This document shows positions 1 through 64,000 of a stretch of DNA of 64,000 nt, piece after piece. This stretch comes from Chloranthus sessilifolius. Taxonomy: Eukaryota > Streptophyta > Magnoliopsida > Chloranthales > Chloranthaceae. How positions within the stretch are numbered: position 1 is the first letter of the stretch; each line of letters opens with the position of its first letter. The position numbers were made by a program, and so were the translations under genes. The stretch lies in contig CM037597.1 of the NCBI GenBank assembly GCA_021018995.1, forward strand, positions 9,623,299-9,687,298. The letters are read 5' to 3'. The notes beneath the pieces are model-generated. The model worked only from the letters and a program-made list of their open reading frames with translations, made no database searches and had not been told where the DNA came from.

Positions 1-11
1 TTTTTTTGTAG

Positions 12-330
12 GATCTCAAATTCGACAATAATTCCATCGAATACAAACGACTATCAGAAATCGCATTCGTCTTCACCGGAGAAGGAAGATAGGTATTAAT
101 TTTTTATTTTTTAATCTTCAGATGCTTGATTTTACAACAACCAATTAATTTTTTTGAACACAATTTTAATTTTTGAATCAATTAACAGGTATTATTCGAC
201 AATGGGGTCATCGTTTTTAGAAGAATGGGAAAAGGTTTCGATGGAGATGGGAGATGAGAACTTGTTGGTGTTACAAAGACTCTTTATTTCCTTGTCAAGT
301 AAAGAGATGAAAGGGTGTAAATTGGTGTAG
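12..330 (+). CDS. 3' end (last two exons) of an unrecognised plant gene, partial
   Basis: Two open stretches join through an intron with good borders. The first starts after an AG at 10-11, runs 12-92 and ends at a GT donor. The second starts after CAG at 186-188 and runs 189-330 to a TAG stop. Joined in phase they give a hydrophilic C-terminus of about 73 residues. The upstream part is rich in Ser, Asn and Thr (SHSSSPEKED), and the end contains EEWEKVSMEMGDENLLVLQR and stops at KGCKLV. No domain is recognised. The rest of the gene lies left of the window. The reading rests on splice borders and an open frame across the junction, so it could be a chance reading. Confidence 0.4.
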
Positions 331-379
331 AGGCCTAAAAAGAGGGCAAAATTCATTTAGAGAAGCTTACTTGTAAATT

Positions 380-728
380 TTTACACATTTTATTTTAGAA
401 AAAATTACAAACGATTTTTTTTTCACGATTTATAGTTGTTATTTATTTAATTTCTTTTGTTTTTTACTTTTTACTTTTGACTTTTTGTGATTATAGTTGG
501 TGAGTCCTGGGGCATGGCTATCTCATCTTTCTTAAGAGAGATATGAAGTCAAGGAAAAGAAAAGTTTCAAAAAGGTAACTGATCTGATTTTGTTTGATTT
601 TTTTTTTTTTCAATTGGGGTTTGGTTTGGTTTTTATGGATTTGTTGAGATTTTTTTTTGTTAGGTTTTATGATATGCAGAGAGCAAGAGGTTTGAAGGTC
701 ATGAAAAGTGTGGAAAGTGATTGAGATT

Positions 729-766
<38 letters not shown>

Positions 767-1309
767 ATGGAATAGAATAGATAAAAGGGGATTGAGCAAA
801 ACGAGACTCTTTTCTTACCTGTCTTTATTCAATGGAATTGATTAAATTTTGTTCTCAGGGACTTGTTACATATTTTATTTTAGAAAAAAACAACAAACTT
901 TTTTTTCACAGTTTATAGTATTTATTTATTTAATTTCTTTTGTTTTTTACTTTTTTCTTTTGACTTTTTCTGGTTGTAGTTGGTGAGTCATGGGGCATGG
1001 CTATTTGATCTTTCTCAAGAGAGATAGATATGAAGTCAGGGGAAAGAAAAGTTCCAAAAGGTACCTGATTTGGTTTTTTTTTTTTTTTTTCCAATTGCGG
1101 TTTGGTTTGGCTTTTATTGATTTGTTGAGATTTTTTGTTGTTGGGTTTTATGATGTATAGAGAGCAAGAGGTTTGAGGGCCATGAGAAGTGTGGAAAGTG
1201 ATTCAGACTGAAGAGCGAGAGAGATTTGTATGGAATGGAATAGATAAGAGGGATTGAGAAAAAAACCTGTTTGTATTCAATGGAATTGATTAAATTTTAT
1301 TTTCAGGGA
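380..1309. repeat. Direct tandem duplication of about 450-480 bp, two copies
   Basis: Copy 1 is roughly 380-855 and copy 2 roughly 868-1309. Shared landmarks in the same order are an ATTTTAGAAAAAA start, GGTGAGTC-TGGGGCATGGCTAT, a poly-T run, GAGCAAGAGGTTTGA, a GA tract and ATTCAATGGAATTGATTAAA at the end. The copies differ by many substitutions. Copy 1 has an expanded (GA)n at about 731-761 where copy 2 has only a few units. It lies just downstream of the partial gene at 12-330 and probably covers its 3' flank. No coding sequence is seen inside. Confidence 0.8.
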
Positions 1310-1499
1310 TGGAAATAAATAATCACTATCAAATTATGCTTTCAATGGGTTAGGTCTCTTATTAAATATTCTTTACTACCCTCTTGCAGATGTAATGGTG
1401 GCAATGGGTCAAGCTCAGACTAGGGCCTGGCCTTATTAAAAATGACAAATATCTAAGCCCAATCTCGACAATTTCTATTCTTGCCAACGCAATCTGAAA

Positions 1500-1902
1500 G
1501 CCCCCACATGAGCAACCCCTTGTAGCACAGTGACACGTTGAAATTATACGATGGAGATCGTTTTTCACATCGATCTTCTACACAATGAATCTTGAGACCA
1601 TGATCTTACTGTTGGGTATTTTTCTATCCCACGTGTAATAGATAGGAAATAAACATACATAAAATCACATTTGAGAGTGAATTGTGCCATGTGATTTTAG
1701 GCCACTTTTTGGTATCCATGTCATGGCATGGAATAAAAAATATATCGTCTAATGGTACGCTTATGGTCTCAAGATCCATTGTGTAGAAGATCAGGGTGAA
1801 AAATGATCTCTATCGCCTTATTCAAAGTAGTCGATGGATTTATAAAAGTTTCGAAAGTTGGCGTTTTCAGAAATCACATTGGTGCGAATAGAGGTACCCT
1901 AA
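1500..1902. mobile_element. Foldback MITE, family A, degenerate copy
   Basis: The left arm (CGATGGAGATCGTTTTTCAC, then ACACAATGAATCTTGAGACC) is mirrored by the right arm (GGTCTCAAGATCCATTGTGT, then AAAAATGATCTCTATCG) around a centre near 1670. The same arm sequence recurs in better preserved copies at 16953, 28849 and 47948, two of which have perfect 9-bp target duplications. The outer ends of this copy are eroded, so its limits are approximate. Confidence 0.6.
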
Positions 1903-2100
1903 TTCATATGCTCATCAATAGTTTTGCGCCAGTTGAAGCATGACTATTTTGGCATGTGATTAACTAAGAGTTGGGATTGAAAATAAAAACCAATTATCGC
2001 CTACAATAGTGGTATCTCTTTTAGTGATTGTAAATTCCATCGGTTGCATAAAAAATTAAGGAAAACAATAGGATACGTGCAACACACGTGCCTCTCGCTA

Positions 2101-2183
<83 letters not shown>

Positions 2184-3224
2184 TATATTTTCCCGTCTCC
2201 TTCCAAATCACACCACAAGATCTGTCATCTCTTTGAAGACTTGAACGACGACCATTATCATTGCATCGTCTCCAACTCGCAATCATTCTTCGCAACCTAA
2301 GTCCCGTTACACGCGGAGCAACGCCACCACCAAACACACGATCGAATTGACATGCGCAAGCAACAATACTTACTTGTGTAGCGAATTTGAAGCAACGAGC
2401 GGAAGAACCTTGGTTCAACTCAATCTGACGTGTTGGAGTCGATCTACACTAGCCCGAGCCTATCGATCCGAATGAACCAAATCTTCACGAAATCAGCACG
2501 ATCACGTTACAACAGGTGGGTTTCCTTTCGATTCCACTCTAATCTATTTTATGGCCTTTATAAAATTAATCGACCCTGTTCGATTGACAAAACCTTAAAA
2601 ATCAGGTTTTTATGAGTTTCGGCATGTATCAAGAGGCCATAAAAGTCAAAGGGCTCACCCGATGGTCAAACCTTCTGATCCCGAGGTAGGGTACCCAGTA
2701 CCCTTCAATTCTTATTTGAAAGCGATTTGACGAATAAGCCGATATGGGCCTCGAAACTGGGGCCAAAGACCCCCAGCCGCAACAGTGCACAATACTGCTC
2801 ACATGAAACATCACACAAGCTGTTTGTGTTTTTGGACCTGGGTAAAGGTCAAGGTTTGACCTTCCCGATCTCGGACCCATGAAACTTCTCAGTAAAATAT
2901 CAGTAGAGAGACCCTCCATACTCTCTGATGTACTACCTATCTAACGGTGCAAATTACCTTTTATCACATTTAATATACTATTTTTAATGCCCTCAAAACT
3001 AGTGAAAATTTCTACCACTTGCGGAAATTTTATTCCTGTTACTTGTTAAACTACATACATGTGATAAAGCGGGGCACTTCGACCACATAAATCTAGAGAT
3101 TCTGATCTTATCAGTTTTTGGTCAAAGAATAGACCCCACGTACATTCTGACCGACTTCCAATTCGACGGTTTAGATTCTAATAAATAATTTATTAAATCA
3201 TTCATTACATGCTATAAAAATAGG

Positions 3225-3297
<73 letters not shown>

Positions 3298-3519
3298 CTG
3301 CTCTCAACAGTTAAAATAAGTTATGTACCAGATTTTTTATATAAATCTATAAATACATAGATTAAAAGGTCCACTTTAACCCTGTGTATTAAATAAACCT
3401 TGGACCCATGAGTCGACACCCATGAATCAAATTATTGACCATCTGACCATCTATCAAATTGGTGGTCAAATTTTTTTCTAAAATCCAAGAGAGATGAGTG
3501 AACCCTTAGAGGATGGGTT
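1903..3519. other. Intergenic stretch with two long (AT)n microsatellites
   Basis: Uninterrupted (TA)n runs lie at about 2103-2180 and 3228-3290. The stretch between them is somewhat GC-richer (2230-2900), but I find no open frame with recognisable content or consistent splice borders. Open frames over the AT runs encode only alternating Tyr-Ile and are artefacts. Confidence 0.7.
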
Positions 3520-4024
3520 TAGGGTTGTGCATTTTTTGGACCGAACCTCTGGGTTTGATCCGATTTGGACGGGTACCGATTTAGGTTTGATTTGATAAAA
3601 AGGAAAACCAAAAAGTTTGGTTTGGTTTTGGTTCCAAGCCTCCCGAAGTCAAAACCAACCGAACCGAATGTAGTTTATATATATATAAAGGTGTGGGTTT
3701 TAATTAATTTTAAAGGGTATTTAAGTAAAATGTACTTTTTTATATACCTTTGTCTTTAGCCTATTCCTAAATCGTCAAGCTATAAAGTAGAACTTATAGG
3801 AAAACCAGTTGTGAAGGTGAAATTTTTTTGATTTGCACGTAGAACTTATAGAACTTATAAGAAAATTGAAACAGACCGAATCAAATCAAACCAAATCGAA
3901 TCGGGTTAGTTTGGTTTAAGAGTTAGATGATTTGGTTTGATTTAAAAACCTAGAAATCGATTAAGACTGATTTGATTTGTGATTTTGGTCTAAAACCGAC
4001 CAAATGGAACCGAATAAGCCCCTA
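3520..4024. mobile_element. hAT-type non-autonomous element (MITE)
   Basis: The element begins TAGGGTTGTGCA and ends AAGCCCCTA, giving TAGGG/CCCTA termini. It is flanked by GATGGGTT (3512-3519) and GATGGGTC (4025-4032), an 8-bp target duplication with one mismatch, which is the hAT signature. The inside is rich in GGTTTGGTTT and AACCAAATCG motifs in inverted orientation, as in many plant hAT MITEs built from CCGGTTCGGTTT-like repeats. No transposase is present. Confidence 0.65.
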
Positions 4025-4624
4025 GATGGGTCTCACCCGCAATTCAAAAGCACAGTTCACCGTAGGCGTTCTAATCCATAATCCCATTTCTCATCTTATA
4101 GTTGACTCCATGCCATGAAATAATGTGGCGAGGATTTGGGACCCTCTCTCTGACCTTAGTGGGAAAGTGGACCGCTCTATATTAATTCTAGTATATTTGA
4201 AAAATAAAAAAGTTCGGAATTTTGCAGCCTTTTTGTGGCGTTTAATTCAAGCCGTTAAAAGCCACCCTTAAACCGATTTAATGTAGGGTAGTAAGGCACT
4301 AAGGCGTATCAAATGAGTGGTCCCAAACACCAAGATGTTTGTTGAGGTCATCCATACCATTCATTTAGCAGATTGTCCTGATGGATGATTAAGATTGAAG
4401 CCCAAAATCCATCATTCACCTAAAAAATGAACTTTTAACTGCCAATCTAAGCCGTCCATTCTACTGGCTGGTTATGTAGATTATTGATCTGACGGTTTGT
4501 TTTTGTTGATGCGAATATTGGGTTGTGGCCTATCCACATTGTGGCTTTCTGTGTGTATGATCTGATTTGGTGCGTACCCATCATCAAGTGCGGTATAGAT
4601 GACTCGAGCGCTAACCTTAGTACC

Positions 4625-4850
4625 AAGGTTGCAAACTCGGTTTTGGTATTGGATATCAGTCCATGGAGGATCGATACGAAACGACTGATACGTATCAACC
4701 TATTTTAAAAATAAAATAAAAATTAGAGGTATCGGCCGATACCGATACATAAGTTAGATATCAATACGTATCGGCACTAATATATATCAGTTTGAATACG
4801 TATTGTATCAATATCGGCCGATATTTATGCAGGATTGTGGCAATCATAGC
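4625..4850. repeat. TATCGG/CCGATA palindrome-rich repeat, copy 1
   Basis: A dense run of TATCGG, CGATAC and TATCGGCCGATAC motifs in both orientations starts near ACTCGGTTTTGGTATTGG and ends near ATCGGCCGATATTTATGC. Related copies lie at about 15025-15335, 18675-18960 and 40735-41110, with a short piece at 22935-22985. No target duplication could be fixed. It is probably a non-autonomous DNA element. Confidence 0.55.
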
Positions 4851-5007
4851 ATGGCACTTAAGCATAAGAGTTGGTTTTGTACATAAGCTACTACTTTGGC
4901 AAGTTTTTGGGATGCATATCATATGAAATTAAGGTGGACTATTTCATAAGTGCCCCATGGTCTAAAAATCTTCTATAACAAATTGGGATGAAGAATAATT
5001 GGAAGCC

Positions 5008-5403
5008 ATTACTTGCACACGATTTTCAAGTGATTGTATCGAATTAAAAAAAAGACTTAATATTTTAGGAACATGTGATATGTAAAAATGGAATATGGGC
5101 TGTCTGATTTGAAGTTCATGATCGATAGATCTCCCGTACATAAAATTAGAGTAAAAAAGGATACTTGTCATATGATCTATTGTAGTCAATTGTTGAATTA
5201 TATAATAGGTTTTGACTCTATTTAATCAAATGATGAAAATTATATTTTATTATAATCTTTTGCAATTGATATCTTTAAATCATGACTTTCAAATCAAACG
5301 GCTTAGATGGTGTTTTCAAATAGTAAAAGTCGCAAACTTGCAAGTCTTTCTTTTAAATTTGGTGCAATCTGATGCAATCACTTGAAAAGCGTGTGCAAGT
5401 AAT
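5008..5403. mobile_element. Foldback MITE, family B
   Basis: The ends are exact inverted repeats, ATTACTTGCACACG at the left and CGTGTGCAAGTAAT at the right, continuing inward as TTTTCAAGTGATTG against CAATCACTTGAAAAG. Related copies are at 60764-61146 and, with different outer ends, at about 41235, 49195 and 58600. No convincing target duplication was found for this copy. Confidence 0.6.
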
Positions 5404-6804
5404 GACTCCCAAAATAATTTTCATAATTCAAAGCCATCAAATAGCATCTAAAATTAATCGTTACCATATAAATCCAACATATTTTATTCTTAAATGGCGT
5501 TTAATGTTGAATCAAAATATGGAGATCATTTTCGTTTCAATCTTTTACAAAATAAATCTGGAGTGGGCAATTCCCCCAAACGACTACTTGGCTCCACAAT
5601 AAAGCTAAGGCCATGTGATTCATTGGGCGATAATATAGATCAAATTTCATCCCGAAGATTCCACCAAAAATTAGTGTGACATGTACCTAATCATGATTGG
5701 TTCCAGTCGGGGGATTGGGAATAGGTTGATTACCCAATATCAACACTTTCTATAAAACATATCGTAGATAGTATGACATAGCTCTCTGTTAGTCTATGCC
5801 ATGGCAGAGTTTACTTGCTACTTGTTTTAGCAGGTACCCCTTTTCTTTGATAACTCCTTGTATAATGAGATTTTATACAAAATTTACATGTTCAACAATT
5901 CTACCCTCCTCTATACTCACTCTTTGTTAGAGTAAATTTTATTTGCTCTGATAGAGAGTTAGTAGAGAGCACGAAGGTCACTATTAGAGCAAGTAAATCC
6001 TCATTTGCAGGAGAGAACCAACTAAAATAGGTGAATCATGCTCTGACAGGGGCTAACTGAGAGTTATACCATACTCAACCAATTGAGGAGCAAGACTTAG
6101 AAATAAATCCTATACAACAAACCATTCACATTGAGTGACACATAAGGGAATAATCCCACCCGACAACGCTTACCTTATTAATATAAGGAAGGAAGCAAAT
6201 GTGGAGAATAAAACTCAACCTCAAGCCTCACAAAGGAATTAGTGCTAAAGCAAATGATGGTTTTTTTAATTATAATAATAAATATAACTTTCTAATATCG
6301 ATTAAAAAAAATAAAAAATATAACTTTCTAATAACTATTATCATAACAAAAAAATATTAATGATTTAAAAACTATAATACTTCTGTAACATTTTTTTTTT
6401 AAAAGTTTAATTTTCTCTTCCGAATCGCATAGGGTCTTGCTAGTTTCACATTAGATGAATAGAATCACTTCTCAGTGGTTTAGGTCGTTTGATGGTTGGC
6501 CTCTAATGCTAATGAAAAAAAACAGGAAAATCCTAGTTCCTAACCCAATACTTATTACATATGGCTGATATTTAAAACCCGCGTATGCAAACTATAACCA
6601 ACAAATGCTTAATCGGATAGCACTATTTGCACCCACTCAAACTCTAAGGGGCTGTGCTGTTTGGATAAAGGGAATACCTCCCCCTCGAGAATAAGGGAGA
6701 AACATAGCATTTCTAGGAATATGTGATAAAACATGATAAAAAAATCAACAACTTTACCCCATTTCATCATATTCTATCCAAACAGACCCATAAGAGTACT
6801 CACC
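5404..6804. other. Intergenic stretch, nothing recognised
   Basis: AT-rich sequence with short homopolymer runs. I see no gene, repeat array or element end that can be supported between the family B element and the truncated copia LTR. Confidence 0.6.
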
Positions 6805-7142
6805 TTTCAGTTAATGTATGATTGTGATTTCTAATCACACTACAATTAGCAATTTCAGTCCTTAATGGGATATGACTCTTTGGCTATAAATATAAGGGGT
6901 GTCTGGTCCCAACGATAGCTCGACAGAATTCAATCCTCCCTATTGGCGAGAGCATCCCCATTGTGCTAGGAGATATTGAACGCGAGAACATCGTTGAAGA
7001 TCGGCAACCAACCATCGATGGCTAACGCTCAAGGTGCGCATATTTATAGGTTATAAATTTATTATTTTTGATTGATCGTGCGCCTAGATCTTTAGGCTTA
7101 ATTTTGGATGGTCGGATCGTCAGATCCATTTAGATTCCATCA
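6805..7142 (+). repeat. 5' LTR of the copia element (5'-truncated)
   Basis: It matches 13371-13710 almost base for base (338 against 340 bp). The visible indel is AAATATAAGG against AAATATATAAGG near the TATA-like CTATAAATATA. It ends in CA and is followed at once by the primer binding site. The first 134 bases of the LTR, most of U3, are absent. Confidence 0.9.
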
Positions 7143-7144
7143 AT

Positions 7145-7156
7145 TGGTATCAGAGC
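7145..7156 (+). other. Primer binding site, initiator tRNA-Met type
   Basis: TGGTATCAGAGC lies two bases after the 5' LTR. It is the standard complement of the 3' end of plant initiator tRNA-Met that primes minus-strand synthesis in most copia elements. Confidence 0.9.
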
Positions 7157-7379
7157 CATGATTGGCGTTATGATTGGTCAAAGCTTTAAAATGAATTTTT
7201 TTTTTTTTTTTTAATGGCTGTTTTATAAAAAAAAAAAAAGAAAAAAGAGGTTTGGGATTTTTCGACGTCGCGCGACGGCCGTGCTGTCGGGAGTCCTTGG
7301 TCAGGAGGTAAGCCCTTAAGAATTGTTGTTGCAAATCAAAAAAAAAAAAAAAAAACACACTTTGGGTTTTTTTTTATGA

Positions 7380-7920
7380 TTTGGGTGGGCCTTTTCAACC
7401 ACCGACCGACGACGTCGGCCGGGGCGATCGGCAGTCTGCCGGCCGTCGGCCGATCAGGGCGGGTTCACTTGGGGGGCGGCTGTGCATAATATGGTTACTG
7501 GTTTAAAAAAAAAAAAAAAACAAAACCCGTGAAGAAGATGCTTAGTGTAAAGGGGGTTAGGGAGACTGGGGCCGGGTCGGGTCCACTGCTGGCCCATCCG
7601 ACCCGTCTGGGTCTATTTGGCCCTTGGCCCGACCCGCCTGGCCACCTTGGCTCACCCGTCGGGCCTCTCATGGCACGACCCATCAGACCCGCCTCGCCTG
7701 ACCCCGGCCTCGAGCCCCTAAGCCTATTTGGCTCGAGACCCTCGCCTCTACCCGTCTAACCCGACCCGCTTGGCCCTTTGGCCCCCGCTTGACCCAACTA
7801 GCCCATTTGGACCATGGCCTGACCCTGACGATACCCGGTCCGGCCGAGGCCTTCTCGCCACTCGGGCCCATGGTCGCTCGACCAGCGCACGTGGGGCCCG
7901 GCCCGGTACTTGGCCCATTA
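7380..7920 (+). other. GC-rich, GACCCG-repetitive leader segment of the copia element
   Basis: The untranslated leader suddenly becomes GC-rich, with many dispersed GACCCG, GGCCC and CCCGACCCG units, unlike the AT-rich surroundings. Frames are open on both strands here only because stop codons are rare at this composition. They encode Pro/Gly/Arg-rich nonsense and are not supported as genes. Further down the leader (8290-8620) the motif TTCTTCTGCCCAACGGTGAT occurs twice, and GACTCGACCCAACG-AGG-TCATAA also twice. Confidence 0.6.
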
Positions 7921-8719
7921 TGCCCTTTATATTTCTTAATCTTCTCGGGCAATTTCTGGGCTATTTACATGTCCGATTTTCGGACATTATATATGTATTT
8001 TGACTATCTCGGACATTTTGGATCCGTTTTTGAGGTCTATTTTTGACAATGAGCTCTCTATTATGATATTTTTATAACCTGATGTTATTTTTTCCATTTT
8101 TTTTAATTGTGTAATCAATATTTTTTTAGTATCATTCATTAGAATTTGGTAGTGGAGGTTGTGCTCCACCACCATGGCTGGTACTTACATATTATAATAT
8201 TCGTTTATTGTCTATTTTGACACCTCCTCATAACACGTTTTGTGATCTTCTAAAATATTATCAAACCTAATATGACAACATGACTTGGAAAGATTCTTCT
8301 GCCCAACGGTGATGATCCTTCCTAGTGTCGTGGTTTTCATAGTGAGGTTTAATTTTGTCCAAGACCGTGTTACAAATTCCGTGATAGTGTGTAGTGAACA
8401 TTGACGTCACAATATAAGCGGTTCTTCTGCCCAACGGTGATGAATCCCTTAATGGTATATGATGCCTGTGTTTTACTATTCATTAGTTTGTGTGGAGATG
8501 CTAGCGTTAGACTCGACCCAACGGAGGGTCATAACGACGCAATTAGTACCGCAATCATTCATATAGATTGAGGAAGCGGCTAGTGTGTTATGACTCGACC
8601 CAACGAAGGCTCATAATGACACAAATTGTTTCTCAATAAAACCACATTGGTTTTAATTTTTATATTCCTTCACATATTTTAACTATTGCGTCACATATTA
8701 TGATTATAACCTTGTAGGA

Positions 8720-9600
8720 TTGATAGTTACTACAATTGTATGTGGAAATAATAAAGCCCTTAATTATCGTGCAGCACTGAACCCGTCTATCATAACCAGT
8801 ATAATTGGTGGAATTGAACTTTTGAGTGGATCAAATTATAAGAAATGGAATGAACAAGTTGCAATTGTTCTAGGCTGCATGGATCTTGACTATGCTATAC
8901 GATCTGATAAACTCAAGGTGCTCACCGCTGATGCCTCGACTGAGGATCTGGCAGTGAACCATACGGATTTAGAAAAATAGGATAGATAAAATCGTATGAG
9001 CCTCATGATCATAAAGAGTTCCATTGCTGATGCGATTCGGGGAGGTATTCCTGACTCGCACACTGCAAAGGAATACATGCAAGCCATTAAGAAACAATTT
9101 CAAGGGACTTCTAAAGCCATTGTCAGTAGTCTAATTGTTAAAATAGGAACCATGAAATATGATGGTCATAGCGACGTCCGAGAGCACATTATGAAAATGA
9201 GTGACATGACAACTCAATTGAAAGAATTGGACATGGGTTTTTCTGAGGGTTATCTTGTTCACTTCATTATGACTTCTCTTCCTGCGCAATTTGGCCCGTT
9301 CAAGATCAATTATAACACACAGAAAGAGAAGTGGAAGATGAATGAGCTAATCGCTCACTGTGTCCAAGAAGAAGAACGATTTCGGGCTAAAAAACCTGAA
9401 AGTGCCAATTACGCCGCTCTTGGCCCATCGAAATGAAATTTCAAGCGAAAATCGGGATAATATAAAGGAAAGAACGTGAAAGCTCCTCCACCGGAAACCA
9501 AACAAGGAGAAACTAGCACATCTATACGGCATCAAGTGTCATACAGAAGAAGGGACACATTAAGAAGAATTGTCAAAAATACAGAGATTGGCTAGTTAAG
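8720..9600 (+). pseudogene. copia gag (UBN2-type) with zinc knuckle, broken
   Basis: The capsid-like part reads LLSGSNYKKWNEQVAIVLG and then SLMIIKSSIADAIRGGI, followed by the conserved AKEYMQAIKKQF and ELIAHCVQEEERF blocks of copia Gag polyproteins. Two in-frame stops (TAG and TAA, 8978-8990) fall where related proteins have tryptophan, consistent with G-to-A decay. A further stop follows at 9434-9436. The zinc knuckle near 9530-9585 is damaged: KCH and later GHIKKNCQK are present, but the residues between them, including one cysteine, are lost by a small frameshifting deletion. Family knowledge: Gag packages the RNA in virus-like particles. Confidence 0.8.
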
Positions 9601-9621
9601 AAAGGTAATGACCTTGCTTTT

Positions 9622-12600
9622 GTGTGTTTTGAATCACTTTATGTTGATGCTTCACGCAATACTTGGTGGATAAATTCTAGTGCAACTATTCATATAAGTA
9701 ATTCAATGCAGGGATTTCGATCAAGCAGGAAGCTAAGTAAAGGCGAACGTACCATCAAACTCGGGAATGGAGTAGAAGCAGACGTGGAGGCCATTGGGAC
9801 TCTCTGTCTCATTTTAGATAGTGGTTTCATTTTGGATTTAGTTGATACTATTTATGTTCCCAGTATCACTAGAAACCTTATCTCAGTTTCTAAATTGGAT
9901 TTATTAGGTTTTGAATTTAAATTTGGACATAATATGTTTACTCTATTATTTAATTCCGATATTGTGGGTGGTGGCTCATTAGTGGACAATCTTTATCAGT
10001 TAAACTTGGATTCATCTTACGCCCAATCTTTAGTTTCTATGCATGTGAATGATAAAATAAGTAAGAAACGAAAACGAGCACTCGATAACTCCTCTATTTT
10101 ATGGCATAAACGTTTAGGCCATATATCTAAGGATAGAATGGAGAGGTTAATTAAAGATGATATAATCGATGCGCTCGATTTCTCTGATTTCAATACTTGT
10201 GTTGATTGCGTTAAAGGGAAACTCACAAAGACTAATAAGAAAGGGGCTCTCAGAAGCACGAGTTTGCTGGAAATAGTCCACACTGATATTTGTGGACCGT
10301 TTCCCACTCCCGCTATTGGTGGTCAAAAGTATTTTATTACCTTCACTGATGATTATTCTTGTTTTGATTATATATTTCTCATTCACGAGAAATCTGAGGC
10401 CCTGGATATGTTTAAAATCTATAAAGCCGAAGTTGAGTTACAACTCAATTCGAAGATTAAAATTGTGAGATCTGATAGAGGCGGAGAGTACTATGGTAGA
10501 TACTCTGAAACAGGTCGCAATCCAGGACCCTTCACCCTGTATCTACAAGAGCATGGCATTGTCGCTCAATATACCATGTCGGGAACATCTGAACAGAACG
10601 GTGTAGCTGAGCGACGAAATCGTACTCTTATGGATATGGTGAGAAGCATGTTATGCAACTCTACATTGCCTACGTTCTTGTGGGGAGAAGCCTTGAAAAC
10701 AGCGGTGCATATCCTAAATCGAGTTCCTAGTAAGGCAGTTCCCAAAACTCCTTATGAGCTATGGGTAGGCAGAAAACCAACTTTAGGATATTTGTACATT
10801 TGGGGTTGTTTGGCTGAAGCAAAGGTGTACAATCCCCAATTAGGAAAATTGGACCCTAAAACTATAAGTTGTCATTTCATTGGTTACCCTGATAGATCAA
10901 AAGGCTACAGATTTTATTGCCCCACTCATAGTACCCGGATTGTTGAGACTAGACATGCAAAATTCTTTGAGGATCGTGAGATCAGTGGGAGTGTTGAGCT
11001 TAGGAAAATCACTTTTGAGGAGAATCGAGTTATAATTTCTATCCCTTTTATCCAAGAAAAAGTGGCACCAACACCAGTTATTCCAGCCAGTGTTGATGCA
11101 CATGTGACTATACCTATTGACACACCCCACATTGATGAGGCTCTTGCTCATGGCGACTCACAATGATCTACGTTGCTAGATCGAGAGAGAGAGCAAAGAA
11201 GCCGCCATTTCGATGACTATATAGTTTACCTCAATGAGAGTGAGTTTGATTTTGGAAAGGAAATCAAATCTTGTTTCCTTTAGCCAAGCCATAAAGCGAA
11301 AATCCACTCAATGGCTCAAAGCCATGAAAGATGAGTTGGAATCAATGAAACATAACTGATGCAGGATCTTTGTGAGTTACCTAATGGAGTTAAGCATACT
11401 ATAAATGAGTATTTAAAACCAAGCAAGATACTCCAAAGGTAATATAGAAAGATACAAGGCGAGTTAATCGTAAAGGTTTCACTCAAAAGAGAATAGACTA
11501 TAAAGAGACATTTTCTCCTGTCTGAAAGGAATCCTTTCGGATAGTCATGACATTAGTAGCTCATTTTGACTTAGAATTGCAGCAAATGGATGTTAAAACT
11601 GCTTTTCTGAATGGCGACTTGCATGAAGATGTCTTTATGACACAACCTGAAGGTTTTCAGGTTGAGGAGGAGAGTCATTTAGTTTGTAGACTCAAAAGGT
11701 CTCTATATGGTTTAAAGCAGGCATCTCGACAATGGTACTTAAAATTTCACGAAGTCATTTCAAATTTTGGTTTTAAAGAAAATACTGTGCATCAATGCAT
11801 ATATCTTAAAATCAATGGGAGTAAGTTTATCATCCTTGTTTTATACGTTGATGATATCTTACTTACGAGTAGCAATTTGGGCATGTTATATGAGACAAAG
11901 AACTTTTTATCAAAGAGTTTTGATATGAAAGATCTTGGTGAAGCTTCCTACGTGATAGAAATTAAGATTCATCGAGATAGAGCCCGTGGTATATTGGGAT
12001 TGTCTCAAAGAGCTTATATTGATAAAGTTCTTAAAAGGTTTAACATGCACAATTGTTCTGCTATTGTTGCTCCTGTCATTAAGGGTGATAAATTTAGTCT
12101 ACTTGAGTCCGGGATCGATCATGGAGAGAAAGCAGATGGAGACAATTCCTATGCATCGGTTTAGAGTCTCATGTATGCACAAGTCTGTATCGTCGGATAT
12201 AGCGTATATAGTTGGCATGCTTGGCGGTACCAATGTAATCCTGGTTTGGATCATTGGAAAGCAGCTAAGAAGGTTTTTCGCTATTTACAAGGGACTAAAT
12301 GACACATGCTCACATACAAAAGGTCGAATAACCTTGAAATTATTGGTTATTCCGATGCTGACTATGCTGGGTGTCAAGACACTCGTAGGTCCACATCGGG
12401 TTATATTTTATGCTTGCAGGTTGACTTATATCTTGGAAGAGCGTTATACAAACGTACTACTCCCACTATGGAAGCGAAATTAGATTGCATGTTTTGAGGC
12501 AACATGTGAGGCGATATGGTTGAGAATTTTATCTCGAGGCTTGAGTTGTTGATACTATTTCAAAGCCAGAGAATCTTTTGTGACAATTAATTGCGATGCT

Positions 12601-12813
12601 ATCTCCAATAACAACAAGATTAGTGGGGGTTCCAAATATATTGATATAAAATATTTTGTTGTAAGGGAGAAAGTTCAAAATCAAATTGTATCTATTGAAA
12701 AGATAAGTACGGCACTCATGTTGGCTGACCCTCTCACTAAAGGTTTACCTCCCACGCTCTTTTTGGAGCATGTTGCACGCATGAGGTTAACGGATAATTT
12801 TGATAGCCTTTGA
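9622..12813 (+). pseudogene. copia pol: protease, integrase, reverse transcriptase, RNase H, broken
   Basis: A 514-codon open part (to 11166) holds the protease region. Its active-site motif reads WINSSATIHI, where the family has DSGAT, so the catalytic Asp is Asn (9673-9675). The integrase follows with a zinc-binding start (WHKRLGHIS..CVDC) and the DDE core (HTDICGPF, VRSDRGGEY, SEQNGVAERRNRT). The region 11167-11546 is full of stops. Reverse transcriptase is open again at 11547-12164, with MDVKTAFLNGDLHE, RSLYGLKQASRQWY and an intact YVDD box (11844-11855). RNase H pieces follow in shifted frames: YSDADYAGCQDTRRSTSGY near 12351 and ADPLTKGLPP near 12727, ending at 12813. It once encoded the whole copying and insertion machinery; this copy cannot. 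Confidence 0.88.
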
Positions 12814-13225
12814 GAGTGGATATATGCGAGTGAATACATTTGTTTAATTGATTCAGAAATAAAACTTATTTATTTGCTTTTTCATTTTTATGCAAATACC
12901 TCCTTGGAACATATGGTGCCAGTAGATGGCAATAAAGTAGGACCAATATTAGATTGAGTTTACATGTAATCACCATTCAGTTTGTAAACTTACAATCTAT
13001 GTGAAATCATACTAGTTGGAATCCATGTCGGTGATGACTTTCAATACAATGACTAATGAGCGGTCATATATCGATGATATGATATATTTACTACATTGAT
13101 TCTGTGTTGAAATTCTCACTGGACCGGACTGATAATAAAGACTTTGATTGAAATTGATTGTGACTTACCATTCAAAGAAAGTTAGCTAACATTGGGTAAT
13201 CGGAGTTTATTGACATAGTTTGGCC

Positions 13226-13236
13226 AAGTGGGAGAC
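13226..13236 (+). other. Polypurine tract of the copia element
   Basis: AAGTGGGAGAC lies directly before the TGTTAG start of the 3' LTR, the usual plus-strand primer position in copia elements. Confidence 0.75.
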
Positions 13237-13710
13237 TGTTAGAAGTTCCTATTTTGGTGGCCATCACTATGGTCAAACCTGTTGACCGGTGAATGGTATA
13301 AGATCAACCTTGAGATGTACAATTGCTATTCTGGTGAGTTTGAAGAGAATAGGCAACTGATTATTGAGTTTTTCAGTTAATGTATGATTGTGATTTCTAA
13401 TCACACTACAATTAGCAATTTCAGTCCATAATGGGATAAGACTCTTTGGCTATAAATATATAAGGGGTGCCTGGTCCCAACGATAGCTCGACAGAATTCA
13501 ATCCTTCCTATTGACGAGAGCATCCCCATTGTGCTAGGAGACATTGAACGCGAGAACATCGTTGAAGATCGGCAACCAACCATCGATGGCTAACGCTCAA
13601 GGCGCGCATATTTATAGGTTATAAATTTATTGTTTTTGATTGATCGTGCGCCTAAATCTTTAGGCTTAATTTTGGATGATCGGATCGTCAGATCCATTTA
13701 GATTCCATCA
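13237..13710 (+). repeat. 3' LTR of the copia element (474 bp, complete)
   Basis: It runs from TGTTAGAAG to CCATCA with TG/CA ends. Its last 340 bp duplicate the 5' LTR remnant at 6805-7142 with very few differences, so insertion is relatively recent compared with the coding decay. The TATA-like CTATAAATATATAA lies at about 13450. Confidence 0.9.
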
Positions 13711-14174
13711 ATGAATTCTCAATATCAAGGACTTGGTATAAGGAGCCTGACCAGCGGCACTCGGGTCAATGTCAAACCGAAAGCCTATGTATATATATTG
13801 ATTAGTTTGAGAGCCAAATCAGTGAAAGGTCAAAAGTGAACTTTCACTTATTTGCGTGCTCATAAATAATCAGGGCATTCCTCGACGCTTGACCATTCGA
13901 CAAAAGGAGATTGACCTGAGTGCCACAACGTGTCATTCGGGTCAGATGCCTAATAACAGCTCATGTTTCATGAGAGGCCAACATGGTCAAGCATCAACTG
14001 TAACAGAAACCCTCCGTGCAACAGAATATATACAGAAAAGAAGGCCTAGTAAAATCATATATTCACAGACATTCAAATTCTAACTATCTAATGTGTCAGC
14101 TCTATACATCATCTAAACATATTAATTTCTGAGGATATTTCATCCTAAGTTAAAGGCAAATGGGTCTCACCGGA
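13711..14174. repeat. NUB1 3' flank with a diverged repeat also present in its introns
   Basis: The blocks GCGGCACTCGGGTCAATGTC, CAAATCAGTGAAAGGTCAAAA and a CGCTTGACCA end recur at about 14775-14940 (intron 10) and, more diverged, at 15890-16101 (intron 9). The 3' untranslated region of NUB1 must also lie here. No clear polyadenylation signal could be chosen. Confidence 0.45.
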
Positions 14175-17100
14175 TCACTTGTCGTTGGCTATAGAAGCCA
14201 GCAGAGACATGTACTCCGCTATGGCTTCGCCTTCTTTTGTGACGTCAATATCATAATCTGATAACTGGTCTCCGTTCAATTGCCGTGCAATTTCTTCTTC
14301 CATCTCCTCATCTCTCTCTTCTTTATGATCTATTTTGGGCTGACCGTCTTCTACCATACTGTCATTTGCTGGAAGGGCCAAATCTACACTACCATTTCCC
14401 GGCAAAGCAGAATTTACAATGGTGTCATCTGCTGCAACCGGTTGGCTTTGATTTGGCTGTGCAACAAGTACACCCAATGCCTGCTCCTTTGAGTCCGATG
14501 CACGCAAGGCGGAAACCACTGCACACAAAAAAAAGTTAGGCTGATCAGTGATCATATATATCTTTTTCCTTTTAGTTATTATTAAAACTCAATGATACAC
14601 AGAAGCTTGATACAGAGATTCCATGATTTGATCACATGGAGTGGGCCATGCCCAACTTATGGGCAAAGGACTGATGCATGGGTGATAGGTACCACCCGTC
14701 AGATCGTGTCCTGCTCCATTTATTCAATTGCAGGATATCTATTTTAAAAGCTTGTATCAGAGAGCTGGAATTAGGTACCTGACCCGAGCGGCACTCAGGT
14801 TGATCTCAAACCCAGAGCCTTAGCAAATGCACTGCTAATTTTGAGCCCCAAATCAGTGAAAAGTCAAAAGTGAATTTTCACTTGTTTGCATACTGTTAAA
14901 TATCCTATGTATACTATTTCCTGAAGCTTGACCACCAATGGGACAAAGGGCGATGTACAAAACTAAATTCTCCATGGCAATTTTTCTAGCCAGCTTTAAT
15001 TGGAAACAAAATGATAAAAACCAAGCTGTCAGTATCGGTATTGGGTATCGGTCCATATTGGACATATATGTATCGGCTAATACGGATATGGTACCGCCGA
15101 ATATCGTATCGGTCAATTTTAATTTTTTGAAAAATAAAAGTAAAAAGAAAATAAAATTGGTTGCATTGGTCAGTATCGGCCGATACTGACTAGTATCGCC
15201 AATACAGATAACGAAACCACCCCGATATTTGTATCAGGGTGGTATTGGTATCGGTTCTCGACGAAACCAATACGTATCGCCAATATATGTCGGTATTGGC
15301 AGAGTTTTGATAACTGATGAAACAGTCGTATTAGCATGGTTCGTGCAATCACTAAGTTAATCGAGCTGAAAATTCCAAATAATTTCTCTTAACAAATCTT
15401 GGGAGATGGATTTTATTTATTTATTTTTTTTAACGGTGGGGATTGCATAACCACTATAGTTATCTTGATTGCACAGACCAGCCTACTATTTAGTCTAGAA
15501 CATATAGGGAGCACCTCTTGATCTTTCGAAACCCATGGATACAAGTTCTTCGATATCAGCATCTGCTACTTCCACGTCCCTCTTTCTCTTCTTTGACTCG
15601 ACATGAAGCTGCGTGAGCCCAACAGAAGATGTTATCGATGAGGCCTGAGAAAATATTTAAAGCAAAAAATGGGTTGGGAGAACACACACACACACCTGTA
15701 TAATAGCATTGATTTCTGGATTTGTCAAATCATCCAAGGCCTTTTGAGTGTCGTTTTCATTCCTTCGAAGGGCTTCTGCTGCAATGAGCTTCTCGAACCT
15801 ACAGAAAGCATAAATACCAAAATACTTGTTATGCACAATTGCTCAGTCCAGGATAGAAAAGGGAACGAATTGAGCAATAGCAAAATGAGTTGGTATTAGG
15901 TGCATGGCCTAAACAGCGAGTGGGTCAATCTCACCCTGCCAAAAGGGTAACAATGTGTTCAATTCATTTTTAAATATCAGTGTAAAAATGTGCTCTCACT
16001 GATTTGGCGACTATAAATATCTATGCATCTCCCAAGGTTTGACCAGTTTGTTGAAGAGGGATGCACCGGTTTTGGTGCATAGAACGTGCACCTAATACCA
16101 ATTTGTATTAAAATGATCACTGAACCTGTAAAATCTCGTGATTGACTACATTTTAATAATGGGTTGGCCATATTTCATTGGAAAGAGTGATGTCTTAATG
16201 GGTTGGCCATTTTTCATTAGAAAGAGTGATGTCTTAAATAGACAGAAGTACAAAAAGTTACCCTATTTATATTCAATCAAGAAGGTTATCACTATCATGC
16301 TATAGAAAACGATACTATTGATGAATATGTTTCGTTATCTGATCATATCGTAGGATACATGATACGGTACACAATATGATATGATACGGTACACAATATG
16401 AACGATACATGTGATTTTAATTATATAACTTTATTCTCTTATAAAAAAAAAGAATATTTTATTGCTTGTTTACCCCCAACTCTAGTCCCTGCATCTATCA
16501 AATGAATGAAAAAAAAAAGAAAGAAAGAAAAGAAGCACAAGAGAACACTTCGGAGTTTGGAGAGATCCATGAGAAAGAGAAGAAAAAATTATGAAGATGA
16601 TGTTGATATTTGTTCAATTTATTTGATCTCAATTTTAACTTCCAGTATTACATATGATTGAATGAATGTCTTTGACACTTATAATTTCATGGAAACGATC
16701 ATAGATTGCTATATATTTTATTTTATAATTTTTCGGTATTTTTGCATATATTTCCCTATTTTTCTAATTTTACATATGATGGAATAAATGCCTTCGAAAC
16801 TTGGAATTTTATGGAAATGTAATAAATTTATATATATACTTCACTTTCTGAGTTTTAGATATTTTTGTATATATTTCTCTATTTCCTTGAATTTATTTAT
16901 ACAAATCTAAGTGTATCTATGCAACGAAAATTCTAGAAGATAATATACAATTGTGTAGGTTTATTTGCACCAACTGAATCTCTAAGGGCACAACGCCGAA
17001 AACCATTGATTGCTTGAATCAGACGATGGAGATCATTTTTTGTCCCAATCTTCCACACAATGGATCTTGAGACCATGGGCATACCGGATGGTCAGATTTT

Positions 17101-20100
17101 GATTCTATGAGGCACACATCCCAAAAAGTGATCCGAGAACTACATTTGATCAAATGATCATGATCAATTCACTTTTGGGGATGTGTGCCACATTGGAACC
17201 AAAATCTGAACATCTAATGGTACGCCCATGGTCTCAAGATCCATTGTGTGGAACATTGGGATGAAAAACGATCTCCATCGTCTGATTCAAAGCAGTCAAT
17301 GGTTTTCAGCGTTGGTGCCCTTAGAGATTCGGTAGGTGCAAATAGAGCTGCCGTATACAATTTGACATCCATTCCTAATATATCTCAATGATTCTAATCA
17401 CTTCTCACCCATTCCTAGACTGTATGATACACATCATAAATACGTATCCACCTTATACTCTCTTATCAGGACTGAACTGCCCATCCAATGGGCCACCTTC
17501 TGGATAAATCATCCCCAAATATTGAACTGATCAGATGATCCTAACCATCCAGTCAAAGGACTTTTCAAACGGGCAGAGAGTTATCAACAATTTTATAGAC
17601 CTTTAAAACAGACCATTAAAAGTAACAATATCTATTAGAATGCTATTTTGAATATAGTTCAGTTGCGGAGATCTCTCCAGCTTACCCAATCGAGATTAAT
17701 TCATTCAATCTTTCGAGATCGACAGCCTTCTTCAGTGGAGTCCTTCCATAGCTTTTTTGTTCCCTGCGAGTCAAACAAGGAGTACTATAAACAGAGGAAA
17801 ATAAAAAATAACAATGAAACACTATACATTTAAATGAACAATTTAATGTGGGCCCCACATGATCTGTATTTGTCGCATACTATCCTCCTGCTGTCTTCGG
17901 GTTTTTTTGTCCCTTTCCTCGACCAAAAAATCAACTGCATTCTGAATATCCTGATTACTCATTCTTAATGCTCGTTTTGCCTCCCGGTCTTCGTAGCCCA
18001 TGCCCATAAGTATCGATAAGGCTTCATCAGGAACTTGAAGCTGAAGGAAAATACCGGTAACTGTGTTTAAGAGAGTGATATAAATGAAGTTGAGGGGGCA
18101 TATAGATCCATATCCAAAACCATTCAATTCATGGAACAGATGGTATTAGATTGACAACCCATACTCTGAAGAAATACAAAATTAAACAAAGAAAGCAAAT
18201 TGTTTCTCTTCGAATGGAATAAATGCTTCCGAATCTTGGCTCATAAAAGAAATGAAATTGCATGAACATCCAATATTGAATTTGCCAATCAGTAAAAGGA
18301 GTTTTCCAATAAAGATTTGGAAAGTGGGTTTCTGCCAAGAGTCAACGACGAAGGCCTGTATTTCTTAAAGCCACATTTTTCCTAACTTATCAAATATTTT
18401 TTCAAACATAATCCATACATTTCTCTAGCCACCCAAGTGTATGGTTCATAACGCAAGAACCTATTTCTTCAAAACGAATTTCTTTTTCATAGTAATGGAA
18501 AATGGTTCATAATGCATTACCATTTCTCATAGTAATGTATCAAATATCCGTATTCTGTAAAAAAAAAAATTTCCTGAGAAAAGCAAAGGAAACTCATTTC
18601 AAGTTAAGTTCTGTCCAAAGTTGGAAAATGAGAATAAGTCATATCCTAAGGAAAATTTAGGAAAATCTGTATTGAGTCCAAGGTGTCAGTATCGGGCATC
18701 GGTCTATCTTGGACCGATACGGATATGGTAACGCCGATATGGCGATACCGTATCAGTCGATATTTTTTTCTAAAGTAGAATGTAAAATAATAAAATGGTT
18801 GTATCGGTCAACATCGGATGTTACCGAGACAGTATCGACTGATAACGAGATAGTATCGGCCGATACCGGCTGATACTGACCAATGTCGGTTCTCGAAGAA
18901 ACCGATATGAATCACCAATACGTATCGGGTATCGAGCGAGATTTGATACCATGATAGAGTGTATATCTTTCTAAAAAAAACAAAGGAAATGCATTTCGAG
19001 TTAAGCTCTGGCCAGAGGTGATAACTTAACCAGCAAGAATCACAATTACCTGAACATATTTAGCTTGTGCAGAGGTCATTGATTTTTGGGATTGTTCAAA
19101 AAGACCACTATGATAAGCCACCACACCTTCCAATAGCTCCAACCTTAAGTATCTGTTAAGAAAAAACATGAGAAGAATGTGCTTCATAAAATAGGCCAAT
19201 CTGCTTCAACTTCAAGAAAAGGAATTCACAGGAAAAAAAGTTAGCTATGTTCCATGGTCCCATGAGCATTTTAATTTAAAATTAGGGGACTGCTACTAAC
19301 CCCCAATGAAATACTAAATATCCCTCACTAACCCCAGCTGAAAATCATTGACTGCTTTGACTTAGAAGATGGAGATCGTTTTTCGTCACGATCTTTTACA
19401 CAATAGATCTTGAGATCATTGGCGTACCATCAGACGTCAGATTATGATTCCACATGGCACACATCCCAAAACATGATCCGAGAACCACGTTTGATGTATG
19501 CCATGATCATGTTCATTTTTGGGATGTGCAACACATGGAATAAAAATCTTACTGCCTAACAGTAGGGTCATGATCTCAAGATATATTAAGTGGAAGATTG
19601 GAACAAAAAACAATCTCCATCGTCTAATTCAAAGAAGTCAACAGTTTCAACTGTGATTAGTGGGGGATATTAAGTATTTCTTGGGGAGTTAGTAGCAGGC
19701 CCCTAAAATTATCCCTAATTTCTAACTACAAAAATGCATTTTTGGGGTTGGTAGAAACAATGCATTAACCTTCCGTGTATGTCCGTACATTTGTAATGCG
19801 TTGGAACACTGAGAAAATACAGATACAGGTTTAATACGGCGGCCGAAAAAGTCCAAAAAAAAAGGGAAGATACGGAAAAAAAACAGGAAAATATCAGAAG
19901 CTAAAAAAACTGTAAATTACAGAAGATGAAAAAAACAGACAAAAAGGGAAAAAGTCAGGCATAAAATGTTTAATACGTTTTAAGTTTAAGTTTTACTCTA
20001 TTTTATATTATTAAAAAAAAAAAAAAAGGGTTTTAAAACAATTTTTTAAATACGATAAAACATGGGAATAAAACATTTAATACATGAAAAACGTGTTTAG

Positions 20101-23100
20101 TAAGCGAAATAAGCGTATTATATGAAAATATACATATTATTCAATAATACGATTATTATACAGGTTTAGTACGGTTGGAAAAAAGATGCATATTTTTTTT
20201 TAAAATGCCATATTTTGTGTATATATGTATGCATTTCAGTCTACGTGTACACGTGATGTGTGTGCTTTGGGCCATAAGGAAGAACCTTACATGGCAATCT
20301 CTGGGTGGCGACCTGCTTGGAGGAGTCTAACACGAGTGGAGTCTTTCCCGTGAGAGCGTTCGATTCCTTGTCTAGCTTTTTCAAGTCGTACTCCTGCCAT
20401 CGAGAGCCATGAGATGTCCCGGAGCATGAAATAACACCACACCATGTCTATTTGGAGTATCGGTACATTGTCAATCAGCTGCGGGTGAAAGTCGAAATGT
20501 CAAAGGAGAATAAATATGCTGAATCAATTGTTGACTGGCTTAATGATTCATTTCAGAATAATGAATTATTGACTCACCTCAATCACCTTTGGATCGCAGA
20601 GAGAAAAAGCCTCCTGCAAGCAGGAAATCAAGTAGTTAAACTACAGTAAAGACTGAATCTTTGGTTGCAAAAATGCATTCTTGCGGGTGATCTGTACCAT
20701 CAAAGTGATAGATCATAGATTGAAGTGCAACAGGCCAGAAAATGGCGTTTTAGGGAGATTTGAACCATCAGATCTGTGGACTATAATATCAACACTTCTT
20801 TTTAGTTTTAATGGCTGATATTAAAGTTCATCAATCAGATGGTTCACATCCACTTACAGGCATGTTTATTTGGGCTGAGATATGTTCCAATGATAGATTG
20901 CCACTTGACCAATCTAGATTTATCACAGATGTGCGCCATATGGCTTGGTGTGAGATAAAAAATCTTATGTTAATGGTGTAAGATCATTTAAACTCCATTT
21001 TGGTGTTTAAATGTCGGCCAGGGGTATCCCTAATAAAAAAGGAGGAAGGACCCCTGGTGACGGTTCTTGGGTATATGAGATGAACCAAGCTGTCAAAAGT
21101 GGCTATGTTTAGAAGGCTATTTTAGTCCTTTCATGTGACATGGTGAAATGTTAAAAATACCCACCAGATGAACCTAGGCATTTATCATGTTCAGATTCAT
21201 TTCCTATATGTAAGAGATCAATGTCATTATAACTGATCACTACCCTAATAGAAAAGGGAAAATAGCTGTGGCATTGTAACTAACCTCATATACCCCTGGT
21301 AACGGTTCTTGGGTATATGAGATGAACCAAGCTGTCAAAAGTGGCTATGCTTAGAAAGCTATTTTAGTCCTTTCATGTGACATGGTGAAATGTTAAAAAT
21401 ACCCACCAGATGAACCTAGGCATTTATCATGTTCAGATTCATTTCCTATATGTAAGCGATCAATGTCATTAAAACTGATCACTACCCTAATAGAAAAGGG
21501 AAAATAGCTGTGGCATTGTAACTAACCTCTCCCATGGCTAGCACATCTAATGCATCCTTATACTTGTGTTTTTTGATCAAGTGTTTAGCTTTTGTATGAA
21601 GCATCAAGCCCATCATCACTCCCCTGTCAACTGATGGTTAGTTTTCAATCTATGATCGAGAAATGATCTATAACTCTTTAAAATGGCAAACAAATAGAGG
21701 ATTTGCAAAATCTTACTGCTGATCAGTCTCGGATCCCAACTGCACTTTCTGTCCGCTCTGATCTTCAACTTCTATATTGAAGTCTTCCACTGGTAACGAA
21801 CCATCTACATGCCTCTTGGACAATGCAACAGCAGCAGCCCTATTAACGTTATGGTGTCAGACAAGAGCTCTTGGAGAAAAAAATGACCTAAACATCCAAG
21901 TTGGGAACAGATTGCTATAAAACAGCAATAAGAGAAAGCCCTTGCGCATCAGGAGATTTAGGAGAGGATATTGGGAAATTGGCCCATGCTTGAGGTAAGA
22001 AAGGCATTTGGCAAAAAACAAAGTTACAGTGATATAAATCAAAATCTCAGACGATACCAAAATGCATCGGGCCATACATATCGGAATCGGAACCACCAGA
22101 GACAAGTGTATTGTCTGGGCTATCGCCTGATATATATACTGTAGAGATATATTATTGCTTCCGTGGGTGTGTGCATAGCATTATTGTGTGTTGTAAGTGA
22201 AAACAATTACTTATTTTCCCTTTATTTGTAACCTTGTAATCCGTGCACTGCAGGATGCTATATATCTTATTAATGCATTGGGAAAAGTGTATGAAACTCA
22301 ACCCTAATTTTCTCTATCTTCCACTCTCTCTCTCTCTCTGTCTCTGTCTCTCTTCTTCTTCTTCTCCCTCCTTACCTAATCCTAACCCTAATCACAAATC
22401 TATCATAATACTTTGTAGTCTATTGTCTCATTGATACAAGCAGTGTTACCTGGACACGTGGCACGGGTGCCAAGTGTCAAGGTGTCAATAGATGTTTGGT
22501 ACGCCAATCTCTAAAAATTTGAATACGGCGGCACAATCATAAGAAAAATAAAATAAATAAATAAAACACATATAGAGAAAATTGATGGGATATCTTAGAG
22601 AACCAATTTAGATATGTAATGAAAAGATTCATAATATATGTCGTGAACCTAACTAAACATATATTATACAATAAAATCGTTTTTAGCGACCCAAACCTTT
22701 GTTTCAGTAGTTACTAAACTTTACACATTTTCCTTTTGAAACAAAGTTCATTTTATCATTATCAAAACGATGAGCATTCTAATAGTAATATGAGGATTTT
22801 CATATATGTCTAGAAGTTTCGTGCTATTTGAGGAGTGTCCAAGTGTCGGCACGGGTGCCAAGTGCCACCAAGTGTCGGCACGGCATAAATTCCAAAAGTA
22901 TAAGTGCCAAGGTAACACTGTATACAAGAGATGATGCCTGATATGATAGATCTCGGTATCGGTATAGACCAATACCGAGATTTCAATCCTTGCTTGCATC
23001 CCACTCAGAACGCTAAAATAATGTTATTCATTTTATCGTGTATGGGAAGAGAACTACCCACTTTCTATGGATTATTATAATCTGCAGCCCTCATTTCTCA

Positions 23101-25135
23101 TCACGTCTCTATTAGCCAACTATAAATTTTTGATATTGTCCCATGGCTGAAAAGTGCATTTTATCTCTATATTCACATTTATGTACCTTCTATGGTAGTT
23201 ATCCTTGGTCTTTTACATGAATTATTAACCTCCTCATCTATGTATCTCTCCAATTTATTCATTTTTGACAATTTATTGATTTTCCATATTTTCAGAATCG
23301 GTACTGTCAATTTCTTTCGTTTTTTTTTTTTATCGATAAATAGGTACTTGCCAGTTTCCCAAACTAGTCTGTCTGGTTTCTTCTATTAGCTCATCTTTTA
23401 CCACAAATTTGATTTTTGTTAAGTCACTCTAGGTGCATATTCCCTCAGTGTCCACCATCTATGTTGGGACTTCAAGTGGTCATCCTCAATTTCCTTGAGG
23501 ACGTGTCAGGGTAGTAGTTTAGCTTGCATGCACTGAAGGATTGTTATGTCGGCGTGCATTGAGAATAAAAGTGTGAGTTGGCTAATCGGATGAATCTTAA
23601 GGTGGATGTTTGACCTTATAATTGGTGGGTATGACCTTTGGATACACAGATTGGGCAATGGGCAGAAGGGTATAGGACTAACATCCTGTTGCTTGGGGCA
23701 ATGTTTTTAAAGTCGTTGGGCGGGTTCGGGTGGAAGTCGCCAGGCGGCGCCCAGGCGGGTACCCCAAGATCCAGGTGGCCCCGAAGTATATATCTGTATA
23801 TTTACATACATATAGTGATATACATACTTTATTTCAACATAAACATATATAATATTCATATCCATTTATAGGTTCATCGTTCGTATGATTCAAATCCACT
23901 TATAGGCGTGTTTCTTTGGGCTGAGACATGTTTCAGTGATAGATTGCCACGTGGATAATTTAGATTGATCACATATGTTCACCAGTGTAATAATGATAAT
24001 CACACTTCAAAAGTGTGAGATTAAAAATCTTAACTTTAGTGGTATAAGATCATTTAAATATTATTTTAGTGTTTAAATGTCGGTAAGGAGCATTATCCCA
24101 AGGCAATAAGGGCTTTAAAATTTAAGGGCCGTCGACGGGTCGGGTTGGCTGCGTCCAATAAAAAAATGGCATGTGCCCGACCTTTTGATAACTCGACTCG
24201 ACAAGGTAAAAGCCCATTAATTTATAAATTGCCCCACCCCGACTTTAAAATGCCCCGGCGGCCTCCCCAGACTGGTCCGCCCGGGAAGCCACTCACGGCC
24301 CCGAATCGCTCGAGCGGCCCGACCGCCTTTAAGAACACTGGCTTGGGGAATTGAGAATAGATTACTTTCAGAGATGTAGATTGTTACCTTTATCAAGTAA
24401 ATTCACGCTGTTTAAATCCACTTTATTAAATCTACGAAATATAACATAACATGAACATGAGGGACACATTGGTGAAAATTAAGTCAAAATTTTCTTTGGC
24501 TCGATACTTAAAGAGTCTAGCGGGTAATCATTTATGGGCTTGGAAGGATGTTTTCAAGCCAATGGTGGAAGCCGAATTAGGGATTTATTAGGAAAATGAG
24601 GATGGAAAAAATTAATCTCTAGCAGACCAAGGGGTTGAGGTAACTCAATTTCGCACGTAGGATGCAAGCCCTCTGCAGGAGATCAAATTTATGAGATTTG
24701 TATAGGAACATTTGGTAGCTAAAAAAACATAGTCATAATATCCAAATGCGTTGCGGATGTTTTCTTCATTTAGGTAGTACTCTTATTCCACCCAAAATTC
24801 TGATTCTGGCATTAAATCAAATAAAAAGCAAAATCATGGAAAAGGGGTTGTTGAAATACTCATCAACAAGTGTGGTCTATTTCAATCCGTGTTCACCAAT
24901 CCCTCCTGATGATTCCAAGTTATTGAAGACGAAAACGAACCCATAGACTTCGAGCACAATATGTATTAAGTTTTAGTTTTGTTGATTGATTGCATTTTCA
25001 GCAAATAGAAAACCAGACAAGCACAACAAGTACAATTTTTTTCCATTGGGCAGAAGAAAGTAGTTCTGCTATTCGGCAAAAACTTACTCCTTAGAAAAGA
25101 AAAAACCCCAAGATTTATTTGGTTAAAACCATTAA

Positions 25136-25192
<57 letters not shown>

Positions 25193-27588
25193 TTATCATG
25201 CATCTCAATTTCTTGTATAAAGAATACAAACTCAACATTTTCAAAGAATTATTGTTCTATTTTATGTTTAACTTATCGTTGGTTGTGGATTTATCCCTAC
25301 CTTGGTTGTAAACCCGTTTATACTTAGTTTCTCATCTATCTAAAGGAGCTCAACATCTCTTAGTTTCATATCTTACAAATGAAACTTACATATTTGCAGC
25401 ATCTTGTAAAACGAGAGCTCTAGTTTTTATAGTTTGCAAGCTTTCTATAAAATAAGTGGGGCATCAGCTGTAACATCACTTATAAAGTACCATTTAACCA
25501 CTAAATCCCATAAAAAAGTTGTCTATCATATATTACAGAGATCTTGAAAGTTGTGAAAGTCGGCTTTTGACAGGATTCAATACCCAAAAGGCACTTAATA
25601 AGCCAAGACGCCTTTTGTGAGTAAGTCTCTTAAATAGTATACCGAGTTTGCTTCCAATCTTCTTCTAAAGGTTTCTACATCCATATAAAAATTACTCATT
25701 TTTCCAAATTTGATTATTACATTCAATAGATATTGAACTCTAAAATCTAAATTGCACTCCTACACACAAACCCACTTCAATTCAACGCAAAGCCATCAAA
25801 ACTTTCCAAAAAAAGGAGAAACAAAAAAAAACGAAGTCAAAAATAAATAATAAATAAATAAATCACAACTTTACTTAAGTCCTGCGAGCCATTGAGACCA
25901 CTTGACTTCATATCTTACTCTAGATAACACTGCAATACACAAACCCATTTCAATTCAAGAAGAACATATCATATAAACTTATCTAAACTTTCCAAAAAAA
26001 AGAACTCAGAGAAAAAAAAATGAAAACTAAAATATATAAATCACAACTTTACTCATGTCTCAGGCTGTTGAACCACTTGGCTTCATATCTATTTCTAAAT
26101 TCTAAACTACCCTCCTATATACAAACACATTCCAATTCACGACCAAAACACCATACAAATTCATCAAACCTTTCCAATAAAAAAAAGAACCCACATCAAA
26201 ACCAGAAACCAAAAATAAATAAATAACACATTTAACTGTAAATGATCCTCATATACACAAACCCATTTCAATTCAAGACCAAAGTACCATACAATTACAT
26301 AAAAAAATTTCCAAAAAAGAAAGAAAAAGAACCCACATCAAAAACAAAAACCGATAACAACTAAACAAATCGCAATTATCTAACTCTAAATTTGTAAAAT
26401 TCCATGGGCCTCAACCTCACAAAACTGGCTTGTATGGTGAGGAGTGCTCAAATTATATATAGCCCAAGACCTCCAAGCCCACAGGCAATGTCGGACTATT
26501 CTAACACGCCCCCGCGCGTATTGGAGGGATTGAGCCAAGCCAAATCACGTGGACAATTGAATTGAGTGACGTGGAGTAGAGAAATACCTACGCCAGCCCA
26601 CAGCCGATGTGGGACAAATCCAACATGGCCCCGCACGTGTTGGCGAGATTGAGCTAAATCACATGGACAAGAAATGAGTGACGTGGGGAGAAAGAACGGC
26701 TTTGATACTATGATAAGAAATCTAACGGGGGCCTAACTCAACCTCACAAAACCGGCTTGTAAGGTGAGGAGTGCCCAGATTATATATAGCCCACGACCTC
26801 CAAGCCCACAGGCAATGTGGGACTATTCTAACAAAACTACCCTCATATACACAAATCCATTTCAACTAAAAACCAAAACAACTAACAAATTCATCATAAC
26901 TTTCCAAAAAAAGAAGAACCCAGATAAAAAAAAACGAAAGTGAAAATAAATAAATAAATCACAGCCTTACATAAGTCTCGCAAGCATATTTAACTCCAAA
27001 TTACCCTCCTATCACAATCCCATTTCAATTCAAAACCAAAATAACATACAAATTCATAAAAAAATACCCAAAAAAAACCCAGTTAAAAAGAAATGGGAAA
27101 TCACAATCATCTAACTCTAAATTACCCTCCTCTACACAAACCCAATTCAATTCTATACCAAAACACCATACAAACTAATCAAACTTTCCAAAAAAACCCA
27201 CCCAGATAAAAAAAAGTCAAAAAGAAAAGAAAGAGAGAAAGAAAGAAAGAAAACTTCACCTAAGTCTGGTGAGCCGTTGAGACCTCTCAGCCTCGTCTCT
27301 GATCGCCTTTCCATGATCAGAAGACGAAACCCGACTTGCCAAAACCTTCGCATTATTCTTCACACCCAATTCGATCAAACTCATCCCTCCACCATCCCCA
27401 TCTCTCAAAACTTTGCCTCCACAAATCAAATTGATTTGATTAGAATCGCAATTCGAACGCTTCGCGATCTCTTCTCTCAACATCCGCAGCGTCCACGACT
27501 GTAAATCAAGATCCAAAACCCCTGACCATGATCCTGCAATCTTGAGTTTCGACGTTTCAGTGACCTTCGATGAGGGTTCAGAATCCAT
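14175..27588 (-). CDS. NUB1: NUB1 homologue, NEDD8 ultimate buster 1 (Ubl + three UBA domains), 11 coding exons
   Basis: Exons on the minus strand: 27588-27260, 21839-21717, 21623-21527, 20613-20578, 20478-20291, 19152-19050, 18040-17859, 17763-17686, 15798-15696, 15608-15515 and 14518-14175. Every junction is GT-AG, phases agree throughout, and the sum is 1677 nt (558 codons plus stop), normal for plant NUB1. Residues about 14-88 form a ubiquitin-like domain (KLKIAGSWSG..LGVKNNAKVLAS). The middle carries WCYFMLRDISWL and GVRLEKARQGIERSHGKD. UBA domains lie at about 296-334 (MGMGY loop), 369-404 (ISIGF) and 431-464 (VSMGF), with a basic KKRKR at 419-423 and an acidic C-terminus (DEEMEEE). Family knowledge: NUB1 binds NEDD8 and related modifiers and hands them and their conjugates to the 26S proteasome, lowering neddylation. 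Exon 4 is only 36 nt. Introns total about 11.7 kb and are filled with transposons, but the coding sequence looks intact. Confidence 0.93.
14770..14945. repeat. Diverged repeat in NUB1 intron 10
   Basis: GAGCGGCACTCAGGTTGATC, CAAATCAGTGAAAAGTCAAAA and GAAGCTTGACCA match the copy at about 13750-13900 in order and orientation. The function is unknown; it is probably a non-autonomous element. Confidence 0.45.
15025..15335. repeat. TATCGG/CCGATA palindrome-rich repeat, copy 2 (NUB1 intron 10)
   Basis: It starts near CAGTATCGGTATTGGGTATC and ends near GGTATTGGCAGAGTTTTGAT. It contains the internal palindrome CAGTATCGGCCGATACTG and many GTATCG/CGATAC units in both orientations. Same family as 4625, 18675 and 40735. 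Confidence 0.6.
15890..16101. mobile_element. Short MITE with perfect terminal inverted repeats (NUB1 intron 9-8 interval)
   Basis: The ends are TTGGTATTAGGTGCA at the left and TGCACCTAATACCAA at the right, an exact 15-bp inverted repeat around 212 bp. Internal blocks resemble the repeats at 13750 and 14775. No target duplication was identified. Confidence 0.6.
16953..17353. mobile_element. Mutator-like foldback MITE, family A, with 9-bp target duplication
   Basis: The 401-bp element is nearly one long hairpin. The left arm reads TTTATTTGCACC, AATCTCTAAGGGCAC, GATGGAGATC and ACACAATGGATCTTGAGACC, and the right arm mirrors each block. TATACAATT occurs directly before (16944-16952) and after (17354-17362), a perfect 9-bp duplication typical of Mutator-like elements. 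It lies in NUB1 intron 8 and encodes nothing. Confidence 0.85.
18675..18960. repeat. TATCGG/CCGATA palindrome-rich repeat, copy 3 (NUB1 intron 6)
   Basis: It starts near GGTGTCAGTATCGGGCATCG and ends at GGTATCGAGCGAGATTTGAT, with TAGTATCGGCCGATACCGGC in the centre. The outer sequences (GTGTCAGTATCGG and TTTGATA) match copy 2, which suggests real element ends. Confidence 0.6.
19285..19703. mobile_element. Foldback MITE related to family A (NUB1 intron 5)
   Basis: The ends are GGGGACTGCTACTAAC at the left and GTTAGTAGCAGGCCCC at the right. The inner arms share GATGGAGATCGTTTTTCGTC and GATCTTGAGATCAT with family A. TAAAATTA occurs directly on both sides (19277-19284 and 19704-19711). The outer ends differ from the Mutator-like copies, so this is a sister family or a composite. 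Confidence 0.7.
20680..21045. repeat. Family C repeat (NUB1 intron 3)
   Basis: The blocks GATAGATCATAGATTGAA, GATATTAAAGTTCATCAATC and TGGTGTAAGATCATTTAAAC, then AAATGTCGGCCAGG near the end, recur at about 23860-24110, 36480-36935 and 49446-50035. It is probably a non-autonomous DNA element; its ends are not resolved. Confidence 0.5.
21051..21529. repeat. Tandem duplication (period 242 bp) that includes the NUB1 exon 3 donor site
   Basis: Copy 1 is 21051-21287 and copy 2 is 21293-21529, nearly identical (for example CCCCTGGTGACGG against CCCCTGGTAACGG). On the transcribed minus strand, copy 2 starts with the last three bases of exon 3 (GAG) and the real donor GTTAGT at 21526. Copy 1 therefore repeats GAG|GTTAGT 242 bases further into the intron, a second potential 5' splice site. 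Confidence 0.9.
22441..22920. mobile_element. hAT-type non-autonomous element in NUB1 intron 1
   Basis: The ends are CAGTGTTACCTGGACAC at the left and GTGCCAAGGTAACACTG at the right, nearly perfect inverted repeats. Flanks are GATACAAG (22433-22440) and TATACAAG (22921-22928), an 8-bp target duplication with one mismatch. Subterminal GTGCCAAGTGTC and AAGTGTCGGCACGG units are repeated inside. There is no coding capacity. Confidence 0.8.
23699..24340. mobile_element. hAT-type element with perfect 8-bp target duplication, NUB1 intron 1
   Basis: The ends are CAATGTTTTTAAAGTCG at the left and CGCCTTTAAGAACACTG at the right, with GCTTGGGG repeated exactly on both sides (23691-23698 and 24341-24348). 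Both arms are GC-rich (GGCGGCGCCCAGGCGG at the left, GCCCGGGAAGCC at the right). The AT-rich middle (about 23860-24110) is a family C repeat, apparently nested. Confidence 0.85.
24341..25739. other. NUB1 intron 1, middle part, nothing recognised
   Basis: Apart from an (AT)n(GA)n microsatellite at about 25134-25190, I see no element ends or conserved coding blocks in this stretch. Confidence 0.5.
25740..27305. repeat. Degenerate tandem array at the NUB1 exon 1 / intron 1 border, about seven units
   Basis: The landmark ACACAAACCCATTTCAATTCAA or a close variant occurs at about 25755, 25929, 26108, 26248, 26837, 27002 and 27122, usually followed by AAACTTTCCAAAAAAAG and an AAATAAATAAATCAC block. 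At 25866-25912, 26044-26090 and 26957-26980 the unit continues into sequence matching the 3' end and donor of NUB1 exon 1 (compare CTTCACCTAAGTCTGGTGAG at 27254 with CTTTACTTAAGTCCTGCGAG at 25868). The array thus looks like serial duplication of the exon 1/intron 1 border. A TRIM at 26393-26833 interrupts it. Confidence 0.7.
26393..26833 (-). mobile_element. TRIM (terminal-repeat retrotransposon in miniature)
   Basis: Two direct repeats, 26393-26506 (114 bp) and 26711-26833 (123 bp), share TGTTAGAATAGTCC at their minus-strand start, the TATA-like ATTATATATAG, and CTCCTCACC-TACAAGCC. Reading the minus strand, the 5' LTR is 26833-26711, and the primer site TAGTATCAAAGCC follows directly (26710-26698), two bases off the initiator tRNA-Met consensus. 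About 190 bp of non-coding interior and a G-rich tract precede the second LTR. Flanks AAATT and AAACT may be a 5-bp duplication with one mismatch. Confidence 0.75.
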
Positions 27589-27984
27589 GAGTAGGAGAGA
27601 GAGAAGGTGGGGTTCCGTAGTTTTGCCTGGAAATCAGATGGGCATCTTTGGCTTTGTTTCTTGTTTTTTTAAAGAAATCTTTAGCTTTGTTTCTTGCTTG
27701 CGAAGACTTCTAGTTTCTAATTGGGGTTTTTTTTGCAAATACACCCTGTGTTATGTTGATATTACAAATAACCCCCCAGTTATAGCCATTTGCTTTAACC
27801 CCTGAGTTAGTATTTTGGTGTTCATAAAATACTCTCTTTAACGGATGCTACTTTAAATGGTTAACTAGCCGTTAAAGAATAGCCTAAATACCATATTTAT
27901 CCTTTTTAAAATTAAATTACTAAATTGCCACCCTTTATACCTGGTAAGAGTAATTTTAAATCCACCCCTCCACTTACAAAAAAG
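27589..27984. promoter_or_regulatory. Upstream region of NUB1 (promoter expected on the minus strand)
   Basis: The start codon at 27588-27586 is followed upstream by about 400 bp before the first MITE. A GA/CT-rich leader (AGGAGAGAGAGAAGG on the plus strand) fits a plant 5' untranslated region. No convincing TATA box was identified. Confidence 0.4.
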
Positions 27985-28615
27985 AATAGTTTTAAATCCA
28001 CCCACCAAATATTTGAGTTTACCCACGCTGAAAAGCATTGACTGCATTGAATCGGACGATGGAGATCGTTTCTCGTCCCAACCTTTCACACGATGGATTT
28101 TGAGATCATGGTGGCACAATTAGATGGTTGACTGCATTGAATCAGACGATGGAGATCATTTATCGTCCCAACCTTTCACATGATGTATCTTGAGATCATG
28201 GTGGCACCATCAGACTGCTGACTGTATTAAATTGGATAATGGAGGTCGTTTATCGCCCCAACCATTCACACGATGGATCTTGAGATCATGGTGGCACCAT
28301 CAGATGGTTGATTGCATTGAATCGGACGATGAATATTATTTATCGTCTCAACTTTTCACACAATGGATCTTGAGATCATGGTGGCACCATCAGATGGTTG
28401 ATTTTTTATTTCATGTGGTACACATCCAAAAAAATGACCTTGAAATTAATTTAAACCATATACGTGATGTTAAGGTTACTTTTCTGAGATGTGTGCCACG
28501 AAATAAAATATTGATCGTCTAATGGTATGCCTAAATGATCTCCATCATCTTATTCAATGCAATCAATGTATTTTAGCGTGGGTGAACTCAAAGATTCGGT
28601 GGATGGAAGCAGACG
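27985..28615. mobile_element. Foldback MITE, family A2, with an internally amplified arm
   Basis: The outer blocks TTTAAATCCACCCACC, TTTGAGTTTACCCACGCTGA at the left are mirrored by TTTTAGCGTGGGTGAACTCA, AAGATTCGGTGGATGG at the right. The left arm contains four tandem 90-bp units, while the right arm has one. The same ends are found at 28849-29255. Confidence 0.7.
28041..28400. repeat. Exact-period 4 x 90 bp tandem array inside a MITE arm
   Basis: Units start at 28041, 28131, 28221 and 28311. Each begins A-TG-ATT-AATC/TGGA and ends with GAGATCATGGTGGCAC and a TCAGAT/CTG block. The period is exactly 90, so open frames through it encode a repeating ILRSWWHHQ peptide, which is not evidence of a protein. 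Confidence 0.92.
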
Positions 28616-28848
28616 CGGTTAGGCAATCCAATTCCTAAAAATGGGTGTTGAATCATATAGGAAATTTGAGGGACGAGTATTTTGAGTGGAACATGTAGAT
28701 TGAAAGTTTTCTTTTCAAGAATAATTGCATCGTTTGCCACAAATCTTCCATTGATTGACCATTTGTCCAAACGTTGACATGCTTTAATGGGGGAATCACC
28801 CATCAGATGAGTCTTGAATCTGATGGGTGAATGAAAGGCCTTTTAGAA
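28616..28848. other. Spacer between two foldback elements
   Basis: Short AT-rich spacer with no recognisable feature. GAAAGGCCTTTTAGAA at its right end includes the target site of the next element. Confidence 0.5.
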
Positions 28849-29255
28849 GAGTACCTTTAAATCCACCCACTGAATCTTTAAGTTCACCCACGCTGAAATA
28901 TGTTGATTGAATTGAATCGAACGATGGAAATCATTTATCCTCCCACTCTTTCACATGATGGATCTTGAGATCATGATCGTACCATCAGATGGTCAGCGTT
29001 TTATTTCATGTGGCACACATCTCAGAAAAGTGACTTTAACATCACGTGCATGCTTAAAATTGATATTAAGGTCACTTTTAGGGGTGTGTACCACATGAAA
29101 TAAAAAATCAGCCGTTTGATGGTACACCCATGATCTAAAGATCGATCTCATGAAAGAATGGGAGGATAAAAAATCTCCATCGTTTAATTCAATGCAGTCG
29201 ATGTGTTTCAGCGTGGGTGAACTCAAAGATTTTGTGGGTGGATTTAAAGGTACTC
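28849..29255. mobile_element. Mutator-like foldback MITE, family A2, with perfect 9-bp target duplication
   Basis: The ends are GAGTACCTTTAAATCCACCC at the left and GGGTGGATTTAAAGGTACTC at the right, a perfect inverted repeat that continues inward with a few mismatches to the centre. CTTTTAGAA is repeated exactly before (28840-28848) and after (29256-29264). It is 407 bp long and encodes nothing. Confidence 0.9.
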
Positions 29256-29984
29256 CTTTTAGAATGTGATCAATTATAATGTCATAACTTGTAAATAAAG
29301 GTGAATGAAGGGCCTTTTAGAATGGTGATAAACTTTAATGGCATGACTTGTAAATATAGATGAATGAAGGGCCTTTTGAATTGTGATATTTTTAAAATAT
29401 TGATTTCATTAAGGGCAAAATAGGCTTTTCGTTCATAAACTCACGGCTAGTTAACGCGAGGGATTATATGAAACAGAAACACAAAAGTAGGGGCTGCAGA
29501 ATAAATACCCATAACTCAGAGGGATTCTTATAATATTAGCATAACACGGGGGGATATATGCAAAAAAACCCTTCTAGTTGTTCCACTTCTAAATTCTAAT
29601 TATCCATGCTTGAGTTAGTGAGGAAACGTAAATATTGAATGTTGATCTATTAACACCACAAAGTGTATTAGTGGAACCTGGGCTGCACAAATGAAGTTAG
29701 AAACACTCCATTGGATCAAAGGGTCTTTATAGATTCGTTGACTTTGGATATATCTTTTATATCCAAGCACAACAGTCACTAGAGAGCTTGAAATTTAATT
29801 CCGATCAATTCGAGAAATATTGTTTGGATATGGAGAAAAGAGTCGAAATATAAAATTCAAAATTTCCACTCATTTTCAAGTGAATAGTTGGAGGGTATCC
29901 TCGGCATTTCAATTTGTCGAGACCTCGGAAAGATAAAAGAGGAGCGGAGAAGAAAAAGATAGGGTACGGCTCTTCTCACACGTT

Positions 29985-30330
29985 TATTAGTAATACCACA
30001 ATTTTTTCAGATGAAAACCATTGACTAATTTGAATTAGGCGTTGGAGTTTGTTTTTTGTTTCAATCTTCCTCATGATAGATCTTAATATCAATGCGCCCC
30101 AACAGACGGTCATATGTTGATTATATATAGAACACATCTCCAAAAGTGACCTAGATCATCGAAAAAGGAGTTGACCATCGCTTTTAGGGACATCCACCAT
30201 TAGAATCAACATCTGACCGTCTGATATGAACGCCATGATCTTAAGATTTATCGTGAGGAAGATTGGGGCAAAAGATGATATCTATCGTCTAATTTAAACT
30301 AGTTCACAATTTAAGCATGTGAAATTCGGG
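29985..30330. mobile_element. Degenerate family A-like foldback element
   Basis: GAAAACCATTGACTAATTTG, a CATGATAGATCTTAATATCA block and ACACATCTCCAAAAGTGACC at the left are mirrored by TAGGGACATCCACC, CATGATCTTAAGATTTATCG and ATCTATCGTCTAATTTAAAC at the right. Ends are not resolved. Confidence 0.5.
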
Positions 30331-30439
30331 TTGACAAGGAAGAATCTTAGGTTGCAAATGAAGATACCCTTTTATATATCCTATTATAGCATCTCACTCC
30401 TTTTCTCTCGGCAATAGGGATACCTATATTTACAACTCA

Positions 30440-33400
30440 AGATTCTTTCTTTAAATTAGACGATAGAGATTCTTTTTCGCCCAATCTTCGACACACTAGA
30501 TCTCTAGATCGTGGGCTTACCATCAGACGATTATATTTTGATCCAAACACACAGGATTTGGTTAATCCTCCATTTTCTCGGATATGTATCGAAACGCAGG
30601 GTTTTGCTACAATTTCCTACATATCTATCCAAACACATGATTTGATTAATCCTGGATTTTCTTGACTAGCAATGTGGTTATTCAAAAAAAAAAAAGGCGG
30701 GAAATAAATGAATCCCATGGTTTCCTATAACTTCGGTATCCATGAGAAAATATAAGAATATTATTTTACTTTCCCACGTTTCCCGTGTTTTTATTCAAAC
30801 CGGCCCTTAGGGAAAAGTTTAAAAAATTTGAGAGATTATAAAAACATCATCATCATAGCTTTATTATTATTATGTATATATATATAACCTTTTAAAGAGG
30901 AAAACAAAAGTACAAAAATGGTACTTGAGGTTGTTTCACACTCTTGTGTTTACAAGGTGTGGGTTGGGTTTTATTAGTTAACCCTCACTACTATAGTTGG
31001 TGCTCCATCACGCTGCTCCGCAACTGTCATATGTGTATACATGCTTGTTCCTCGATTCTCAAGGCTGTCTCGGCCTAATGCCGTATAAACAAATAAGTAC
31101 TCACTAATTCATTCTAAAATTTAGAATATGCTTTCCGTTCTATCGCAAAAAGACAAATTAAGGTGCAAGTTAGTAAAATATCTGGTGCAAGTTAGCAAAG
31201 CCTCCCTTCAAGTAAAAAACTCTCTTCTTTTCGTGTTTTCTCCAATCTCATCAACTCAAGAGTCAAGACTCATCCCATTTCTAGAAAATCAGTTCTACAC
31301 AATTGATCAATCACATATTTTACTATATTTGTATGCTTATTTGAGTGTTGTTAGTCAATAATTTATTACTAACAACTTCTTGATAGTGGATAATTAGATC
31401 ATCAGACAAACGAAGAAGAAAAGAAATAATTATGCCAAAAAGGACTTCGAAAGCACAAGGATCAAAATCGTAGTTGAAACCTCAGTTCTATGAGCGAGTG
31501 AGATTCTTTTTTGCCTAATCTTTGACACACTAGATCTCTAGATCGTGAGCTTACCATCAGACAGCCATATTTTGATCCAAACACACAGGATTTGGTTAAT
31601 CCTCCATTTTCTCAAATATGTATCGAAACATAGGGTTTTCCTGCAATTTCCTGCATATGTATCCAAACACACGATTTGATAACCCTGCGCTTTCTTAGCT
31701 AGCAATGTGGTTATCCAAACTCCAAAAAATAAAGAGAAACAAATGAATTCTATGGTTTCCTATAACTTCGGTATCCATGAGAAAATGTAAGAATATTATT
31801 TTACTTTCCCACGTTTCCCGTGTTTTTATTCAAACAGGCCCTTAGGGAAAAGTTTAAAAATTTTGAGAGATTATAAAAACATCATCATCATAGCTTATTA
31901 TTATTATTATTATATATATATATATAAAACCTTTTAAAGAGGAAAGCAAAGGTACAAAAAATGGTACTCCAGGTTGTTTCACACTCTTGTGTTTACAAGA
32001 TGTGGGTTGGGTTCTATTAGTTAACCCTCACCATTATAGTTGGTGCTCCATCACGCTGCTCCGCAATTGTCACATGTGTATACATGCTTGTTCCTCGGTT
32101 CTCAAGGCTGTCTCGGCCTAATGCCGTATAAAGAAATAGATACTCACTGATTCCTTCTAAAATTTAGAATATGCTTTCCGTTCTATCGCAGAAAGACAAA
32201 TTAAGGTGCAAGTTAGTAAAATATCCGGTGCAAGTTAGCAAAGTCTCCCTTCAAGGAAAAAACTCTCTTCTTTTCGTGTTTCTCCAATCTCATCAACTCA
32301 AGAGTCAAGACCCATCCCATTTCTAGAAAATCAGTTCTACACAATTGATCAGTCACATATTTTACCATATTTGTACCCTCATTTGAGTGTTGTTAGTCAA
32401 TAATTTATTACTAACAACTTCTTGATAGTGGATAATTAGATTATCAGACAAAAGATAAAGAAAAAAAATAATTGTGCCAAAAAGGACTTCGAAAGCACAA
32501 GGATCAGAATCGTAGCTGAAACCTCAATTCTACGAGCGAGCGAAGAAGAATCGTAACCCTTAAGATCTCCTCACGATGAGGTCGAAGTGCAGAAAGAGAC
32601 AATCGAAAGCTTAAGCTAAAGAAAGTACAAAATTGTAGCATTGCGATAGAGAAGATTGAAGAATAGTAAGTTTACGATTGCCTCACGATTTCTGTACGAT
32701 ATCAGTCAAAGCAGTACGAGAGAAGCTGACGAGATTGCGAAAAAATCTGAGGAAGGGTTACGAGCGACCGATGAGTGAATCGTATGAAGAATACACTGCA
32801 CAGAATAAAATCGTATTCACGATTTCATCAACTAAAGCTTTACGATTTCATCCCGAAGGCTTATGTGAGAGTGCAAAATCATGTAAAATCGTAATTCATA
32901 AGAAGAGTTCATACACTCCACGATTCAATTACAACTCAAGATTCTTTCTTTGAAACCCGGGTTTTATGTGTTTAAACTTTTGACTTTTTTAAATTAGACT
33001 ATAGAGATTCTTTTTTGCCCAATTTCCGACATACTAGATTTCTAGATCGTGGGCTTACCATTAGACTATCGGATTTTGATCCAAACACAGGATTTGGTTA
33101 ATCTTGCATTTTCTCGAATATGTATCGAAACACAAGGTTTTTCTATAATTTTCTACATATGTATCAAAACACATGATTTTCCTACAATTTCTTGCATATG
33201 TATCCAAATACAGGATTTGATTAATCATGCGTTTCCTTGGCTAGCAATGCGGTTATCTGAACAATAAAATACAAAGGGAAACAAATGAATCTCATGTTTT
33301 CCTATAAATTTGGTATCCATGAGAAAATGTAGAAATATTATTTTACTTTCCCACGTTTCTCGTATTCTTATCCAAATAGACCCTTAGGGAAAAGCTTAAA

Positions 33401-34490
33401 ATTTTTGAAAGATTAAAAAACAATCATCATCATAGCTTATTATTATTATTAAAAATAATAATAAGACTAAAAATATGTATGCCTATCAACAGTATATATA
33501 ACCTTATAAAGAGAAAAGCAAAAGTACAAAAATGGTACTCTAGGTTGTTTCCCACTCTTGCATTTACAAGGTGTGGGTTGGGTTATGTTTGTTGACCCTC
33601 ACCATTATAGTTGGTGCTCTCTCACGCTGTTCCGCAACTGTCACATGTGCATGTGTGCTTGTTCCTTGGTTCTCAAAGCTATCTCGGCGTAATGCTGTAT
33701 TAAAAAAAAAGGTACTCACTGATTCCTTCTAAAATTTAGTAAAATATCTTGTCCAAGTTAGCAAAGCCTCCCATCAAGTAAAACCATCTCCTCTTTTTGT
33801 GTTTCGCGTTTTCTCCAATCCCGTCAACTCAAGAATCAAGACCCATCCCATTTCTAGAAAGTCAGTTCTACACAACTGATCAGTCACATATTTTACCATA
33901 TTTGTACCCTCATTTGAGTCTTGTTAATTCATAGTTTGTTAGTACCAACTTCTTGATAGTGGATAATTAGATGATCAAACTAAAGAGGAAGAAAAGAAAT
34001 AACTGTGCCAAAAAGGACTTCGAAAGTACAATGATCAGAATCGTTGCTGAAACCTCAGTCCTACAAGCGAACAAAGAAGAATTGTAACCCTTACGATTTC
34101 CTCACGATGCAATTGAAGTATAGAAAGAGACAATCGAAAGCTCAAGCCTAAGAAAGTACAAAATCGTAGCATTGCGATAAAGAAGATTGAAGAATCGTAA
34201 GTTTACGATTGCCTCATGATTTCAGTACGATTTCAGTCAAAGTAGTACGAGAGAAGCTGAAGAGACTGCGAAAGAATATGAGGAAGGATTACGAGCGATC
34301 GAGGAGTGAATCATATGAAGAATACACTACACAGAATAAATTCGTATTAATGATTTCATCAACTAAAGTTATATGATTTCATCCTGAAGGTTTACGTGAG
34401 AGTATAAAACCATGTAACATCATAATTCAAGAGAAGAGTCCATGCACTCCACAATTCAAGGAAGTCATGCGAGATTTGCTGCTGCTGAAA
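30440..34490. repeat. Segment present in three direct copies (about 1.0, 1.45 and 1.45 kb)
   Basis: GATTCTTTTT-GCC-AAT-TTCGACA, CACTAGATCTCTAGATCGTG and GGATTTGGTTAATCCT recur at about 30467, 31505 and 33006. Each is followed in the same order by CTTTCCCACGTTTCCCGTG, a (TTA)n tract, GGTTGTTTCACACTCTTG, TCTCGGCCTAATGCCGTAT and GTGCAAGTTAGTAAAATAT. Copies 2 and 3 continue further, through CGTAAGTTTACGATTGCCTC and a region dense in TACGA and CACGAT. The end of copy 2 (TACAACTCAAGATTCTTTC at about 32930) matches the start of copy 1 at about 30442, as expected for tandem units. No recognisable protein is encoded; it is TE-like. Confidence 0.85.
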
Positions 34491-35469
34491 ATAAGGAAGA
34501 AAGATTTTCACGATTCAAGAAGACAATTTTAAACGAAGAATGATGTGTATTAGGTAGTTTAGTTTTAGAAAAAATTTAAAGTAGGTAGTTTACTTAAAAT
34601 AGGATCCTTAATTCTTGTAACCCATCTCTTATAGATTTATAAATAAGAGAGCATGTGTCTACGAAAAACCATCCAAGGAATTCTTGATCTTAATTGACAA
34701 CTAAGATTGAGTAACCGAAAATCAATATAGTTTAGAGTTGATTTCTGTCTTTTAATTCTAATTTTAATTTCAGTATTTAATTTCTATCTTTTAATTCAGT
34801 CTTTTGTAATTGCTTTTTGATTCAATAGAATAATGAGTAGCTAAATTTTTAAGTTTAGGAATCCGATATTAAAGCTTAAGTACGAATAATTAAGAGTTTC
34901 TTAGTTTTATGAATTCGGAATTATAATTGGTTAATAAATGTGAGTTTTAAAACTTGTCTATGAGTTTTGAAAGGTTTTCATGATTTTTATAATTTCTCTC
35001 TTTGTTGCCATTGTTGCCCTAGGATTGTGATTACTAGGCTTCCATCACCCGACTTATGTTGCCTTTGTTGCCTTAGTTAGTTTCACTAACGTATTCATGC
35101 TAGAAAGGTTTATGATGCCGTTTTGCCTTAGGCCGATCTTTTAGTCTTCTTATGCTTCTGTTGTTGCCTTAAGATAAGGACATGAAATTCAGAGAATGAA
35201 GTTATAATTAAGTAGGATTGTGAAATCTGCGATAGGGAGCCTAAACTTATTAATTAAAATTGATTTATTTCAATCTCAACACTTTAGTTTAAACAAAAAC
35301 CAAATTTTTATTCTTTAAAGGTAAGTAAAAGATTTTTAGGATTACACCTTCCCTGTGGATCGATACTTATACATATGCTACAATTCCATTGTGCAGTTGC
35401 AAAAGGATAAGACAGTATAGAAAAAGTTCTACCAACAACTATTTTGTTTTCGGGTACCTTAAAGTCTAA
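34491..35469 (+). other. Possible LTR-retrotransposon remnant downstream of the triplication
   Basis: Contains a transcript-like ATAAATAAGAGAGCATGTG block near 34640, several TTTAATTCTAATTTTAATTT runs and, near 35350, CCTTCCCTGTGGATCGATAC, a phrase common near LTR ends of plant Ty3/gypsy elements. No protein domains and no matching second LTR in the window. The call is weak. Confidence 0.3.
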
Positions 35470-36479
35470 ACCAAGGTTTTATGCTACATCCCTACAACCA
35501 CATTTGCCACCAGATTTTCATTGTCTCCCAAGAAATCGAATGGTGGTACCATCATCATTTGCTACAAACTTGTGATGTGTTCAAGGTATTTTAAATTTAA
35601 ATTTAATTTTTAATTTCCACATAAGGGTTGATGAAAGCTAAAACCAGAGACAAATTGAAAACAAGGAAGAAATCAACCTTTAATATAAAATAGTATTTCA
35701 TTTTTCAATTGTAATGACAATAATGAGGCTACAAACCCTTTTTATAAAACAACAGAGATTATTCTAGAAAAATGTTATTTCTATAGTGGAGCTTCTAACC
35801 AATAGATGATAAGGCTTGGTTATTGTGTGAAGTACTGACAAGAGTTTGTAGGGTTTTTATGATTTTATGCTTTTTTTCTAGGATCATTCTTGATGATAGG
35901 TTGTAATTCATTTTTATTTTTATTTTTTGTTTTTGGGGTTGATGTCTGGATACTTTTTGAGATTTTTTTAACATAATGGAGGATGGTCAATTTTAGTTTT
36001 TTCCTTGCTCTGCATGACTGAAGATCAAATCCAGGCTTCACTCTCTTCCTCTCTCGCTACAAGATCAGATCAAATCCAGGTTTCTCTCTCTTCCTCTCTC
36101 ACTATAAAGCCTTTGCTAAATCTCTTGTGAAAAAACCCCTAGCCAAAGCTCTCATAAAAAATCTCATTGCTCCACCGACTCTTCAAAATAGGTTCGCTTC
36201 TCCCCTTTTTCCTTTGTTTTAGTTTTTCTGATTTTTTTGGTTTTATAATTTTTGATTTTTGATTTTTGAATTTTTTGTTTTTTTTTTTCATTCGAAAAGG
36301 TAAGGTCACTGTCCACTGGATTACTGATATGTGACATCTAGCGCACCACAGTAAGTAATCAATTGGATCGATCAACAGGTAATTTGAGGTTTGAAAAAAA
36401 GTTTATTTCTTGAAGTATATTTTATATCACTTAGAACACACTGAATTAGAACAAAATAATGATTTGATGATTTGGTTAA
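35470..36479. other. Intergenic stretch with a short CT-rich duplication
   Basis: AGATCAAATCCAGG followed by CTCTCTTCCTCTCTC occurs twice in tandem (about 36024-36100). Nothing else is recognised. Confidence 0.5.
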
Positions 36480-36935
36480 CCAAAATATTAAGAAGGGATA
36501 ATGGTTTCCTAATGTTTAAATGATCTACCACCACTAAATTATAATTTTTTATCTCACACCATTGAGCTGTGGTTTCCTAATATGCCATGTGGCATCGATT
36601 TATGATCAATCTAAACGATTTAGGCGACAATCCGTCATAAAAAAATGTTTTAGGCAACCAATCAAGTCCATAAGAGGATGTGATCCATCTGAATCGCGAG
36701 TTTGAATATCAACTATTAAAACTAAGCACAATGGTTGATATTAGAGTGCACAGATCGGACGGTTAAAACCTCTAAAAAAAATATTTTTGGGCCCACGACC
36801 TTTCAACTTATGATCTATCACTTTCACGGTGTGGATTATCCACACCTTGATCCCATGAATGTTATACAATCATTTAAGCACCATGTTGGTGCTTAAATGA
36901 CGGTCAGGAGAGTCATGCCCTATTAAGACTCAATG
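36480..36935. repeat. Family C repeat, foldback-like
   Basis: The left part has GTTTAAATGATCTACCACCA and CTCACACCATTGA; the right part has CTATCACTTTCACGGTGTGG, ATTTAAGCACCATGTTGG and TAAATGACGGTCAGGAGAG. It resembles 20680-21045, 23860-24110 and 49446-50035. Confidence 0.5.
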
Positions 36936-37133
36936 ACTTTAATCTCAAATTTGTTATGCATGTAGAAGGATCCATGATAGCGGAGAGTATGTGGTGGATC
37001 TTATATCAATTCGAGTTCGTAATTTGCAGTTCGCTACATCCAAGCGAACCCCATTCGCTAGGTGTAAGATGAGTCTTGAATAATAATAAAATATTTTAAT
37101 AAACTTAAATTATTATGTGTAAATTTATTATTT

Positions 37134-37137
<4 letters not shown>

Positions 37138-37172
<35 letters not shown>
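37138..37172. repeat. (AT)n microsatellite
   Basis: Uninterrupted AT dinucleotide run just before the presumed LTR. Confidence 0.95.
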
Positions 37173-37176
<4 letters not shown>

Positions 37177-37205
37177 GTTCACTACTTGCAAAGATGTAGT
37201 GTTGA

Positions 37206-40200
37206 TGTTACGACCCGAAATTTTATCCCATCCTGAGGGCCTAGAATTCCTTGTTATGACCCACATGCATCCCAGATACATTAAGCGGACATATACATAG
37301 TCAAAGTTCTCACGCTAACATGGTTCCACAAAATTCATGAATCTAATAGTATAAAGAGGGAGAATCATGGCAGAAATAAATAATTAATAAATGTGATACT
37401 GAACCAATAAAATAACTACTAATCAAGGAAACTTTCACACATGCATGTGCGAAAATATCTGGAAGTCGACATATGTTTCAATGGTGAAGGAAAGCACTGG
37501 ATCTTCATCCAGTGCTCCTATAACTAGTCATTTAGTCATGATTTCACTAAGGGTCTCTTAGGATAGAACCTGATAAATGACGACGATACGAAATAACAAA
37601 ATAAATCATCTACACTGAAGATTTTTAATCTCTATATCAAAATTAGTGCTATCAATAATCGATACTAGGATCGTAATCGACACCGAGGTTCTCCTGGTGT
37701 CATGTAGTGTCGCCCTCTCAAAGCTCTTGGTACTCAGTGCCTACGGGGTCAACAAAGTTAGCATCACCAAGATAGGGATAACCAGTGTCCATTCTGTCGA
37801 TAAAATCACTTAAAAAGAGTAAATGCCATGATGACTGAGTTGCTAAACAACACGCAACTCAGTAGATACACCACCAATCCACCTTACACTACTTAGGGGT
37901 ATTGTGGGTACATCTCGTGAGTGATAATAATAATATGATAGTATATAAGAATAAAGAAATATCAGAATCATGTGTTACATCAAACTCATATCTTAACCTA
38001 CATGCAAGACCATGACTTAGAAACACTCAAATCCTAACGTTCCTCACCATACCTCATAAAAATAACATATCTTATTACAAAAATATATGTGTATGTACAT
38101 TGTATGAGTGTATATTTTTATTTTTATTTTCAAATACGACATGTGCTAGAGTCGCTGCTCGAGTCTATCATATGAGGGTCACCATAGTAGCATACCCCCA
38201 TAACATACCGCTTTCTATAACATAACATAGGATACTCATACTCATATACCCCATCAAGTCTCAAACAAACGCAACTTATAACATAACTCATATTGTCATC
38301 CGAGAGACTCATCTTGATTGTAAACATTGTGATCCTTACGGTGGTTATGTAAGGAACGACATGTACATAATTAGTTTCTTAATCTTATGTTGGCCTACAT
38401 ATTAATGTCTTATTATATCCATATCTTATCTTATCTTACATACTCTTTCTTATCATTTTCCTACAACTTGAATCTAGAGTGAGCCACGGCCCGATAAGCT
38501 TTACTAAACTATGCTTTTCAAATGACGGGTTTCGTAGTAACCTGAATGTACTTCATGTGGTAGCCTATACTATCATAGAGGTGTTGCATCCGTACATGGA
38601 TGCATACATTCCAAGTTTCATGTGACCGTGCAAGGAACCCTACCATAACTAAGGCCAAAAGGTCGAGTATCGCATCTTATTTGTTAACTTAATCTATCAT
38701 ATTTAAAACTTAAGGGTGATAGAGTCACCGTATATGTCATTGTATACGCTATTACACTAAATTCACTCATCCTGCTAGTCATGATGTCTCATACCACCAT
38801 GAGTTGTAAGGCATATGAATATTATGTAATCCTCGCTTTGATACCATATAATCCTCGCTTTGATACCATTTCAGCGAATCACCATATCTAAGTGTAGGCA
38901 TGATCTCACACACTCACACACATGACTTATCCTATTAATAAAGCACACTACATAATAATGATAAAAATATCTTATCTTACTAGTGAATTAATTTGAATTC
39001 AAGGTTATGTTATGTATATACATATAGGGTAGTTATTAGTGTCCATGAAATCGAGAACGTGAAGGTTAGAATTCGATTTCACGAGGGCATCAAATTTCTA
39101 AAGTTTTCATGCTACCGCGAAGATTGAGTTGAAGCGATAAAAATTGATATATAATATATTATAATCGGATAATTAAATGACAAAATATCACAATTCTAAA
39201 TTTATATCTATCATGTCCATCGATCGAAAACTTAATTTGATATAAGCATGCAATAGGAATTTTGGTCATAATACATCAGGGTAGAGTACTCGATACTCAG
39301 CCAAAAGACACTGATGCTTCAAAACCCTAGACTTCAAATCGGGTATGAAATTCAAGTCTAAAACATTGCGGGTCATTCGAGCGAGAACCAAAGTTGCTCA
39401 AGAGGCTCAGACAAGAGAATTTGACCTCTGAATGTGCACTGATCGCTCGAGCAACTTTTACCCGAAAAATTCCCTTCAGAATAGTGCACTAGTCGCTTGA
39501 GCCAGAACCATTGTTCGCTCGAGCGACTTACACTAGAAATTATACCTTTTCGTGTGATCTACCTAGCTCAAGCGGCAACCAAAGCCCGCTCGAGAGAGCC
39601 AAAATATGGGAGACACCTTGAAGCTAGATGACAAACGTCTGTTTTGTACAGATCCCAACTAGTTAGGGCCATACCCAACCTATTTAGGGTTGGTTTCTCG
39701 ACAAAATTAGGGCTTGAGTAGGGTTAGACCTCCCTATTAATTTTAGGTACCTTCCGATCGGTGATTTGCTGGCGGCGGTCCAACAAAAGGAAGATATTTA
39801 AACAATAATACTAGAATATAAATTTACAGTTTTAGTAGAAGGGTAAATCACTAACTATACAGATATATCAGATTTACAAATATTAGAGTTTAATTAATTT
39901 TAAACTTGTTGATGCGTGATTGAATGTACCCTACGCGACGGAATCTGAGAAGAATAGAAGGGATTAATGAGTACCACCTGTTGAAGCGTGAACAGTTGAT
40001 CTTGCGGTGGCTCAGGTTGAAGAGATCGATGCTCAAGTTTTCTTCTCCTTCTTTATGATTCGATCTTGTCGGTGGTTGAGTGAGAGATTTGAGGGAAGGC
40101 TATAGAGAGTTTTGGAAGAGAAAAATTTTGGTTGTAGAGAAAAGAGAGTTTTTAAGGTTTTATTTATAATGGTAGCAAAGTTTTAGGCTAACCCTAATTA

Positions 40201-40595
40201 GGACTTTTCGTAAAATATTCAATTTTTTCCATGCAAGAAGGCATTTATGCCTTAGTTAATAAGTTGTGAAAATGTTTCATTCCAGCGCTTTGTGTAGGTA
40301 CCGAAACAAATGATGTTTCTCTCCCAAAATTACGGTTATACCTCTTAACCTGTTTCATCTATTAAAACATGCGTAACTTTTAATATTCTTGTCGGAATTC
40401 GACAAATTATATATCATTGAAATAATATTGACGAACACTTCACAATGAGTCTAAAATCAACTAAGAAAAATGAACATAAGAAAATCAAAATTTTTCTATA
40501 AGAGGGTGGATTCCGGTGTGGAGTGCTAACACCGTGCACAATATGGTACATCATTTAACACCGTTAAAATAGTCAAAATGAGTCGGGTTGTTATA
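37206..40595 (+). mobile_element. Probable solo LTR of a Ty3/gypsy-like retrotransposon
   Basis: The left end TGTTACGACCCGAAATTTTA resembles the TGTTACGACCC-type start of large plant gypsy LTRs. The right end TCGGGTTGTTATA gives matching inverted ends (ACGACCCGA against TCGGGTTGT). Flanks GTTGA (37201-37205) and GCTGA (40596-40600) are a possible 5-bp target duplication with one mismatch. The 3390-bp interior has no coding domain, has repeated GCTCGAGCGA-like motifs at about 39375-39600, and a TATA-like TATTTATAAT near 40160 behind a CT/GA-rich tract. Length is at the upper end for plant LTRs. Alternatively it is another long terminal-inverted-repeat element. Confidence 0.5.
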
Positions 40596-40734
40596 GCTGA
40601 TTATTCGTATGATGCTTAGATGAGTAGAGGAGAGTTTCATTTATATTTTTTCTAAAAGCTCTTGCAAAATTAATGCTAGAATTTCTTTTTAATCGATCAG
40701 AAATTTGTCCTTCAAATTTTCTCTATAATGTCCA

Positions 40735-41110
40735 TGGATTAAATATCAGCCATATGCGATAAATATTGGCCAATATGCATTAGGTTAGGCCTCATCCGAT
40801 ATGGATATGCACCCCGATTTTGTTTATGGTCAAACATCAGGTTAAACAAGTCAAATATCAAATCATATAAGCCCATATCGAATCCTATTGGCTGATAGGT
40901 ATCAGATATGACTCGAACAAAATACTAAAAATGTCTTAATTTTTTTTTAATATTTATATATATATTTTAATTATTTTAAAAATAAAAAAGGTGTTTGAAC
41001 ATTGGCTGGTTTGGCCGATACGTAACTTATATATTGGATATGTATCGCTTTGGGACCCACCCGATATGTCGATATATATTGGATTTTAAATCCCAACAGC
41101 CCATATCCTA
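40735..41110. repeat. TATCGG/CCGATA-type repeat, copy 4 (diverged)
   Basis: AAATATTGGCCAATATGCAT, TCCGATATGGATATG, GGCCGATACGTAAC and ACCCGATATGTCGATAT show the same motif use as copies at 4625, 15025 and 18675, with more decay. Confidence 0.45.
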
Positions 41111-41234
41111 ATATGTATATATATATAAGACATTTAGTCTCTGATAATATATTTGTTACGCAGAAATTAGAAGTTATATATGAAGAAAAATGGTTGTTCA
41201 TATATTTATTTGTCAAAAAAAATTATTATACGCC

Positions 41235-41520
41235 ACGTTGGCTCTTGCACACTAGCTAAAAGAAAGAGTTGGTATTTTGAGGATCTATGAAATGTGGAAA
41301 CACCATCTAAGCCATCCAAATTAAAAGGTCATGATCTAAAGATCCTTAGTGCAAAAGATTGGCATGAAACACGATGTCTATCATTTGATTCAAAAGATTC
41401 AACCATCAAATTAGATGATGGCCTTTGACTGAGTTGAATAAGATCATGTTTCTTGCCAATCTTTTGGATCTAAGAACCACGCCTTACTTGAAAAGTTATG
41501 TATGGCAAGCATTGGGACAA
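41235..41520. mobile_element. Foldback MITE, family B-like
   Basis: AACACCATCTAAGCCATCC, GGTCATGATCTAAAGATCC and GCAAAAGATTGGCATGAAAC are mirrored by ATGTTTCTTGCCAATCTTTTGGATCTAAGAACC. The same arms occur at 49195-49445 and 58600-58960. Confidence 0.55.
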
Positions 41521-44016
41521 CCTAGATTATTTTGGGTGGTCTCGAGAGGAGGTTGAAGAATATTGGCCTATTTTAGGTATGCCTGCTTAGTAAATTTTTC
41601 TGGCATTTGGTCTAATGCCATTTTTTATATATTTTTTATTATTTAAGCTTGCGTAACATTTTGATTACTTTTATATATGAACTATTAGGAACAGAGGATT
41701 ATTATTATGCCTTTCTAATGGTTTTATTAGAGGAATGATCACACACTAATAAATCTATAGCACATTTTGTATTGTACATATTACAAATAGTTATTTATCT
41801 ATAAGAAAATATTTTTCTTGTGGGAGTATTATATACATGCGAATTTTACTGTCCCCAGGTGATCATCCGTTGAAATTTGGTAATTGATCTTACAAAAAAT
41901 TACTGTCACTGATAAAAAAATATCTTATAATCACTAAATTAGTTGATTATATTACCATTGCGAGCTTAGTTGATTGGTTTTGTATTTTATTAAAATGTTG
42001 CCCCAATATTTGTTTAATCCCTACATTGGACGTGAGTCATATTTTTTACCTGGTTTCACCTCAGGGTGTCTGTGTGTCTTTAATAAATATATAGTCAAGA
42101 TAAAGTATTCTACACTTGGGAACTTATATAATTTAGAGTGTTAGGTAGCTGTATGATAGAATAATTTGTATTTGTCCAAAATTTTGTAGAATCTTAAAAT
42201 TAGTGGAGTCTACAATGGCTTTCCAAGAGAATCTATAATAGTTATCGAGAAAGTTATAGAATCTTTAGACTTAGTATAGAATATGTGAAATTAGCTTTTG
42301 ACAAGACTGGATGGATTAAGGTGCCTCATAGCCATCCTGACTTAATAATACCGGTTGGGAGCTAGAATCGGCTTCTTTGGATTTTATTTAAACAATTATA
42401 TAAAATATAAATAATTTTTCAAAATTAAACAATTCAAGGATCGCAATTACTGATACAGTTGTTGTAGACTATGGGTTTGTTTTATTGAACGCAGTTATTG
42501 GTAGAGAACATAACATATTGCAGGGTTAAGTTCTTATTATGGTTTGATTCTGCTTCAGAGTTTAGGACTTTTGTAAAACGAAAATTTATTAGAGACTCAT
42601 CCACTGTTATTATTGTCTGTGATTGTGAAAGGATTTTGGTTGCAAGCCTTAGTTGTCTATAGAGAGAGAGAGGATAAATATATGGTGGATCCACGCATTT
42701 GAATAAGATAGAGTCCATGTGGCACCCATTCAAAAGATCGGGTGCCATGACAACTTGCTCAAGAATGATTAGGTCCATTTAAAAAAAAAGAGTGGTATCC
42801 ACTATCCAAAAAGTGGCCACAGGGAAAAAAAAATTACACTAGGATGTTTGTGGTGGTATCCAAACTTTGGTCAAGATTTTGACTACAAAAACTTTTTAAT
42901 TATTTTTCTAGATAGCATGGCACATGATCCCAAAATGGGAGATGTTTTAGGATCACTTGCCACGTGGCAAGTGATCTACCGTTCGAACCAGGCAGCCTCC
43001 ATGTGGCCCGATCCAGGGGATCGGGTGCATGACAGCTTGTCAAGGACGATTAGTTCCATTTAAAAAAAATTAAAAGGGTGGTATCCACAGTCCAAAATGG
43101 GGTCAAAGGGAAAAAAAAATCAATACACCAGGATGTTTGTGACAGTATCCAAACTTATGACCAAGATTTTGACCACAACAAACTTTTTTTTATGCCACAT
43201 GGCACATGATCGCAAAACGTGTATTGTTATGGAATCACGTGCCATGTAGAACGTGATATGAGATTTAAATGCATGGGTTCATCCCTCATATATCCCTAAC
43301 TTTATGAAAAAGATAAAGGTAGAAGACAAACTTGTATACTTTAGATTCCTCTTTTATTCTTTTGGGCTTTTCTTTCTATCACGTGAAGATAAAGCAACTC
43401 AAATAGCAAACCTATGTAAACTAATCAAATTAAAATGAATGTTAGTTGTGGTTATTATTTTTTGAGTTTTTATCCCTATGGACTGAAATTACATATTTGT
43501 GGATGAATAAATGTAACTAAGCATATTAAAAAAATATTAGACATAGCGCAATATATCAAGAAATTGGTAATGAAATGCAAAAAAATATTTGGCCCGCTGC
43601 TTATATTTTTATAGTGTCAACCTAGGTGCTTAACAAATATGTAATTTCCAATGCAGTCTTATTGTTATATGGCAGTGCCACCTTACACTTGTACCTTTTG
43701 CTTATTTGGCCTGATTCGCATGGAGCACACTGTGAGTTGACTCACTGCAACTGTTGATTTTCTTAAGTTGTTAAAGATGTCATTTTTTTTAGTTTCCTTT
43801 GTTCTATTTTCTTTGCATTTGTATGTAACTTATAATTTGATGCCGACTCATAGGAAGATAGACTCAATCACTGAATTTTTACTTATGCTATTTCAGGCTC
43901 ATGTACTTATATTATTTTATTTTCTAAGATACTCATATTAGTTAATAATTGAGATTGTACTCAAAATGCTACTTGTGTAGCTTGTTATATGATTTTAAGA
44001 TCGTCCCAATAGCTAC
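41521..44016. other. Intergenic stretch with a tandem duplication at about 42690-43275
   Basis: GATCGGGTGCCATGACAACTTG near 42738 and GATCGGGTGCATGACAGCTTG near 43020 each start a block continuing TTCCATTTAAAAAAAA, GTGGTATCCAC, GGATGTTTGTG and AAGATTTTGAC, a direct duplication with a period of about 282 bp. No gene is recognised elsewhere in this stretch. Confidence 0.6.
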
Positions 44017-44108
44017 CACTACGTGAAAAAGTCAAAAAAATTACTGCCTTAAACAGTGGTTTTTTGAAAAATCACTGTCTTTGACAGTGATTTTTTTATG
44101 TAAAATTT

Positions 44109-44111
<3 letters not shown>

Positions 44112-44168
<57 letters not shown>
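44112..44168. repeat. (AT)n and poly-T tract inside the CACTA left end
   Basis: A (TA)n run of about 40 bp followed by a run of T, next to the subterminal repeats. Confidence 0.9.
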
Positions 44169-45096
44169 AAATTACGTCAAAAATTTTTTATGCAAATTTT
44201 TTTAAAATAATATTTTTTTATGCTTCTTTTTAATGCAATTTTTTAATGCTTTTTTTAATGTTTTAAAAAAAATTATATAAAGAAAAAAAACTATTAATCT
44301 CATATTTAAATACATCCATTCAACTCAAATGCAAATCATTCAATGCCATTAATAAATAAAATAGATGCCCAATTCTTTTATTCAAACAAAATATTGCATC
44401 TCAACCTATGATCCAACCTTTCAAATCAACCAAATATTTTAAACTTTACATGCTCAATCCTTTTATTCAAACAAAAATAAAGAAGAAAAGAAAGAAAGTT
44501 AACAATCTAAGGATCCCATGACCTATTTTCATAATTAAAAAAAAAAAAAAGTGCTTCGCCTCTCTTGCCAAGTATCCCCGTCCTCTAGTGATCCGTTTAA
44601 GGTGAGCTTCAAATTGAAAAGTTTCGCCTGAAATAAAAAAGAGAACGTAATTAAATATTTATGATATTAAATAATTAAATTGAGATATTGATGATATTAA
44701 GCAATTAAACTGATAATACTCCCAAACACAGCCTAATTTTTTTGATTTCAGGCTGTGTCGCCTGAAATCAAAAGAATTCATGTAATGTTTGACTGAAGAG
44801 AAAAGGTTAAACAGGCTTGAACACAAAAATAAAATACCATGCATAATCACAGGTGATCTGATCTACCAACCAAAGATTGCTGGGAATCAAGTATTTAAAT
44901 ATCAGGTTTAGCCAAGGACTTGCCCCGGTCCAAAACCGAGTAAACTCGGTTTCAACTGGTCCAAGTTGTGCCCCTACAAACATGAACTTAGCTGAGACTT
45001 ATATCAAGTTGACTCAGTTTCAGTTTGAACCTAAACCTGGTCGATTCAACTGAGTTCTTAAACGTTGCTGGGAATACTCTTGGCTTCTCACAATAC

Positions 45097-45177
45097 CTGT
45101 TATTCGGTCATAAACATCAGCATCAGATTCTCCGTTAGGAAAGCAGTAAAAGAAACGGCCATAGCGACAAGGAGTCC
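45097..45177 (-). pseudogene. Captured exon of a phosphoglycerate mutase-like protein (AT74 family)
   Basis: The minus strand reads CRYGRFFYCFPNGESDADVY then DRITG, matching the conserved RYGRFFYRFPNGES.ADVYDR block of plant AT74-type phosphoglycerate mutase-like proteins. The exon is bounded by an AG (45179-45178) and a GT donor (45096-45095) that splits the Gly codon. One Arg of the family is Cys here, as expected from CG-to-TG decay. The upstream exon with the catalytic RHGE motif and the downstream exons are not found, so this is a single captured exon and not a working gene. It lies inside the CACTA element on the same strand as the S4 exons. Confidence 0.7.
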
Positions 45178-46437
45178 CTAGCACAATTTCTTAGCCACAA
45201 GACAAAAAAAAGGAAGGTACATATCTAGAAATTCATCCATAATAAATGTAGTTTGATGGCAAACGTAAAAGGTTCAACAACTATGTGGTAACAAGAACAG
45301 ACACAACTTTCTGGCTCCAACCAATGCAAAAGACAATAAACAAAAATAAGTCAAAGGTAGTTGATATCTCTGAAGAATCTCAACCTTTTTTGAATCAGTT
45401 GCAGCAAGTACTTCTTTTGCAGTAATGGGCATGAAAAATAGTATTAGTAGTTACACTCCAATAGGCAACATTACTTGTATGAGTAAATTAATAATATTGT
45501 ATACACAAAATCACTAAAACTATCTTTTGTTATCAGTGTATGATATCCAACAATAGATAGCAGGCAATCAGAACAACCAAGTAAACCAGGGTATGCATTA
45601 ATAAATAATTGACATTGCATAGAGGACATTTACCAAGAGGCTGTGTTACCGCCAAGCAAATGGGGTGAGGAGCTGTGTTACCAAATGTGAAAGCAGTTCT
45701 CTGTTAGAGACAAAAATGAAAAGAATATAATATGGACATGGGTGAGATTCTCTGTTGCAGCCAAATTGTTAAAAGGTTGGAATTCTTGAAAACAAGTGAG
45801 TGGATAAATGTCTCTACCCATGGAATTCGTGCATGTGGGCATCGATCGAAACCGTCGATCCAATTAATGCCCCCACCTCTAAGATGGGTTTCAATTCCCA
45901 TACTCGCCATCAAAAATGAAAAGATGGGTCACTTGTTTCAATTCTCATACTTCCCATCAAAAAAGAAAAAGATGGGTCACCACTTGGATGGTTTTTTTTT
46001 CCTTTTTTTTTTATCGATCTGATTAAATTTTCAACCTTGCGAGGGAGGTACCAAAGCTAGGCCCTTAGAGAGAAATCCATCACCGTGGCCCGGTCGAACT
46101 CACCAAAAGAGCAGATTCCCAACTGAATCAGTCTCGAAGTCCCCCGGGGGACCCACACGTTGGCCCAGGTCCTCAAATCTCTAGCAACTTCGCTAATCAA
46201 CCTCTTAGATGGGTTTTGATTCCCATACTTCCCATCAAAAAATAAAAAATGGGTCACCTCTGGGATGAGCCATATAAAAAAAATTGGACTGATTAGAAGG
46301 CATTTGATTACTAAGATGGTTAGGATCACTGAGTTTGTGAAATTTTTGGGTCATAGAGGATCCAAGAGGGTAGCCATTGGAGTATAAAGCTATATATATG
46401 CCAACCTTTTTTATACTATAAGAGAACTCTCTTCTCT

Positions 46438-46535
46438 TTTTTTTTTTTTTTTTCCTATAAGCTTATATTTATTGAACCAGAGACCTCATGGTTGCAATAT
46501 CGTGAACCTTCCAGTTGAGCCATAGGACCACCCCC
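46438..46535 (-). mobile_element. tRNA-derived SINE remnant
   Basis: On the minus strand, GGTGGTCCTATGGCTCAACTGG resembles a tRNA 5' end with A box (TGGCTCAACTGG), and GGTCTCTGGTTCAATA lies about 40 bases later as a B box. A run of about 17 A follows, seen as poly-T on the plus strand. This order of A box, B box and poly(A) marks a pol III-type retroposon. Confidence 0.55.
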
Positions 46536-46606
46536 TAGTAGAAGGAGGAATCGTTTACTTAGTGTACCTCTCTGCTTCGGAATCTCATTGCCGCTCCTAC
46601 TTTCCG

Positions 46607-46841
46607 CCATAAAATGGTGTAATTTTAACCTTTTTAGGACGCTCTCACCACCAACCTACAACACGCTTCATGCCCCTTCCTATAACTAAGCCCAACACCC
46701 TATAGACTGAAAATTAGACCACGGCCATAAAATGGTGTAATTTAAACCTTTTTAGGACGCTCTCGCCCCCAACCTACAACACGCTTCATGCCCCTTCCTA
46801 TAACTAAGCCCAACACCCTATAGACTGAAAACTAGACTACG
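46607..46841. repeat. Tandem duplication, 2 x 118 bp, nearly identical
   Basis: CCATAAAATGGTGTAATTT starts at 46607 and 46725. Both copies run through CCTTTTTAGGACGCTCTC and CCCAACACCCTATAGACTGA with only a handful of substitutions. It lies within the CACTA element. Confidence 0.92.
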
Positions 46842-47947
46842 GCCCCAAAGTATCTCCTTCTGTCATAAGGAAGGATACCGACAACATCTTGTATCAGACG
46901 ATTACTGTGAACTTGGTTCAAAGAGAAACAAACAAACAAGAGGATCAGCACATGGTTGCCTCCTTTTGCTGAAAGCCACAGTTGGACACTAATGCAAGGG
47001 ATTAGGCCTATAGCCCAATGGAAGGTGTTGACAATATTACAACCTCTAGGTTCCAGGTTTCATCTCACACCTAAAAAATGATTTTTGAGATCATGGGCGC
47101 AAATCACGGAACACATGATGGTTCCATTTTGGATGTTGTTTGACTTCATGGACTCAACGATGGAGATCATTTTTGTTTCATCTTTACAAAATAAATCTTG
47201 AGAACAGGGGTCAAACCATGGAACACATGATGATTCCACATGGCATACATCTCATAAAGTGACCCAAGTACCAAGAGCATCAGCGCTTGAATAAAGTACC
47301 TAATGACAACTCAAGTTTAAAAGGGGCAAGTGCCTTTAACAAAGTAGCTTGTACTATTTTATGGCCAGTCCTTGTAGACCCATTAATCATATATATAAGC
47401 AATGAGGGAAAGGGAAAGGGTCCTATGAACTCAAGTTAAGTTAACCTAACGGGCCTGAAACGGATTCACATACAGTCAGAAAAAGCATGCACCTATTCAA
47501 AGGCCTTGCTCGAATTGATCTATAAGGGATCGACATAATAATTGAGCTATTATTTAGGCTACTGGCGATCTGTGATGAGTCGTGAACAAGGGCACATCAA
47601 AGAACTCCCCGAAGCGAACAAGGCGCAAGCACATTTTGCCAACATGCTAATGAGTGGACTATTGTTAGCACATTTTTCTGAGTCAATTGAGAACCAAGTT
47701 TCGATGCATATCTCTTGGTCCGTGCCCTAGCTCATTAAGTACATAAGATAGCATATAAGAAAGTTTTAAAAATAAGAAGTGAACCAGCCTATATTTGCTT
47801 AGAAGTGATCTTTAGGACAAAGTTAGCAGTTAATAAGTTTAAGGAATTGGTTACTGGAAACATAACTATTTGCAAGTAAAATGGGCTTAGTATCTCTAGA
47901 TAAAATCAATTGATAAATAGTCAGTTTTGTTAACAATAATTTTAAAA

Positions 47948-48232
47948 GGTAGCTCTATTTGCACGTACAGAATCTCTAAGGGAACCAACGCCGAAATCCA
48001 TTGACTGCTTTGAATCAGACGATGGAGAATCATCTGGCATATCACGAGAACCACATTTGATCACTTTTTGGGATGTGTGCCACATGGAATCAAAATCTCA
48101 CGGTCTAACGGTGCACCCATGGTCAGATCCATTGGAAGATTAGGACGAAAAAATGATCTGCCTCATTCAAAGTACCATCGGTTTTCGCATTGGTGTTCTT
48201 TAGAGATTTGCTAGTTGCAAATAGAGCTACCC
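47948..48232. mobile_element. Mutator-like foldback MITE, family A, nested in the CACTA element
   Basis: The ends are GGTAGCTCTATTTGCAC at the left and GCAAATAGAGCTACC at the right. The flanks ATTTTAAAA and TTTTTAAAA are a 9-bp duplication with one mismatch. It is shorter than the copy at 16953 because the central part of the hairpin is deleted. Confidence 0.8.
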
Positions 48233-49194
48233 TTTTTAAAAATGAATTCAAATTCCTAATTTGCCAAAATTTGCACCTTATTGATCATATCAAAGGATAA
48301 AGAGTGATAAAATGTTACCTTTACGGTCCAAAACTTTCCTCATCCCTCTTCCTCTAAAAGTGCTCTTAATCTATTGAAGAAATACCCTACAGACCTCAGA
48401 TGATCTATTAACTGGTCGAGTGTTGAGTAAATATCGCCTGAAACTTTGTGTCTCTTGTCTTCAACTATAAATTCATGAACGTTACCATCATTGCATTATC
48501 AATAGATCCTATATTAGAAAATTATCAATAGATCCCGTGTTTAAAAATCCTCTTTCTACCGACCAAGTTGACAAATAATTATTGAATCATCACCTTTCTT
48601 TGTGCCCTTTAAAGTAGCGGAGGATTCGATTATCATACATAGATAGGTATTGACCCATTCATGACCAGTAAAAACACATACCAACGTTAGAAGACTAATG
48701 TGCACTTGCAAAAAAAAATATCTTCCTTACTCCATTGCAAATTTTGATTTACACTTCATTAAATACTTCATTTTGATGTTTTTTAAATTCAGGCTTACTT
48801 ATTTAGCCAAAAAATTTGCAGAATTACAGCAGCTCCTCAAAGACACATAAATTGTAGAACAACGTAAAGGTTGGTAACTGATTAAGCTGCAGATGGACAA
48901 GCATTTATTTGTTCATGCCATGGAAATTGTAGAACAATGTAAATTCAGGCTTCCTATATCATCTTGCAGTAATAAGCAGTAGGGCTAGTATGTCCTATAC
49001 CTATTAAAAAACAGAGCAGGTAGTCTGAAATCAAACAAGGTTTATGGAAAATATGCATGAATGACTAAACAAGGTTTTAGAATTAAGGAGAGGATGGGTT
49101 GTTCTAAGGAAATGAATAGATTCCTCATTTATTTGTCTCTGTAAAATAAAAGGGAGCTATTCCTTGAACACATAAAATTGGCCCAAGTACACAA

Positions 49195-49445
49195 CTTAGA
49201 AGAAAGACTCGGTATCTCGGGGGACTTGTGCCCTATGAAAACACCATCTAAGCCATTTGATTTGAAGGCCATCTAAAGATTGGCCCCAAACTCCATATCT
49301 ACCATATGATTCAATGCAGTCAATGGGCATCATCGGATTCGATGGTTGACTTCGTGCTAATTTTTTGCTCCAAAGATCTCTAGATCTTGGCCTTCAAATC
49401 AGATGTCTTAGATGGATTTTTCATTGGAGCGACGCCCTTTTAGGC
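49195..49445. mobile_element. Foldback MITE, family B-like, nested in the CACTA element
   Basis: ACACCATCTAAGCCATTTGA, AAGGCCATCTAAAGATTG on the left and GATCTTGGCCTTCAAATCAG, ATGTCTTAGATGG on the right form the arms. Related to 41235 and 58600. Confidence 0.6.
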
Positions 49446-50035
49446 CATACAACACACATCTTTGATTAATCTAAACCACAACTATTAAAGGATTTCAAAC
49501 ATCTGATTGGTGTACTTTAGCATTGACCGTTAAAAAATTATGAACAACAATTCATTTACAGTACATAGATAGTTCAGATCCCCAGGTTTGATTTTTAAGC
49601 TCACTTCGGTTCAATATATGAGCTACAATTTTGGTGAATTGATTATTCAAATACTGTACATTTTCCGCTCATGGGACAGGCATTATAGATTATTCTAGAT
49701 GATCAAAAGTATAAATTCAATGTATTGTTTTATACAAATTCTATGAAAGTCATCTAGTAAAAAGTGCATATATGAAAAAAAAATTGAGCTGATAAGCAGA
49801 TGTGAACCATCCGAGTGGTTCAGCAGTAAGAAACTAGATCAACTGTTGATATTAGAGTGTGCACAGTCAGCTGATTCAAATTTTCTGCAATGTGTGATTT
49901 TCGAACCCACTTCCATTCAATGCATGAGTTATCACTTTGATGTCTTAGATTACTCACATCTTACACTTTTAATGGTGTAAGATTTTACACTCAAGTGTTC
50001 AAATGGCATAGGACAGTTGGGTCCATAAAAAAACA
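49446..50035. repeat. Family C repeat, nested in the CACTA element
   Basis: GATGTGAACCATCCGAGTGG, AACTGTTGATATTAGAGTG and AATGGTGTAAGATTTTACAC match the family C copies at 20680, 23860 and 36480. The LINE piece at 50036 begins immediately after it. Confidence 0.5.
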
Positions 50036-51590
50036 ATTACTTTGGGCTTTGAAGCAGGGAGCCTCCCTGTGAAGTATCTTGGGCTTCTTCTATTCTCTTC
50101 AAGGTTAAACTATAGTATATGCCTTCCTATTTTTGAGAAATTCAGTAAAAACTGGAAACTTGGAATGCTTCTCATCTATCCTAATGCAGGAAGATTGGAG
50201 TTAATATTAACTGTACTAAGCACTTATCAAGTTTTTTGGTCATTCGTCTTTGAACTCCCCAAAACAGTAGGGAAAAGGGTGGAATCTTTCCTTTATAATT
50301 TCATTTGGAAAGGTAATTCTTTATCCGACTCGATGCATCCAGCTAGCTAGAATAAAGTGTGTAAACCAGTTGAAGGAGGTTTAGGAGTAAGGCGTATAAA
50401 GCATTGGAATGAGGCAGGCCTAATGAACCTTATTTGAATGATTGCTACGAATCCTGAATCATTGTGGGCATGTTCGATTAGTGCGAAATATATCGGAATC
50501 AGTGACATATAGTCAAATTGTCCACCAAGGAACTCATCTTAGTGCAGTACTGCAGTCCGAAATCAACATTGAAGCTAAGATTTCTTTTGTCATTCCAGAC
50601 GGGGTATGGAATTTACCTATACCATCCATTAGGAAAATGACCCACATTCCGGAAAATCTATTCGAAGACGGGCTGATTTGGGTGCCTACTAGTAATGGTA
50701 GATTCTCGTTCAAATCTGCTTGGATGGAGACAAGAGATAAAACTCAAAAGAGTAGGTTGGCATCAAGTGCTTTGGCCCAAGTGGAATATACCAAAACATA
50801 GTTTTATTTTATGGCTTGCTATCAATAGCAAACTAATGACTGTTGAAATCTCAATAAGAGGGTGGTTTCTTTCTTCCATCACAATGTGTTTTGTGTTGGG
50901 AGGCTGCAAAAAATAATTACTATATATTATTTGACTACAATTTTTCAAATTGAATTTGGAGATCAGTTAGAGCAAGGTTTAGGAATTCGGCAAGAGTAGA
51001 TTGGTAATGTTATCCAAGAGCTGAATTTAAAAGTTGAGATTGCAAAAGCTAAAAATCAAGTGGGATTGATCATCATAAAACTAGGTTATTGTGCCACCAT
51101 TTACCATGTCTGGATTGAGAGAAATAAGAGAATCTTTGATGATATTAGCACACATAAAAGATAGTTCTCTAAAATCTCATTCTCTCTCTTGGAGAGAATG
51201 TAACAGGCTTGCGGACTTCCTCAATTTCTCTTGGAGAGAATGTAACAGGCTTGCGGACTTCCACAATTTAAAAGGTACGTGTGAGGATTTTGTTATTAGG
51301 TGGGAAAATTGGGCTTCTCTGCCATCAGATCTTTCTCGGTATGATTAATGAGGACATGTATATGGTGTATTCTAGAGTTCATCGGACTATGATGGAAGGG
51401 TGATGGCGATGCCGAAGCTCTAAAATTGTACCCAGTGATATTTCAGCATATACATCATTTGTCAGATAGCTTGGCCCTGTTTTTTTTTTTTTTTTTTTCA
51501 CCTCCTTGTCCATAATTAATTTATTTGATTAATAAATGGGCAAGGCCCCAACAACCTCAAGCGTATTTATCAAAAAAAAATACATGAAGG
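50036..51590 (+). mobile_element. 5'-truncated L1-type LINE (end of reverse transcriptase and zf-RVT region)
   Basis: The open part at 50042-50350 reads GSLPVKYLGLLL, then AGRLELILTVLSTYQVFW and FLYNFIWKG, the region following the reverse transcriptase core in plant L1 elements. It continues as GGLGVRRIKHWNEAGLMNLI, with TAG and TGA in place of tryptophan codons. A frame-broken zf-RVT-like part follows (FSFKSAWME, HSFILWLAINSKL, YHVWIERNKRIF). A 42-bp unit (GGAGAGAATGTAACAGGCTT) is duplicated at 51189-51272. It ends with AATAAATGGGCAAGGCCCC and a short A-run near 51575. It is dead, inserted in the CACTA element. Confidence 0.85.
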
Positions 51591-52269
51591 AACTATGGAG
51601 AGCTTAGCTTACAAATCTAACCAAAAAAGACTCATCCACATATCAGTTTTGACCTATCTACTTCCTTTTAAGTGGTTATATAAAGAGATGTCACTATCAT
51701 TGCCACTATCATTGCTTGAAATATGAATACAATCAAAATTAAAGAGATGTCAAACATATACCTTTTCTTAGCCATGTACTACAGCATCTTTTGGTAGAAT
51801 TACTAGATAAAATCCCACCTCGGTCAGCTGCAGATAAATAAGGAGATATACCAATGAAAGAATCTACTAATAATTCTTAATCAAAGCTCGGTCAACAAGT
51901 TCCTTAAAACCATTAATCTAGGTAAGCTATCCCATAAAAAAATCAAAGCTCTAAATTATGATAATATCAGAATCTGGTACCATACAATTACTGCTGAAAA
52001 GATGATGAGCAGGTAGTTAAATTGATCTGCATGATGAGCTGTCTTTAAGTCCAGCTGGGTGCAGCAGGGAAGAGTCATTCCTTAACGTGGGGAGTGAAGA
52101 AAAATAAAGAGTTTACATTCTAATGGTGTTGGACTGCATGCAAAGTTATTTGAAACAGTGGAGTAGATTTTGTCTATACAAGAACTTATGACCAACAGAA
52201 CAGATATTTCAGCAAAACAACAAAAACAATCAAAGTTCACTCTAGGGCCATTTAACTAAAGAGTCTTAC

Positions 52270-52558
52270 CTGATTAAAGTAACAAGTTTAGAACGTGATA
52301 TTTTAAATCCTGCACTAGCTAGGGCATCCACTCGCAATGATGCTTCAATGGCCTTGAACGATTTAGTCCTAAAAAAAGTACACGGCTATTTGTATTGTTG
52401 TGTTTTGGTTCAAATAAAATTTCTCACTTTAAGGAAGATTGAAACCATAAAAATACTGAAATAGTAAAAAAGGTCAGCAAAATAATCCCTAACCTTGGTG
52501 GTTCATACTCTAATGCAAGCAATGGTATCTCTTTACAAGACACTGGAACATTACCAAC
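52270..52558 (-). pseudogene. Two captured exons of the photosystem II S4-domain RNA-binding protein
   Basis: Exon A (52558-52494) encodes VGNVPVSCKEIPLLALEYEP then PR. Exon B (52368-52270) encodes TKSFKAIEASLRVDALASAG then FKISRSKLVTLI. Joined through GT-AG borders they give a continuous frame across the split Arg codon. This is the start of the S4 RNA-binding domain and the linker before it in the plastid YlmH-like protein known as photosystem II S4-domain protein. The donor after exon B (CAG|GTAAGA) is intact, but the next exon, which should continue NGDVRVNW, is not found, nor are the N-terminal exons. The fragment is well preserved, so capture is recent or selection has acted. Inside the CACTA element. 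Confidence 0.8.
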
Positions 52559-54405
52559 CTGCAAGATGAAAATAAGTAATATAGGAAAGTTATTAGCGGT
52601 AATCCACAGTAAAAATAACAGGTATATCAGACATGCTGATTAATCATAATCATCAGCTGCTCTGCATAATCATAATCATCAGCTGAGACGTACAATGAAC
52701 CATACACTTTAAGCGAGGGAGTTTTTAGTTTTTTCCTATTGGTATATGCCTTAATTGCAAGGTAGTAATTTAAACTAGTAGCTCCTTTCAAAGAAAAAAA
52801 AATTAACCAGTAGCAACTAATGCTTATTCTGTCCACAAGATGGGAGACTTTAGTTTGTGAATTCAGTTATCCATTTTTCCAAAATTTTAGTGACTAAGCA
52901 CATTGAAAGGGGGGCAAATATAAAGATGGAAATGGAAAATAACAAAATTTCCAGCTTTATTTCTTGATTCAATATTTTTTTTGTGTGGACGTCCAGAGCT
53001 GTTCAACAACACAAAATTAGAGCTTGCTCATCAAAGGGATTCGCATCCATAAGCAGCAACAATCCCCTAACTCAGCAATTTGCATCGACATTCTTTTTTA
53101 TAATCAATATAGTATGACATGTTCTAAAGAACCCATGTTTCCAAAAGAGAGAATAATTGAATGTTATAATATTAATTTTCAGATTCGACTCTTTTGCAAG
53201 CATAAAATATAACTCAGCCAGTGCACTCAAGTAATAGACTAGTTCAGTTGTGTTATAAAAAAGATGACCTGTGATTAAAGTGCAGCTTTTAGTTAAAGTT
53301 TCCAACCAAGCAGATATTAAGGTTTACAGCCCCAAGCAACGTAGAGACTGACCAAATTTTCAACCCAAGTATTATGCAGCAAGAATATTTTAGGTTTTTC
53401 TTCCAAACCATCCTGCCCAAAAATAGGTCCTCAAATTCTAAATTGGCACACCAAAAAGCAATGAAAAACATCCAAATGTAAATATTAAAACAAATTGGCA
53501 TACCAAAAAAGATGGAAAACATTCTTCCGTGGCAGCAATAAATCGGTCACATTTGGCAATAACATCCATACCTTAGATGGCAAGAAAATTATTTACTAAA
53601 ATATCAAGTTAAAATTTGGCGCTTTAAAAAAAAAAAAAACAAACCATCACGAATCAAATCATTGGACATGTCATCCTGATACCTATATATTGACATTCTC
53701 TATTTGTTTAATCCTATTCATGGAAAATGGGTAACAGAAATGCAGTACTCTTAAGGAAGAGCTACGTAAATCAATAGCCGACCAACGACTGGCCGAGCTA
53801 AAGATAATAAATGGCATGAAGATTACCTAACCCATCACAGCAATGATCCTTTAAGTGTTGGTCATTAGCCTGATAGGCATATAATACAGACAACAAGGCA
53901 TATAAACGATTCCACAATGATAAAATGAATATTCCAACTTTAATCAATACACTGAAGCAATAGTGGTGTGTTGGGAACTGTAAGTGAATTGGAAGGCCAC
54001 TGATACATTCATATCTGTGAGAAAAAAAGGGAAGTCAAGTATTGGTGCAGTAAGCAAATCCAAAGGTAATTCAATAATATAGTGCCTACATCTCTCCTCA
54101 AATGTTTCAAATCTCCTATTTTTTCACTTCAGCAGAGGAATCTTGAAGTCCTTAAAAGTAGCAATTTCCCATATATGTTGCCCTTATTAGAAACAACAAT
54201 TTTCCCCATACAATTAAACATACTTAAAAGAAAACACAATACCCAGCGAGGCTTGGAGAACAACAGCACCTTCTACGAAAACAAGCTCCAAAGAAGACAC
54301 CTTCTGATGAAATCTCAACACCAACTATAGTTCGCATACCTCCTAAAATTAACTTGAGCTTCATCTAGCCATTGTGACATAATTTAGTGAGAACATAACT
54401 GGTAC

Positions 54406-54620
54406 CTCAGTATCATGGTGAAGGGAGAAGGGAGATGGGAGACGGTTTGAGTTCGGGAGAAGGGAGATGGGAGATGGAAAAACGCAATTATATAGTGGCC
54501 CGATTGAAGGGTCGTGGGCTTAAGTGGAGTGGCCGGGTTAGTTTGCGGGGGTTGGCCCAAATCCTCCCCTACGCTGACGGCACATTAATTCCAGCTGTCG
54601 GCGTATCCGGTAATTTTTGT
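54406..54620 (-). promoter_or_regulatory. Captured host-type promoter with a short first exon
   Basis: On the minus strand, TGGGCC/TGGGCT-type (site II) motifs lie at about 54500-54560. A TATA-like CTATATAATT follows at about 54496-54487, then a CT-rich leader with repeats of TCTCCCATCTCCCTTCTCCC, then ATGATACTGAG ending at a GTACC donor (54405-54404). That would be an 11-nt coding start (MIL plus a split codon). Site II motifs are common in promoters of housekeeping and organelle-protein genes. A possible continuation through 53690-53655 and 53573-53515 keeps the frame open but is speculative. It lies upstream of the S4 exons on the same strand. Confidence 0.45.
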
Positions 54621-55985
54621 AGTGTATCATGTTTAGCCTCTCGTTTCCCTGTCATCCGCAAGGAGACTAAGGAGCTGAGGTGGGGAGGAGTTGGAGCTGA
54701 GATCTAATAAAAAGAGATCTAATGAAAAGGGAATTATGAGGCATTTTTTATAATTAGGGTAAACGGTAGGGTAAGAAATAAATAACCTTTATTTTTATTT
54801 TATTAATTTTCTATGCAAAAGAGTTTTCTTTAATAAAATGATATAAAGGATTACAACATAAAAGGGGAGGACTTAGGAGTACATGAAAACATCAACAAAT
54901 TGAATCTCTTAAATCAACCATTCTCAACCTGAATCACTATGTTGATCCTATAAACAGATGAAATTTTGTTTGTGAAATGAAGCAAGTAATTGTAAGCTAT
55001 TTCAAAAACCTCTTAAAAAATTACTACAACTTTTGATTATTTAGGAAAAGAAGGAATCCTAATTCGTTGCTCGAACTTTCAGAACCTACCCTAACTTGAC
55101 CCAAACCCAATAATAAAATGATTGGATCAAGATCTTCCTTAACCCAAACCCAAATCGGATGAAGTACAAATCTATCCTGGCCTGAAATCCTAAATGGGTC
55201 TGCCAAATTTGATAGTGTTACCATTGGTGCCGGTCAGTTTTAGATCATACCTCCATAACGTTCCGATCACGGAAGAGACTGATGACCCCACTTGCCACGT
55301 GGACTAATCTGCTCCAGCCTCATTTCACAGGACACTATTATAGCCCCTTCATACTGTAGTTTAAATATAGTTATCATCAAATATTGTCATTCCCCTCTCC
55401 TAAACCAGTTCCAACTTAAAATCTGATAACATAAAAACACATGAATCTTAGGAAGAAGGCAACAACTCTTCACTATTCATATTTCTAGACCAATGAACAA
55501 GGATTTTGGCCCCTGATGAAGTTTTTCTATCTTCACGTTTAGGTTCAACAGCCAACACGCTTCAAGAGAATGCAATGCAAGAGGTCCACGTGGACTAAGG
55601 TTCAAACTGACCGCGCAATCCCAGCCCTAAGATCAGAGCACTATTTGTTCCTTAATGTGGACCGTCATGACATGTTTGTTGCCTTTAACATCTATTTGTA
55701 GGATATCAATCAGATGGTGAATTACATAGGAGCCATAGATGGTAAAAATCATTATTCACTAAACTAATGAGAAATTATTATATGCTTCTCCTAAACAACT
55801 CCAATGCATGTATCGAGCTAAATCGATATGACGATGAAAATTTTCTGCAATTTATTCCTACAGAGTTGCACCTGCCAAAAAAGTTTAGGAATGACTGCAA
55901 ACATAATATAAAAATAAAAAAATGATTTAATGATTACTCATCTTCAAAATCAGAGTATGGATCATTAAAAATAAAGATTTTAGCA
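54621..55985. other. CACTA interior, nothing recognised
   Basis: AT-rich sequence between the captured promoter and the second LINE piece. No exon with matching splice borders could be supported. Confidence 0.4.
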
Positions 55986-55989
55986 TTTA

Positions 55990-56340
55990 TTTATTTATTT
56001 TTAAAGGCAACAACAAGAGGGTGGAAGAACTGGAACATTACATTATTCAAAATGGTTGGGACTTAGAGCTCTAATTTAAGATGCACAGAAGAAAAAACAA
56101 AATATCATAATCTCTTGAGAGAAGAAGAGTCAATGTGGCACCAGAAAGCTAGAAACAAGTGGTTGGATAAGGGAGATCGGAACACAGCCTTTTTTCATTC
56201 TTCAACTAGGATCAAAATTATTCAAAAAAGCATATCGAGAATCAAAAATAAAGAGGAGAAAGCATTCCACAAACAATCAGAGCATTCCCCTACACAAAGC
56301 ATTCCACAAACAACAAACCCTAGTTTTACTATTTGGTAGA
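55990..56340 (+). mobile_element. LINE fragment (segment between endonuclease and reverse transcriptase)
   Basis: LLREEESMWHQKARNKWLDK followed by GDRNTAFFHSSTRI is the conserved E-E-x-x-W-x-Q-K-(A/S)-R-x-x-W-L-x-x-G-D-x-N-T-x-F-F-H block of plant L1-type ORF2. Only about 80 codons survive. It is not contiguous with the LINE piece at 50036, so it is a separate insertion or a captured piece. Confidence 0.75.
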
Positions 56341-56437
56341 TAGAAATCGAGAATGCAGATCAAATAAAAAAATTCAAAGATCTACCTTTTTAATACGCAA
56401 TTTGACTCCAAAAATGCCGAAATCTCCTTCGTCTTAC

Positions 56438-56700
56438 AGGGATTTGAAGAAGGAGAAACAGAAGATCAAGCAACATTGATTTCCGGCGAGCTAGGGTTCT
56501 ATGAAGTCGTCTTGCAGAGCTTTGAAGGAGAAGAAGAAGATCTGGAGAGGTGGTCGGCGATCTAAGATTGAGAATCGGTTTGTCGATTTGGAATGGGTGG
56601 TCGGCAATAGTTAGGGTTTTTGGCGAGGGAGGGAAGACGGGAGAAAAAGTGATCGAGAGGAAAATGAAAAGAAACGCTTGAGGGAGCTTTTATATATGCA
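56438..56700 (-). promoter_or_regulatory. Promoter and 5' exon-like region just inside the CACTA right end
   Basis: On the minus strand, CATATATAAAAGCTCC (56697-56683) is a TATA box about 180 bp inside the terminus. A CT-rich leader with AAAAACCCTAAC follows, then an ATG at 56476 starting MLLDLLFLLLQIP, and a CCT|GTAAGA donor at 56437. This is where CACTA elements normally start transcription inward. It would place the captured exons further along the same strand under one transcript, which is an inference. Confidence 0.5.
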
Positions 56701-56875
56701 TTGTAGTGATTTTTTTAAGCGGTCAATTTTTGGGCGTGGGATTAGGGTTAACGAAATAAACCACTATTTTAAGTTAATAAACAATGGATTTTGGGAGTGG
56801 ATTATTACACCATTGCTAGGGCAGTGGTTCTTTTTTATATTGCAAAAGTAGTTTTCTTATCATTTTGACGTAGTG

Positions 56876-58599
56876 TACCTTGCAGAATGCTTTTGACATG
56901 TAATATTGGGAACATTTTACAAGAAAATGAGTTTCAAATATTAAACAAATGTGAAAATTTGTCGTTTATCTTCCCTTTAGTGTCTTTGCGGCCTTCTACA
57001 TAATTTCATATCTGATTTTATTTTTTTTAAAGTTATCTGAGCTGCAAATAAAGTTGCCCTTATAATATATCAGTTTCATCTATTGCCATATTCATTTTAG
57101 CAGTTCTTTATATGGATGTTTTCCTCTTGTAAAGCATAAGAAAACCTAGCAAATCGTCCATAATTGAATTCTCACTGATCTGTTATGCTCAATTTTTCGG
57201 ATGCCACTAAGGAACATAACTAGTGCAGTTCTTTTTATGAATGTTTTCCTCCAGCAAATCGTCTATAACTGAATTATCACTGATATGTTATGGTCAATTT
57301 CTCCCATGGCACTAAGAAACATAACTGTAAATGAAATGGTCCACATGTGAGGTTAGTAGGATGCACAAAAATTTGGGTGGATTCTGTTCATCTTCAAGTT
57401 TGGGGTTTGACCGATTAGAGTTTATTTTATTTTATTTTTTATTTTTTTTATTTTTTGGGAAATGGTTTTTTTTAGAGATTTTTCATCATTCTGAATCTGC
57501 TTTGTATGTTTTGGATTGTTTTTTGAGATATTTATTTACACTTGATACTATGTTTAAAAGGTTGTATTTTCTTTCTCTTGTATAGGTACTTTAGCATGTG
57601 ACCTTGGCTTTATTTAGTCTGACAATGAATGGGAAGAAGAAGACAATGATGATAAATGGTTGTACTCGGGCTAAATCCAAATAAGGAGGAAAGCTAGCAA
57701 ACAATGTGTTGTATTCGAGTCTCAATCCAAATCAACAAGAAAACCATCAAAAAATGATCTCTTTGTACATATTGATGATTGTAGTTTTTATTTACTTATA
57801 TTATTTAATATTAAATTAAATGTACTCTAATCTATATTGACAATGTTGTTGTTCATGGTTATTAATTCTTAGCATATGTTTTAATAATTACAGAGAATTG
57901 CTCCATTGATGCTTATAGATAATTTTTTATGATTGAAGCTCAGTGACTTGATTTTAAGCTTTATGGTTACCTACTATGATCCAGGCAAAATACTTTCATT
58001 TGATAATATTGGTGTTGTTCTTTCCTAATTTAGATGATATTTATCTTCAATATAAGTGTTCGGTGGGACCAGGTGGTTTAAGTCACTAAAGAACTAATTG
58101 ATGAATCACCTCGCACTAATGAGTTTTGGGACCAAGTGGTTTAAGTCACTAAAGAACTAATTATATGTTTTGTTTCTCTTCTGTTAAAGTTCGACTTCCA
58201 TGTTTTATGTAGTGACAATTATAAAATGCATCAGATATGAATAGTTTCTACGTCTTATTTTATTGAAGAATGAAGGTTGCTTCACTCCCATTATATTGGC
58301 TCGATCAAGGGTTGAAAAATCACAAGCTTGTAGAGTCATTAGTTTCCATTTTAATTATTAATGAAGATTGATTAAAACAAATCCCATCATATTGGTACAG
58401 TTTTTGGAAGTCTGAGATCAATAAAAATAGTACAAAGAAACACTAATACACCCACTCAGAAATAATCACTTAATTTACGATGACCTACGAATTGTTTTTG
58501 TTTAAATAAACGGGCCTCACGTACATATATATATATGTATATATATCCCACATGACACACATCCAAGGTTGACTGAGCCATTATTTCCAAACACCAAGT
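56876..58599. other. Intergenic stretch with a short tandem duplication
   Basis: GCAGTTCTTTATATGGATGT to CACTAAGGAACATAACT (about 57100-57210) is repeated at about 57223-57330 with changes. GGGACCA-GTGGTTTAAGTCA also occurs twice (58070 and 58128). I could not support any exon, although the frame at 57640 (GKKKTMMIN) looked briefly gene-like. Confidence 0.5.
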
Positions 58600-58960
58600 T
58601 AGCCCAAACACACAATTTAAAAGAAAGACGATATTTTGGTGATTTATGTCATGTGAGAAGGCCATCTAAGCCATCTGATTTGAAGATCACGATCTAAAAA
58701 TCTTTTATGCAAAAGATTGGTACAAAGATGATCTCTATCATATAATTCAAAGTAATCAATCAGATAATGGCCTTTGACTACATTGAATCATATAATAGAG
58801 ATCTCTTTTGTACCAATATATAGTATAAAAATGCTTTAGATCATAAGCTAAAAGTCAGACATTTAGATGGTGTTTCTATGTGATATAGTCCTACTGGCTT
58901 CATATAATTCAGGGTGCTATGAAAATAGTAAGTCTTTCTTTTAAATTGTGCAAGAGCTAA
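58600..58960. mobile_element. Foldback MITE, family B-like
   Basis: The left has ACAATTTAAAAGAAAGAC, GGCCATCTAAGCCATCTGAT and GCAAAAGATTGGTACAAAGA; the right has TCTTTTGTACCAATATATAG, TTAGATGGTGTTTCTATG and AGTCTTTCTTTTAAATTGTG. These are imperfect inverted arms. Confidence 0.6.
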
Positions 58961-59109
58961 CTTTCTCTATTTATGTACGTAATGGCTTTCTTTTAAAAAT
59001 AACGGTTCATTTTTTTTAGATGATGACATCCATATGGCATTGACAAACTTGAAAGTGCACTTGTATATTGGAGAGAGTGAGTCAGTTTGGGAGCAATACT
59101 TGTAGAATA

Positions 59110-59235
59110 AATCTCACACAACAAATCACTTACCTTTTTTAATATACAAAAGGAGAAAACAAACGTAGAGTATGAAACCCGTGACCTCATACTCCACAAA
59201 GGGGGAGGATACCAAATGAGCTAACGCTCACTCAC
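59110..59235 (-). mobile_element. tRNA-derived SINE
   Basis: On the minus strand, GAGCGTTAGCTCATTTGGTA (A box TTAGCTCATTTGG) is followed after about 35 bases by GGTCACGGGTTTCATAC (B-box-like) and an A-rich tail. It is too diverged to be a functional tRNA. Confidence 0.5.
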
Positions 59236-59519
59236 TCAGTAATCGTTCAGTTTTTAATCCTAGATCAAGGGTGAATATATATATATATATATATAGAAAA
59301 TGTGTTCGTCCTCTAAGCTTGCACCCAAAATATTGTTTTGATGTCACGTGGAGCTCTGGTGCTTTTTCCATCTCCACCGCGTGTTTTTTAAATTGTGAAA
59401 TATAGACCAATGTAACCCGTCAAACTTTGACTTATAGGTTTTAAATTTTATTTTTTTTCGAAATTTCTTTTTTTAATATTGATCTAAACCGTCCACTTGT
59501 ACTAGCTTGACATTGGAGG

Positions 59520-59607
59520 ACGGAAACCATCCTCCCATAAAAGATGGAACCGGCTCCCTATATATATATATATATAACCGTCCTCCCATGGAAGATGGAA
59601 CCGGCTC

Positions 59608-59671
<64 letters not shown>

Positions 59672-59735
59672 AAACCGTCCTCCCATAAAAGATAGAACCG
59701 GCTCCCTCTATATATATATATATATATTCATTTCT
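59520..59735. repeat. Composite minisatellite: three 33-bp units separated by AT and CT runs
   Basis: The unit reads CC(G/A)TCCTCCCATAAAAG then ATGGAACCGGCTCCC. It occurs at about 59529, 59578 and 59676. Each unit is followed by its own microsatellite: (TA)n, then (CT)n(AT)n, then (TA)n. Confidence 0.85.
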
Positions 59736-60114
59736 CTCCAAACTTTTACATAATCACCTGACAAGGTTGAGACCTTTGCTTATTACCTAACCGGTCCAGG
59801 TCCGAGATCCTGTACTTTTTCTTAAGAATATGCGCGTTTTGTTTTAAAGTGTGATTGAATGGATCTCCTATGAATAAGAATACGACCGACTAATCAGTCT
59901 TATACAAGACAGATTGGTCGCGGTCTCATATGAGACCTCTGCACTCTCATACAAGACCTGACTCATCGTGGTCTACTATGAAACCACTGATATAAGATAA
60001 ATCGGTCTCGCTTAAGAAAAATGCACATATACTCTTAATTAAACGTCATTCTAGCTCATTAAAACTGAATGAAGTAAAAAATAGAGGGTCTAGGACCCTC
60101 AAAGGTTAAAAACT

Positions 60115-60465
60115 AAATATTGGCTTCAAATCAATGGAGATCATTTTTTGTCTCAATCCTTCACACGATGGTTCTTGAGATCATGGGTGTACCATGATAT
60201 AGCTATTTTTTATTTCAGTTAGTATACATCCCAATAAACTCACCTTAAAATCTGGTTTGAGCGTGATGAGTTTCACTTGATGTTAAGGCAGTTTTCTAAG
60301 ATGGGTGATATGTGAAATAAAAATCTAATCATTTGATGATAAGCCCATAATCTAAAGCTCCATCATCTGAGAGATTGGAGCGGAAAACAATTTCCATCGC
60401 TTGATTCAAAGTAGTTGATGGGTGTCAACGTGGGTGAACTCAAATATTCGGTGGTCGAATTTAAA
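60115..60465. mobile_element. Foldback MITE, family A2, degenerate
   Basis: ATGGAGATCATTTTTTGTCT, TTCTTGAGATCATGGGTGTA on the left and CATAATCTAAAGCTCC, CAATTTCCATCGCTTGATTC, GTGGGTGAACTCAAATATTC on the right are the arms. The left terminus is eroded. Confidence 0.6.
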
Positions 60466-60763
60466 GGTAACCTTAAAAAAGTTCCTAACAGTCGGATAAT
60501 TCACCGCACATTTAGAGGGTGTCCAAATTTATTAGGCATCAATCAGCATATTAACTCCTTCCATCAGAGGGTCAGAATTCTTAATCGAAAAATGATCAAT
60601 CTGCATCCCATCCAAGAAAAATCCACCAAAATTCTATGGCCCCAGATCATGGATCTTGGAAAATCCTACGGTCTGTATAGTTGATGCCACATACTAATTT
60701 ATACACGAAACACACTGGTAGGCCTCCATTGACTCCCCATGCACAAAATAAACAAGGGAGCCC

Positions 60764-61146
60764 TTACTTGCACATGCTTTTCAACTAGTTGCACCTAATT
60801 TAAAATAAACACTTGCTAATTTGGCAACCTCTACTATTTGAAAATATTATTTAAGTCATTTGATTTGAAGACTATAATTTAAAAATATTAATTACAAAAG
60901 ATTCGAACAAAATATAATTTTTATCATTTGATTAAATAGAATCAAAAATATTATATAATTCAACAATTGACTACAATAAATCATATGGCAAGTATCTTAT
61001 TTTGCTCCAACTTTATCTCCCAGAGATTTATTGATCATGAGATTCAAATGAGACCGCCCATATTACCCTTTCACATATCCCACGTCTCTAAAGTACAAAG
61101 TCTTTCTTTAAAATCCGTGCAATCACTTAAAAACGTGTGCAAGTAA
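60764..61146. mobile_element. Foldback MITE, family B, just upstream of the AVT6 gene
   Basis: TTACTTGCACATGCTTTTCA at the left and AAAAACGTGTGCAAGTAA at the right are inverted ends. Same family as 5008-5403. Its right end is about 295 bp from the AVT6 start codon. Confidence 0.65.
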
Positions 61147-61440
61147 TGTCTCCAAATAAACAAACCGTAGAGATTTGAGAATATAAATTAACGAGTCAGA
61201 GGTCTCACGGGCCAATAGAAAGAGATTTTTCCAACGGAAAACGGCCTCCTTTCTTCTTCTGTTTTTCTCATCGCAGGTAAAACCCTAAGATCTAGGGTTT
61301 CTGCTACCGATCCACACCAAATTGATCTCGAACAATCTCCAACCGTTAAAATCTCTGATCACAGTAAGTCTCTGCACCTTCTTTGTTCGTTTTGGATCCG
61401 TTGTTAATCGATTATATAAGTTTACCTTGTTACCGAAACA
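61147..61440 (+). promoter_or_regulatory. Promoter and 5' untranslated region of the AVT6 gene
   Basis: This short interval between the MITE and the start codon contains a CT-rich block (CTCCTTTCTTCTTCTG), the telo-box-like AAAACCCTAAG and its mirror TAGGGTTTC near 61277-61303. CACAGTAAGTCTC near 61360 could be a 5'-UTR intron donor. No clear TATA box was identified. Confidence 0.5.
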
Positions 61441-62874
61441 ATGGATAGTAATTACTCTGCGATCCCGAGAAATTCATACATAGAATTGCAATTACAAGAT
61501 ATAAACGTTGATTCTAATGTTCTTCGATCCGAAAACCCTAAGTTTAATCAAACGATCGGCCTAAAATCAGGGTCGATCGAAGATGATTACGAAGACGGTG
61601 AGGGTTTTCCCCTTAATATCGATGAGGTTAAAAACGGATCGGGCGTCTCTGGCGCCGTTTTTAACCTTGCAACATCGATCATCGGTGCCGGAATTATGGC
61701 CCTCCCGGCCACCATGAAAGTTCTTGGGCTGATCTTAGGTTTTTTCATGATAATTGTGATGGGGATTTTGTCGGAAATTAGCATCGAATTGCTCGTTAGG
61801 TTTTCGGTTCTTCAGAAAGCTTCCTCTTATGGAGAACTCGTAGAATCTGCATTGGGTCGTCCTGCTAAGATCGTATCTGAGATCTGTATAATCGTTAACA
61901 ATGCCGGCATTTTGGTTGTTTATTTGATAATCATTGGTGATGTTGTGTCCGGATCTGCTGATCACATCGGCGTTTTATCTCAATTGCTAGGAGATGGGTT
62001 TTGGGATCACCGGATGGTCGTGATTTTGATAGTTTTAGTTGTTTTCTTAGCTCCACTTTGTGCTCTTGAGAAGATCGATTCATTGAGCTTGACTTCAGCC
62101 GCTTCCGTAGCCCTCGCCGTAGTTTTTGTGATTTTATCATGTACAATTGCATTTGTTAAGCTTATCGAAGGTCGGATCGAGAGTCCGAGGGCAGGCCCTG
62201 ATCTAGGTTCAAGAACGGCAATTTTGGATTTGCTTGTCGTAATTCCAATCATGACGAATGCTTACGTGTGTCATTTTAATGTTCAGCCCATTTATAACGA
62301 GCTCGAAAACAGATCTCCCGTGAAGATGAACAGAGTAGGAAGGATCACGACAGTTGTGTGTGTTATCGTTTACGCTGCGACCGCTGTATCGGGTTATTTG
62401 TTGTTTGGGAACAATACAGAATCGGATCTTCTGACCAATTTTGACAGGGACCTCGGGATTCGGTTCAGCTCGATTTTGAACTATGTTATTCGAATCGGGT
62501 ATATTCTTCATCTGGTGCTTGTGTTTCCAGTCGTCCATTTCTCGCTTAGGCAGACGGTTTATGGCTTGGTTTTTGATGGATCTGAGAGTAGGAAGAGGTT
62601 GTTGGGTTTGACTGGGGTGTTGTTAGGGCTTATCTATCTCGGATCGACGATGATACCCAATATTTGGGTGGCTTTTAAATTTACTGGTGCGACCACAGGT
62701 CTATCTTTGGGTTTCATATTCCCCGCTCTTGTTGCATTGAGGCTAGATCAGAAAGGAGAGTCTTTGCAACAGGGGGAGAAGCTTTTGTCGTGGGTGATGT
62801 TAGTATTGGCGGCCTCAGTGAGCATCATAGGAGTAATGGGGAATATTTATAGCATCAGTAATAGGTCCGATTGA
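61441..62874 (+). CDS. AVT6: AVT6-type vacuolar amino acid transporter (AAAP family, SLC38-like), intronless
   Basis: 477 codons, ATG in the context GAAACAATGG. After a hydrophilic, acidic N-terminus (residues 1-62) come about eleven hydrophobic segments. The first holds GAVFNLATSIIGAGIMALPA (71-90), the signature of SLC38/AVT amino acid permeases. YVCHFNVQPIYNELENR (275-291) is the second conserved block, and VFPVVHFSLRQTVYGLVF (361-378) the third. Length and single-exon structure fit plant AVT6 members. Family knowledge: AVT6 proteins are tonoplast carriers that move amino acids, chiefly acidic ones, out of the vacuole by proton symport. The exact member (AVT6A-E) cannot be decided. There is no truncation or missing block. 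A foldback MITE lies in the promoter. Confidence 0.93.
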   Translation: MDSNYSAIPRNSYIELQLQDINVDSNVLRSENPKFNQTIGLKSGSIEDDYEDGEGFPLNIDEVKNGSGVSGAVFNLATSIIGAGIMALPATMKVLGLILGFFMIIVMGILSEISIELLVRFSVLQKASSYGELVESALGRPAKIVSEICIIVNNAGILVVYLIIIGDVVSGSADHIGVLSQLLGDGFWDHRMVVILIVLVVFLAPLCALEKIDSLSLTSAASVALAVVFVILSCTIAFVKLIEGRIESPRAGPDLGSRTAILDLLVVIPIMTNAYVCHFNVQPIYNELENRSPVKMNRVGRITTVVCVIVYAATAVSGYLLFGNNTESDLLTNFDRDLGIRFSSILNYVIRIGYILHLVLVFPVVHFSLRQTVYGLVFDGSESRKRLLGLTGVLLGLIYLGSTMIPNIWVAFKFTGATTGLSLGFIFPALVALRLDQKGESLQQGEKLLSWVMLVLAASVSIIGVMGNIYSISNRSD

Positions 62875-63364
62875 TCCTCAATCTATTAAACCATGATCCT
62901 ATTTTAAAAAAAAGTTATATAAAATTGATTTCATCATGTGATCAGAGCAGCATTCCGCTTATCTGCCTGAATTCTTGTAACAATAAGGATGATATGGGTT
63001 TTCGGGACCAAAAGGCGGGTCTGAGAGTTTTTCCACGCATCAGTGAAAGTGGGTTGATTCAATTATACGACTCGGTGACAATCGTCAAGGTTGTCCGGAA
63101 ATTGTTTCTAGATGGTGAGATTATTAGAAGATGGTAAAATGGCTATAGGTGCACCGGGATCTAAGAGGTTCTTTTCATGTTTAGTTGTTTCTTATGGTTT
63201 GTTTCCCATATTTGTTATTTGGAGGACAATTATAGTGATTTCAAAATAGCAGTTTGATTCCTAGAAAGTCATGGGAGGCAAGTTAGAATCTTACTCGGAT
63301 AACACGCTATTTACGGAACTCGATCGCTTCAGGTAGATTCATCTGCCACATCACTGATAAGCAT
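62875..63364 (+). other. 3' flank of AVT6, with one copy of a flank duplication
   Basis: Contains the presumed 3' untranslated region. AAAGGCGGGTCTGAGAGTTT, CACGCATCAGTGA and TTGTTTCTAGATGGTGAGAT (63005-63165) recur at about 63735-63930. Confidence 0.6.
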
Positions 63365-63480
63365 TAGGTCGCAATGGCAAATTGGCAAGTGCTGTCTGCC
63401 CAAAGCATTAGATTGCGGGTTCGAGACCCGGCTGAAAGTGGGAGCCTTGTGCTCTGGGTACCACCTTTTTATTATTATTG
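63365..63480 (+). mobile_element. tRNA-derived SINE, Au-like
   Basis: GCAATGGCAAATTGGCAAG gives an A box, and TGCGGGTTCGAGACCCGG a perfect-looking B box (63417-63428). GGAGCCTTGTGCTCTGGGTA and CCACCTTTTTATTATTATTG then form a tail like that of Au SINEs (GCCTTGTGCACTGGG...CCTTTT). The tRNA-like stem bases do not pair properly, so it is not a tRNA gene. Confidence 0.75.
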
Positions 63481-63729
63481 TAAGATGTACGACAATACGC
63501 TGATATGAATTAATTTGCACTGTTCTTTTCTGATTGAATTATGTATTGCTGTTCCTATTATGTTATTCTTTTGGATTGCTTTGGATCATGGTTTAAAATT
63601 TTGGTTGGTACCGGAAAATACTCACCAGTATGTTCCTGTCCACCAGTATTTCTGGTATCCGGCAGTATAAATCCCAAGGGGAGTGAAGTTGCTCCACAAG
63701 GAGCCAAAGGCTCATTGCAGACTCATTCT

Positions 63730-63935
63730 AGAACAGAAAAGCGGGTTTGCTGTCCCACAGAGAAGTTTTTCTATGCATCAGTGACAATTCAATTCGATTA
63801 TTAGTTATAACACTTGATGACTTCGATATGAGGTAGGCCATCAACAAGGTCGCCCGGGTATTGTTTCTAGATGGTGAGATTATTAGAAGATGGTAAAATG
63901 GCTGATGATGCACAGAGATTTAAGAGGTATCTCTT
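63730..63935 (+). repeat. Second copy of the AVT6 3' flank segment
   Basis: AAAAGCGGGTTTGC, TTTTTCTATGCATCAGTGAC, CAAGGTCGCCCGGGTATTG and TTGTTTCTAGATGGTGAGAT, then TTAGAAGATGGTAAAATGGC match 63005-63165 in order. The spacing of about 755 bp includes the SINE. Confidence 0.85.
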
Positions 63936-63942
63936 TGTGTGT

Positions 63943-63976
<34 letters not shown>
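63936..63976. repeat. (GT)n microsatellite
   Basis: A GT dinucleotide run with one CT interruption, at the right edge of the window. Confidence 0.95.
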
Positions 63977-63979
<3 letters not shown>

Positions 63980-64000
63980 TTGAAATTTCTTCTAATGATA

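Follow-up and report, generated by a model that had tools for sequence, protein, structure and literature searches.

A 12,859-bp interval of the Chloranthus sessilifolius genome is very probably a non-autonomous CACTA (En/Spm-like) copy, with gene pieces carried by its family and a body that joins two subfamilies, A and B, around foreign DNA. The window is the whole stretch analyzed, 64,000 nucleotides of contig CM037597.1. The window copy has lost the transposase region and consists of subfamily A sequence at the left, 3.1 kb of foreign DNA, and subfamily B sequence at the right. Its features are as follows.

44014-44016: TAC target duplication, left copy.
44017-56875: whole CACTA insertion, a single unit.
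44017-44030, plus strand: left terminal inverted repeat, CACTACGTGAAAAA.
44017-45641: left-end block, CACTA subfamily A (at least 99 matches; 40 of 2185 candidates scored).
44900-45167, minus strand: AT74-like gene fragment (partial exon 45097-45167 and downstream intron; 44900 is the end of the compared parental DNA).
45718-48490, minus strand: PPR gene 3′ end and 3′ flank (likely parent C1:3434317-3437769).
48343-48489, minus strand: PPR coding tail, 49 aa.
48491-51698: stretch missing from relatives C5, C12, and C14 (48500-51683 matches C6:111.93M at 95%).
50042-51580, plus strand: LINE-like fragment with an A-rich end (zf-RVT, E 9.3e-6, 26.7 bits, below the 27.5 cut-off; copies exist in the genome).
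51699-52061: subfamily A sequence to the left of where the transposase region is absent.
52058-52061: deletion joint with a 4-base overlap, where 7.2 kb of C5, including the tnp2 region, is gone.
52058-52618, minus strand: captured photosystem II S4 gene piece (parent C8:118863020-118896847).
52270-52368, minus strand: exon of the S4 gene with both of its splice borders.
52494-52558, minus strand: second exon of the S4 gene in this piece, also with both of its splice borders.
52610-54624, plus strand: right part of another CACTA element, its terminus CACTACAAAAATTACC inverted and ending at 54624.
54625-55718: DNA trailing that other CACTA end, likewise at loci L010 and L012-L014.
55715-56875: right-end block, CACTA subfamily B.
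56862-56875, minus strand: right terminal inverted repeat, CACTACGTCAAAAT inverted, ending at 56875.
56876-56878: TAC target duplication, right copy.

As in the CACTA (En/Spm) superfamily, the insertion has terminal inverted repeats and a 3-bp target duplication. The inverted ends share the form CACTACGT[G/C]AAAA, and the TAC duplication is perfect; both had been described in an initial annotation made from the sequence. The right-terminal 15-mer is above chance, since it occurs 876 times genome-wide and its reversed control 4 times. Subterminal repeats, also reported initially, were recovered as the 5-mers CACTG, CAGTG, CACTA, and TAGTG. Four lie within the first 100 bases of the element, a density attained by 0.09% of the window's 100-base stretches, and four lie in the last 180 bases (window mean, 0.30 per 100). 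The short motif is dense near the left end and sparser near the right.

When the two flanks were joined into a 202-base sequence, 11 genomic matches were obtained: the two own flanks, seven insert-free matches, and two partial ones. The insert-free matches, three of the seven of which were aligned, are paralogous empty sites that span the joint at 71–79% identity. An empty site missing only part of the interval had been set as a test of the initial reading; these sites lack the entire interval, in favor of that reading, and the element inserted as one unit with the TAC duplication. A misassembly, or a pair of distinct features whose ends happen to coincide, would suit a mosaic interior, but the empty sites and the recurrence of internal joints on other contigs make such an origin extremely improbable. 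Among 10 assembled relatives, the left terminus motif was found in eight and the right in six. Matching 3-bp duplications flank C14 (CAA), C5 (AAG), and C1a (GGA). In C4 and C8, the right terminus was found, yet the ends are unpaired with no matching 3-bp duplication, and in C1b, the right terminus is positioned ahead of the left.

Pfam searches of eight open frames of the element, including the short captured exons, returned nothing naming them. Because of this, S4 was identified by the model TIGR03069, which settled it, and PPR through relatives; the name AT74 is presumptive. The S4 exons lie on the minus strand, as initially annotated. Their translation, 54 residues in all, matches that of the parental gene without a difference, and all four exon borders are AG/GT. 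For both S4 and AT74, 0.5–1 kb of parental DNA was compared, so that piece limits are the extent matched. Likely parents were located for both, a search that the initial annotation had proposed: the S4 parent on contig C8 has four exon matches in order, and the AT74-like parent on contig C3 carries a fuller exon. The S4 piece has 13 matches, six of them element copies read in context and seven unread. Seven substitutions and two indels relative to the parent are common to all six element copies, and in five of five copies the start of the piece falls on one parental position, to within 2 bases. The S4 exons of the six copies have nine nonsynonymous and five synonymous changes (site ratio, 363:123) and give no indication of purifying selection.

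The fragment at 45097-45167 is presumably AT74, a name that Pfam did not supply. It is present on the minus strand, as was claimed. Intact splice borders had been attributed to both fragments; this holds for S4 and is wrong for AT74, because the latter keeps its native donor and has lost its native acceptor together with the 5′ portion of its exon. Matches to 25 element copies cross the AT74 joint, at which the parent stops, and four left-end copies end short of the exon. Ten element copies were compared, seven of them translatable; four of these seven have residue changes beyond a common A-to-D change.

A third host piece, from a PPR gene, had been overlooked, so the initial count of "at least two" host genes was right about S4 and the AT74-like gene and incomplete in number. 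The PPR tail of the window itself reaches only E 0.037 in Pfam, and its identity rests on PPR and E-motif models matched in relatives. Six matches were found at at least 93%; only the one on C1 lies in a long frame (695 aa; 206–260 aa in the others), and this locus is colinear with window positions 45718-48490. PPR-like frames in C2 and C1b gave E 0.007 and no match, respectively, and are not claimed. The likely parental loci of all three host pieces sit on other chromosomes. The initial annotation had named colinear S4 and AT74 exons without CACTA ends as a contrary finding; the three likely parents lie apart, on contigs C8, C3, and C1.

Larger relatives carry a predicted tnp2 transposase, as expected of the CACTA superfamily. 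The tnp2 domain (PF02992) was found in C14 (E 2.9e-35) and C1c (E 2e-43). Each also has PF13963, C14 has DUF4218 besides, and all of these lie on the minus strand. The transposase region of C14 is colinear in C5, and that of C5 is colinear in C12. Among the open frames observed across the tnp2 region, the longest measure 398 and 414 aa, a point against the preferred account, in which an active transposase source is only putative. The earlier view that the window element is without its own transposase agrees with the 7.2-kb absence. With host coding DNA between its ends, no transposase of its own, and insertion as a unit, the element matches the Pack-CACTA description, and the initial claim of one CACTA element carrying unrelated host gene pieces on the minus strand was correct.

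The claim that this element itself collected the exons did not survive comparison with other copies. Gathering of exons of two host genes by this single element would fit the absent transposase region, the intact ends and duplication, and the host exons within. It is very improbable, as other copies and tnp2-bearing relatives have the same pieces with joints or derived bases in common: the AT74 joint is in 25 copies and the S4 piece in six, including 18.5- and 21-kb relatives with the tnp2 region. Because of these common joints and derived bases, the capture is assigned to an ancestor and not to the window copy, as judged from the sequences compared. Not every relative has every piece; C5 lacks AT74 and C14 lacks the PPR frame, and some members have the AT74-like and PPR pieces. 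The S4 and AT74 pieces each entered once and then spread, as common joints or derived bases show, and the PPR piece probably did the same. The window copy was probably moved by the transposase of a relative, and the gene pieces are probably passengers.

The hybrid body is a separate matter. The initial annotation had missed both the foreign CACTA right end at 54624 and the LINE-like fragment. At L010 and L012-L014, the foreign 3.1-kb piece runs on beyond both window junctions. The subfamily B right end is common to L041-L044 over 2.6 kb; C5, C14, and C1a share nothing with the window's right end beyond the terminus. Sisters at C15 and C3:133.66M have the same right junction and different right flanks. 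The insert at 52610-55718 and the A/B hybrid have about an even chance of stemming from neighboring CACTA insertions mobilized through their outer ends, with deletion of the inner termini, a model credited to Catoni 2019 in the part of PMC13317346 concerned. An A-type left, a B-type right, unrelated DNA between them, and the loss of both inner ends agree with this. However, A lies beside B at none of the loci read, and although the right terminus at L040 directly abuts B sequence, its duplication did not resolve. At C10:123.85M, the left flank is TAC and the flanks after two right termini are GAA and TGT; these flanks fit a nested insertion no better than a composite that has moved.

Somewhat less probable is an origin of the joints in abortive gap repair, with the template switched to other DNA where short homologies occur. 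The overlaps at 45165-45167 (3 bases), 52058-52061 (4 bases), and 55715-55718 (4 bases) point this way, as do differing internal deletions in two sisters; the 4-base overlaps at two joints suit repair and neighboring insertions equally. Repair alone leaves the right end from another subfamily unexplained, and the overlap at 52610-52618 is 9 bases by coordinates but imperfect by letters. The A/B joint may reflect either a nearby CACTA pair or template-switch repair.

CACTA capture of host genes is already in print, and the window element is a clear example. Pack-CACTA elements as outlined in PMC8903248 likewise have CACTA ends, a 3-bp duplication, and host coding DNA, and resemble the window copy in lacking transposase; unlike them, the window element has gene pieces also found in tnp2-bearing relatives and joins two subfamilies. 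Soybean Tgm-Express1, in the excerpted account of PMC1947982, is a CACTA element with several unrelated host gene pieces kept as exons and introns, but it is 5.7 kb, lies in an F3H intron, and has demonstrated splicing, whereas the window element is known from DNA alone. The window insertion site looks intergenic. Chenopodium CACTA elements, in the passages on captured fragments in PMC8978399, have host pieces outside the coding sequence and a "TAD CD," taken as the transposase-associated domain, in the transposase region; the hosts and genes differ. The 20.5-kb soybean element Tgmt* (PMC2613891) is near C5 and C14 in size, but the main text of that report is without the terms "host gene" and "captured." The morning glory Tpn1 family, by a title cited in PMC8978399, is En/Spm-related and captures host genes.

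All three host pieces lie on the tnp2 strand, and splice borders are partly intact. Such a strand agreement has a 1 in 8 chance and is no evidence by itself. It is unlikely that the exons were kept because splicing into the transposase transcript, or small RNAs against the parent genes, would benefit the family. Gene annotation of this genome calls for caution, since the AT74-like exon is present as transposon cargo in 25 copies and the S4 exons in at least six (up to 13). The family offers a multi-copy capture series with located parents, common joints, tnp2 relatives, and an inter-subfamily hybrid, and this series could help separate the neighboring-insertion model from template-switch repair.

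The searched genome comprises 2.17 Gb in 32 contigs, and the window covers C14:9623299–9687298. Inverted CACTA ends and a TAC target duplication, first described from the window sequence, were confirmed: the element runs from its left terminus, CACTACGTGAAAAA, beginning at 44017, to its inverted right terminus, CACTACGTCAAAAT, whose last base is 56875, and TAC lies on either side. A genome-wide count of the right-terminal 15-mer gave 876 occurrences, versus four for its reversed control. The element's flanks lie inside an older repeat, so the joined flanks provide a strong empty-site test. They have 11 genome matches: two are the window's own flanks, two are partial, and seven cross the flank joint with no insert (71–79% identity). 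Three of these seven were fetched and aligned, and sequence is continuous through the joint. Since these paralogous sites are insert-free, the 12,859 bases behave as a single insertion; the element boundaries are real.

Left of the element, minus-strand frames encode ubiquitin-like (27256–27633) and UBA (17843–18145) domains, which we take to be perhaps one NUB1-like gene (17843–27633). Copia-like retrotransposon frames were recognised by eye at 8657–12483, and near-identical 40-base stretches beside them, at 6838 and 13404, may be part of Copia-like long terminal repeats. About 4.5 kb to the right of the element is a 484-aa amino acid transporter frame (61420–62874; PF01490, E 7.7e-59).

The left 1.5 kb of the element has many genome matches, with 88–97% identity across the longer ones (40 of 2185 candidates scored). 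Ten relatives, named here by contig, were assembled from 20 fetched stretches. The terminus motif was found at the left end in 8/10 and at the right end in 6/10. Matching target duplications were as follows.

Relatives with a matching target duplication
C14, 18,520 bp, duplication CAA
C5, 20,983 bp, duplication AAG
C1a, 15,354 bp, duplication GGA

C4 and C8 gave no matching duplication, and in C1b the right terminus is positioned ahead of the left. Transposase domains are encoded on the minus strand at the C14 and C1c loci: tnp2 (PF02992; E 2.9e-35 and 2e-43, respectively) and Transpos_assoc at both, and DUF4218 also at C14. The tnp2 region of C14 is colinear in C5, and that of C5 in C12.

The initial annotation proposed at least two host genes in the element; three pieces were found, from a photosystem II S4 gene, a gene we call AT74-like, and a PPR gene. 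All three lie on the minus strand, as does tnp2. A TIGR03069 search gave 17 matches among 19 candidates. Four are exon matches in gene order at C8:118863020–118896847, a locus taken, on this exon order, as the putative S4 parent. The remaining 13, the window's among them, are copies of one S4 exon. Element context was read for six (window, C12, C14, C3, C5, and C1c), and the other seven are known as matches alone. The parental kilobase aligns with all five non-window read copies from base 20–22 onward; four reach the end of the fetched kilobase, and C1c halts at 760. All six share seven substitutions and two indels relative to the parent, and the window copy differs from their majority at 3/542 sites. 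Both window S4 exons retain the splice borders originally noted, and 54/54 residues are identical to the parent. The S4 exons show no sign of selection (nine nonsynonymous and five synonymous changes; site ratio 363:123).

A 56-aa AT74-like query gave 27 matches among 31 candidates, 25 of them, window included, at sites also matched by left-end sequence. The others are a 68% paralogue and the likely parental gene, C3:169983528, whose exon extends further upstream as far as AG and reads RFPNGESAADVYD. Seven of the 10 compared element copies could be translated; where the parent has A, six have D and one has N. The element's piece begins within the exon, at 45167. There the parental match ends while the 25 element matches continue, which means that the native acceptor side has been replaced by other sequence. 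Thus the exon is inside the element as first reported, and its splice borders are not both intact. Sequence past 45167 is also present at C9:101.698M, with a 3-base overlap. Four left-end copies do not reach the AT74-like exon, and C5 lacks it.

PPR and E motifs occur together in a 260-aa frame of relative C12. Among six matches at ≥93% (147 of 2446 candidates scored), one, C1:3436990–3437769, lies in a long frame (695 aa), and this locus is colinear with window 45718–47000 (95%) and 47000–48490 (92%). Of the PPR gene, the window preserves the final 49 codons, together with 3′ flank over 2.6 kb. A 118-base tandem duplication (46606–46841; 96%) lies within the captured flank.

The window copy is a mosaic. 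A 7.2-kb section of C5 that takes in the tnp2 region is missing from it, leaving a joint at 52058–52061. Sequence 48491–51698 is absent from C5, C12, and C14, and is shared with C6:111.93M as far as 51683. Sequence 52610–55718 adjoins the S4 piece on the right; at four fetched stretches (L010 and L012–L014) it extends beyond both window junctions and is therefore a fragment of something larger. Its portion up to 54624 carries another CACTA element's right end; the inverted terminus of this second family (54609–54624; CACTACAAAAATTACC) recurs at L011 and L016, where the flanks are different. The right-end block (55715–56875) is common to L041–L044 across 2.6 kb and, beyond the terminus, differs from the C5, C14, and C1a ends. 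A LINE-like frame was seen by eye in this block (56067–56260), without Pfam support. Another stretch (L040:1331–2664) has two tandem CACTA right termini, separated by 1.3 kb. The outer terminus is altered to CATAGTG, and the first directly adjoins sequence of subfamily B, the type of the element's right end.

Sisters at C15:83.85M and C3:133.66M, read on the right side, carry the window's right junction and right end and match over the LINE-like frame. Their internal deletions differ, and their 3-base right flanks differ from the window's. The join at 48490 is present in the window, both sisters, C6:111.93M, and C10:123.85M; it is crossed at five places, so the sublineage has at least five elements. 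C10:123.85M lacks 49162–50825 and matches the right-end query from 55715 onward only.

A tnp2-bearing family would have acquired host pieces and then dispersed them. Capture may have proceeded through neighbouring insertions, a model attributed to Catoni 2019 in PMC13317346, or through template-switch repair. Loss of the transposase region would have made copies dependent on the transposase of relatives. A hybrid would have arisen, joining a subfamily A left part to the right end of another subfamily (B) with foreign DNA in between, and it now occupies at least three loci. Earlier reports describe Pack-CACTA elements (PMC8903248), five host gene fragments in Tgm-Express1 (PMC1947982), and gene fragments carried by CACTA elements of Chenopodium (PMC8978399); the comparison literature also includes PMC2613891. 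Host-gene capture by CACTA elements is already in print, and this element is a new, well-documented case.
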